Source of the DNA: Chamaelirium japonicum
Taxonomy: Eukaryota > Streptophyta > Magnoliopsida > Liliales > Melanthiaceae
NCBI GenBank assembly: GCA_947650365.1
Contig: OX393555.1
Location: 78,373,995-78,437,994 of the forward strand
Length of the DNA stretch: 64,000 nucleotides
Direction: 5' to 3'
Part shown: positions 1-64,000 of the stretch, one piece after another
Numbering within the stretch: the first letter of the stretch is position 1
Layout of the letters: each line of letters starts with the position of its first letter
Notes under the pieces: generated by a model
Databases searched by the model: none
The model's input: only the letters and a program-made list of their open reading frames with translations
Told to the model about the DNA's origin: nothing
Made by a program: the position numbers and the translations under genes

Positions 1-150
1 AAGCTCAAGGTCGCCCACTGGCTGCCTCTGAGGATCCCGGTCTTGCTTTAAGTCCGCACAACGGTGGACTGCCCCGGGAAGCTCAAGGTCGCCCATTGGC
101 TGCCTCTGAGGATCCCGGTCTTGCTTTTAGTCCGCACAACGGCGGACTGC
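1..150. repeat. 78-bp tandem repeat in the retrotransposon 3' non-coding region (two copies)
   Basis: Positions 1-78 and 79-150 carry the same sequence with few differences. Both start AAGCTCAAGGTCGCCCA, contain CTGAGGATCCCGGTCTTGC and end near GCACAACGGYGGACTGC. The window edge may hide further copies. Tandem repeats between integrase and the 3' LTR are common in plant Ty3/gypsy elements. Confidence 0.85.
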
Positions 151-262
151 ACACTATAGATCATGCGGGCTCTATCTGCGCCGAGCTTCCAAGTTAAATT
201 GTTTGTTGAAACCTCCATCGTACATTCATAAGTTCTTCAGAAGATGATTTACAAAAATTCCC
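151..262. other. Non-coding part of the element between pol stop and 78-bp repeats
   Basis: Nothing further recognised. No clear polypurine tract or LTR edge is present, so both should lie to the left of the window. Confidence 0.5.
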
Positions 263-334
263 TTAGGCATAAAACTTGCGAAGGTGCAGAGCGTTCCAAG
301 GTCGCACTAATAGGTCGCCTCCAGCGGTCATCAA
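263..334 (-). pseudogene. pol: Out-of-frame C-terminal tail of pol
   Basis: In the frame starting at 334 (shifted relative to the rest of pol), the minus strand encodes GGDLLVRPWNALHLRKFYA and then TAA at 265-263. RPWNAxHLRKFY is the usual last motif of Tat-type pol proteins. So the original stop codon is at 263-265, and an indel near 331-345 separates it from the integrase segment. The expected stretch containing WEGPY and the following strand is missing between ARGLTG and this tail, so a small deletion rather than a single-base indel seems likely. Confidence 0.6.
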
Positions 335-1374
335 CCGGTAAGCCCCCGAGCTTCCTGCTCTTGTGTGTTTGCGAACGCCTTTCTCATCACCAGATCGCCG
401 GCCTTGAATTCCCGATGGCAGACTCTTTTGTCATAGGCGCGCTTCATTTCTTGTCTGTATCCGGCGAGGTGTAGATTAGCACGCTCTCGTCTTTCTTCGA
501 GCTGATCGAGGGAGTCAGCGAGTAGAGCGTCATTATCGACCTCCTCTGCAGCGAGCCTTCTTTCAGTGGGCAGCTCGACTTCGATGGGTAGCACAGCTTC
601 ACACCCGTAAGTTAGGCTGAAAGGGGACTCGTTAGTTGAGCGACATGGAGTAGTGTGATAGGCCCACAAGACTCCATCGAGCTCCTGCTCCCATAATCCT
701 TTTTTCTCTTCCAGCCTTTTCTTGAGGTTGTCAAGGATCACGCGATTCGTTGCTTCGGCCTGCCCATTGCTTTGAGGGTACCTTGGGGAAGAGAACCTTA
801 GGTCGACTCCATATTCAACACAAAACCTTCTGATCAAGCGATTGTCGAACTGGCGACCATTGTCGGTGATAAGTACCCGAGGCAGACCGAACCGGCAGAA
901 AATATTCTTCCAAAGGAAGTCCTTCACTTGCTTTTCGCCTATCTTAGCTAGCGGGACCGCTTCCACCCATTTGGTGAAGTAGTCCGTGGACACTAAGATG
1001 GATTTCTTTTGCCGGGCTGATACGGGGAAAGGTCCCACAATATCTAACCCCCACTGTTGAAACGGCCAAGGGCTCGCCAGAGGATGCAGTTCCTCTGCGG
1101 GCATATGATTCGTGGTGGCGTGCTTCTGGTATTGGATGCACCTCTGGGCGATCTTCAAAGCGTCTTGCTCCAGAGTGGGCCACCAGTATCCTTGCCTTCG
1201 TACTTTCGCAGCTAGAGACCGCCCACCAGTGTGGTTTCCCAGCTCGCCAGAGTGGATGCAATTCAGTACTTCTTCAGTCTCCGGGCTCTCGACGCAACGG
1301 AGATTTGGCCCGCCAAAAGATCTTCGAAAAAGGCGATCCCAGCGAATGAGGTAGCGCCCAGCGCATTTCTCCAC
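331..1374 (-). pseudogene. pol: Integrase segment with intact D,D-35-E core but damaged zinc finger and C-terminus
   Basis: Inserts element cDNA into the host chromosome. Numbered from the GTG at 1374: RYLIRWDRLFRRSFGGPNLRC (N-terminal), zinc-finger region with H41, H48 and C79, core D111 (WGLDIVGPFP), D171 (LITDNGRQFDN) and E207 (YPQSNGQAEATNR), a spacing of exactly 35 between D171 and E207. The fourth zinc ligand is lost: the family has CxxC, here C79-I-Q-Y82, a one-base Cys-to-Tyr change. The C-terminal part runs through SPFSLTYGCEAVLPIEVELP to GDLVMRKAF and then stops at TGA (333-331), without the family's WEGPY motif. The end of pol is found in another frame just downstream. Confidence 0.9.
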
Positions 1375-2028
1375 TCACCGGGCTTCCTCTCTATCCTCTG
1401 GAAGCTCGCCCTTCTGGAGAAAACAAAGAATGGGGGCGGTCCACCCGCTGGGTGGTACGTCGGCGGAGACTTGGTTAACAGCGGGCTCTATCAGTCGGAG
1501 CCGAGACTGGTTTTGGACCTCGATGAGAATCTGGCGAGCTTCTGATGTTCCCAGCAGGGAGGCGGCGTTTGCCAAAGCATCAGCTCGCCTATTATCGGCT
1601 CGCGGAATTTGCTCGAAGGAGATCTTTTCGAACTCCGCGGCCTTGCGCTTCACGAGATCCACATAGCCCGCCATTCGTGCATCCCGGGAGGCGTACTCCC
1701 CATTGATTTGGCAAATAATTAGCTGGGAATCACTAAACACCTTTAACCGCTTGGCGCCCACTTCTTGAGCGAGCTCTAGCCCGGCGAGCAGTGCCTCGTA
1801 CTTGGCCTCATTGTTGGTTGCCGCGAAATCTAGCCGGACTGATTTCTCGAGGATTACCGATTGAGCGATCAGTGCAATCCCGATCCCGGCCCCCAAAGCG
1901 TTGGAGGATCCATCGACGAATAATTCCCAGCTCGCCATCTCTAAATGCTTAGCTGGAGGAAGCTCGCCATGGTTGTCCAAGAACCTCGCCCTCCCAGGGT
2001 GTGCCTCAGTTGGCTCATCCTCCTGGTA
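1375..2028 (-). pseudogene. pol: Second (archaeal-type) RNase H domain
   Basis: A complete type I RNase H fold signature: FVDGSS (Asp23 counted from the TTG at 1980), NNEAKYEALLAGLELA (Glu58), VFSDSQLIICQING (Asp84) and RADNRRADALA (Asp134). All four catalytic acids are present. It sits between the RT-linked RNase H and integrase, the position of the additional RNase H acquired by plant Tat elements. It likely took over RNA removal from the RNA/DNA hybrid after the first domain lost its active site. It is preceded by a linker open from 2028 and ends LPEDREEAR before TGA (1377-1375). The frame continues directly into integrase. Confidence 0.88.
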
Positions 2029-3669
2029 CTAGACCGGCTCTTCTATAGGGAAGTCCGCCAAGAAATCGGCGAGTGCCTGCCCTTTGACAGCAACTCGAGG
2101 GACATACTCCAAACCATAGGCGGCGAGCTCAGCTGACCATCGATAGAGCCTGCCGGCTACCGAGGGTCTGGAGAGCGCGCTCTTCAGAGGGTGCTCTGTA
2201 ATGACTTTGATGGTGTGCGCCGAGAAGTAAGGGTGGAGCTTTCTCGCGGTAAGGACCAAGGCCAATGCGACCTTCTCGATTGGTCGATACCGGAGCTCGA
2301 CGGGAAGCATTGTGTGGCTTACAAAGTAGACAGGCCGCTCCACCTTTGCTTCTTCCACAACAAGGACCCCGCTCACCGCATTCTCGGTGACCGCGAGATA
2401 TACGCCAAGCTCGGCGCCATCTTTGGATGCTGCTAGGATTGGCGGGCTCGCCAGATAGTCTTTGATCTTTTGAAAAGCGCGCTCACACTTTTCATCCCAA
2501 CAAATGCTCACTCCTTTTCGTAGTAGCTCGAAAAGAGGTCGGCAATTGTCTGAGGACTTGGAGATAAATCGATTGAGCGCGGCGATTCGCCCACTCAATC
2601 TCTGGACTTCCTGCCGGGTCCTTGGTGCGGGCATCTCGACAAGTGCTCGGATTTGCCCAGGGTCGGCCTCGATCCCCCTGTGGGTGACCAGGTACCCTAG
2701 GAATTTCCCAGAAGTCACCCCGAATGCGCACTTTGCTGGGTTCAGCCTCATTTGGTACTTTCTCAACACTTCGAAGGTTTTGCGGAGGTCGGCGACGTGC
2801 CCTTCTCGCTTTCGACTTTTCACCAGGAGGTCGTCTACATAAACTTTGACATTCCTGCCGATCTGACCCTTAAACATCTGAGTGACTAACCTTTGGTAGG
2901 TCGCTCCAGCATTCTTAAGTCCGAATGGCATCACTCGATAGCAGAATAGCTTCTGGTAGCCCGCCCGAGAATAGAAAGCGGTCTTCTCTTGATCTTCGAT
3001 GTGGAGAGGTATCTGGTTATACCCCGAATATCCGTCCATAAAGGACAAGGCCTGGAATCCGACAGCTGCGTCGACCAGCGCGCCTATTTGCGGAAGAGGG
3101 AAACCGTCCTTCGGGCATGCTTTATTGAGGTCGGAGAAGTCAATGCACACTCTGACCGCCCCGCTCTTCTTGGGCACCGCCACGATGTTGGAGATCCACT
3201 CGGGAAAGTGTGCCTCGCGTATAAAACCAGCTCGCTCTAGCTTTTCTATCTCCGCCGCTACTGCAATGGACTTCGTAGCAGGTATGTGCCGAGCCTTTTG
3301 CTTGACCGGCGGGAATTCCTTCATGGTGTGCAGACGATGACAGGCGACCTCCGGGTCAATCCCTGGCATGTCCGCGAAGCTCCAGGCGAATACGTCGCGG
3401 TATTCCCTGAGTATATCGGTTAGGGCCAGGACCTCGTCCTTGGTTAGCGAGGTCCCGAGATTAACAATCCTTGGCCCGTCCTCGCTTCCAATGTTGACTT
3501 CTTGTAGCGGCTCGGCAATGGGAAAACTTCCTCTTTGGGACCCTGGGAGGCGACCTTTCTCCTCGAGCTCAAGATCCACGCCGCTCCCACTCGGGGGTGA
3601 AGTAGGGGATCTAAGCGAGGCGACCTCTCTCGGGCTTTGGGGGAGCCCGCTCGAGGTGGGCGCTAATTG
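2029..3669 (-). pseudogene. pol: Reverse transcriptase with first RNase H domain
   Basis: Copies element RNA into DNA. Numbered from the GTG at 3579 (the frame is open back to 3669), the motifs are PVKQKARHIP (91-100), VRVCIDFSDLNKACPKDGFP (142-161), the catalytic SFMDGYSGYNQI (Asp182), RVMPFGLKNAGATYQRL and the YVDD box (247-250). The thumb and connection follow (LGYLVTHRGIEADP). Residues about 385-500 are the RT-linked RNase H (VYLAVTENAVSGVLV to LADFLADFP). Its first catalytic position is not the usual acidic residue, consistent with the known decay of this domain in elements that gained a second RNase H. It ends at TAG (2031-2029); the frame continues into the second RNase H. Confidence 0.9.
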
Positions 3670-3849
3670 CTAGGAGGGCGCGGGCCTCTTGGCCTCAGCG
3701 GCCTCAACAGCTGCGAGGTGAGAGACGTCCTGCTCGCATCTGGTAGCAGCGACCTGGTCTCCTCGAATTACCATAACCCCTCCGTCGGTGGGGAACTTGA
3801 GGGCCTGGTGATTAGGCGAGGACACCACTTTCATCTGCCTCAGCCAAGG
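3670..3849 (-). pseudogene. pol: Protease C-terminal segment between two in-frame stops
   Basis: Same frame as gag. The translation begins PWLRQMKVVSSPNHQALKFP and continues to MVIRGDQVAATRCE. This is the conserved stretch that follows the protease ILGRPWL motif in plant Ty3/gypsy elements, so the TGA just upstream replaced a sense codon. The piece ends at TAG (3672-3670), after which the frame continues open into the RT segment. It is too short to work alone and is listed because it shows the frame is unbroken between protease and RT. Confidence 0.75.
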
Positions 3850-4692
3850 TCACCCTAGGATGGCATTGAAAGCGGACTGCCCGTCTACCACTGCGAAGCG
3901 GACTTGACGTACCTCCGGGCCCGCCGTCACAGTGAGGGTTATCTCCCCTGCGACCTTAGCGACCTCTCCAGTGAAACCGGTGAGCGAGCCCGTTGAGGGA
4001 GACAAGTCAACTTGCCTCAACCCCATTCGCTGGAAGGCCGATAAGAACAGAATATCTACGGTGCTTCCCGGGTCAACCAGGACCCGCCTTACCTTGATGT
4101 TCGCCATCATAAGGCGTATGACGAGGGGGTCATTGTGGGGGGTAACCACCCCGGCCATATCCTCCTCTGAGAACCAAATGAAGTCCCGGGACTCTATCCT
4201 TGGTGTTTGGAGCAATACAGGAGTTAGGGAAACGGAGAATACCTTCTGAGCCCGCTCCATCTCTCTAACTTGCCGGCGAACCTCGTTGTTGGACCTTGGG
4301 CTACTCAGGCGCCCGCTGATGGTGTGACAGACCACCGGCCCTCCCGGGGGAGGTGGAGGCAGGGCGGGCTCAGCGAGCCCGGGGCGGTCTCCCTCCCGAG
4401 GAGCCCGCACGGGTATCACCTCAAATCTCCTAGGAGGCGAAATAAACTGATCCAGGTGTCCTTGGGCGACCAAGTCCTCGAGGTGGTTCTTCAGAGCCCG
4501 ACATCTGTTGGTGTGATGCCCGGGGCTGCGATGAAAGGCGCAACGCCGCGAATTGTCAGTTGAGCCGGGCTCCCCGACCTGCAGGGGTGGTGGGTACTGG
4601 AAAAAGGGTTCATTCCGAATCTGGTGAAAAATTTGCCCCGGTGAGTGGGTTAACACAGTGAAATCCCACTCTCTGGGTCCCGGAGGCAGGCG
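3850..4692 (-). pseudogene. pol: Gag zinc knuckle and aspartic protease segment
   Basis: This continues the gag frame after the TAG. It holds a knuckle of the form C-x2-H-x4-H-x4-C (CAFHRSPGHHTNRC), the variant common in Tat-type elements, followed by the usual LEDLVAQGHLDQF helix. Further on, VRRVLVDPGSTVDILF is the retropepsin active-site region. The catalytic Asp is kept, but the family's D-[ST]-G triplet reads D-P-G-S, as often seen in plant Tat-like proteases. The segment ends in SAFNAILG followed by TGA at 3852-3850, where the family normally has Arg before PWL. The protease would process the polyprotein. With stops on both sides this segment could not be made as part of a working polyprotein. 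Confidence 0.8.
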
Positions 4693-6174
4693 CTAGTTCG
4701 CCGGCCTTCCAGCGACCACCGCGGGGATTTCAGCGGGCTGTACGACAGGAGCTGCGGGCAGTCCGGGCAAAGGTGCCACCTGTGGCACCTCCCGCCTCTC
4801 CACGGCCTTAACGATGAGAGGTCGCAGAACCGAAGGAGGTCGCTGCTCGACTACCTTTCCCTTCCGGTCTAACACCGCATCTTCGAGCTTGATGTGCTGC
4901 TGGACAAGGGCAAATAGCTCAACGATCGTGCGGGGGTCCTTGATCACCAACGCATCATGAAGTTTGCTCCCCTCGGGGAGGGCGTTCCGGAAGGCGCTCA
5001 CCGTCGTGCGATCTTGTCCGACCGCATCCTCGAGGGCGAGGTAGGCGCTTCGAAAGCGCATCGCGAAGCTTCGCTGGGTTTCACGGGCTCCCATGGCCAA
5101 GGTAAAGAGAGACTCAATCCTCTTTGGGGGCTGCCTGTTGCAGCGGTATTGCTCCAGAAATAGTCTGGAGAGAGTTGGGAAGTCTGGAATGGTGCCCGTT
5201 GGCAATTTGTGGAACCAATTTAACGCCGAGCCTGTCAAGCTGCTCGGGAAAGCCCGGCACATAACATGATCTTGGTCCCGGAAGAATAACAGCTTCCGGT
5301 AAGCCAATAAATGGTCGACTGGATCTTGCGATCCATCGAACAGTACAAACTTAGGCGGGGTCCAATGATGAGGGAAACCTCCTTGGTGCACCTCGCTTGT
5401 GAAGGGCAAGCTACCCCCGTGGGCGGCGAGGTCCTCCAGCAGGTCAACCGTTGCGTTAGGTCGCTGCCAGTGCCCGGGGAAAACTCCCAGAGGCTGCTGC
5501 GCAGGTCCTAGGCGGCCGTGCACGCTCCCTCGAGGGAGGTTCGGATCCGCCCCGCGGTGATTTTCGCTGGCTACCGCTCGACGGCCTCCTCGCTGTTCGC
5601 CCGCGGACTCCTTCGGCGTGGCGGTTGGTCTGTGGGAGGCCGTTGCCTCTCGGGCCTCAGAAGGTTTAGCCACCGTGGGCTCTTTCCCTCGTCGCCGATG
5701 GCGTGGGTCGCGATCCCGCTCTAGAGACCTTGCCTCCGACTCGTTAGAATCGGCGCTCCGGCTACGGCGGCGAGAGATAGTCGCCTGCGAGGTCGTCTGG
5801 TTGCTAGACCGCTGGGTTACTAGCTTCTGCAACCTTGTAAGCGGGGTTTCTGGCACCCCGCGCGCGGCCGCTCGCTCAGCCGGAGGTTCCGGATGGGAAA
5901 CCTGCCGAGCCGGAATGTTCGTGGGCGGGCGCGATGCTGAAGCTGGTGGCAGCACCGGAGGTGCCGTCTTCGCTGGCCCGGACCGTCGGCTAGCCGCCGG
6001 AACCTGACACAGTCGCGTCAGTTCCTCCATCATGGCCCGCTGGGTGGCCAACATCTCCAACAGGAGGTGGTCACTGAGCGGGACCTGGGGCTGGGGGGTC
6101 TCAACGGGAGGTTCGCTGCGTGCAGACCTCGCACGGGTCCTCGATCGCCTGCGTCCCCTTGTCGCCGGAGCCAT
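4693..6174 (-). pseudogene. gag: Gag capsid-like protein (493 codons), first segment of broken gag-pol frame
   Basis: Structural protein that packages the element's RNA into cytoplasmic virus-like particles. The open frame reaches back to 6306, but that start lies in the LTR and reads through the primer binding site, so the ATG at 6174 (MAPATRGRRR) is the better start. Residues 1-230 are a basic, Arg/Pro/Ser-rich low-complexity region. Residues about 257-430 match the plant retrotransposon gag core: PFTSEV, then TPPKFVLFDGSQDPVDHL, then ALNWFHKLP, LFLEQYRCNRQP and an LPEGSKLHD segment. The segment ends at a TAG at 4695-4693. The same frame continues immediately into the zinc knuckle and protease, so this stop probably truncates an originally longer gag-pro. 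Programmed readthrough cannot be excluded, but the bases after TAG do not resemble the known plant viral readthrough context. Confidence 0.85.
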
Positions 6175-6245
6175 CTTTGGGTTACGAGAGCCTCCGGCGT
6201 TCAACCGCGTGGTCGTGGGCGTTCTCGTAGGAACTAGTCGAAAGA

Positions 6246-6262
6246 TCCCACAGACGGCGCCA
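6246..6262 (-). promoter_or_regulatory. Primer binding site (tRNA-Asp-like)
   Basis: The minus strand reads TGGCGCCGTCTGTGGGA directly after the LTR (two-base gap). The first nine bases, TGGCGCCGT, are complementary to the 3' end of plant tRNA-Asp including CCA. The remainder does not pair well. This TGGCGCCGTCTGTGGGA form is familiar from plant Tat-type elements. It marks the start of minus-strand DNA synthesis and fixes the inner LTR edge. Confidence 0.75.
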
Positions 6263-6264
6263 AA

Positions 6265-6772
6265 TGTTTGGGGGATTTTTCGCTGGTCCGTGCGGGCTAC
6301 CTGCAAGACAAAGAAAAAGCGTAAGAACGGCTGGCTCCCTTAGGAGCGCAGACCCTCCGACGCTCAAGTCAGTCTTAGGTGCACAACGGCAATCTGTAGT
6401 AGATGAAAGTGGAAGGGAAAAGGTTTTCCAACCTGTACTATGGAGCCTGGGGGTGAGCATTTATAGCAATCGGCGGCCTACCGTGGCCCGACGCGTGGAG
6501 ATTCTTCCAGGGCCTTCTAGACCCCCACGTTCTGGCTCGCGTGGGTCTGATAGTCCTTGGTACTCGCGCCCTGACATTCTGTCGTTAAGCCTGCCAGGCG
6601 GTTTGAGTGGGGGAGAGTATCTTTCTTGTCGCGGCTAGGTGTCTATTCTGGAATGTTCAAGTCTGGGCGGTCTCAGGGAGGAAGCAAAGGCAAGCTCGCC
6701 CGGTACTGCTCCGTCCTTTCATCCATATTTATCAAGAGTCGGACCTCGCGGGGGCATCCTCTTCGATAAACA
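6265..6772 (-). repeat. 5' long terminal repeat of the retrotransposon (508 bp)
   Basis: On the minus strand the proposed LTR begins TGTTTATC (6772 downwards) and ends CCCCCAAACA (to 6265), giving the expected TG...CA ends extended to a 5-bp inverted TGTTT/AAACA. Its inner edge is two bases from the primer binding site, as expected. A TATA box lies inside it. The outer edge is inferred from these ends only, because the partner LTR is not in the window. The five bases outside (6773-6777) would be the target-site duplication, but this cannot be confirmed. Other TG/CA pairs nearby remain possible for the outer edge. Confidence 0.65.
6459..6465 (-). promoter_or_regulatory. LTR TATA box
   Basis: The minus strand reads CTATAAATG here, within an otherwise GC-rich LTR. 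This would place transcription start about 30 bp downstream (near 6430), leaving an R-U5 of roughly 165 bp before the LTR edge. That spacing suits an LTR promoter. Confidence 0.6.
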
Positions 6773-6781
6773 GGGGTCGGG

Positions 6782-6916
6782 ACGAGCTTGGGCGAGCTCC
6801 TGAGCGAGCTTGGCGAACTCCTGAGAGAGCTTAGGCGAGCTCTGGAGCGAGCTTGGCGAGCTCCTGAACAAGCTTGGGCGAGCTCCTGAGCAAGCTTGGG
6901 CGAACTCCTGAGCGAG
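6782..6916. repeat. GC-rich 21-22-bp minisatellite (GGCGAGCTCCTGAG type)
   Basis: Six units of 21 or 22 bp such as CGAGCTTGGGCGAGCTCCTG and CAAGCTTGGGCGAACTCCTG. Units alternate between an AGCTT half and a GAGCTC half. It begins about 10 bp outside the LTR edge. Short open frames here (an LAQEL-type repeat on the minus strand) are by-products of the repeat. Confidence 0.85.
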
Positions 6917-7473
6917 CACTTTGCCTAAAGCACCTTCGGCCCAATGTGGAGCTCGCTCCCTGCCAAGGTGACTTGGTCAGCATGGGGGGGGGGGGAAGGG
7001 CGAGCTCCTGGGCGAGTTCCCCACCCCTTGGAATCCTAGGGTCTATGAGATCCATAGGCAAGGGCGAACTGGGGTGAGCTCCTGCGTGATCTTGGGCGAG
7101 CTCCTGCATGAGCTAGGGGCGAGCTCCTGCATGAGCTAGGGGCGTTTGCGATGCCGGTGTCTTTGTTATGCATGACGGTCTAACTCCCACTACCACTGCA
7201 AGCGAGTTCTCGCGCGGGCTGGGCGAGCTCCTGGGCGAGCTTAGGCGAGCTCGGGGGCGAGCTCCCGAGCGAGCTTAGGCGGGGTCCTGGGCGAGCTCAG
7301 GCGAGCTCCAGCGAGCTTAGGCGAGCTCCTATGAGTGCCCTTGGCCTAGGCCCCTTCAGCCCAATGTGGATCTCGCTCCCTGTCTAGGTGATTTGGTGAG
7401 CACGGGGGGGGGGGGGGGGGGGGGGGGGGGGAGGGGGGCGGACTCCAGGGCAGATTTCTGCTACCCCCAACAA
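6917..7473. repeat. Two copies of a 420-bp GC-rich module with poly-G runs, meeting the satellite
   Basis: The block containing CCCAATGTGG, CTCGCTCCCTG, AGGTGA and TTGGT occurs at 6933-6983 and again 420 bp later at 7353-7403. Each is preceded by GGCGAGCTC minirepeats and followed by a G run (12 G at 6984-6995; 28 G at 7404-7431, then A and six more G). Similarity continues past the G run (GGGCG..CTCC.GGGC). Between the copies, 7090-7137 holds two tandem 23-bp units reading GGGCGAGCTCCTGCATGAG. The second module is cut off by the satellite at about 7474. Positions 7141-7205 show nothing recognisable. Confidence 0.8.
7404..7431 (+). repeat. 28-G homopolymer
   Basis: An uninterrupted run of 28 G, followed by A and six G. 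It could form G-quadruplex structures. The exact length is doubtful because long homopolymers are a known weak point of sequencing. Confidence 0.9.
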
Positions 7474-10400
7474 GATCCATTCTAATTCATTCGCACAATA
7501 TATTCTAATTCATTCGTACGATCCATTCTAATTCATTAGCACGATCCATTCTAATTCATTCGTACGATCCATTCTATTTCATTTGTACGATCCATTCTTA
7601 CTCATTCGTACGATCCATTCTAATTCATTCGCACGAATGTATCCATTGTAATTCATTCGTACGATCCATTCTAATTCATTCGCACGATCCATTCTAATTC
7701 ATTCGTATGATCCATTCTAATTCATTCGTACGATCCATTCTAATTCATTTGTATGATCTATTCTAATTCATTCATACGATCCATTCTAATTCATTCATAC
7801 AATCCATTCCAATTCTTTGTATCCATTCTAATTCATTCGTACGATCCACCCTAATTCCTTCGTATGATCCATTCTAATTCATTCACACGAATGTATCCAT
7901 TCTAATTCATTCGTACGATCCATTCGAATTCATTCATAAAATCTATTCTAATTCATTCATACGATCCATTCTAATTCATTCGCACGAATGTATCCATTCT
8001 AATTCATTCGTATGATCCATTCTAATTCATTCGCATAATCTATTCTAATTCATTCGTACGATCCATTCTAATTCATTCGCACGATCCATTCTAATTCATT
8101 TGCACGATCCATTCTTATTCATTCATACAATTCATTCTAATTCTGTTGCACGAATGTATCCATACTAATTCCTTCGTACGATCCATTATAATTCCTTCGT
8201 ACGATCCATTATAATTCCTTCGTACGATCCATTCTATTTCATTTGTATGATCTATTCTAATTCCTTCGTACGATCCATTCTAATTCATTCCCATGAATTT
8301 ATCTATTATAATTCATACGTACGATCCATTCTAATTCATTCATACGATCCAATCTAATTCATTCATACGATCCATTCTAATTCATTCGCACGAATGTATC
8401 CATTCTAATTCATTCGTACGATCCATGCTATTTCATTCGCACTATCTTTGCTAATTCATTCGTACGATCCATTCTAATTCATTAGCACAATCCATTCTAA
8501 TTCATTCGTACGATCCATTCTATTTCATTCGTACGATCCATTCTTACTCATTCATACGATCCATTCTAATTCATTTGCACGAATATATCCATTCTAATTC
8601 ATTCGTACGATCCATTCTAATTCATTCACACGATCTATTCTAGTTCATTCATACGATCCATTCTAATTCATTCGCACAATCTATTCTAATTCATTCGTAG
8701 GATCCATTCTAATTCGTTAGCACGATCCATTCTAATTCATTCGTACGATCTATTCTATTTCATTCGTACGATCCATTCTTACTCATTCGTAAGATCCATT
8801 CTAATTCATTCGCACGAATGTATCTATTCTAATTCATTCGTATGATCCATTCTAATTCATTTGCACAATCTACTCTAATTCATACATACGATCTATTCTA
8901 ATTCATTTGTACGATCCATTCTAATTCATTCGCACGATCCATTCTAATTCATTCATATGATCCATTCTAATTTATTTATACAATTCATTCTAATTCTTTT
9001 GCACGAATGTTTCAATTCTAATTCATTCGTACGATCTATCCTAATTCCTTCGTATGATCCATTCTAATTCATTCGAATGAATGTATCCATTCTAATTCAT
9101 TCGTACGATCCATTCGAATTCATTCATACGATCCATTCTAATTTATTCATACGATCTATTCTAATTCATTCGCACGAATGTATCCATTCTAATTCATTCG
9201 TACGATCCATTCTAATTCATTCGCACAATCTATTCTAATTCATTCGTACGATCCATTCTAATTCATTCGCACGATCCATTCTAATTCATTTGCACGATCC
9301 AATCTAATTCATTCATACAATCCATTCTAATTCTTTTGCATAAATGTATCCATTCTAATTCATTCGTACGATCCATTCTAATTCCTTCATATGATCCATT
9401 ATAATCCCATCGTACGATCCATTCTATTTCCTTCGTACGATCCATTCTATTTTATTCATATGATCCATTCTAATTCCTTCGTACGATCCATTCTAATTCA
9501 TTCCCATGAATGTATCCATTCTAATTCATACGTACGATCCATTCTAATTCATTCATACGATCCAATCTAATTCATTCATAGGATCCATTCTAATTCATTC
9601 ACCCGAATGTATTCATTCTAATTTATTCATACGATCCATTCTAATTCATTCGCACAATCTATTCTAATTCATTCGCACGATCCATTCTATTTCATTCATA
9701 CGATCCATTCTAATTTATTCGTACGATCCATTCTAATTCATTCGCACGATCCATTCTAATTCATTCATACGATCCAATCTAATTCATTCATAAGATCCAT
9801 TCTAATTCATTCGCACGAATGTATCCATTCTAATTCATTAGTACGATCCATTCTAATTCATTCGCATAATCTATTCTAATTCATTCGTACGATCCATTCT
9901 AATTCATTAGCACGATCCATTCTAATTCTTTCGTACGATCCATTCTATTTCATTCGTATGGTCCATTCTTACTCATTCGTACGATCCATTCTTATTCATT
10001 CGCACAAATGTATCCTTTCTAATTCATTCGTACGACCCATTCTAATTCATTCGCATGATCCATTCTAATTCATTCATACGATCCATTCTAATTCATTCGT
10101 ACGATCCATTCTAATTCATTCGCACGATCCATTCTAATTTATTCGTACGATCCATTCTAATTCATTCGCACAATCTATTCTAATTCATTCGCACAATCTA
10201 TTCAAATTCATTCATACGATCCATTCTAATTCATTAACACGATCTATTCTAATTCATTCGTACGATCCATTCTATTTCAATCGTACGATCCATTCTTACT
10301 CATTCGTACGATCCATTCTAATTCATTCGCACGAATGTATCCATTCTAATTCATTCGTACGATCCATTCTAATTCATTCGCACGATCCATTCTAATTCAT

Positions 10401-13400
10401 TCATACGATCCATTCTAATTCATTCGTACGATCCATTCTAATTCATTCGCACAATCTATTCTAATTTATTCGTACGATCCATTCTAATTCATTAGCACGA
10501 TACATTCTAATTCATTCGTACGATCCATTCTATTTCATTCATACGATCCATTCGTACTCATTCGTACGATCCATTCTAATTCATTCGCACGAATGTATCC
10601 ATTCTAATTCATTCGTACGATCCATTCTAATTCATTCGCACGATCCATTCTAATTCATTCATACGATCCATTCTAATTCATTCATACAATCCATTCTAAT
10701 TCTTACGCACGAATATATCCATTCTAATTCATTCGTACAATCCACCCTAATTCCTTCGTATGATCCCTTCTAATTCATTCACACGAATGTATCCATTTTA
10801 ATTCATTCGTACGATCCATTCAAATTCATTCATACGATCTATTCTAATTTATTCATACGATCCATTCTAATTCATTCGCACGAATGTATCCATTCTGATT
10901 CATTCGTACGATCCATTCTGATTCATTCGCACAAACTATTCTAACTCATTCGTACGATCCATTCTAATTCATTCGCATGATCCATTCTAATTCATTTGTA
11001 CGATCCATTCTAATTCATTCATACAATCCATTCTAATTCTTTTGCACGAATGTATCCATTCTAATTTATTCGTACGATCCATTCTAATTCCTTCATACGA
11101 TCCATTCTAATTCCTTCGTATGATCCATTCTAATTCCTTCGTTCGATCCGTTCTAATTCATTCCCATGAATGTATCCATTCTAATTCATACGTACGATCC
11201 ATTCTAATTCATTCATACGATCCAATCTAATTTATTCATACGATCCATTCTAATTCATTAGTACGAATGTATCCATTCTAATTCATTCGAATTCCATCGT
11301 ACGATCCATTCGTAAAATACATTCTAATTCCTTCGCACGAATGTATCCATTCTAATTCATTCGTATGATCCATTCGAATTCATTCGCACAATCTATTCTA
11401 ATTCATTCGTACGATCCTTTCTAATTCATTAGCATGATCCATTCTAATTCATTCGTACGAACCATTCTATTTCATTCGTACGATCCATTCTTACTCATTC
11501 ATACGATCCATTCTAATTCATTCGCACGAATGTATCCTTTCTAATTCATTCGTACGATTCATTCTAATTCATTCGCACGATCCATTCTAATTCATTCATA
11601 CGATCCGTTCTAATTCATTTGTACGATCCATTCTAATTCATTCGCACGATCCATTCTAATTCATTCATATGATCCATTCTAATTCATTCATACAATTCAT
11701 TCTAATTCTTTCGCACGAATATTTCCATTCTAATTCATTCGTACGAACCACCCTAATTCCTTCGTATGATCCATTCTATTTCATTCGAACGAATGTATCC
11801 ATTCTAATTCATTCGTACGATCCATTCGAATTCATTCGTACGATCCATTCTAATTCATTCATACGGTCCATTCTAATTCATTCGCACGAATGTATCCATT
11901 CTAATTCATTCGTACGATCCATTCTAATTCATTCGCACAATCTATTCTAATTCATTCGTACGATCCATTCTAATTCATTCGCATGATCCATTCTAATTCA
12001 TTTGCACGATCCATTCTAATTCATTCATACAATTCATTCTAATTCTTTTGCACAAATGTATCCATTCTAATTCATTCGTACGATCCATTCTAATTCCTTC
12101 GTATGATCCATTATAATTCCATCGTACGATCCATTCTAATTCCTTCGTACGATCCATTCTATTTCATTCGTATGATGCGTTCTAATTCCTTCCTACGATC
12201 CATTCTAATTCATTCCCATGAATGTATCCATTCTAATTCATACGTACGATCCATTCTAATTCATTCATACGATCCAATCTAATTCATTCATAAGATCCAT
12301 TCTAATTCATTCACACGAATGTATCCATTCTAATTTATTCCTACGTTCCATTCTAATTCATTCGCACAATCTATTCTAATTCATTCGCACGATCCATTCT
12401 AATTCATTCATACGATACATTCTAATTAATTCGTACGATCCATTCTAATTCATTCGCACGATCCATTCTAATTCATTCATACGATCCATTCTAATTCATT
12501 CATACGATCCATTCTAATTCATTCACACGAATGTATCCATTCTAATTCATTCGTACGATCCATTCTAATTCATTCGCACAATCTGTTCTAATTCATTCGT
12601 ACGATCCATTCTAATTCATTAGCACGATCCATTCAAATTCATTCGTACGATCCATTCTATTTCAATCGTACGATCTATTCTTACTCATTCGTACGATCCA
12701 TTCTAATTCATTCGCACGAATGTATCTATTCTAATTCATTCGTATGATCCATTCTAATTCATTCGCACGATCCATTCTAATTTATTCATACGATCCATTC
12801 TAATTCATTCGTACGATCCATTCTAATTCATTCGCACAATCTATTCTAATTTATTCGTACGATCCATTCTAGTTCATTAGCATGATCCTATCTAATTCAT
12901 TCGTACGATCCATTCTATTTCATTCGTATGATCCATTCTTACTCATTCGTACGATCCATTCTAATTCATTCGCACGAATGTATCCATTCTAATTCATTCG
13001 TACGTTCCATTCTAATTCGTTCGCACGATCCATTCTAATTCATTCATACGATCCATTCTAATTCATTCGTACGATCCATTCTAATTCATTCGCACGATCC
13101 ATTCTAATTCATTCATACGATCCATTCTAATTCATTCATACGATCCATTCTAATTCATTCACACGAATGTATCCATTCTAATTCATTCGTACGATCCATT
13201 CTAATTCATTCGCACAATCTGTTCTAATTCATTCGTACGATCCATTCTAATTCATTAGCACGATCCATTCAAATTCATTCGTACGATCCATTCTATTTCA
13301 ATCGTACGATCCATTCTTACTCTTTCGTACGATCCATTCTAATTCATTCGCATGAATGTATCTATTCTAATTAATTCGTATGATCCATTCTAATTCATTC

Positions 13401-16400
13401 GCACGATCCATTCTAATTTATTCATACGATCCATTCTAATTCATTCGTACGATCCATTCTAATTCATTCGCACAATCTATTCTAATTTATTCGTACGATC
13501 CATTCTAGTTCATTAGCATGATCCTATCTAATTCATTCGTACGATCCATTCTATTTCATTCGTATGATCCATTCTTACTCATTCGTACGATCCATTCTAA
13601 TTCATTCGCACGAATGTATCCATTCTAATTCATTTGTACGTTCCATTCTAATTCATTCGCATGATCCATTCTAATTCATTCATACGATCCATTCTAATTC
13701 ATTCGTACGATCCATTCTAATTCATTCGCACGATCCAATCTAATTCATTCATACGATCAATTCTAATTCATTCGTACGATCCACCCTAATTCCTTCGTAT
13801 GATCCATTCAAATTCATTCGCATGAATGTATCCATTCTAATTCATTCGTACGATCCATTCGAATTCATTCATACGATCTATTCTAATTCATTCATACGAT
13901 CCATTCTAATTTATTCGCACAATCGATTCTAATTCATTCGTATGATCCATTCTAATTCATTCGCACGATCCATTCTAATTCATTTGTACGATCCATTCTA
14001 ACTCATTCATACAATCCATTCTAATTCTTTTGCACGAATGTATCCATTCTAATTCTTTCTTACGATCCATTCTAATTCCTTCGTACAATCCATTCTACTT
14101 CTTTCGTACGATCAATTCTAATTTCTTCGTACGATCCATTCTAATTCATTCCCATGAATGTATCCATTCTAATTTATACGTACGATCCATTCTAATTCAT
14201 TCATACGATCCAATCTAATTCATTCATACGATCTATTCTAATACATTCACACGAATGTATCCATTCTAATTCATTCGTATGATCCATTCTAATTCATTCG
14301 CACAATCTATTCTAATTCATTCGTACGATCTATTCTAATTCATTTGCACGATCCATTCTAATTCATTTACACGATCCATTCTAATTCATTCATACAATCC
14401 ATTCTAATTCTTTTGCACGAATGTATCCATTCTAATTCATTCGTACGATCCATTCTAATTCCATCGTACGATCCATTCTAATTCCTTCATACGATCCATT
14501 CTAATTCCTTCGTACGATCCATTCTATTTTATTCGTATGATCTATTCTAATTCCTTCGTATGATCCATTCTAATTCATTCCCATGAATGTATCCATTCTA
14601 ATTCATACGTACGATCCATTCTAATTCATTCATACGATCCAATCTAATTCATTCATACGATCCATTCTAATTCATTCGCACGAATGTATCCATTCTAATT
14701 CGTTCGTACGATCCATTCTAATTCATTCGCACAATCTATTCTAATTCATTCGTACGATCCATTCTAATTCATTAGCACGATCCATTCTAATTCATTCGTA
14801 CGATCCATTCCATTTCATTCGTACGATCCATTCTTACTTATTCGTACGATCCATTCTAATTCATTCGCACGAATTTATCCATTCTAATTCATTCGTACGA
14901 TCCATTCTAATTCATTCGCACGATCTATTCTAATTCATTCATACGATCCATTCTAATTCATTCGTACGATCCATTCTAATTCATTCGCACGATCCATTCT
15001 AATTCATTCATACGATCCATTCTAATTCATTCATACAATCCATTCTAATTCTTTAGCACGAATGTATCCATTCTAATTCATTCGTACGATCCACCCTAAT
15101 TCCTTCGTATGATCCATTTTAATTCATTCGCACGAATGTATCTATTCTAATTCAGTCGTACGATCCATTCGAATTCATTCATACGATCCATTCTAATTCA
15201 TTCATACAATCCATTCTAATTCATTCGCACAAATGTATCCATTCTAATTCATTCGTATGATCCATTCTAATTCATTCGCACAATCTATTCTAATTCATTG
15301 GTACGATCCATTCTAATTCATTCGCACGATCCATTCTAATTAATTTGTACGATCCATTCTTATTCATTCATACAATTCATTCTAATTCTTTTGCACGAAT
15401 GTATCCATTCAAATTCATTCATACGATCCATTCTAATTCCTTCGTACGATCCATTCTAATTCCTTCGTACGATCTATTCTAATTCATTCCCATGAATGTA
15501 TCCATTCTAATTCATATGTATGATCCATTCTAATTTATTTACACAATCCAATCTAATTCATTCATACGATCCATTCTAATTCATTCGCACGAATGTATCC
15601 ATTCTAATTCATTCGTACGATCCATTCTAATTCATTCGCACAATCTATTCAAATTCATTCGTACGATCCATTCTAATTCATTAGCACGATCCATTCTAAT
15701 TCATTCGTACAACCCATTCTATTTCATTCGTACGATCCATTCTTACTCATTCGTACGATCCATTCTAATTCATTCGCACGAATGTATCCTTTCTAATTCA
15801 TTCGCACGATCCATTCTAATTCATTCGCACGATCCATTCTAATTAATTCATACGATCCATTCTAATTCATTCGTACGATCCATTCTAATTCATTCGCACA
15901 ATCTATTCTAATTCATTCGTACGATCCATTCTTATTCGTTAGCACGATCCATTCTAATTCATTCGTACGATCCATATTATTTCATTCGTACGATCCATTC
16001 TTACTCATTCGTACGATCCATTCTTATTCATTCGCACGAATGTATCCATTCTAATTCATTCGTATGATCCATTATAATTCATTTGCACGATCTATTCTAA
16101 TTCATTCATACGATCCATTCTAATTCATTCGTACGATCCATTCTAATTCATTTGCACGATCCATTCTAATTCATTCATATGATCCATTCTAATTCATTCA
16201 TACAATCCATTCTAATTCTTTTGCACGAATGTATCCATTCTAATTCATTCGTACGATCCACCCTAATTCCTTCGTATGATCCATTTTAATTCATTCGAAC
16301 GAATGTATCCATTCTAATTCATTCGTACGATCCATTCTAATTCATTCGAACGAATGTATCCATTCTAATTCATTCGTACGATCCATTCGAATTCATTCAT

Positions 16401-17463
16401 ACGATCCATTCTAATTCATTCATACGATCCATTCTAATTCATTCGCACAATCTATTCTAATTCATTCGTACGATCCATTCTAATTCATTCGCACGATCCA
16501 TTCTAATTCATTTGCACGATCCATTCTAATTCATTCATACAATCCATTCTAATTCTTTTGCCCAAATATATCCATTCTAATTCATTCGTACGATCCATTC
16601 TAATTCATTCGTATGATCCGTTATAATTCTTCGTACGATCCATTCTAATTCCTTCGTACGATCCATTCTATTTCATTCGTATGAACCATTCTAATTCCTT
16701 CGTACGATCCATTCTAATTCATTGCCATGAAAGTATCCATTCTAATTCATACGTACGATCCATTCTAATTCATTCATACGATCCAATCTAATTCATTTAT
16801 TAGATCCATTCTAATTCATTCGCACGAATGTATCCATTCTAATTCATTTGTACCATCCATTCTAATTCATTCGCACAATCTATTCTAATTCATTCGTACG
16901 ATCTATTCAAATTCATTAGCACGATCCATTCTAATTCTTTCGTACGATCCATTCTATTTCAATCGTACGATCCATTCTTACTCATTCGTACGATCCATTC
17001 TAATTCATTCGCACGAATGTATCCTTTCTAATTCATTCGTACGACCCATTGTAATTCATTCGCATGATCCATTCTAATTCATTCATACGATCTATTCTAA
17101 TTCATTCGTACGATCCATTCAAATTCATTTGCACGATCCATTCTAATTCATTCATACGATCCATTCTAATTCATTCATACGATCCATTCTAATTCATTCA
17201 CACGAATGTATCCATTCCAATTCATTCGTACGATCCATTCTAATTCATTCGCATATCTATTCAAATTCATTCGTATTATCCATTCTAATTCATTAGCACG
17301 ATCCATTGTAATTCATTCATACGATCCATTCTATTTCAATCGTACGATCCATTCTAATTCATTCGCACTAATGTATCCATTCTAATTCATTCGTACGATC
17401 CATTCTAATTCATTCGCACGATCCATTCTAATTCATTCATACGATCCATTCTAATTCATTTGT
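7474..17463 (+). repeat. Forward satellite block with 258-bp higher-order unit
   Basis: Ten kilobases in one orientation. A recurring order of variants (GCACAATCTATTC, then the AGCAC variant, CTATTTC, CTTACTC, one 28-mer, GCAC, CATAC) spans ten 23-mers plus one 28-mer, 258 bp. The ATTAGCAC variant (ATTAACAC at 10234) recurs exactly 258 bp apart at 10234/10492, 12619/12877, 13255/13513 and 15681/15939. Other spacings differ by whole monomers (235 at 8482/8717, 327 at 9907/10234). A second, longer pattern is marked by CCCATGAATGTATCC at irregular 0.4-1.9 kb spacing. Confidence 0.85.
12428..13750 (+). repeat. 636-bp tandem duplication inside the forward block
   Basis: Rare variants recur together 636 bp apart: ACAATCTGTTC, CGATCCATTCAAATTC, CTAGTTCATTAGCATG with ATCCTATC, and TACGTTCC. 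Copy 1 is about 12428-13063 and copy 2 about 13064-13699, with similarity fading by 13750. Only a handful of differences separate them. Confidence 0.85.
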
Positions 17464-18977
17464 ACGAATGAATTCGAATGGATCGTACGAATGGATCGTA
17501 TGAATTAGAATGGATCGTACGAATGGATCGTATGAATTAGAACGGATCGTACGAATGAATTCGAATGGATCGTATGAATGAATTCGAATGGATCGTACGA
17601 AGGAATTAGAATAGATCATACGAATGAATTAGAATGGATTGTATGAATGAATTAGAATGGATCGTATGAATGAATTAGAATGGATTGTGCGAATGAATTA
17701 GAATGGATAGTACGAATGAATTAGAATGGATCGTATGAATGAATTAGAATGGATTGTGCGGATGAATTAGAATTGATCATATGAATGAATTAGAATGGAT
17801 ACATTCGTGCGAATGATTTAGAATGGATCGTACGAATGAGTAAGAATGGATCGTACGAATTAAATAGAATGGATCGTACGAATGAATTAGAATGGATCGT
17901 GCTAATGAATTAGAATGGATCGTTCCTTCATACGATCCATTCATATGAATTAGAATGGATCGTACAAATGAATTAGAATAGATTGTGCGAATGATGAATT
18001 AGAATGGATCGTGCGAATGAATTAGATTGGATCGTGCGAATGAATTAGAATGGATCGTACGAATGAATTAGAATGGATACATTCATGCGAATGAATTAGA
18101 ATGGATAGTATGAATGAATTAGAATGGATCGTATGATGAATTCGAATGGATCGTACGAAGGAATTAGAATGGATCGTATGAATGGATCGTACGAAGGAAT
18201 TAGAATGAATTAGCTTGAATACATTCGTGCGAATGAATTAGAATGGATCGTATGAATGAATTAGATTGGATCGTATGAATGAATTAGAATGGATCGTACG
18301 TATGAATTAGAATGGATACATTCTTAGGAATGAATTAGAATAGATCGTACGAAGGAATTAGAATGGATCGTACGAATGAATTAGAATGAATCGTACGAAT
18401 GAATTAGAATGGATACATTCGTGCAGAAGAATTAGAATGGATCGTATGAATGAATTAGATTGGATCGTACGAATAAATTAGAATGGATCGTACTAAGGAA
18501 ATTGAATGGATCGTACGAAGGAATTAGAATGGATCGTACGAATGAATTAGAATGGATACATTCATGCAAAAGAATTAGAATGGATTGTATGAATGAATTA
18601 GAATGGATCGTACAAATGAATTAGAATAGATCGTGCGAATGAATTAGAATGGATCGTACGAATGAATTAGAATAGATTGTGCGAATGAATTAGAATGGAT
18701 CGTACGAATGAATTAGAATGGATACATTCGTGTGAATGAATTTGAATGGATCATATGAATGAATTAGAATGGATCGTATGAATGAATTCGAATGGATCGT
18801 ACGAATGTATTAGAATGGATACATTCGTGCGAATGAATTAGAATGAATCATTCGAAGGAATTAGGGTGGATCATACGAATGAATTAGAATGGATACATTC
18901 GTGCGAAAGAATTAGAATGGATTGTATGAATAAATTAGAATGGATCGTACGAATGAATTAGAATGAATTAGAATGGA
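17464..18977 (-). repeat. Reverse satellite block
   Basis: Entered at a palindromic centre in TTTGTACGAATG (GTAC 17462-17465) and left at GAATGGATCCATTC (GGATCC 18975-18980). A single forward monomer is embedded at about 17924-17944. The first 150 bp are unusually rich in deletions of half monomers (GAATGGATCGTACGAATGGATCG). Confidence 0.9.
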
Positions 18978-20960
18978 TCCATTCTAATTCCTTCGTACGA
19001 TCCATTCTAATTCATTCCCATGAATGTAGCCATTCCAATTCATACGTATGATCCATTCTAATTCATTCATAACGTACGATCCATTCTAATTCCTTCATAC
19101 GATCCATTCTATTTCATTCGCATGATCCATTCTAATTCCTTCGTACGATCCATTCTAATTCATTCCCATGAATGTATCCATTCTAATTCATACGTACGAT
19201 CCATTCTAATTTATTCATACGATCCAATCTAATTCATTCATACGATCTATTCTAATTCATTCGCACGAATGTATCCATTCTAATTCATTCATACGATCCA
19301 TTCTAATTCATTCATACGATCCATTCTAATTCATTCGTACAATCCATTCTAATTCTTTTGCATGAATGTATCCATTCTAATTCATTCGTACGATCCATTC
19401 TAATTCCTTCGTACGATCCATTCTAATTCCTTTGTACGATCCATTCTATTTCATTCGTATGATCCATTCTAATTCCTTCGTACGATCCATTCTAATTCAT
19501 TCCCATGAATGTATCCATTCTAATTCATACGTACGATCCATTCTAATTCATTCATACGATCCAATCTAATTCATTCATACGAAGGAATTAAAATGAATTA
19601 GATTGAATACTTTCGTGCGAATTAATTAGAGTGGATCGTATGAATGAATTAGATTGGATCGTATGAATGAATTAGAATGGATCGTACGTATGAATTAGAA
19701 TAGATGCATTCATGGGAATAAATTAGAATGGATCGTACGAAGGAATTAGAATGGATCGTACGAAGGAATTAGAATGGATCGTACAAATGAATTAGAATGG
19801 ATACATTCATGCAAAAGAATTAGAATGAATCATATGAATGAATTATATTGGATCGTACAAATGAATTAGAATGGATCGTACGAAGGAATTAGAATGAATC
19901 GTACGAAGGAATTAGAATGGATCGTACGAATGAATTAGAATGGATACATTCGTGCAAAAGAATTAGAATGGATTGTATGAATGAATTAGAATGGATCATA
20001 CAAATGAATTAGAATGGATCGTGCGAATGAATTAGAATGGATCGTATGAATGAATTAGAATAGATTGTGCGAATGAATTAGAATTGATCGTACGAATAAA
20101 TTAGAATGGATACATTCGTGCGAATGAATTAGAATGGATCATATGAATGAATTAGAATGGACCGTATGAATGAATTCGAATGGATCATACGAATCAATTA
20201 GAATGGATACATTCATGCGAATGAATTAGAATGGATCATACGAAGGAATTAGGGTGGATCGTACGAATGAATTAGAATGGATACATTCGTGCGAAAGAAT
20301 TAGAATGGATTGTATGAATGAATAAGAATGGATCGTACGAATGAATTAGAATGAATTAGAATGGATCCATTCTAATTCCTTCGTACGATCCATTCTAATT
20401 CATTCCCAAGAATGTATCCATTCGAATTCATACGTACGATCCACTCTAATTCATTCATAACGTACGATCCATTCTAATTCCTTCGTACGATCCATTCTAT
20501 TTCATTCGTTTGATCCATTCTAATTCCTTCGTACGATCCATTCTAATTCATTCCCATGAAGGTATCCATTCTAATTCATATGTACGATCCTTTCTAAGTC
20601 ATTCATATGACCCAATCTAATTCATTCATACGATCCATTCTAATTCATTCACATGAATGTATCCATTCTAATTCAATAATACAATCCATTCTAATTCATT
20701 CATACGATCCATTCTAATTCATTCGTACGATCCATTCTAATTCATTCGTACAATCCATTCTATTTCATTCGTACGATCCATTCTATTTCATTCGCATGAT
20801 CCAATCTAATTCATTCGCACTATCCATTCTAATTCATTCGTACGATCCATTCTATTTCATTCGTACGATCCATTCTAATTCCTTCATACGATCCATTCTA
20901 TTTCATTCGTATGATCCATTCTAATTCCTTCGTACGATCCATTCTAATTCATTCCTATGA
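18190..20960. repeat. 1388-bp tandem duplication of a reverse-plus-forward segment
   Basis: TTGAATAC at 18215 and 19603, and the GAATGGATCCATTC junction at 18971 and 20359, are each 1388 bp apart. Each copy starts in reverse orientation (18190-18977; 19581-20365) and switches to forward at the same GGATCC palindrome (18978-19580; 20366 on). The unusual CATTCATAACGTACG monomer occurs in both copies just after the switch. The second copy gains about 64 bp near its end. Confidence 0.85.
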
Positions 20961-22983
20961 ATGTATCCATTCTAATTCATACATACGATCCATTCTAATT
21001 CATTCATACGATCCAATCTAATTTATTCAAACGATCCATTCTAATTCATTCGCACGAATGTATCCATTCTAATTCATTCGCACGATCCATTATAACTCAT
21101 TCGCACAATCTATTCTAATTCATTCGTACGATCCATTCTAATTCATTAGCACGATCCATTCTAATTCATTCGTACGATCCATTCTATTTCATTCGTACGA
21201 TGCATTCTTACTCATTCGTACGATCCATTCTAATTCATTCGCACGAATGTATCCATTCTAAATCATTCATACGATCCATTCTAATTCATTCGCACGATCC
21301 ATTCAAATTCATTCGCACGATCCATTCTAATTCATTTGCATGAATGTATCCATTCTAATTCATTCGCACGATCCATTCTAATTCATTCATACAATCCATT
21401 CTAATTCTTTTGCACGAATGTATCCATTCTAATTCATACGTACGATCCATTCTAATTCATTCATACGATGCAATCTAATTCATTCATACGATCCATTCTA
21501 ATTTATTCATACGATCCATTCTAATTTATTCGCACAACCTATTCTAATTCATTCGTATGATCCATTCTAATTCATTAGCACGATCCATTCTAATTCATTC
21601 ATACGATCCATTCTAATTCATTCGTACGATCCATTCTAATTCATTCATACGATCCATTCTAATTCATTAGCATGATCCATTCTAATTCATTCGTACGATC
21701 CATTCGAATTCATTCATACGATCCATTCTAATTCATTCGTACGATCCATTCTAATTCATCGCACGATTCACTCTAATTCATTCGCACAATCCATTCTAAT
21801 TCTTTCGCACGAATGTATCCCTTCTAATTCATTCATACTATCCATTCTAATTCATTCGCACGAATGTATCCATTCTAATTCATTCGTACGATCCATTCTA
21901 ATTCATTCGCACGATCCATTCTAATTCATTCGTACGATCCATTCTAACTCATTCGCACAATCTATTCTAAATCATTCGTACGATCCATTCTAATTCATTA
22001 TCATGATCCATTCTAATTCATTCATACGATCCAATCTAATTCATTCAAACGAACAATTCTAATTCATTCGCACGATCCATTCTAATTCATTCGCACGATC
22101 CATTCTAATTTATTTGGACGAATGTATCCATTCTAATTCATTTGTACAATCTATTCTAATTCATTCGCACGAATGTATCCATTCTAATTCATTCGTACGA
22201 TCATTCTAATTCATTCGCATAATCCAATCTAATTCATTCGCATGATCCATTCTAATTCATTCGTACGACCCATTCTATTTTATTCGTACGATCCATTCTT
22301 ACACATTCGTACGATCCATTCTAATTCATTCGCACGAATGTATCCATTCTAATTCATTCATACGATCCATTCTAATTCATTCGCATGATCCATTTTAATT
22401 CATTCATACGATCCATTCTAATTCATTCGTACGATCCATTCTAATTCCTTCGTACGATCCATTCGAATTCATTCATACGATCTATTCTAATTCATTCATA
22501 CGATCCATTCTAATTCATTCGCACAAATGTATCCATTCTAATTCATTTGCACGACCCATTCTAATTCATTCGCATGATCGAATCTAATTCCTTCGCACGA
22601 TCCATTCTAATTCATTCATACGATCAATTCTAATTCATTCGTACGATCCATTCTAATTAATTAGCACGATCCGTTCTAATTCATTCGTACGATCCATTCT
22701 ATTTCATTCGTATGTTCCATTCTTACTCATTTATAGGATCCATTCTAATTCATTCGTACGATCCATTCTAATTCATTCGCACAATCCAATCTAATTCATT
22801 CGCACGATCCATTCTAATTCATTCGTACGATCCATTCTTACTCATTCGTACGATCCATTCTAATTCATTTGCATGAACGCATCCATTCTAATTCATTCGT
22901 ACGATCCATTCTTAATAATTTGCACGATCCATTCTAATTCATTCATACGATCCATTCTAATTCATTCGTACGATCCATTCTAA
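20366..22983 (+). repeat. Forward satellite block
   Basis: Ends in a blunt inverted junction CCATTCTAATTAGAATGG with centre 22983/22984. Its first 600 bp belong to the second copy of the 1388-bp duplication. The rest is less regular, with more 28-mers and many single-base variants. Confidence 0.9.
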
Positions 22984-23634
22984 TTAGAATGGATTGTATG
23001 ATTGAATTAGAATGGATCGTATAAATGAATTAGAATGGATCGTATGAATGAATTAGAATGGATACATTCGTGCGAATGAATTAGAATGGATCGTACGAAT
23101 GAGTAAGAATGGATCGTATGAATGAATTAGAATGGAACATGTGAATGAATTAGAATAGACCGTGCGAATAAATTAGAATGGATATATTCGTGCGAATGAA
23201 TTAGAATGGATCGTACGAATGAATTAGAATGGATCGTATGAATGAATTAGATTGGATCGTGCGAATGAATTAGAATGGAGCATATGAATGAATTAGAATG
23301 GATACATTCGTGCGAATGAATTAGAATGGATCGTAAGATTGAATTAGAATGGATCATATGAATGAATTAGAATGGATCGTACAAACGATTTAGAATGGAT
23401 TGTACTAATGAATTAGAATGGATACATTCGTGCGAAAGAATTAGAATGGATCAAATGAAGGAATTAGGGTGAATCGTACGAATGAATTAGAATGGATAAA
23501 TTTGTGCGAAAGAATTAGAATGGATTGTATGAATGAATTAGAATGGATCGTATGAATGAATTAGAATGGATCGTACGAATGAATTAGAATGGATCGTATG
23601 AATGAATTAGAATGGATCGTGCGAATGAATTAGA
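22984..23634 (-). repeat. Reverse satellite block
   Basis: About 650 bp of reverse monomers including the TTAGGGTG variant near 23464. Leaves at GAATTAGATCCATTCTAATTC. Confidence 0.9.
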
Positions 23635-26187
23635 TCCATTCTAATTCATTCATACGATACATTCTAATTCATTCGCACGAATATATCCATTCTAATTCAT
23701 TCGTACGATCCATTCTAATTCATTCGCACAATCTATTCTAATTCATTCGTACGATCCATTTTAATTTATTCGCACGATCCATTCTAATTCATTTGTACAA
23801 TCCATTCTAATTCGATCATACAATCCATTCTTATTCTTTTGCACGAATGTATCCATTGTAATTCATTCGTACGATCCATTCTAATTCCTTCGTACGATCC
23901 ATTCTAATTTCTTCGTACGATCCATTCTAATTCATTCGTACGATCCATTCTAATTCATACGTATGATCCACTCGAATTCATTCATACGATCCATTCTAAT
24001 TCATTCATACGATCCATTCTAATTCATTCGCATGAATATATCCATTCTAGTTCATTCGTACGATCCATTCTAATTTATTCGCACGATCCAATCAAATTCA
24101 TTCATACGATCCATTCTAATTAATTCGTACGATCCATTCTAATTCATTCTAATTACTTCGTATAATCCATTAGTATGATCCATTCTAATTCAATCGAGCT
24201 AAGGAATTCATTCGTACGATCCATTCTTATTCATTCCCATGGATTGTATGATCTAATTCATTCGTACGATCCATTCTATTTCATTCGTACGAACCATTCT
24301 TACTCATTCGTACGATCCATTCTAATTCATTCATACGATCCATTCTAATTCATTCGTACGATCCATTCTAATTCATTCGCACGATCCATTCTAATTCATT
24401 TGCACGAATGTATCCATTCTAATTCATTCGTACGATCCATTCTAATTCATTCGCACGAATGTATCCATTCTAATTCATTCGAATAATCCATTCAAATTCA
24501 TTCGCACAATCCAATCTAATTCATTCGTATGATCCATTCAAATTCATTCGCACAAATGTATCCATTCTAATCCATTCTTACTCATTCGTACGATCCATTC
24601 TAATTCATTCGCACGAATGTATCCATTCTAATTCATTTGTATGATCCATTCTAATTCATTCGCACGATCCATTCTAATTCATTCATACGATCCATTCTAA
24701 TTCATTCGTACGATCCATTCTAATTCCTTCGTACGATCCATTCGAATTCATTCATACGATCCATTCTAATTCATTCATACGATCCATTCTAATTCATTCT
24801 CACGAATGTATCCATTCTAATTCATTCGCACGATCCAATCTAATTCATTCGCACGATCCATTCTAATTCATCATTCGCACAATCTATTCTAATTCATTCA
24901 TACGATCCATTCTAATTCATTAGTACGATCCATTCTAATTCTTTCGTACGATCCATTCTATTTCATTCGTACGATCCATTCTTACTTATTCGTACGATCC
25001 ATTCTAATTCATTCGTACGATCCATTCTAATTCCTTCGTACGATCCATTCTAATTCCTTCGTACGATCCATTCTATTTCATTCGTATGATCCATTCTAAT
25101 TCCTTCGTACGAACCATTCTAATTCATTCCCATGAATATATCCATTCTAATTCATACGTACGATCCATTCAAATTCATCCATACGATCCAATCTAATTCA
25201 TTCATACGATCCATTCTAATTCATTCGTACGAATGTATCCATTCTAATTCATTCGTACGATCCATTCTAATTCTTTCGCACAATCTATTCTAATTCATTC
25301 GTACGATCCATTCTAATTCATTAGCACGAACCATTCTAATTCATTTGTACGATCCATTCTATTTCATTCGTACGATCCATTCTTAGTCATTCGTACGATC
25401 CATTCTAATTCATTCGCACGAATGTATCTTTTCTAATTCATTCGTACGATCCATTCTAAGTTATTCGCACGATCCATTCTAATTTATTCATACGATCCAA
25501 TCTAATTCACTCGTACGATCCATTCTAATTCATTCGCACAATCTATTCTAATTCATTCGTACGATCCATTCTAAATCATTAGCACGATCCATTCTAATTC
25601 TTTCGTACGATCTATTCTAATTCATTCGTACGATCCATTCTAATTCATTCATACGATCTATTCTAATTCATTCGCACAAATGTATCCATTCTAATTCATT
25701 CGTACGATCCATTCGAATACATTCATACGATCTATTCTAATTCATTCGTACGATCCATTCTTATTCATTTATATGATCCATTCTAATTCATTCGCACGAT
25801 CCATTCTAATTCATTCATACGATCTATTCTAATTCATTCATACAATCAATTCTAATTCTTTCGCACGAATGTATCCATTCTAATTCATTCGTACGATTCA
25901 CCCTAATTCCTTCGTATGATCCATTCTAATTCTTTTGCACGAATGTATCCATTCTAATTCATTCGTACGATCCATTCTAATTCCTTCGTACGATCCATTC
26001 TAATTCGTTCGTAGGATCCATTCTAATTCATTCGTACGATCCACCCTAATTCGTTCGTATGATCCATTCTAATTCATTCGTGCGATCCATTCTAAATCGT
26101 TCGCACGAATGCATCCATTCTAATTCATTCGTACGATCCATTCTAATTCATTCGCATGATCCATTCTAATTCATTCATACGATCCAT
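23635..26187 (+). repeat. Forward satellite block carrying the GAGCTAAGG tag
   Basis: About 23635-24330 matches 32905-33610 (the same succession of variants; offset 9276 rising to 9327 through a 51-bp indel). It contains an atypical stretch with GAGCTAAGGAATTC at 24196 and CCCATGGATTGTATGATC soon after. Ends at the junction GATCCATGAATTAG. Confidence 0.85.
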
Positions 26188-27503
26188 GAATTAGAATGGA
26201 TCATGCGAATGAATTAGAATGGGTCGTACAAATGAATTAGAATAGATTGTGCGAATGAATTAGAATGGATCGTACGAATGAATTAGAATGGATCGTATGA
26301 ATGAATTAGCATGATCCATTCTAATTCTTTCACACGAATGTATCCATTCTAATTCATTCGTACGATCCATTCTAATTCATTCATACGATCTATTCTAATT
26401 CATTCGTACGATCCATTCTAATTCATTTGCACGATCCATTCTAATTCATTCGCACGAATGTATCCATTCTAATTCATTCGCACGAATGTATCCATTCTAA
26501 TTCATTCGTACGATCCATTCTAATTCATTCGCACGATCCAATCTAATTCATTCGCACGATCCATTCTAATTCATTCGTACGATCCATTCTATTTCATTCG
26601 TACGATCCATTCTTACTCATTTGTACGATCCATTCTAATTCATTCGCACGAATGTATCCATTCTAATTCATTCGTACGATCCATTCTAATTCATTCGCAC
26701 GATCCATTCTAATTCATTCATACGATCCATTATAATTCATTCGTACAATCTATTCTAATTCATTCGTACGATCCATTCTAATTCATTAGCACGATCGATT
26801 GTATGAATGAATTAGAATGGATCATGCGAATGAATTAGAATGGATGGTACGAATGAATTAGAATGGATCGTATGAATGAATTAGAATAGATTGTGCGAAT
26901 GAATTAGAATGGATTGTACGAATGAATTTGAATGGATACATTCGTGCGAATGAATTAGAATGGATCGTGTGAATGAATTAGAATGGATCGTATGAATGAA
27001 TTAGAATGGATCGTGCGAATGAATTAGAATGAATTAGAATGGATACATTCGTGCGAACGAATTAGAATGGATCATACGAAAGAATTAGGGTGGATCGTAC
27101 GAATGAATTAGAATGGATCGTACGAATGAATTAGAGTGGATTGTACGAATGAATTAGAATGGATCGTGCGAATGAATTTGAATGCATACATTCGTGCGAA
27201 TGAATTAGAATAGATCGTATGAATGAATTAGAATGGATCGTAGGAATGAATTAGAATGGATTGCATGAATGAATTAGAATGCATCGAATGAATGAATTAG
27301 AATGGATCGTATGAATGAATTAGAATGGATCGAATGAATGAATTCGAACGGATAGTAGGAATGAATAAGAATGGATACATTCGAGCAAATGAATTAGAAT
27401 GGATCGTAGTAATGAATTAGAATGGATTGTATGAATGAATTAGAATGGATCGTACGAATGTATCCATTCTAATTCATATGATCCATTCTAATTCATTCGT
27501 ACA
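25433..27503. repeat. Copy 1 of a 2.07-kb duplicated segment (partner 27722-29792)
   Basis: Matches 27722-29792 at a constant offset of 2289 bp, checked at TAAGTTATT, at CACACGAATG (26331/28620) and at AATTCATATG (27471/29760). It contains the whole succession of orientation switches: forward to 26187, reverse 26188-26310, forward 26311-26797, reverse 26798-27460, forward after that. By eye I count about a dozen differences over about 2.07 kb. Confidence 0.88.
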
Positions 27504-27721
27504 ATCCATTCTAATTCATTCATTCGATGCATTCTAATTCATTCATGCAATCCATTCTAATTCATTCCTACGATCCATTCTAATTCATTCATACGATCTA
27601 TTCTAATTCATTCGCACGAATGTATGCATCTAATTCATTCGCACGATCCATTCTAATTCATTCGTACAATCCACTCTAATTCATTCGTACGATCCATTCT
27701 AATTCATTCGTACGATCCACC
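27504..27721 (+). repeat. Satellite spacer between the two 2.07-kb copies
   Basis: About 217 bp of forward monomers that do not belong to the duplicated segment, with private variants such as CATTCATTCGATGC and TATGCATC. Confidence 0.7.
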
Positions 27722-30700
27722 CTAATTCATTCGTACGATCCATTCTAAGTTATTCGCACGATCCATTCTAATTTATTCATACAATCCAATCTAATTCACT
27801 CGTACGATCCATTCTAATTCATTCGCACAATCTATTCTAATTCATTCGTACGATCCATTCTAAATCATTAGCACGATCCATTCTAATTCTTTCGTACGAT
27901 CTATTCTAATTCATTCGTACGATCCATTCTAATTCATTCATACGATCTATTCTAATTCATTCGCACAAATGTATCCATTCTAATTCATTCGTACGATCCA
28001 TTCGAATACATTCATACGATCTATTCTAATTCATTCGTACGATCCATTCTAATTCATTTATATGATCCATTCTAATTCATTCGCACGATCCATTCTAATT
28101 CATTCATACGATCTATTCTAATTCATTCATACAATCAATTCTAATTCTTTCGCACGAATGTATCCATTCTAATTCATTCGTACGATTCACCCTAATTCCT
28201 TCGTATGATCCATTCTAATTCTTTTGCACGAATGTATCCATTCTAATTCATTCGTACGATCCATTCTAATTCCTTCGTACGATCCATTCTAATTCCTTCG
28301 TAGGATCCATTCTAATTCATTCGTACGATCCACCCTAATTCGTTCGTATGATCCATTCTAATTCATTCGTGCGATCCATTCTAAATCGTTCGCACGAATG
28401 CATCCATTCTAATTCATTCGTACGATCCATTCTAATTCATTCGCATGATCCATTCTAATTCATTCATACGATCCATGAATTAGAATGGATCGTGCGAATG
28501 AATTAGAATGGGTCGTACGAATGAATTAGTATAGATTGTGCGAATGAATTAGAATGGATCGTACGAATGAATTAGAATGGATCGTATGAATGAATTAGCA
28601 CGATCCATTCTAATTCTTTCACACGAATGTATCCATTCTAATTCATTCGTACGATCCATTCTAATTCATTCATACGATCTATTCTAATTCATTCGTACGA
28701 TCCATTCTAATTCATTTGCACGATCCATTCTAATTCATTCGCACGAATGTATCCATTCTAATTCATTCGCACGAATGTATCCATTCTAATTCATTCGTAC
28801 GATCCATTCTAATTCATTCGCACGATCCAATCTAATTCATTCGCACGATCCATTCTAATTCATTCGTACGATCCATTCTATTTCATTCGTACGATCTATT
28901 CTTACTCATTTGTACGATCCATTCTAATTCATTCGCACGAATGTATCCATTCTAATTCATTCGTACGATCCATTCTAATTCATTCGCACGATCCATTCTA
29001 ATTCATTCATACGATCCATTATAATTCATTCGTACAATCAATTCTAATTCATTCGTACGATCCATTCTAATTCATTAGCACGGTCGATTGTATGAATGAA
29101 TTAGAATGGATCATGCGAATGAATTAGAATGGATGGTACGAATGAATTAGAATGGATCGTATGAATGAATTAGAATAGATTGTGCGAATGAATTAGAATG
29201 GATTGTACGAATGAATTTGAATGGATACATTCGTGCGAATGAATTAGAATGGATCGTGTGAATGAATTAGAATGGATCGTATGAATGAATTAGAATGGAT
29301 CGTGCGAATGAATTAGAATGAATTAGAATGGATACATTCGTGCGAACGAATTAGAATGGATCATACGAAAGAATTAGGGTGGATCGTACGAATGAATTAG
29401 AATGGATCGTACGAATGAATTAGAGTGGATTGTACGAATGAATTAGAATGGATCGTGCGAATGAATTAGAATGCATACATTCGTGCGAATGAATTAGAAT
29501 AGATCGTATGAATGAATTAGAATGGATCGTAGGAATGAATTAGAATGGATTGCATGAATGAATTAGAATGCATCGAATGAATGAATTAGAATGGATCGTA
29601 TGAATGAATTAGAATGGATCGAATGAATGAATTCGAACGGATAGTAGGAATGAATAAGAATGGATACATTCGAGCAAATGAATTAGAATGGATCGTAGGA
29701 ATGAATTAGAATGGATTGTATGAATGAATTAGAATGGATCGTACGAATGTATCCATTCTAATTCATATGATCCATTCTAATTTATTCGTACAAATGTATC
29801 CATTCTAATTCATTCGTACGATCCACCCTAATTCCTTCGTATGATCTATTCTAATTCATTCGCACGAATTTATCCATTCTAATTCATTCGTACGATCCAT
29901 TAGAATTCATTCATACGATACATTCTAATTCATTCATACGATCCATTCTAATTTATTTGCACGAATGTATCCATTCTTATTCATTCGCACGATCCATTCT
30001 AATTCATTCGCACAATCTATTCTAATTCATTCGTACGATCCATTCTAATTCATTAGCATGATACATTCTAATTCATTCGTACGATCCATTCTATTTCATT
30101 CGTACGATCCATTCTTACTCATTAGCACAATCCATTCTAATTCATTCGCACGATCCATTCTAATTCATTCATACGATCCATTCTAATTCATTCATACAAT
30201 CCATTCTAATTCTTACTCATTCGTACGATCCATTCTAATTCATTCGCACGAATGTATCCATTCTAATTCATTCGTACGATCCATTCTAATTCATTCGCAG
30301 GATCCATTCTAATTCATTCATACGATCCATTCTAATTCATTCGTACGATCCATTCTAATTCATTCACACAATCTATTCTAATTCATTCGTACGATCCATT
30401 CTAATTCATTAGCACGATCCATTCTAATTCATTCGTACGATCCACCCTAATTCCTTCGTATGATCCATTCTAATTCATTCGCACGAATGTATCCATTCTA
30501 ATTCATTCGTGCGATCCGTTCGAATTCATTCATTTGATCCATTCTAATTCATTCATACGATCCATTCTAATTCATTCATACGATCCATTCTAATTCATTC
30601 GCACGAATTTATTCATTCGCATAATCTATTCTAATTCATTCGTACGATCCATTCTAATTCATTAGCACGATCCATTCTAATTCATTCGTACGATCCATTC

Positions 30701-32860
30701 TATTTCATTCGTATAATCCAATCTAATTCATTCATACGATCCATTCTAATTCATTCGCGCGAATGTATCCTTTCTAATTAATTGTACGAATGAATTAGAT
30801 CATATGAATGGATTTTACGAATGAATTAGAATGAGTAAGAATGAATTAGAATAGATTATATGAATGAAATTAGAATGGATTGTATGAATTTGAATGGATC
30901 GTACGAATGAAATAGAATGGATCGTACGATCCATTCCTACATACGATCGTATGAATGAATTAGATTGGATCGTACTAATTAATTAGAATGGATCGTATGA
31001 ATGAACTAGAATGAATCGGGCGAATGAATTAGAATGGATCGTACGAATGAATTAGAATGGATACATTCGTGCTAATGAATTAGAATGGATCGTACGAATG
31101 AGTAAGAATGGATTGTACGAATGAAATAGAATGGATCGTACGAATGAATTAGAATGGATCGTGCTAATGAATTAGAATGGATCGTACAAAGGAATTAGAA
31201 TAGATTGTGCGAATGAATACATTTGTGCGAATGAATTAGAATGGATCGTATGAATGAATTAGAATGGATCGTATGAATGAATTCGAATGGATCATACGAA
31301 TGAATTAGAATGGATACATTCGTGCGAAAGCATTAGAATGGATTGTATAAATGAATTAGAATGGATCGTATGAATGAATTAGAATGGATGGTGCAAATGA
31401 ATTAGAATGGATCGTACGAATGAATTAGAATGGATCGGTTGAAGGAATTAGAATGGATCGTGCAAAAAAATTAGAATGGATTGTATGAATGAATTAGAAT
31501 GGATACATTCGTGCGAAAGAATTAGAATGGATTGTATGAATGAATTAGAATGGATCGTATGAATGAATTAGAATGGATCGTGCGAATGAATTAGAATGGA
31601 TCGTACGTACGAATGAATTAGAATGGATATTTTCGTGCGAAGGAATTAGAATGGATCGTACGAATGGATCATACGAAGGAATTAGAATGAATTAGAATGG
31701 ATACATTCGTGCGAATGAATTTGAAAGGATCGTACGAATGAGTTAGAATGGATACATTCGTGCGAATGAATTAGAATGGATCGTATGAATGAATCAGAAT
31801 GGATCGTACGAATGAATTAGAATGGATCATGCGAATGAATTAGAATGGATCGTATGAATGAATTAGAATGGATACATTCGTGCGAATGAATTAGAATGGA
31901 TCGTATGAATGAATTAGAATGGATCGTACATATGAATTAGAATGGATACATTCATGGTAATGAATTAGAATGGATCGTACGAAGGAATTAGAATGGATCA
32001 TACGAATGAAATAGAATGGATCATACGAAGGAATTAGAATGGATCATATGAAGGAATTAGAATGGATCGTACGAATGAATTATAATTGATACATTCGTGC
32101 AAAAGAATTAGAATGGATTGTATGAATAAATTAGAATGAATCGTGCAAATGAATTAGAATGGATCGTGCGAATGAATTAGAATGGATCGTACGAATGAAT
32201 TAGAATAGATTGTGCAAATGAATTAGAATGGATCGTACGAAAGAATTAGAATGGATACATTCGTGCGAATAAATTAGAATGGATCGTGTGAATGAATTAG
32301 AATGGATCGTATGAATGAATTCGGATGGATTGTACGAATGAATTAGAATGGATACATTCGTGCGAATGAATTAGAATGGATCATACGAATGAATTAGAAA
32401 GGAAACATTGGTGCGAAAGAATTAGAATGGATTGTATGAATGAATTAGAATGGATCGTGCAAATAAATTAGAATGGATCGTGCAAATGAATTAGAATGGA
32501 TCGTGGGAATGAGGATACATTCGTGCGAATGAATTAGAATGGATCGTACGAATAAGTAAGAAAGGATCGTACGAATAAAATAGAATAGATCGTACGAATG
32601 AATTAGAATGGATCGTGCAAATGAATTAGATTGGATCGTGCGAATGAATTAGAATGGATCGTACGAATGAATTAGAAAGGATACATTCGTGTGAATGAAT
32701 TAGAGTGGATCGTATGAATGAATTAGAATGGATCGTATGAATGAATTCGAATGGATCGTACGAATGAATTAGAATGGATACATTCGTGCGAATGAATTAG
32801 AATTGATCATACGAAGGAATTAGGGTGGATCGTATGAATGAATTAGATTGGATCGTGCAA
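27722..32860. repeat. Segment A: about 5.1-kb block repeated at 54.6-60.2 kb
   Basis: Starts with copy 2 of the 2.07-kb duplication, then forward 29750-30785 and reverse 30786-32904. It matches the block near 54.6-60.2 kb in order and orientation: AATTCATATG 29760/56931, ATTGTACGAATGAATTAGATC 30781/57941, the inverted half-monomer CCATTCCTAC 30931/58091, GAGGATACAT 32511/59868. The offset goes from 27171 to 27160 to 27357, so the later copy has gained about 0.2 kb. The junction centre at 30785/30786 lies in GTAC. Confidence 0.85.
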
Positions 32861-32904
32861 ATGAGTTAGAATGGATCGTATGAATGAGTAAGAATGGATC
32901 GTAC

Positions 32905-34832
32905 GTACGATCCATTCTAATTCATTCATACGATCCATTCTAATTCATTCGCACGAATATATCCATTCTAATTCATTCGTACGATCCATTCTAATTCATT
33001 CGCACAATCTATTCTAATTCATTCGTACGATCCATTCTAATTCATTCGCACGATCCATTCTAATTCATTCATACAATCCATTCTAATTCTTTTGCACGAA
33101 TGTATCCATTGTAATTCATTCGTACGATCTATTCTAATTCCTTCGTATGATCCATTCTAATTCCTTCGTACGATCCATTCTAATTCCTTTGTACGATCCA
33201 TTCTAATTCATTCATACGATCCATTCTAATTCATTCGTACGATCCATTCTAATTCATACGTACGATCCATTCGAATTCATTCATACGATCCATTCTAATT
33301 CATTCATACGATCCATTCTAATTCATGCGTACGAATATATCCATTCTAATTCATTCGTACGATACATTCTAATTTATTCGAACGATCCATTCTAATTCAT
33401 TCGCACGAATATATCCATTCTAATTCATTCGTACGATCCATTCTAATTCATTCGTACGATCCATTCTAATTCAGTCCAATTACTTCGTATAATCCATTCG
33501 TATGATCCATTCTAATTCATTCGAGCTAAGGAATTCATTCGTACGATCCAGTCTTATTCATTCCCATGGATTGTATGATCTAATTCATTCGTACGATCCA
33601 TTCTATTTCATTCGTACGATCCATTCTTACTCATTCGTACGATCCATTCTAATTCATTCATACGATCCATTCTAATTCATTCGTATGATCCTTTCTAATT
33701 CATTTGCACGATCCATTCTAATTCATTTGCACGAATGTATCCATTCTAATTCATTCGTACGATCCATTCTAATTCATTCGCACGAATGTATCCATTCTAT
33801 TTCATTCGTATGATCCATTCTAATTCATTCGCACGATCCAATCTAATTCTTTCGCACGATCCATTCTAATTCATTCGTACGATCCATTCTATTTCATTCG
33901 TACGATCCATTCTTACTCATTCGTATGATCCATTCTAATTCATTCGTTTGATCCATTCTAATTCATTAGCACGATCCATTCTAATTCATTTGTGCGATCC
34001 ATTCAATTTCATTCGTACGATCCATTCTTAGTCATTCGTTCGATCAATTCGAATTTATTCGCACGAATGTATCTATTCTAATTCATTCGTACGATCCATT
34101 CTAAGTTATTCGCACGATCCATTCTAATTTATTCATACGATCCAATCTAATTCAATCGTACGATCCATTCTAATTCATTCGCACAATCTATTCTAATTCA
34201 TTCGTACGATCCATTATAAATCATTAGCACGATCCATTCTAATTCTTTCGTATGATCCATTCTAATTCATTCGTACGATCCATTCTAATTCATTCATACG
34301 ATCTATTCTAATTCATTCGCACAAATGTATCCATTCTAATTCATTCGTACGATCCATTCGAATACATTCATACGATCTATTCTAATTCATTCGTACGATC
34401 AATTCTAATTCATTTATATAATCCATTCTAATTCATTCGCACGATCAATTCTAATTCATTCATACGATCCATTCTAATTCATTCATACAATCAATTCTAA
34501 TTCTTTCGCACGAATGTATCCATTCTAATTCATTCGTATGATCCACCCTAATTCCTTCGTATGATCCATTCTAATTCTTTTGCACGAATGTATCCATTCT
34601 AATTCCTTCGTACGAACCATTCTAATTCCTTCGTACGATCCATTCTAATTCCTTCGTACGATCCATTCTAATTCATTCGTACGATCCACCCTAATTCCTT
34701 CGTATGATCCATTCTAATTCATTCGTACGATCCATTCTAATTCTTTCGCACGAATACATCCATTCTAATTCATTCGTACGATCCATTCTAATTCATTCGC
34801 ATGATCCATTCTAATTCATTCATACGATCCAT
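32905..34832 (+). repeat. Forward satellite block combining copies of the 23.6-kb and 25.4-kb regions
   Basis: Entered at ATCGTACGTACGAT (centre 32904/32905). The first part copies 23635-24330, including the GAGCTAAGG tag at 33523. From about 34080 it copies the start of the 2.07-kb segment at an offset of exactly 8645 (TAAGTTATT 25460/34105; CACACGAATG 26331/34976), running on to about 35180. Confidence 0.85.
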
Positions 34833-34955
34833 GAATTAGAATGTATCGTGCGAATGAATTAGAATGGATCGTACGAATGAATTAGAATAGATTGTGCGAA
34901 TGAATTAGAATGGATCGTACGAATAAATTAGAATGGATCGTATGAATGAATTAGC
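34833..34955 (-). repeat. Short reverse satellite block
   Basis: About 120 bp (five monomers) in reverse, bounded by GATCCATGAATTAG and GAATTAGCATGATCC. The same short inversion occurs at 26188-26310, 28477-28599 and 55523-55643. Confidence 0.88.
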
Positions 34956-37900
34956 ATGATCCATTCAAATTCTTTCACACGAATGTATCCATTCTAATTC
35001 ATTCGTACGATCCATTCTAATTCATTCATACGATCTATTCTAATTCATTCGTACGATCCATTCTAATTCATTTGCACGATCCATTCTAATTCATTCGCAC
35101 GAATGTATCCATTCTAATTCATTCGCACGAATGTATCCATTCTAATTCATTCGTACGATCCATTCTAATTCATTCGCACGATCCATTCTAATTCATTCAT
35201 ACGATCCATTCTAATTCATTCGTACGATCCATTCTAATTCATTCATACAAACCATTCTAAATCTTTCGCACGAATGTATCCATTCTAATTAATTCGTACG
35301 ATCCATTCTAATTCATTCGCACGATCCATTCTAATTCATTCATACGATCCATTCTAATTTATTTGTACGATCCATTCTAATTCATACGTACGATTCATTG
35401 GAATTCATTCATACGATCCATTCTAATTCATTTATACGATCCATTCTAATTCATTCGCACGAATGTATCCATTCTAAATCACTCGTATGATCCATTCTAA
35501 TTCATTCGCACGATCCAATCTAATTCATTCGCACGATCCATTCTAATTCATTCGTACGATCCACTGTATTTCATTCGTACAATCCATTCTTACTCACCAT
35601 TCTAATTCATTCGCACGAATGTATCCATTCTAATTCATTCGTACGATCCATTCTAATTCATTCGCACGATCCATTCTAATTCATTCATACGATCCATTCT
35701 AATTCATTCGTACGATCCATTCTAATTCATTCATACAAACCATTCTATTTCATTCGTACGAACCATTCTTACTCATTCATACGATCCATTCTAATTCATT
35801 CGCACGAATGTATCCATTCTAATTCATTCATACGATCCATTCTAATTCATTCGCATGATCCATTCTAATTAAATCATACGATCCATTCTAATTCATTCGT
35901 ACGATCCATTCTAATTCATTCGCACAATCTATTCTAATTCATTCGTACGATCCATTCTAATTCATTAGCATGATCCATTCTAATTCATTCGTACGATCCA
36001 TTCCATTTCTTTCGTACGATCCATTCTTACTGATTCGTACGATCCATTCTAATTCATTCGCACGAATGTATCCATTCTAATTCGTTCGTACGATCCAGTC
36101 TAATTCATTCGCACGATCCATTCGAATTCATTTATACGATCCATTCTAATTCATTCATACGATCCATTCTAATTCATTCGCACGAATGTATCCATTCTAA
36201 TTCATTCGTACGATCCATTCTAATTCATTCACACAATCTATTCTAATTCATTCGTACGATCCATTCTAATTCATTAGCACGATCCATTCTAATTCATTCG
36301 TACGATCCATTCTATTTCATTCGTATGATCCATTCTTACCTATTCGTACGATCCATTCTAATTCATTCGCACGAATGTATTTATTCTATTCTAATTCATT
36401 CGTACGATCCATTCTAATTCATTCGCACGATCCATTCTAATTCATTCATACAATCCATTCTAATTCATTCATACGATCCATTCTAATTCATTCGCACGAT
36501 CCATTCTAATTCATTCATACGATCCATTCTAATTCATTCATACAATCCATTCTAATTCTTTTGCACGAATGTATCCATTCTAATTCATTTGTACGATCCA
36601 CCCTAATTCCTTCGTATTATCCATTCTAATTCATTCGCACGAATGTATCCATTCTAATTCATTCGTACGGTCCATTCGAATTCATTCCTACGATCCATTC
36701 TAATTCATTCATACGATCCATTCTAATTCATTCATACGATCTATTCTAATTCATTCGCATGAATGTATTCATTCGCACAATCTATTCTAATTCATTCATA
36801 CGATCCATTCTAATTCATTAGCACGATCCATTCTAATTCATTCAGACGATCCATTCTAATTCATTCGCACGAACCATTATAATTCATTCGTACGATCCAT
36901 TCTAATTCATTCGTACGATCCATTCTAATTCATTTGCACAATCTATTCTAATTCATTCGTACGATCCAATCTAATTCATTAGCACGATCCATTCTAATTC
37001 ATTCGTATAATCCGTTCTATTTCATTCGTACGATCCATTCTTACTCATTCGTACGATCCATTCTAATTCATTCACACGAATGTATCCATTCTAATTCATT
37101 CGTACGATCCATTCAAATTCATTCGTACGATCCATTCTAATTCATTCGCACGATCCATTCAAATTCATTCGCACGATCCATTCTAATTCATTTGTACGAT
37201 CCATTCTAATTCATTCGTACAATCCATTCTAATTCCTTAGCACTATCCATTCTAATTCATTCATACGATCTATTCTAATTTATACGATCCATTCTAATTC
37301 ATTCATTCGATCCATTCTATTTCATTCGTATGATCCATTCTAATTCATTCATATGATCCATTCTATTTCATTCGGACGATCCATTCTTACTTATTCGTAC
37401 GATCCAATGTAATTCATTCGCACGATCCAATCATATTCATTCGTACGATCCATTCTAATTCATTCGTACGATCCATTCTATTTCATTCATACGATCCATT
37501 CTTACTCATTCGTACTATCCATTCTAATTCATTCGCACGAATGTATCCATTCTAATTCATTCGTAAGATCCATTCTAATTCATTCGCACGATCTATTCTA
37601 ATTCATTCATACGATCCATTCTAATTCATTCGTACGATCCATTCTAATTCGTTCATACAAACCATTCTAATTCATTCATACGATCCATTCTAATTCATTC
37701 GTACGATTCATTCTAATTCATTCATACGATCCATTCTATTTCATTCGTATGAACCATTCTTACTCATTCATACGATCCATTCTAATTCATTCGCACGAAT
37801 GTATCCATTCTAATTCATTCGTACGATCCATTCTAATTCATTCGCACGATCCATTCTAATTAAATCATACGATCCATTCTAATTCATTCGTACGATCCAT

Positions 37901-40900
37901 TCTAATTCATTCGCACAATCTATTCTAATTCATTCGTACGATCCATTCTAATTCATTAGCACGATCCACTCTAATTCATTCATACGATCCAATCTATTTC
38001 TTTCGTACGATCCATTCTTACTGATTCGTATGATCCATTCTAATTCATTTGTACGAATGTATCCATTCTAATTCGTTCATACGATCCATTCTAATTCATT
38101 CGCACGATCCATTCGAATTCATTCATACGATCCATTCTAATTCATTCATACGATCCATTCTAATTCATTCGCACGAATGTATCCATTATAATTCATTCAT
38201 ACGATCCATTCTAATTCATTCACACAACCTATTCTAATTCATTTGTACGATCCATTCTAATTCATTAGCACGATCCATTCTAATTCATTCGTACGATCCA
38301 TTCTATTTCATTCGTACGATCCATTCTTACCTATTCGTACGATCCATTCTAATTCATTCGCACGAATGTATCCATTCTATTCTAATTTATTCGTATGATC
38401 CATTCTAATTCATTCGCACGATCTATTCTAATTCATTCATACAATCTATTCTAATTCATTCATACGATCCATTCTAATTCATTCGCACGATCCATTCTAA
38501 TTCATTCATACGATCCATTCTAATTCATTGATACAATCTATTCGAATTCTTTCGCACGAATGTATCCATTCTAATTCATTTGTACGATCCACCCTAATTC
38601 CTTCGTATGATCCATTCTAATTCATTCAAACGAATGTATCGATTCTAATTCATTCGTACGGTCCATTCGAATTCATTCCTACGATCCATTCTAATTCATT
38701 CATACGATCCATTCTAATTCATTCATACGATCTATTCTAATTCATTCGCACGAATGTATTCATTCGCACGAATGTATTCATTCGCACAATCTATTCTAAT
38801 TCATTCGTACGATCCATTCTAATTCATTAGCACGATCCATTCTAATTCATTCGTAAGATCCATTCTATTTCATTCGTATGATCTATTCTAACTCATTTGT
38901 ACGATCCATTCAAATTCATTCACACGAATGAATCCATTCTAATTCATTCGTACGATCCATTCTAATTCATTCGCACGAACCATTCTAATTCATTCGTACG
39001 ATCCATTCTAATTCATTCATACGATCTATTCTAATTCATTCGCACAGTCTATTCTAATTCATTCGTAAGATCTATTCTAATTCATTAGCACGATCCATTC
39101 TAATTCATTCGTATGATCCGTTCTATTTCATTCGTACGATCCATTCTTACTCATTCGTACGATCCATTCTAATTCATTCGCACGAATGTATCCATTCTAA
39201 TTCATTCGCACGAATGTATCCATTCTAATTCATTCGTACGATCCATTCTAATTCATTCGCACGATCCATTCTAATTCATTCGCACGATCCATTCTAATTC
39301 ATTCACACAATCCATTCTAATTCATTAGCACTATCCATTCTAATTCATTCATACGATCGATTCTAATTTATACGATCCATTCCAATTCATTCATTCGATC
39401 CATTCTATTTCATTCGTATGATCCATTCTAATTCATTCATATGATCCATTCTATTTCATTCGTACGATCCATTCTTACTTATTCGTACGATCCAATCTAA
39501 TTCATTCGCACGATCCAATCATATTCATTCGCATGATCCATTCTAATTCATTCGTACGATCCATTCTATTTCATTGATACGAACCATTCTTACTCATTCG
39601 TACGATCTATTCTAATTCATGCGCACGAATGTATCCATTCTAATTCATTCATACGATCCATTCTAATTCATTCGCACGATCCATTTTAATTCATTCATAC
39701 GATCCATTCTAATTCATTCGTACGATCCATTCTAATTCATTCATACAAACCATTCTAAATCTTTTGCACGAATGTATCCATTCTAATTCATTCGTACGAT
39801 ACATTCTAATTCATTCGCACGATCCATTCTAATTCATTCATACGATCCATTCTAATTCGTTTGTACGATCCATTCTAATTCATACGTACGATTCATTCGA
39901 ATTCATTCATACGATCCATTCTAATTCATTCATACGATCCATTCTAATTCATTCGCACGAATGTATCCATTCTAAATCATTCGTATGATCCATTCTAATT
40001 CATTCGCATGATCCAATCTAATTCATTCGCACGATCCATTCTAATTCATTCGTACGATCCATTCTATTTCATTCGTACAATCCATTCTTACTCACCATTC
40101 GAATTCATTCGCACGAATGTATCCATTCTAATTCATTCGTACAATCCATTCTAATTCATTCGCACGATCCATTCTAATTCATTCATACGATCCATTCTAA
40201 TTCATTAGTACGATCCATTCTAATTCATTCATACAAACCATTCTATTTCATTCGTACGAACCATTCTTACTCATTCATACGATCCATTCTAATTCATTCG
40301 CACGAATGTATCCATTCTAATTCATTCGTACGATCCATTCTAATTCATTAGCACGATCCATTCTAATTCATTCGTACGATCCATTCTATTTCTTTCGTAC
40401 GATCCATTCTTACTGATTCGTACGATCCATTCTAATTCATTCGCACGAATGTATCCATTCTAATTCGTTCGTACGATCCATTCTAATTCATTCGCACGAT
40501 CCATTCGTATTCATTCATACGATCCATTCTAATTCATTCATACGATCCATTCTAATTTATTCGCACGAATGTATCCATTCTAATTCATTCGTACGATCCA
40601 TTCTAATTCATTCACACAATCTATTCTAATTCATTCGTACGATCCGTTCTAATTCATTAGCACGATCCATTCTAATTCATTCGTACGATCCATTCTATTT
40701 CATTCGTACGATCCATTCTTACCTATTCGTACGATCCATTCTAATTCATTCGCACGAATGTATCCATTCTATTCTAATTCATTCGTATGATCTATTCTAA
40801 TTCATTCGCACAATCCATTCTAATTCATTCATACAATCCATTCTAATTCGTTTATACGATCCATTCTAATTCATTCGCACGATCCATTCTAATTCATTCA

Positions 40901-43900
40901 TACGATCCATTCTAATTCATTCATACAATCCATTCTTATTCTTCCGCACGAATGTATCCATTCTAATTCATTTGTACGATCCACCCTAATTCCTTCGTAT
41001 GATCCATTCTAATTCATTCGCACGAATGTATCCATTCTAATTCATTCGTACGGTCCATTCGAATACATTCCTACGATCCATTCTAATTCATTCATACGAT
41101 CCATTCTAATTCATTCATACGATCTATTCTAATTCATTCGCACGAATGTATTCATTCGCACAATCTATTCTAATTCATTCGTATGATCCATTCTAATTCA
41201 TTAGCATGATCCATTCTAATTCATTCGTACGATCCATTCTATTTCATTCGTATGATCTATTCTAACTCATTCGTACGATCCATTCAAATTCATTCACACG
41301 AATGAATCCCTTCTAATTCATTCGTACGATCCATTCTAATTCATTCGCACAAACCATTCTAATTCATTCGTACGATCCATTCTAATTCATTCGTACGATC
41401 CATTCTAATTCATTCACACAATCTATTCTAATTCATTCGTACGATCCATTCTAATTCATTAGCACGATCCATTCTAATTCATTCGTATGATCCGTTCTAT
41501 TTCATTCGTATGATCCATTCTTACTCATTCGTACGATCCATTCTAATTCATTCGCACGAATGTATCCATTCTAATTCATTCGTACGATCCATTCTAATTC
41601 ATTCGTACGATCCATTCTAATTCATTCGCACGATCTATTCTAATTCATTCGTACGATCCATTCTAATTCATTCGTACGATCCATTCTAATTCATTCGTAC
41701 AATCCATTCTAATTCATTAGCACTATCCATTCTAATTCATTCATACGATCTATTCTAATTTATACGATCCATTCTAATTCATTCATACGATCCATTCTAT
41801 TTCATTCGTATGATCCATTCTAATTCATTCATATGATCCATTCTATTTCATTCGTACGATCCATTCTTACTCATTCGTACGTTCCAATCTAGTTCATTCG
41901 CACGATCCAATCATATTCATTCGTACGATCCATTCTAATTCATTCGTACGATCCATTCTATTTCATTCATACGATCCATTCTTACTCATTCGTACGATCC
42001 ATTCTAATTCATTCGCACGAATGTATCCATTCTAATTCATTCGTACGATCCAATCTAATTCCTTCGCACGATCCTTTCTAATTCATTCATACGATCCATT
42101 CTAATTCATTCGTACGATCCATTCTAATTCATTCATACAGCCAATTCTAATTCTTTTGCACGAATGTATCCATTCTAATTCATTCATACGATCCATTCTA
42201 ATTCATTCGCACGATCCATTCTAATTTATTCATACGATCCATTCTAATTCATTCATACGATCCATTCTAATTCATACGTACTATCCATTCGTATTTATTC
42301 ATACGATCCAGTCTAATTCTTTCATACGATCGATACTAATTCATTCGCACGAATGTATCCATTCTAATTCATTCGTACGATCCATTCTAATTAATTCGCA
42401 CGATCCAATCTAATTCATTCGCACGATCCATTCTAATTCGTTCGTACGATCCATTCTATTTCATTCGTACGATCCATTCTTACTCATTCGTACAATCCAT
42501 TCTATTTCATTCGTACGATCCATTCTTACTGATTCGTACGATCCATTCTAATTCGTTCGCACGAATGTATCCATTCTAATTCATTCGTATGATCCATTCT
42601 AATTCATTCGCACGATCCATTCTAATTCATTCATACGATCCATTCTAATTCATTCATATGATCAATTCTAATTCATTCGCACGAATGTATCAATTCTAAT
42701 TCATTCGTACGATCCATTCTAATTCAATCGCACAGCCTATTATAATTCATTCGTACGATCCATTCTAATTCATTAGCACGATCCATTCTAATTCATTCGT
42801 ACGATCCATTCTATTTCATTCGTACGATCCATTCTTACTCATTCGTACAATCCATTCTAATTCATTCGCATGAATGTATCCATTCTATTCTAATTCATTC
42901 GTACGATCCATTCTAATTCATTCGCACGATCCATTCTAATTCATTCATATGATCCATTCTAATTAATTCGTACGATCCAGTTTAATTCATTCGCACGATC
43001 CATTCTACATTCATACTATCCATTCTAATTCATTCATACAATCCATTCTAATTCTTTCGCACGAATGTATCCATTCTAATTCATTCGTACGATCCACCCT
43101 AATTCCTTTGTATGATCCATTCTAATTCATTCGGATGAATGTATCCATTCTAATTCATTCGTACGATCCATTCGAATTCATTCATACGATCCATTCTAAT
43201 TCATTCATGCGATCCATTCTAATTCATTCCCACGAATGTATTCATTCGAACAATCTATTCTAATTCATTCGTACGATCCATTCTAATTCATTAGCACGAT
43301 CCATTCTAATTCATTCGTATGATCTATTCTATTTCATTCGTACGACCCATTCTTACTCATTCGTACGATCCATTCTAATTCATTCGCACGAATGTATCCA
43401 TTCTAATTCAGTCATATGATCCATTCTAATTCATTCGCACGATCCATTCTAATTCATTCATACGATCCATTCTAATTCATTCGTACGATCCATTCTAATT
43501 CATTCGCACAATCTATTCTAAGTCATTCGTATGATCCATTCTAATTCATTAGCACGATCCATTCTAATTCATTCGTACGATCAATTCTATTTCATTCGTA
43601 CGATCCATTCTTACTCATTCGTACGATCCATTCTAATTCATTCGCATGAATGTATCCATTCTAATTCATTCGCATGAATGTATCTATTCTAATTCATTTG
43701 TACGATCCATTCTAATTCATTCGCACGATCCATTCTAATTCATTCGTACGATCCATTCTAATTCATTCGTACGATCCATTCTAATTCATTCATACGATCC
43801 ATTTTAATTCATTCGCACGATCCATTCTAATTCATTCATACCATCCATTCTAATTCATTCATACAATCCATTCTAATTCGTTCGCACGAATGTATCCATT

Positions 43901-44912
43901 CTAATTCATTCGTACAATCCACCCTAATTCCTTCGTATGATCCATTCTAATTCACTCGTACAATCCATTCGAATTCATTTATGCGATCCATTCTAATTCA
44001 TTCGCACGATCCATTCTAATTCATTCATACGATCCATTCTAATTCATTCGTACGATCCATTCTAATTCATTTGCACGATCCATTCTAATTCATTCGCATG
44101 ATCCATTCTAATTCCTTCGTACGATACATTCTATTTCATTTGTATGATCCATTCTAATTCCTTCGTACGATCCATTCTAATTCATTCCCATGAATGTATC
44201 GATTCTAATTCATACGTATGATCCATTCTTACTCATTCTAATTCATTCATACAATCCATTCTAATTCTTTTGCACGAATGTATCCATTCTAATTCATTCG
44301 TACGATCCTTTCTAATTCCTTCGTTCGATCCATTATAATTCCTTCGTACGATCCATTCTAATTCCTTCGTACGATCCATTCTATTTCATTCGTATGATCC
44401 ATTCTAATTCCTTCGTACGATCCATTCTAATTCATTCCCATGAATGTATCCTTTCTAATTCCTTCGTACGATTCATTCTAATTCATTTGTACGATCCATT
44501 CTTTCGTATGTATCCATTCTAATTTATTCGTACGATCTATTCTAATTCATTCGCCCGATCCATTCTAATTCATTCGTACGATCCATTCTAATTCATTCAT
44601 ACGATCCATTCTAATTCATTCGCACGATCCATTCTAATTCATTCTTACGATCCATTCTAATTTTTTCGTACGATCAATTCTAATTCATTCGCACAATCTA
44701 TTCTAATTCATTCGTACGATCCATTCTAATTCATTAGCACGATCCATTCTAATTTATTCATACGATCCATTCTATTTCATTCGTACGATCCATTCTTACT
44801 CGTTCGTACGATCCATTCTAATTCATTCGCACGATCCATTCTTATTTATTCATACGATCCATTCTATTTCATTCGTACGATCCATTCTTACTCATTCGTA
44901 CGATCCATTCAT
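34956..44912 (+). repeat. Forward satellite block with a 2.0-2.4-kb higher-order unit
   Basis: Uninterrupted forward orientation for 10 kb. The rare CTTACTGATTCG variant recurs at 36031, 38022, 40414 and 42530 (spacings 1991, 2392, 2116). The shortened monomer in CTAATTTATACGATCC recurs at 37281, 39369 and 41761. AAATCATACG recurs at 35871 and 37862 (1991). The units also share GAACCATTCTTAC and CGAATGTATTCATTCGCAC variants. Length differences are due to gain or loss of a few monomers. The block ends in the fold-back junction GATCCATTCATGGGAATG. Its last 2.6 kb belong to the palindrome arm. Confidence 0.82.
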
Positions 44913-47900
44913 GGGAATGAATTAGAATGGATCATACGAAAGAATTAGAAAGGATCGTACGAATGAATTAGAATAGATTGTGCGAATATATTAGAATGGA
45001 TCATATGAATGAGTTAGAATGGATTGTGCTAATGAGTAAGATCAATTCTTACTCATTCGTACGATCCATTATAATTAGAATGGATCGTACGAATGAATTA
45101 GAATGGATCGTATGAATGAATTAGAATGGATCGTGCGAATGAACTACAATGGATCGTACGAATAAATTAGAATGGATACATTCGTGCGAAAGAATTAGAA
45201 TGGATTGTATGAATGAATTAGAATGGATCGTACGAATGAATTAGAATGGATCGTATGAATGAATTAGAATGGATGGTGCGAATGAATTAGAATGGATCGT
45301 ATGAATGAAATAGAATGGATCATACGAATGAATTAGAATGGATCGTGCGAATGAATTAGATTGGATCGTGCGAATGGATCGTACGAATGAATTAGAATGG
45401 ATCGTACGAATGAATTAGAATGTATTGTATGAATGAATTCGAATAGATTGTGCGAATGATTTAGAATGGATCGTACGAATGAATTAGAATGGATCGTACG
45501 AATGAATTAGAATGGATCGTATGAATGAATTAGAATGGATTGTACGAATGAATTAGAATGGATACATTCGTGCGAAAGAATTAGAATGGATCGTGCTAAT
45601 TCATTCATACGATCCATTCTAATTCATTCGTACGATCTATTCTAATTCATTCGCACAATCTATTCTAATTCACTCGTACGATCCATTCTTATTCATTCGC
45701 ACGATCCATTCTAATTCATTTGCATGATCCATTCTAATTCATTCATACAATCCATTCTAATTCTTTCGCAAGAATGTATCCATTCTAATTCATTCGTACG
45801 ATCCACCCTATTTCCTTCGTATGATCCATTCTTATTCATTCGCACGATCCATTCTAATTCATTCATACGATCAATTCTAATTCATTCATACAATCCATTC
45901 TAATTCTTTCGCACGAATGTATCCATTCTAATTCATTCGTACGATCAACCCTAATTCCTACGTATGATCCATTCTAATTCATTTCCATGAATGTATCCAT
46001 TCTAATTCATTCGTACGATCCATTCTAATTCATTCGTACTATCCACCCTAATTCCTTCGCATGATCCATTCTAATTTATTCGCACGAATGTATCCATTCT
46101 AATTCATTCGTACGATCCATTCGAATTCATTCAAACGATCCATTCTAATTCATTCATACGATCCACTCTAATTCATTCACACGAATGTATCCATTCTAAT
46201 TCATTCGTACGATCCATTCTAATTAATTCGCACGATCCAATCTAATTTATTTGCATGATCCATTTAAATTTATTCGTACGATCTATTTTATTTCATTCGT
46301 ACGATCCATTCTTACTCATTCGTACGATCCATTCAAATTCATTCGCATGAATGTATCCTCATTCGCACGATCCATTCTATTTCATTTGCACGATCCATTC
46401 TAATTCATTCATACAATCCATTCTAATTCTTTCGCACCAATGTATCCATTCTAATTCATTCGTACGATCCACCCTAATTCCTTCGTATGATCGATTCTAA
46501 TTCATTCGCATGAATGTATCCATTCTAATTCATTCGTACGATCCATTCGAATTCATTCATACGATCCATTCTAAATCATTCATACGATCTATTCTAATTT
46601 ATTCGCACGAATGTATCCATTCTAATTCATTTGTACGATCCATTCTAATTCATTCGCACAATCTATTCTAATTCATTCGTACCATCCATTCTAATTCATT
46701 CGCACGATCCATTCTAATTCATTTGCACGATCCATTCTAATTCATTCATACAATCCATTCTAATTCTTTTGCACGAATGTATCCATTCAAATTCATTCCT
46801 ATGATCCATTCTAATTCCAATATATGATCCATTCTAATTCCTTCGTGTGATCCATTCTATTTCATTCGTATGATCCATTCTAATTCCTTCGTACGATCCA
46901 TTCTAATTCATTACCATGAATGTATCCATTCTAATTCATACGTACGATCCATTCTAATTCATTCATACGATCCATTCTAATTCATTCGAACGAATGTATC
47001 CATTCTAATTCATTCGTACGATCCATTCTAATTCATTCACACGATCCATTCTAATTCATTCGTACGATCCATTCTTATTCATTCATACGATCCATTCTAA
47101 TTCATTCGCACGAATGTATCCATTCTAATTCATTCGTGCGATGCATTCTAATTCATTCTAATCCATTCTAATTTATTCGTACGATCCATTCTAATTTTAT
47201 ACGTACGATCCATTCTAATTCATTCTAATTCATTCATACGATCCATTCTAATTCATTCGCACGAATGTATCCATTCTAATTCATTCGTACGATCCATTCT
47301 AATTCATTCGCACGAATGTATCCATTCTAATTCATTCTAATTCTTTCGTATAATCCATTCGTACGATCCATTCTAATTCATTCGTACGTACGATCCATTC
47401 TAATTCATTCGCACGATCCATTCTAATTCATTAATACGATCCATTCTAATTCATTCATACAATCCATTCTAATTCTTTCGCACGAATGTATCCATTCTAA
47501 TTCATTCATACAATCCATTCTAATTCTTTCGCACGATCCATTCTAATTCCTTCGTACGATCCATTCTAATTCATTTGTACAATCCATTCTAATTCATTCG
47601 CACCATCCATTCTAATTCATTCATACGATCCATTCTAATTCATTTATACAATCCATTCTAATTCTTTCGCACGAATGTATCCATTCTAATTCATTCGTAC
47701 GATCCACCCTAATTCCTTCGTATGATCCATTCTAATTCATTCGCACGAATGTATCCATTCTAATTCATTCGTACGATCCATTCTAATTCATTCATACGAT
47801 CCATTCTAATTCATTCATACGATCCATTCTAATTCATTCGCACGAATGTATTCATTCGAACAATCTATTCTAATTCATTTGTATGATCCAGTCTAATTCA

Positions 47901-50900
47901 TTAGCACGAGCCATTCTAATTCATTCGTACGATCCATTCTATTTCATTCGTACGATCCATTCTTACTCATTCATACAATCCATTCTAATTCATTAGCACG
48001 AATGTATCTATTCTAATTTATTTGTACGATCCATTCTAATTCATTCGCCCGATTCATTCTAATTCATTCATACAATCCATTCTAATTCATTAGTACGATC
48101 CATTTTAATTCATTCATACGATCGTACGTAGGAATGGATCGTACGATCCATTCTATTTCATTGGTACTATCCATTCAAATTCATAAAATCCATTCTAATT
48201 TCATTCATACGATCCATTCTAATTCATTCTTACTCATTCTAATTCATTCGTAAAATCCATTCATATGATCTTATTCATTCGTACAATAAATTAGAAAGGA
48301 TACATTTGTGGGAATGAATTAGAATGGATCGTATGAATGAATTAGATTGGATTATACGAATAAAATAGAATGGATCGTACGAATGAATTAGAATGGATCG
48401 TACTAATGAATTAGAATGGATCGTACGAATATATTAGAATAGATTGTGCGAATGAATACATTCGTGCGAATGAATTAGAATGGATCGTATGAATGAATTA
48501 GAAATGATTGTATGAATGAATTAGAATGGATCGAATGAATGAATTCGAATGGATCGTATGAATGAATTAGAATGGATACATTCGTGCGAATGAATTAGAA
48601 TGGATCATACAAGGGAATTAGGGTGGATCGTACGAATGAATTAGAATGGATCGTACTAATGAATTAGAATGGATCGTACGAATGAATTAGAATAGATTGT
48701 GCGAATAAATTAGAATGGATCGTACGAATGAACTAGAATGGATCGTATGAATGAATTAGAATGGATCCTGAGAATGAATTAGAGTGGATCGTACGAATGA
48801 ATTAGAATGGATACATTCGTGCGAATGAATTAGAATGGATCGTACGAATGAGTAAGAATTAGAATGGATTGTATGAATGAATTAGAATGGATCGTATGAA
48901 TGAATTAGAATGAATCGTGCGAATGAATTAGAATGGATTGTGCTAATAAGTAAGAATGGTTCGTACGAATGAAATAGAATAGATCGTCCGAATGAATTAG
49001 AATAGATCGTGCTAATAAATTAGAATGGATCGTACGAATGAATTAGAATAGATTGTGCGAATGAATTAGAATGGATCGTGCGAATGAATTAGAATGGATA
49101 CATTCGTGCAAATGAATTAGAATGGATCGTATGAATGAATTAGAATGGATCGTATGAATGAATTCTACTGGATCGTATGAATGAATTAGAAAGGATACAT
49201 TCGTGCGAAAGAATTAGAATGGATCATACGAAGGAATTAGGGTGGATCGTACGAATGAATTAGAATGGATACATTCGTACGAAAGAATTAGAATGGATCA
49301 TATGAATTAGAATGGATACATTCGTACGATCCATTCTAATTCATTCATACGATCCATTCTATTTCATTCATGCGATCCATTCATACTCATTCGTACGATT
49401 CATTGGAATTCATTCGTACGATCCATTCTAATTCATTCGCACAATCTATTCTAATTCATTCGTACGATCCATTCTAATTCATTAGCACGATCCATTCTAA
49501 TTCATTCATATGATCCATTCTATTTCATTCGTATGATCCATTCTTACTCATTTGTACGATCCATTCTAATTCATTCGCACGAATGTATCCATTCCAATTC
49601 ATTCGTACGATCCATTCTATTTCATTCATACGATCCATTCTAATTCATTCATACGATCCATTCTAATTCATTCGAACGAAAGTATGCATTCTAATTCATT
49701 CGCACGATCTATTCTAATTCATTCGTACAATCCATTCCAATTCATTCGTACGACCCAATCTAATTCATTCATACAATCCACCCTAATTCCTTCGTATGAT
49801 CCATTCTAATTCGTTCGCACGAATGTATCTATTCTAATTCATTCTAATTCATTCACACGATCCATTCTAATTCATTCATACGATCCATTCTAGTTCATTC
49901 GCACAAATGTATCCATTCTAATTCATTCATACGATCCATTCTAATTCATTCGCACAATCTATTCTAATTCATTCATACGATCCATTCTAATTCATTCGTA
50001 CGATCCATTCTAATTCATTCGCATGATCCATTCTAATTCATTCATACGATCGATCGTGCTAATGAATTAGAATGGATCGTATGAATGAATTAGAATTGAT
50101 CGTACGAATGAAATAGAATGGATCGTACGAACGAATTAGAATGGATCGTATGAATGAATTAGAATGGATCGTGCGAATGAATTAGAATGGATCGTACGAA
50201 TGAATTAGAATGGATACATTCGTGTGAATGAATTAGAATGGATCGTACGAAGGAGTAAGAATGGATCATACGAATGAAATAAAATGGATCGTACGAATGA
50301 ATTAGAATGGATCGTGCGAATGAATTAGATTGGATCGTGCGAATGAATTAGAATGGATCATACGAATGAATTACAATAGATACATTCGTGCGAATGAATT
50401 AGAATGGATACATTCGTTCGAATGAATTAGAATGGATCGTGCAAATGAATTAGAAAGGATCGTACGAATGAATTAGAATAGATCATATGAATGAGTTAGA
50501 ATGGATCATACGAATGAATTAGAATGGATACATTCGTATGAAAGAATTAGAATGGATCGTGCTAATTTATTCATACGATCCATTCTAATTCATTCGTACG
50601 ATCCATTCTAATTCATTCGCACAATCTATTCTAATTCATTCGTACGATCCATTCTAATTCATTCGCACGATCCATTCTAATTCATGGATCGTATGAATGA
50701 ATTAGAATGGATACATTCGTGCGAATGAATTAGAATGGATCGTACGAATGAATTAGAATGGATGCATTCGTGCGAAAGAATTAGAATGGATCGTACGAAT
50801 GAATTAGAATGGATCATACGAAGGAATTAGGGTTGATCGTACGAATGAATTAGAATGGATCGTACGAAGGAATTAGAATGGATCGTACGAAGGAATTAGA

Positions 50901-51733
50901 ATGGATACATTCGTGCAAAAGAATTATAATGGATCATACGAAGGAATTAGGGTGGATCGTACGAATGAATTAGAATGGATACATTCGTGGGAAAGAATTA
51001 GAATAGATTGTATGAATGCATTAGAATGGATCGTATGAATGAATTAAAATGGATCGTGCAAATGAATTAGAATGGATCGTATAAATGAATTAGAATAGAT
51101 CGTATGAATGTATTCGAATGGACCGTACGAATGAATTAGAATGGATACATTTGTGCGAATGAATTAGAATGGATCATACGAAGGAATTTGGGTGGATCGT
51201 ATGAATGAATTAGAATAGATACATTCATGCGAAAGAATTAGAATGAATTAGAATGGATCGTACGAAGGAAATAGATTGGATACATTCGTGCGAATGAATT
51301 AGAATGGATCGTATGAATGAATTAGAATGGATCGTACGAATGAATTAGAATGGATCGTACGAAAGAATTAGAATGCATCGTGCTAATGAATTAGAATGGA
51401 TCGTACGAATGAATTAGAATAGATTGTGCGAATAAATTAGAATGGATCATACGATTGAATTAAATTGGATCGTATGAATGAATTAGAATGGATCGTGCGA
51501 ATGACTTAGAATGGATCGTACGAATGAATTAGAATGGATACATTAGTTTAAATGAATTAGAATGGATCGTACGAATGAGTTAGAATGGATCGTACGAATG
51601 AAATAGAATGGATCGTACGAATGAATTAGAATGGATCGTGCGAAGGAATTAGAATGGATCATACGAATGAAATAGAATGGATCGTATGAAGGAATTAGAA
51701 TGGATCGTACGAAGGAATTAGAATGGATCATAC
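42287..51733. repeat. Left arm of a giant satellite palindrome
   Basis: Every orientation switch and many private variants here are found inverted in 54473-64000, with coordinates summing to about 106,228 (range 106,206-106,287 because of small indels). Paired points: 42287/64000, 44501/61727 (CTTTCGTATG), 44910/61318, 45038/61190, 45075/61153, 45595/60633, 48131/58097, 50044/56162, 50685/55522. Blocks within: forward to 44912, reverse 44913-45595 (with a 35-bp forward piece at 45041-45075), forward 45596-48118, mixed 48119-48282, reverse 48283-49324, forward 49325-50050, reverse 50051-50565, forward 50566-50685, reverse from 50686. Confidence 0.9.
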
Positions 51734-54472
51734 GAAGGAATTAGAATGGATCGTACGAATGAATTAGAATGGATCGTACGAATGAGTAAGAATGGATCGT
51801 ACGAATGAAATAGAATAGATCGTACGAATGAATTAGAATGGATCATACGAATGAGTAAGAATGGATCGTACGAATGAAATAGAATAGATCGTACGAATGA
51901 ATTAGAATGGATCGTGCTAATGAATTAGAATGGATCATACGAATGAATTAGAATAGATTGTGCGAATGATGAATTAGAATGGATCGTGCGAATGAATTAG
52001 ATTGGTTCGTGCGAATGAATTAGAATGGATCGTACGAATGAATTAGAATTAATACATTCGTGAGAATGAATTAGAATGGATTGTATGAATGAATTAGAAT
52101 GGATCGTATGAATAAATTCGAATAGATCGTACGAAGGAATTAGAATGGATTGTATGAATGAATTAGAATGGATCGTGCGAATGAGTTAGAACGGATCATA
52201 CGAATGAATAAGAATGGATACATTCGTGCGAATGAATTAGAATGGATCGTACGAATGAGTAAGAATGGATCGTACGAATGAAATAGAATGGATCGTACGA
52301 ATGAATTAGAATGGATCGTGCGAAAGAATTAGATTGGATCGTGCGAATGAATTAGAATAGATCATAAGAATGAATTAGAATGGATACATTCGTGCGAATA
52401 AATTAGAATGGATCGTACGAATGAATTAAAACGGATACATTCGTGCAAATGAATTAGAATGGATTGTGCAAATAAATTAGAATGGATCGTACGAATGAAT
52501 TAGAATGAATCGTATAAATGAATTAGAATGGATCGTACGAATGAGTAAGAATGGACCGTACAAATGAAATAGAATGTATCGTACGAATGAATTAGATCAT
52601 ACAATCCATGGGAATGAATAAGAATCGATCGTACGAATGAATTCCTTAGCACGAATGAATTAGAATGGATCATACGAATGGATTGTACGAAGTAATTAGA
52701 ATGAATTAGAATGGATCGTACGAATAAATTAGAATGGATCGTATGAATTAATTAGATTGGATCGTGCGAATAAATTAGAATGGATCGTACGAATGAATTA
52801 GAATGGATACATTCGTGCGAATGAATTAGAATGGATCGTATGAATGAATTAGAATGGATCGTATGAATATATTCGAATGGATCATACGTATGAATTAGAA
52901 TGGATCGTACGAATGAATTAGAATGGATCGTATGAATGAATTAGAATGGATCGTACGAAGGAATTAGAATGGATCGTATGAAGGATTTAGAATGGATCGT
53001 ACGAAGGAATTAGAATGGATCGTACGAATGAATTAGAATGGATACATTCGTGCAAAAGAATTAGAATGAATTGTATGAATGAATTAGAATGGATCGTACA
53101 AATGAATTCGAATGGATCGTGTGAATGAATAAGAATTGATCGTACGAATGAATTAGAATAGATTGTGCGAATGAATTAGAATGGATCATACGAATGAATT
53201 AGAATGGATACATTCGTGCGAATGAATTGGAATGGATCGTATGAATGAATTAGAATGGATCGTACGTACGATCCATTCTTACTCATTCATACGATCCATT
53301 CTAATTCATTCGCACGATCCATTCTAATTCATTCATACGATCCATTCTAATTCATTCGTACGATCCATTCTAATTCATTCATACGATCCATTCTAATTCA
53401 TTCATACAATCAATTCTAATTCTTTCGCACGAATTTATCCATTCCAATTCATTCGTACGATCCACCCTAATTCCTTCGTATGATCCATTCTAATTCTTTC
53501 GCACGAATGTATTCTAATTCATTCGTACGATCCATTCTAATTCATTTATATGATCCATTCTAATTCATTCATATGATCCAATCTAATTCATTCATACGAT
53601 CCATTCTAATTTATTCGCACGAATGTATCCATTCTAATTCATTCATACAATCCATTCTAATTCATTCGCACGATCCAATCTAATTCATTCATACGATCCA
53701 TTCTAATTCATTCGTACGATCCATTCTAATTCATTCGCACGAATATATCCATTCTAATTCATTCGCACGATCTATTCTAATTCATTCGCATGATCCATTC
53801 TAATTCATTCATACGATCTATTCTTACTCATTCGTACGATCTATTCTAATTTATTCGCACGAATGTATCCATTCAAATTCATTCATACGATCCATTCTAA
53901 TTCATTTGTACGATCCATTCTAATTCATTTATACAATCCATTCTAATTAGAATGGATCGTACGAATGAATTAGAATGGATCGTACAAATGAATTAGAATG
54001 GATCGTATGAATGAATTAGAATGGATCGTGCGAATTAATAAGAATGGATCGTACGAATGAATTAGAATGGATACATTTGTGCGAATGAATTAGAATGGAT
54101 CTTACGAATAAGTAAGAATGGATCGTACGAATGAGTAAGAATGGATCGTACGAATGAAATAGAATGGATCGTACGAATGAATTAGAATGGATCGTGCGAA
54201 TGAATTAGAATGGATCGTGCGAATGAATTACAATGGATCGTACAAATGAATTAGAATAGATACATTCATGCGAATGAATTAGAATGGATACATTCATGCG
54301 AATGAATTAGAATGGATCGTACGAATGAGTATGAATGGATCGTACGAATGAAATAGAATGGATCGTACGAATGAATTAGAATGGATCGTGCTAATGAATT
54401 AGAATGGATCATACGAATGACTTAGAATAGATTGTGCGAATGAATTAGAATGGATCGTACGAATGAATTAGA
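51734..54472. repeat. Spacer of the palindrome (non-mirrored satellite)
   Basis: Reverse to 53265, forward 53266-53946, reverse 53947-54472. The switch points do not mirror each other around the palindrome centre, so this is true spacer. Its part 52250-53300 is an inverted copy of about 32870-33930 (coordinates summing to about 86,170), including the GAGCTAAGG tag as CCTTAGC at 52644 and the ATCGTACGTACGAT junction (53265 versus 32904). The switch at 53946 is a blunt CTAATTAG palindrome. Confidence 0.82.
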
Positions 54473-57400
54473 TCCATTCTAATTCCTTCGCACTATCCAT
54501 TCTATTTCATTCGTATGATCCATTCTAATTCCTTCGCACGATCCATTCTAATTCATTCGTACGATCCATTCTATTTCATTCGTACGATCCATTCTAACTC
54601 ATTCGTACGATCCATTCTAATTCATTTGCACTAATGTATCCATTTCTAATTCATTCGTACGATCCATTCTAAGTCATTCGCACGATCCATTCTAATTCAT
54701 TCATACGATCCAATCTAATTCAATCGTATGATCCATTCTAATTTATTCGCACAATCTATTCTAATTCTTTCGTACGATCCATTCTAATTCATTAGCATGA
54801 TCCATTCTAATTCTTTCGTACGATCCATTCTAATTCATTCGTACGATCCATTCTAATTCATTCATACGATCCATTCTAATTCATTCGCACGAATGTATCC
54901 AATCTATTTCCTTCGTACGATCCATTTTAATTCATTCTAATTCTTTCGCACGAATGTATCTATTCTAATTCATTCGTACGATCCACCCAAATTCCTTCGT
55001 TTGATCCATTCTAATTCATTCGCACAAATGTATCCATTCTAATTCATTCGTACGATCCATTCGAATACATTCATACGATCTATTCTAATTCATTTATACG
55101 ATCCATTCTAATTCATTCGCACGATCCATTTTAAGTCATTCATACGATCCATTCTAATGCATTCATACAATCTATTCTAATTCTTTCGCACGAACGTATC
55201 CATTCTAATTCATTCGTACGATCCACCCATATTCCTTCGTATGATCCATTCTAATTCTTTTGCACGAATGTATCCATTCTAATTCCTTCGTACGATCCAT
55301 TCTAATTCCTTCGTACGATCCATTCTAATTCATTCGTACGATCCACCCTAATTCTTTCGTATGATCCATTCTAATTCATTCGTACGATCCATTCTAATTC
55401 TTTCGCACGAATGCATCCATTCTAATTCATTCGTACGATCCATTCTAATTCATTTGCACGAATGTATCCATTCTAATTCATTCGCATGAATGTATCCATT
55501 CTAATTCATTCATATGATCCATGAATTAGAATGGATCGTGCGAATGAATTAGAATGGATCGTACGAATGAATTAGAATAGATTGTGCGAATGAATTAGAA
55601 TGGATCGTACGAATGAATTAGAATGGATCGTATGAATGAATTAGCACGATCCATTCTAATTCTTTCATACGAATGTATCCATTCTAATTCATTCGTATGA
55701 TCCATTCTAACTCATTCATATGATCTATTCTAATTCATTCGTACGATCCTTTCTAATTCATTTGCACGATCCATTCTAATTCATTCGCACGAATGTATCC
55801 ATTCTAATTCATTCGCACGAATGTATCCATTCTAATTCATTCGTACGATCCATTCTAATTCATTCGCACGATCCAATCTGATTCATTCGCACGATCCATT
55901 TTAATTCATTCGTACGATCCATTTTATTTCATTCGTACGATCCATTCTTACTCCTTCGTACGATCCATGCTAATTCGTTCGCACGAATGTATCCATTCTA
56001 ATTCATTCGTACGATCCATTCTAATTCATTCGCACGATCCATTCTAATTCATTTATACGATCCATTCTAATTCGTTCGTACGATCCATTCTATTTCATTC
56101 GTACGATCAATTCTAATTCATTCATACGATCCATTCTAATTCATTAGCACGATCGATCGTATGAATGAATTAGAATGGATCATGCGAATGAATTAGAATG
56201 GATCGTACGAATGAATTAGAATGGATCGTATGAATGAATTAGAATAGATTGTGCGAATGAATTAGAATGGATCGTATGAATGAATTAGAATGGATACATT
56301 CGTGCGAATGAATTAGAATGGATCGTGTGAATGAATTAGAATGGATCGTATGAATGAATTAGAATGGATCGTGCGAATGAATTAGAATGAATTAGAATAG
56401 ATACATTCGTGCGAACGAATTAGAATGGATCATACGAAGGAATTTGGGTGGATCGTATGAATGAATTAGAATGGGTCGTACGAATGAATTGGAATGGATT
56501 GGACGAATGAATTAGAATAGATCGTGCAAATGAATTAGAATGCATACTTTCGTTCGAATGAATTAGAATGGATCGTATGAATGAATTAGAATGGATCGTA
56601 TGAATGAAATAGAATGGATCGTACGAATGAATTGGAATGTATACATTCGTGCGAATGAATTAGAATGGATCGTACAAATGAGTAAGAATGGATCATACGA
56701 ATGAAATAGAATGGATCGTATGAATGAATTAGAATGGATCGTGCTAATGAATTAGAATGGATCGTACGAATGAATTAGAATAGATTGTGCGAATGAATTA
56801 GAATGGATCGTACGAATGAATTCCAATGGATCGTACGAATGAGTATGAATGGATCGCACGAATGAAATAAAATGGATCGTATGAATAAATTAGAATGGAT
56901 CGTACGAATGTATCCATTCTAATTCATATGATCCATTCTAATTCTTTCGTATGAATGTATCCATTCTAATTCATTCGTACGATCCACCCTAATTCCTTCG
57001 TATGATCCATTCTAATTCATTCGCACGAATGTATCCATTCTATTTCATTCGTACGATCCAGTAGAATTCATTCATACGATCCATTCTAATTCATTCATAC
57101 GATCCATTCTAATTCATTTGCATGAATGTATCCATTCTAATTCATTCGCACGATCCATTCTAATTCATTCGTACAATCTATTCTAATTCATTCGTACGAT
57201 CGATTCTAATTTATTAGCACGATCTATTCTAATTCATTCGGACGATCTATTCTATTTCATTCGTACGATCCATTCTTACTCATTAGCACAATCCATTCTA
57301 ATTCATTCGCACGATCCATTCTAATTCATTCATACGATCCATTCTAATTCATTCATACAATCCATTCTAATTCTTACTCATTCGTACGATCCATTCTAAT

Positions 57401-60400
57401 TCATTCGCACGAATGTATCCATTCTAATTCATACGTACGATCCATTCTAATTCATTCTCAGGATTCATTCTAATTCATTCATACGATCCATTCTAGTTCA
57501 TTCGTACGATCCATTCTAATTCATTCGCACAATCTATTCTAATTCATTCGTACGATACATTCTAATTCATTAGTACGATCCATTCTAATTCATTCGTACG
57601 ATCCACCCTAATTCCCTTGTATGATCCATTCTAATTCATTCGCACGAATGTATCCATTCTAATTCATTCGTACGATCTATTCGAATTCATTCATTCGATC
57701 CATTCTAATTCATTCATACGATCCATTCTAATTCATTCATACGATCCATTCTAATTCATTCGCACGAATGTATTCATTCGCACAATCTATTCTAATTTAT
57801 TCGTACGATCCATTCTAATTCATTAGTACGATCCATTCTAATTCATTCGTACGATCCATTCTATTTTACTCGTATAATCCAATCTAATTCATTCATACAT
57901 CCATTCTAATTCATTCGCACAAATGTATCCTTTCTAATTCATTGTACGAATGAATTAGATCATATGAATGGATTTTACGAATGAATTAGAATGAGTAAGA
58001 ATGAGTTAGAATGGATCGTATGAATGAAATTAGAATGGATTTTATGAATTTGAATGGATAGTACGAATGAAATAGAATGGATCGTACGATCCATTCCTAC
58101 GTACGATCGTATGAATGAATTAGAATGGATCGTACTAATGAATTAGAATGGATTGTATGAATGAATTAGAATTAATCGGGCGAATGAATTAGAATGGATC
58201 GTACGAATGAATTAGAATAGATACATTCGTGCTAATGAATTAGAATGGATATTACGAATGAGTAAGAATGGATCGTACGAATGAAATAGAATGGATCGTA
58301 CGAATGAATTAGAATGGATCGTGCTAATGAATTAGACTGGATCGTACAAATGAATTAGAATAGATTGTTCGAATGAATACATTCGTGCGAATGAATTAGA
58401 CTGGATCGTATGAATGAATTAGAATGGATCGTATGAATGAATTCGAATGGATCGTACGAATGAATTAGAATGGATACATTCGTGCGAATGAATTAGAATG
58501 GATCATACGAAGGAATTAGGGTGGATCGTACGAATGAATTAGAATGGATACATTCGTGCGAAAGAATTAGAATGGATTGTATAAATGAATTAGAATGGAT
58601 CGTATGAATGAATTAGAATGGATGGTGCGAATGAATTAGAATGGATTCTACGAATGAATTAGAATGGATCGTACGAAGAAATTAGAATGGATCGTGCGAA
58701 AGAATTAGAATGGATTGTATGAATGAATTAGAATGGATACATTCGTGCGAAAGAATTAGAATGGATTGTATGAATGAATTAGAATGGATCGTATTAATGA
58801 ATTAGAATGGATCGTGCGAATGAATTAGAATGGATCGTACGTACGAATGAATTAGAATGGATCGTACGAATGGATCATACGAAGGAATTAGAATGAATTA
58901 GAATGGATACATTCGTGCGAATGAATTAGAATGGATCGTACGAATGAATTAGAATGGATACATTCGTGCGAATGAATTAGAATGGACCGTATGAATGAAT
59001 TAGAATGAATTAGAATGGATCGTATGTATAAAATTAGAATGGATCGTACGAATAAATTAGAATGGATTAGAATGAATTAGAATGGATCGCACGAATGAAT
59101 TAGAATGGATACATTCGAGCGAATGAATTAGAATGGATCGTATGAATGAATAAGAATGGATCGTACGAATGAATTAGAATGGATCGTGCGAATGAATTAG
59201 AATGGATCGTACGAATGAATTAGAATGGATACATTCGTGCGAATGAATTAGAATGGATCGTATGAATGAATTAGAATGGATCGTACGTATGAATTAGAAT
59301 GGATACATTCATGGTAATGAATTAGAATGGATCGTACGAAGGAATTAGAATGGATCATACGAATGAAAGAGAATGGATCGTACGAAGGAATTAGAATGGA
59401 TCATATGTAGGAATTAGAATGGATCATACGAATGAATTTGAATGGATACATTCGTGCAAAAGAATTAGAATGGATTGTATGAATGAATTAGAATGGATCG
59501 TGCAAATGAATTAGAATGGATCGTGCGAATGAATTAGAATGGATGGTACGAATGAATTAGAATAGATTGTGCGAATGAATTAGAATGGATCGTACAAATG
59601 AATTAGAATGGATACATTCGTGCGAATAAATTAGAATGGATCGTATGAATGAATTAGAATGGATCGTATGAATGAATTCGAATGGATCGTATGAATGAAT
59701 TAGAATGGATACATTCGTGCGAATGAATTAGAATCGATCATACGAAGGAATTAGGGTGGATCGTACGAATGAATTAGAATGGATACATTGGTGCGAAAGA
59801 ATTAGAATGGATTGTATGAATGAATTAGAATGGATCGTGCAAATGAATTAGAATGGATCGTGCGAATGAGGATACATTCATGCGAATGAATTTGAATGGA
59901 TCGTACGAATGAGTAAGAGTGGATCGTACGAATGAAATAAAATAGATCGTACGAATAAATTTGAATGGATCATGCAAATGAAATAGATTGGATCGTGCGA
60001 ATTAATTAGAATGGATCGTACGAATGAATTAGAATGGATACATTCGTGTGAATGAATTAGAGTGGATCGTATGAATGAATTAGAATGGATCGTTTGAATG
60101 AATTCGAATGGATCGTATGAATGAATTAGAATGGATACATTCGTGCGAATGAATTAGAATGGATCATGCGAAGGAATTAGGGTGGATAGTACGAATGAAT
60201 TAGAATGGATCGTACGAATGAATTAGAATATATACATTCATGGAAATGAATTAGAATGGATCATACGTAGGAATTAGGGTTGATCGTACGAATGAATTAG
60301 AATGGATACATTCGTGCGAAAGAATTAGAATGGATTGTATGAATGAATTAGAATTGATCGTATGAATGAATTAGAATGGATCGTGCGAATGAATTAGAAT

Positions 60401-63400
60401 GGATCATACGAAGGAATTAGGGTGGATCGTACGAATGAATTAGAATGGATGCATTCTTGCGAAAGAATTAGAATGGATTGTATGAATGAATTAGAATGGA
60501 TCATGCAAATGAATTAGAATGGATCGTGCGAATGAATTAGAATGGATCTTACGAGTGAATTAGAATAGATTGTGCGAATGAATTAGAATAGATCGTACGA
60601 ATGAATTAGAATGGATCGTATGAATGAATTAGCACGATCCATTCTAATTCTTTCGCACGAATGTATCCATTCTAATTCATTCGTACGATCCATTCTAATT
60701 CATTCATACGATCCATTCTAATTCATTCGTACGATCCATTCTAATTCATTCGTACGATCCATTCTAAATCATTCGCACAATCTATTCTAATTCATTCGTA
60801 CAATACATTCTAATTCATTCGTACGATCCATTCTAATTCATTTGTACGATCCATTCGCACGATCCAATCTAATTCATTCGCACGATCCATTCTAATTCAT
60901 TCGTATGATCCATTCGATTTCATTCATACGATCCATTCTAATTCATTCGCACGATCCATTCTAATTCATTCATACGATCCATTCTAATTCATTCGTACGA
61001 TCCATTCTAATTCATTCATACAATCCATTCTAATTCTTTCGCACGAATGTATCCATTCTAATTTATTCGTACGATCCATTCTAATTCATTCGCACGATCC
61101 ATTCTAATTCATTCATACGATCCATTCTAATTCATTTGTACGATCCATTCTAATTAGAATGGATCGTACGAATGAGTAAGAATTGATCTTACTCATTAGC
61201 ACAATCCATTCTAATTCATTCATATGATCCATTCTAATATATTCGCACAATCTATTCTAATTCATTCGTACGATCCTTTCTAATTCTTTTGTATGATCCA
61301 TTCTAATTCATTCCCATGAATGGATCGTACGAATGAGTAAGAATGGATCGTACGAATGAAATAGAATGGATCGTATGAATGAATTAGAATGGATCGTGCG
61401 AATGAATTAGAATGGATCGTACGAACGAGTAAGAATGGATCGTACGAATGAAATAGAATGGATCGTATGAATAAATTAGAATGAATCGTGCTAATGAATT
61501 AGAATGGATCGTACGAATGAATTAGAATAGATTGTGCGAATGAATTAGAATTGATCGTACGAAAGAATTAGAATGGATCGTAAGAATGAATTAGAATGGA
61601 TCGTGCGAATGAATTAGAATGGATCGTATGAATGAATTAGAATGGATCGTACGAATGAATTAGAATGGATCGGGCGAATGAATTAGAATGGTTCGTACGA
61701 ATAAATTAGAATGGATACATACGAAAGAATGGATCGTACAAATGAATTAGAATGACTCGTACGAAGGAATTAGAATGGATACATTCATGGGAATGAATTA
61801 GAATGTATCGTACGAAGGAATTAGAATGGATCATACGAATGAAATAGAATGGATCGTACGAAGGAATTAGAATGGATCGTATGAAGGAATTATAATGGAT
61901 CGAACGAAGGAATTAGAATGGATGGTACGAATGAATTAGAATGGATACATTCGTGCAAAAGAATTAGAATGGATTGTATGAATGAATTAGAATGGATCGT
62001 GCAAATGAATTAGAATAGATCGTGCGAATGAATTAGAATGGATAGTACGAATGAGTAAGAATGGATCATACATATGAATTAGAATCGATACATTCATGGG
62101 AATGAATTAGAATGGATCGTACGAAGGAATTAGAATGGATCATACAAATGAAATAGAATGTATCGTACGAAGGAATTAGAATGGATCATGCGAATGAATT
62201 AGAATGGATCGTGCGAAAGAATTAGAATGGATCGTATGAATGAATTAGAATGGATCGTATGAATGAATTAGAATGGATCGTGCGAATGAATTAGAATGGA
62301 TCGCATAAATGAATTCGAATGGATTGTACGAGTGAATTAGAATGGATCATACGAAGGAATTAGGGTGGATTGTACGAATGAATTAGAATGGATAGATTCG
62401 TGCGAAAGAATTAGAATGGATTGTATGAATGAATTAGAATGGATCGTATGAATGAATTAGAATGGATCGTGCAAATGAATTAGAATGGATCGTACGAATG
62501 AATTAGAATGGATCGTACGAATGAATTAGAATGGATCGTACGAATGAATTAGAATGGATCGTGCGAATAAATTAGAATGGATCATACAAATGAATTAGAA
62601 TAGATACATTCATGCGAATGAATTAGAATGGATACATTCATGCGAATGAATTAGAATGGATCGTACGAATGAGTAAGAATGGATCGTACGAATGAAATAG
62701 AATGGATCGTACGAATGAATTAGAATGGATCGTGCTAATAAATTAGAATGGATCATACGAATGACTTAGAATAGATTGTGCGAATGAATTAGAATGGATC
62801 GTACAAATGAATTAGAATGGATCGTATGAATGAATTAGAATGGATCGTGCGAATGACTTAGAATGGATTGTATGACTGAATTAGAATGGATACATTCGTG
62901 CGAATGAATTAGAATGGATCGTACGAATGAGTAAGAAAGGGTCGTACGAATGAAATAGAATGGATCGTACGAATGAATTAGAATGGATCGTGCTAATGAA
63001 TTAGAATGGATCGTACGAATGAATTAGAATAGATTGTTCGAATGAATACATTCGTGCGAATGAATTAGAATGCATCGCATGAATGAATTAGAATGGATCG
63101 TATGAATGAATTCGAATGGATCGTACGAATGAATTAGAATGGATACATTCATCCGAATGAATTAGAATGGATCGTACAAAGGAATTAGGGTGGATCGTAC
63201 GAATGAATTATAATGGATACATTCGTGCGAAAGAATTAGAATGGATTGTATGAATGAATTAGAATGGATAGTATGAATGTAGAATGGATCGTGCGAATGA
63301 ATTAAACTGGATTGTATGAATTAATTAGAATGGATCGTATGAATGAATTAGAATGGATCGTGCGAATGAATTAGAATGGATCGTATGAATGAATTAGAAT

Positions 63401-64000
63401 AGAATGGATACATTCATGCGAATGAATTAGAATGGATTGTACGAATGAGTAAGAATGGATCGTACGAATGAAATAGAAGGGATCGTACGAATGAATTAGA
63501 ATGGATCGTGCTAATGAATTAGAATGGATCGTATGAATAAATTATAATAGGTTGTGCGATTGAATTAGAATGGATCGTACGAATGAATTAGAATTGATAC
63601 ATTCGTGCGAATGAATTAGAATGGATCATATGAATGAATTAGAATGGATCGTATGAATGAATTAGAATGGATCGTGCGAATGAATTAGAATGGATCGTAC
63701 GAATGAATTAGAATGGATACATTCATGCGAACGAATTAGAATGGATCGTACGAATCAGTAAGAATGGATCGTACGAATGAAATAAAATGGATCGTACGAA
63801 TGAGTAAGAATGGATCGTACGAATGAAATAGAATGGATCGTACGAACGAATTAGAATGGATCGTGCGAATGAATTAGATTGGATCGTGCGAATGAATTAG
63901 AATGGATCGTACGAATGAATTAGAATGGATACATTCGTGCGAATGAATTAGTATCGATCGTATGAAAGAATTAGACTGGATCGTATGAATGAATTCGAAT
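54473..64000. repeat. Right arm of the giant satellite palindrome, cut by window end
   Basis: Blocks: forward 54473-55522, reverse 55523-55643, forward 55644-56155, reverse 56156-56907, forward 56908-57945, reverse 57946-60633 (with a forward half-monomer at 58088-58103), forward 60634-61153, reverse 61154-61190, forward 61191-61317, reverse 61318-64000. All are mirrored in the left arm. Rare variants confirm this: GTATGTATAAAATTAG near 59031 mirrors CTAATTTTATACGTAC near 47195, and AAGAATTAGACTGG with TATCGATCG at the very end mirrors 42300-42345. The arm is still matching at 64000, so its true length is unknown. Confidence 0.9.
54600..60190. repeat. Segment C: second direct copy of segment A, inside the right palindrome arm
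   Basis: Same orientation and block order as 27722-32860, about 27.2 kb downstream. Because it lies in a palindrome arm, an inverted third copy (segment B) occupies about 46.0-51.6 kb. In the 30781-31015 versus 57941-58175 comparison I count about 13 differences in about 235 bp. The corresponding B versus C stretch shows about 4 in about 205 bp. Confidence 0.82.

Follow-up and report, generated by a model that had tools for sequence, protein, structure and literature searches.

A giant palindrome in centromere repeat DNA, probably a secondary copy that has lost its centre

The window analysed here (64,000 nucleotides of contig C7) contains a long palindrome made of satellite DNA, which raises the question of whether such a structure arose where it now lies or was brought there. 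The original prediction described a large-scale inverted duplication within a satellite already carrying smaller inversions. The duplication and the smaller inversions are genuine: 228 kb of satellite divide into 177 orientation blocks (141.7 kb on the plus strand, 86.7 kb on the minus strand), and several orientation-switch junctions recur inside the window; the part that is not supported is the origin at the present place. The features discussed below are collected in Table 1.

Table 1. Features of the window and their positions
Feature	Position in window	Strand	Remarks
Non-satellite flank, presumably retroelement-derived	1..7473		Outside the palindrome; minus-strand ORFs up to 548 aa
Satellite array, 23-bp with 28-bp variant	7474..64000		Defined by tandem repeat periods; many orientation switches; continues past the window
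Recently copied block, 34-35 kb in all	35107..64000 in window		Twin at +357,313 bp on the same contig
Outer left arm	36700..42000	+	Mosaic match to the right arm with tandem indels; 88-97% excluding gaps, 75-95% counting gap bases
Left arm (LA), well-conserved part	42000..51706	+	195 differences in 9,706 aligned bases against the right arm
Spacer (S), putative unpaired inner part of one ancestral arm	51707..54470	+	Mirror partner S' absent in the window
Right palindrome junction S/LA', presumed deletion junction	54470..54472		About 2 bp (GA) common to both parents
Right arm (RA = LA')	54471..64000 in window	-	Extends beyond the window to about 69.5-70.0 kb

The satellite array and the arms

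The array has tandem repeat periods of 23 and 28, and the 9-bp TTCGTACGA is present across the monomer boundary of its consensus. Judged on these periods, on TTCGTACGA and on the mix of orientations, the repeat can be assigned with near certainty to Chio1/2, known as the centromeric satellite of the holocentric Chionographis japonica, and the host is almost certainly a holocentric plant. Excerpts of the published accounts (PMC10264360, PMC12722358) give Chio1/Chio2 the same 23- and 28-bp monomers, the TTCGTACGA motif (PMC12722358), mixed forward and reverse arrays, several of them per chromosome, and CENH3 enrichment (PMC10264360); these excerpts differ from the present case in describing alternating orientation and short dyad symmetries, and no long sequence-level palindromes with a shared apex. 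Satellite 15-16-mers used as query text retrieved no matching paper. A Pfam scan of the forward frames in the first 7.4 kb of the window gave no match, the long frames being on the minus strand. A protein search with a retroelement ORF returned plant Ty3/gypsy-like relatives only, at 43-53% identity, among the 120 listed matches.

The palindrome had been predicted to have arms of at least 9.4 kb, a 2.7-kb spacer, about 2% mismatch and small indels, and the measurements agree: the arms lie at 42.0-51.7 and 54.47-64.3 kb, the spacer is 2.77 kb long, and a single alignment of 42,000-51,706 with the reverse complement of 54,471-64,300 contains 195 substitutions in 9,706 aligned bases (2.01%) and five internal gaps (1, 1, 23, 28 and 59 bp; a sixth gap, of 13 bp, represents the uneven ends of both pieces and is left out of this count). 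In each of the first ten 1-kb steps along the arms, identity is 97.6-98.4% excluding gaps, and the coordinates of paired positions, expected to sum to about 106,228, sum to 106,177-106,287, stepping at indels. Other long matches within the window are mostly at 82-86%, with some local duplications at 87-93% (among the best 40 matches per strand). The order of orientation switches is mirrored as foreseen, with an agreement of 98.3% at centre 53,100 (9 switches); across the 4,219 centres that have 8 or more switches the mean is 45.6% (SD 12.6), and the runner-up reaches 82%. The match was also said to be still present at the window's end, and the mirror order does go on beyond it, persisting as a mosaic out to about 36.7 and 69.5 kb. 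By its sequence, the palindrome is genuine, with arms of at least 10 kb, and lies within centromere repeat DNA.

An assembly or library artefact, be it a fold-back read, a misjoin or a haplotype duplication, could be suspected, given that the primary assembly of 1,526 Mb exceeds the measured genome size of 1,368 Mb (excerpt of PMC10264360), so that haplotypic duplicates are likely somewhere, that a nearly identical twin lies 357 kb away, and that C10 carries a similar pair about 465 kb apart. Such an artefact is nevertheless very unlikely. The arms are about 2% apart, mainly by substitutions, which supports the argument already made against a fold-back read, and the 87 private changes among the eight arms of four palindromes include 45 C>T, 27 of them at CG, a concentration expected of mutation and not of read error. 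Moreover, similar palindromes are found on other contigs, the flanks of the twin and the window differ, unlike those of a plain haplotype duplicate, and the same excerpt of PMC10264360 reports a HiFi assembly at 58.5x.

Relatives of the arms and the recent block copy

Neither LA nor RA has the other as its sole best match. An arm copy on C1 scores above the window's partner arm, a non-palindromic unit at C147:580351 reaches 5102 bits against 5139 for the partner arm, and a third unit, also non-palindromic, at 119.2-129.0 kb (in the numbering of the window plus downstream DNA) matches six of the nine left-arm 1-kb tiles at 96.5-98.6% and beats the partner arm in two of those. Among the eight arms of four palindromes, the mean distance is 1.76% within a palindrome and 1.79% between palindromes, with ranges of 1.34-2.25% and 1.42-2.41%, respectively (1.2 kb compared). 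At eight of the substituted sites two arms carry a change, somewhat above the expectation from independent hits, so the star formed by the arms is imperfect. On these comparisons the units are mosaics, the non-palindromic ones being locally as close to the window's arms as the palindromic ones; a scheme with the non-palindromic copies as a clade apart from the palindromic arms was rejected, the two kinds being mixed.

Y-chromosome palindromes have long inverted arms and a short spacer, like the window's palindrome, and arm-to-arm gene conversion of that type was among the origins originally offered. It would account for the high identity of the arms, but LA and RA stand at least as near to arms on other contigs as to one another, and the distances within and between palindromes are those given above. 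Since the arms are equidistant, conversion between them is not visible, and its keeping the arms alike is extremely unlikely; the present palindrome differs from the Y-chromosome ones in that its arms are not homogenised together and in its dispersal over several contigs. The K2P distance between LA and RA is 2.04%, which with substitution rates of 1.3e-8 and 7e-9 gives a date of about 0.8-1.5 million years; this date was set aside because decay at CG makes the dating unreliable.

Over the roughly 19.7 kb that were sampled, the window block differs from its twin by 17 substitutions and a single 23-bp indel. The left edge of the copied block lies between 35,107 and 35,743, with 12 substitutions against the twin in the 93 bp just beyond it, and the right edge lies outside the window, between 69,891 and 70,018 (C7:78,443,885-78,444,012), with 43 substitutions between 70,018 and 70,328. 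The two edges are near-symmetric, their mirror positions agreeing within about 0.2-1 kb. The twin has longer arms, which on either side stay collinear for 4.3 kb more at 96.3%, and its flanks do not match those of the window at corresponding places. Because of the mismatched flanks and the sharp edges, a plain haplotype duplicate was set aside as less likely; as these comparisons read, the window block is a recent copy of the longer palindrome 357 kb away.

The arms' 98% identity and conserved switch order would also agree with formation in place, the right arm having been made from the left by a fold-back, break-induced or sister-chromatid event, as originally proposed. This is highly improbable, as LA and RA are not sisters, the block bounded at about 35.1-35.7 and 69.9-70.0 kb was copied recently, the fuller palindrome being that of the twin, and the same blocks are mirrored round an apex at four further loci. 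The inverted duplication probably took place elsewhere, the window's block probably having been copied in from a family of such blocks on several chromosomes. Fold-back inverted duplications, as described in portions of PMC3907307 and PMC10622511, resemble the palindrome in their inverted duplication and short apex spacer and are plausible for the founding event; they differ in that the founding junction here lies outside the window and its origin is weakly traced.

The spacer, the centre and the palindrome family

The series LA, S, centre, S' and LA' stands in mirror order at four other loci, namely C7 near 78.714 Mb, C73 near 1.038 Mb, C1 near 115.036 Mb (LA' matched in part only, query 1-2144) and C1 near 115.164 Mb. 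Both S and S' are present at these loci, while the window has S only. The centre on C7 is a near-perfect palindrome round 89 bp (L045 24-1151 with 1241-2357, 96.0%). Forty candidates were scored per genome search, and among the 40 centre copies 26 stop at query 777-779, 8 are partial and 6, on four contigs, share the whole apex. Some centres have been shortened elsewhere: about 0.54 kb is deleted across the apex at C1:115.164, and on C10 most of X', S' and part of LA' are gone. Inverted, 76 bp of the apex reappear without a mismatch roughly 0.7 kb beyond the turn of one progenitor-type unit, and other places also match at 97.4-98.7%. Contigs C59, C73 and C147 are unplaced and may be alternative haplotypes.

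Of the 40 scored copies, 31 stop at the end of S, at 54,467-54,473, 7 stop before it, and the window and its twin alone continue across, the S/LA' junction being confined to these two among the scored copies. With stand-ins for the parents (the third unit for S/X and the reverse complement of S/LA for the other side), the junction has about 2 bp (GA) of shared sequence, which points to low-homology end joining, and about 4.5 kb seems to have been lost there. Provided that the four other loci show the ancestral state, a spacer taken from one arm, with its partner absent, would indicate an asymmetric deletion, a known way of stabilising palindromes according to part of PMC8701086. The centrally deleted palindromes of transgene concatemers and model systems described there are alike in one-sided central loss and in a spacer from one arm; the present case differs in being a natural centromeric satellite with arms of at least 10 kb and a putative deletion of about 4.5 kb, the process being deduced from comparison.

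The mirror in the window and twin might instead have been built by joining two oppositely oriented family units, through inversion or end joining between copies, without ever having had an apex. Both orientations of the LA-S-X unit occur scattered through the same array, six of nine tiles place a non-palindromic unit as near to the window's arms as these are to one another, and the junction microhomology amounts to only about 2 bp, all of which make this joining possible, if unlikely. However, other loci retain the same blocks round the shared apex, some of them with centre deletions, and the arms of the twin stay collinear over their additional 4.3 kb on each side. Because of the shared apex and the centre deletions elsewhere, deletion from an apex-bearing palindrome needs fewer steps than joining.

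Course of events and meaning

The deletion account, considered probable, sees in the window a secondary copy, lacking its centre, of a palindromic super-unit that belongs to the Chio centromeric satellite. The non-palindromic unit LA-S-X would already have been dispersed among centromere arrays when, in one copy, a break or fork reversed direction at X position 778 and went on with the opposite strand as template; the product would be LA-S-X-apex-X'-S'-LA', its apex measuring about 234 bp. We infer this turn from the stop points of the 26 copies, the flank having been read in one. The palindrome would then have been copied to other arrays, within a time short against the approximately 0.9% of later change per arm, and its centres would have decayed separately, the window/twin lineage losing about 4.5 kb (X, apex, X' and S') by end joining, so that S was left as the 2.77-kb spacer, and other loci undergoing other deletions. 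Finally, the 34-35-kb block with the centre-deleted palindrome would recently have been copied to its place in the window from 357 kb away on the contig. What the comparisons show directly are the anatomy, the breakpoints held in common, the equal distances of the arms and the recent copy with its sharp edges. Because the window is without the apex, its descent from an apex-bearing palindrome is likewise something we infer. A large palindrome may be break-prone and hence promote ectopic copying. No special function beyond being part of the centromeric satellite is proposed.

According to an excerpt of PMC13081366, macro-dyad symmetries are documented only in Tribolium, where they comprise inverted subarrays of kilobases to tens of kilobases in a putative centromeric satellite, with conserved inversion sites. 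Inverted satellite subarrays of this size are also found here, and the shared apex is a conserved inversion site, the window's central junction being common only to the twin among the 40 scored copies. The Tribolium symmetry, as that excerpt presents it, is one of direct and inverted monomer subarrays, whereas the present mirror reproduces one particular succession of variants and switches at 98%, its centre appears deleted and the satellite is that of a plant.

If the deletion account is true, Chio arrays hold sequence-level palindromes with arms of at least 10 kb and an apex common to several contigs, and such palindromes go beyond the alternating orientation described for Chio in the excerpts of PMC10264360 and PMC12722358. 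A further and doubtful reading is that large palindromes are mobile super-units of the holocentromere, copied whole between centromere units, perhaps by way of cruciform-resolved hairpin DNA or palindromic circles, their spread helping to build the dispersed units; its traces would be the star-like relation of arms from several contigs and the near symmetry of the 34-35-kb copy's edges. The named breakpoints could be used to test the spread of centromere units in a repeat-based holocentromere, which the excerpt of PMC10264360 leaves between gene conversion, inversions and circular DNA. Since one genome combines intact apices, centres with deletions and a fresh copy, the steps by which giant palindromes arise, spread and decay can be placed in order and arm-to-arm gene conversion can be tested, and the window's palindrome would be a rare record of these steps.

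The palindrome and its satellite

The original prediction of a very long palindrome built of satellite was confirmed by stepwise and by single alignments of both arms. In ten successive 1-kb steps outward from 51,706 and 54,471, identity stays at 97.6-98.4%, gaps excluded. When the left arm (LA) is aligned with the right arm (RA, or LA') in one piece, 195 of 9,706 bases differ, and the internal gaps measure 1, 1, 23, 28 and 59 bp. Beyond these conserved arms the mirror is a mosaic to about 36.7 and 69.5 kb and fades after (extended coordinates start at window base 1 and cover the window plus the following 200 kb). Among the best 40 matches per strand, other long matches within the window are mostly at 82-86% identity, and some local duplications reach 87-93%. 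In an orientation-block test, mirror agreement at the reported centre is 98.3% with 9 switches, against a mean of 45.6% (SD 12.6) for the 4,219 centres that have 8 or more switches and 82% at the best other centre; the palindrome exceeds chance expectation.

A 23-bp satellite occupies the window from 7,474 onward. The monomers of Chio1/2, the centromeric satellite of Chionographis japonica, are 23 and 28 bp long, the arrays have mixed orientation, with a mean of 8.3 units per chromosome of 1.89 Mb each (PMC10264360, PMC12722358), and TTCGTACGA is common to Chio1/2 and a satellite of the sister genus (PMC12722358). The window satellite is almost certainly Chio1/2, as judged by monomer lengths, shared motif and mixed orientation rather than by the printed monomer letters. 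A literature search found no report of long mirror palindromes in Chio, and the text of the Chio paper, figures and supplements apart, does not mention them; array-level macro-dyads were previously documented only in Tribolium, according to PMC13081366.

The array also holds direct duplications and non-satellite inserts with long open frames (see table), one 764-aa frame being Ty3/gypsy pol-like. The duplication within the window has its own set of orientation switches, whose junctions recur near 27,460, 29,749, 56,910 and 70,356.

Locations of the palindromes and other features of the array
Feature	Location	Description
Window	G000:C7:78,373,995-78,437,994	
Left arm (LA)	window 42,000-51,706	
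Spacer (S)	window 51,707-54,470	
Right arm (RA)	from window 54,471	
Palindrome	C7 near 78.714 Mb	S/S' with LA on both sides
Palindrome	C73 near 1.038 Mb	S/S' with LA on both sides
Palindrome	C1 near 115.164 Mb	S/S' with LA on both sides
Palindrome	C1 near 115.036 Mb	S/S' with LA on both sides; right LA' matched in part only
Direct duplication	window 25180-30744	offset ~2.3 kb, 92.6%
Direct duplication	extended 87.5-110.5 kb (L011-L013)	offset ~11.5 kb, 91-97% in four pieces
Non-satellite insert	extended 73,686-86,794 (L009-L011)	
Non-satellite insert	extended ~216.6-230.2 kb (L024-L025)	

A palindrome family with altered centres

The assembly (1,518,659,071 bases, 3,253 contigs) was searched with 40 candidates scored per query, so that counts are lower bounds. 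With 51,500-54,700 as query, the right junction between spacer and LA' is crossed by 2 of 40 scored copies, namely the window itself and its twin at an offset of +357,313 bp; 31 end at 54,467-54,473 and 7 earlier. At four loci S lies close together in both orientations, flanked outside by LA on each side. The palindrome is a family member rather than a single event. Three of the sequences are of chromosome scale, C1 with 137 Mb, C7 with 86 Mb and C10 with 74 Mb. The contigs C59 (1.65 Mb) and C73 (1.41 Mb), as well as C147, may represent alternative haplotypes of sequence placed elsewhere.

The centre on C7 (L045) is a near-perfect palindrome, in which positions 24-1151 mirror 1241-2357 with 96.0% identity on either side of 89 bp. 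As a query, it is found whole in 6 of 40 scored copies (one on C7, one on C73, two on C59 and two on C147) and in part in 8, while the 26 copies that stop at 777-779 are read as a putative non-palindromic form with query 778 as the turn point, the flank having been examined in one copy.

Relative to the order LA-S-X-apex-X'-S'-LA', the window lacks X, apex, X' and S', a loss of about 4.5 kb by the C7 model (1,757 bp for X-apex-X' and 2,766 bp for S'), and its junction has about 2 bp (GA) in common with both presumed parents. The C1 centre at 115.164 Mb (L046) misses about 0.54 kb across the apex compared with L045. The C10 palindrome has a complete left half and an inverted apex, then jumps to LA' near 49,165, so that it lacks most of X', the whole of S' and part of LA'; the inversion of its apex (L047:811-1044 against L045:1079-1312, 97.4%) is what a flip between the palindrome arms would produce. 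For the C59 and C147 centres, coordinates alone suggest that about 4.35 kb is duplicated in tandem. Cells are described in PMC8701086 as stabilising palindromic junctions through asymmetric deletions.

The twin and a recent copy

Across seven twin pieces inside the copied block (about 19.7 kb), 17 substitutions and a single 23-bp indel separate the twin from the window. Just outside its left edge there are 12 differences in 93 bp, outside its right edge 43 between 70,018 and 70,328, and more distant twin pieces do not resemble the window at the equivalent positions. Two of them, near C7 ~78,821,307 and ~78,851,307 (L036 and L037), best match extended 143.9-145.9 kb (97.6%) and 171.2-173.2 kb (96.1%), at offsets of 303 and 306 kb, a further long-range duplication in the same array. 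The twin arms continue for 4.3 kb more per side at 96.3% and then about 7 kb at 87.8%, which the window arms do not; the twin is therefore the more complete palindrome and more likely the donor of the window block. The outer arm also recurs elsewhere: copies flank the C10 palindromes left and right, and several other loci have it on one side. The edges of the copy (35.1-35.7 and 69.9-70.0 kb, extended) are nearly mirror-symmetric, within about 0.2-1 kb, as cruciform cutting would predict, but chance could also produce this.

The C10 palindrome region is present twice (61.67-61.77 and 62.14-62.24 Mb, a separation of about 465-467 kb), and the two score almost the same; they are either a real duplication or haplotypes. 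The published HiFi primary assembly of C. japonica (3,786 contigs) is given in PMC10264360 as 1,526 Mb, larger than the measured genome size of 1,368 Mb, and therefore haplotypes could account in part for the twin and for the comparable pair on C10.

Divergence among arms

Four palindromes (window, C73, C7 near 78.714 and C1 near 115.164) supplied eight arms, whose distances were taken over a 1.2-kb stretch. Arms differ by 1.34-2.25% within palindromes (mean 1.76%, 4 pairs) and by 1.42-2.41% between them (mean 1.79%, 24 pairs), and the tree of this stretch supports no inner branch above 54. At eight sites a change is present in two arms, more than expected by chance, so that the star is not perfect; in the listed ungapped two-state columns, only one variant, in C73, is exclusive to the two arms of one palindrome. 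Arm-to-arm homogenisation is not visible in this set. At about 42.3-44.2 kb the window arms differ by 2.16%, and LA and RA by 1.68% and 1.63% from a C1 right arm, and at 46-49 kb LA scores 5148 bits with C1:115171743, 5139 with its own partner and 5102 with a non-palindromic C147 copy (580351). A non-palindromic unit of the same array (extended 119.2-129.0 kb) is 8.5-9.0% from the eight arms in the 1.2 kb, yet it matches six of nine 1-kb LA tiles at 96.5-98.6%, which indicates that the units are mosaics.

Against their majority, the eight arms carry 87 changes, 45 of them C>T and 27 of these at CG (each arm has 150 CG positions). Gaps occur only in paired columns, 28/28 and 10/10 in two rows, and are attributed to offsets between the extracted pieces. 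The private changes resemble the decay expected of methylated CG rather than read error. Units and palindromes spread fast relative to later mutation.
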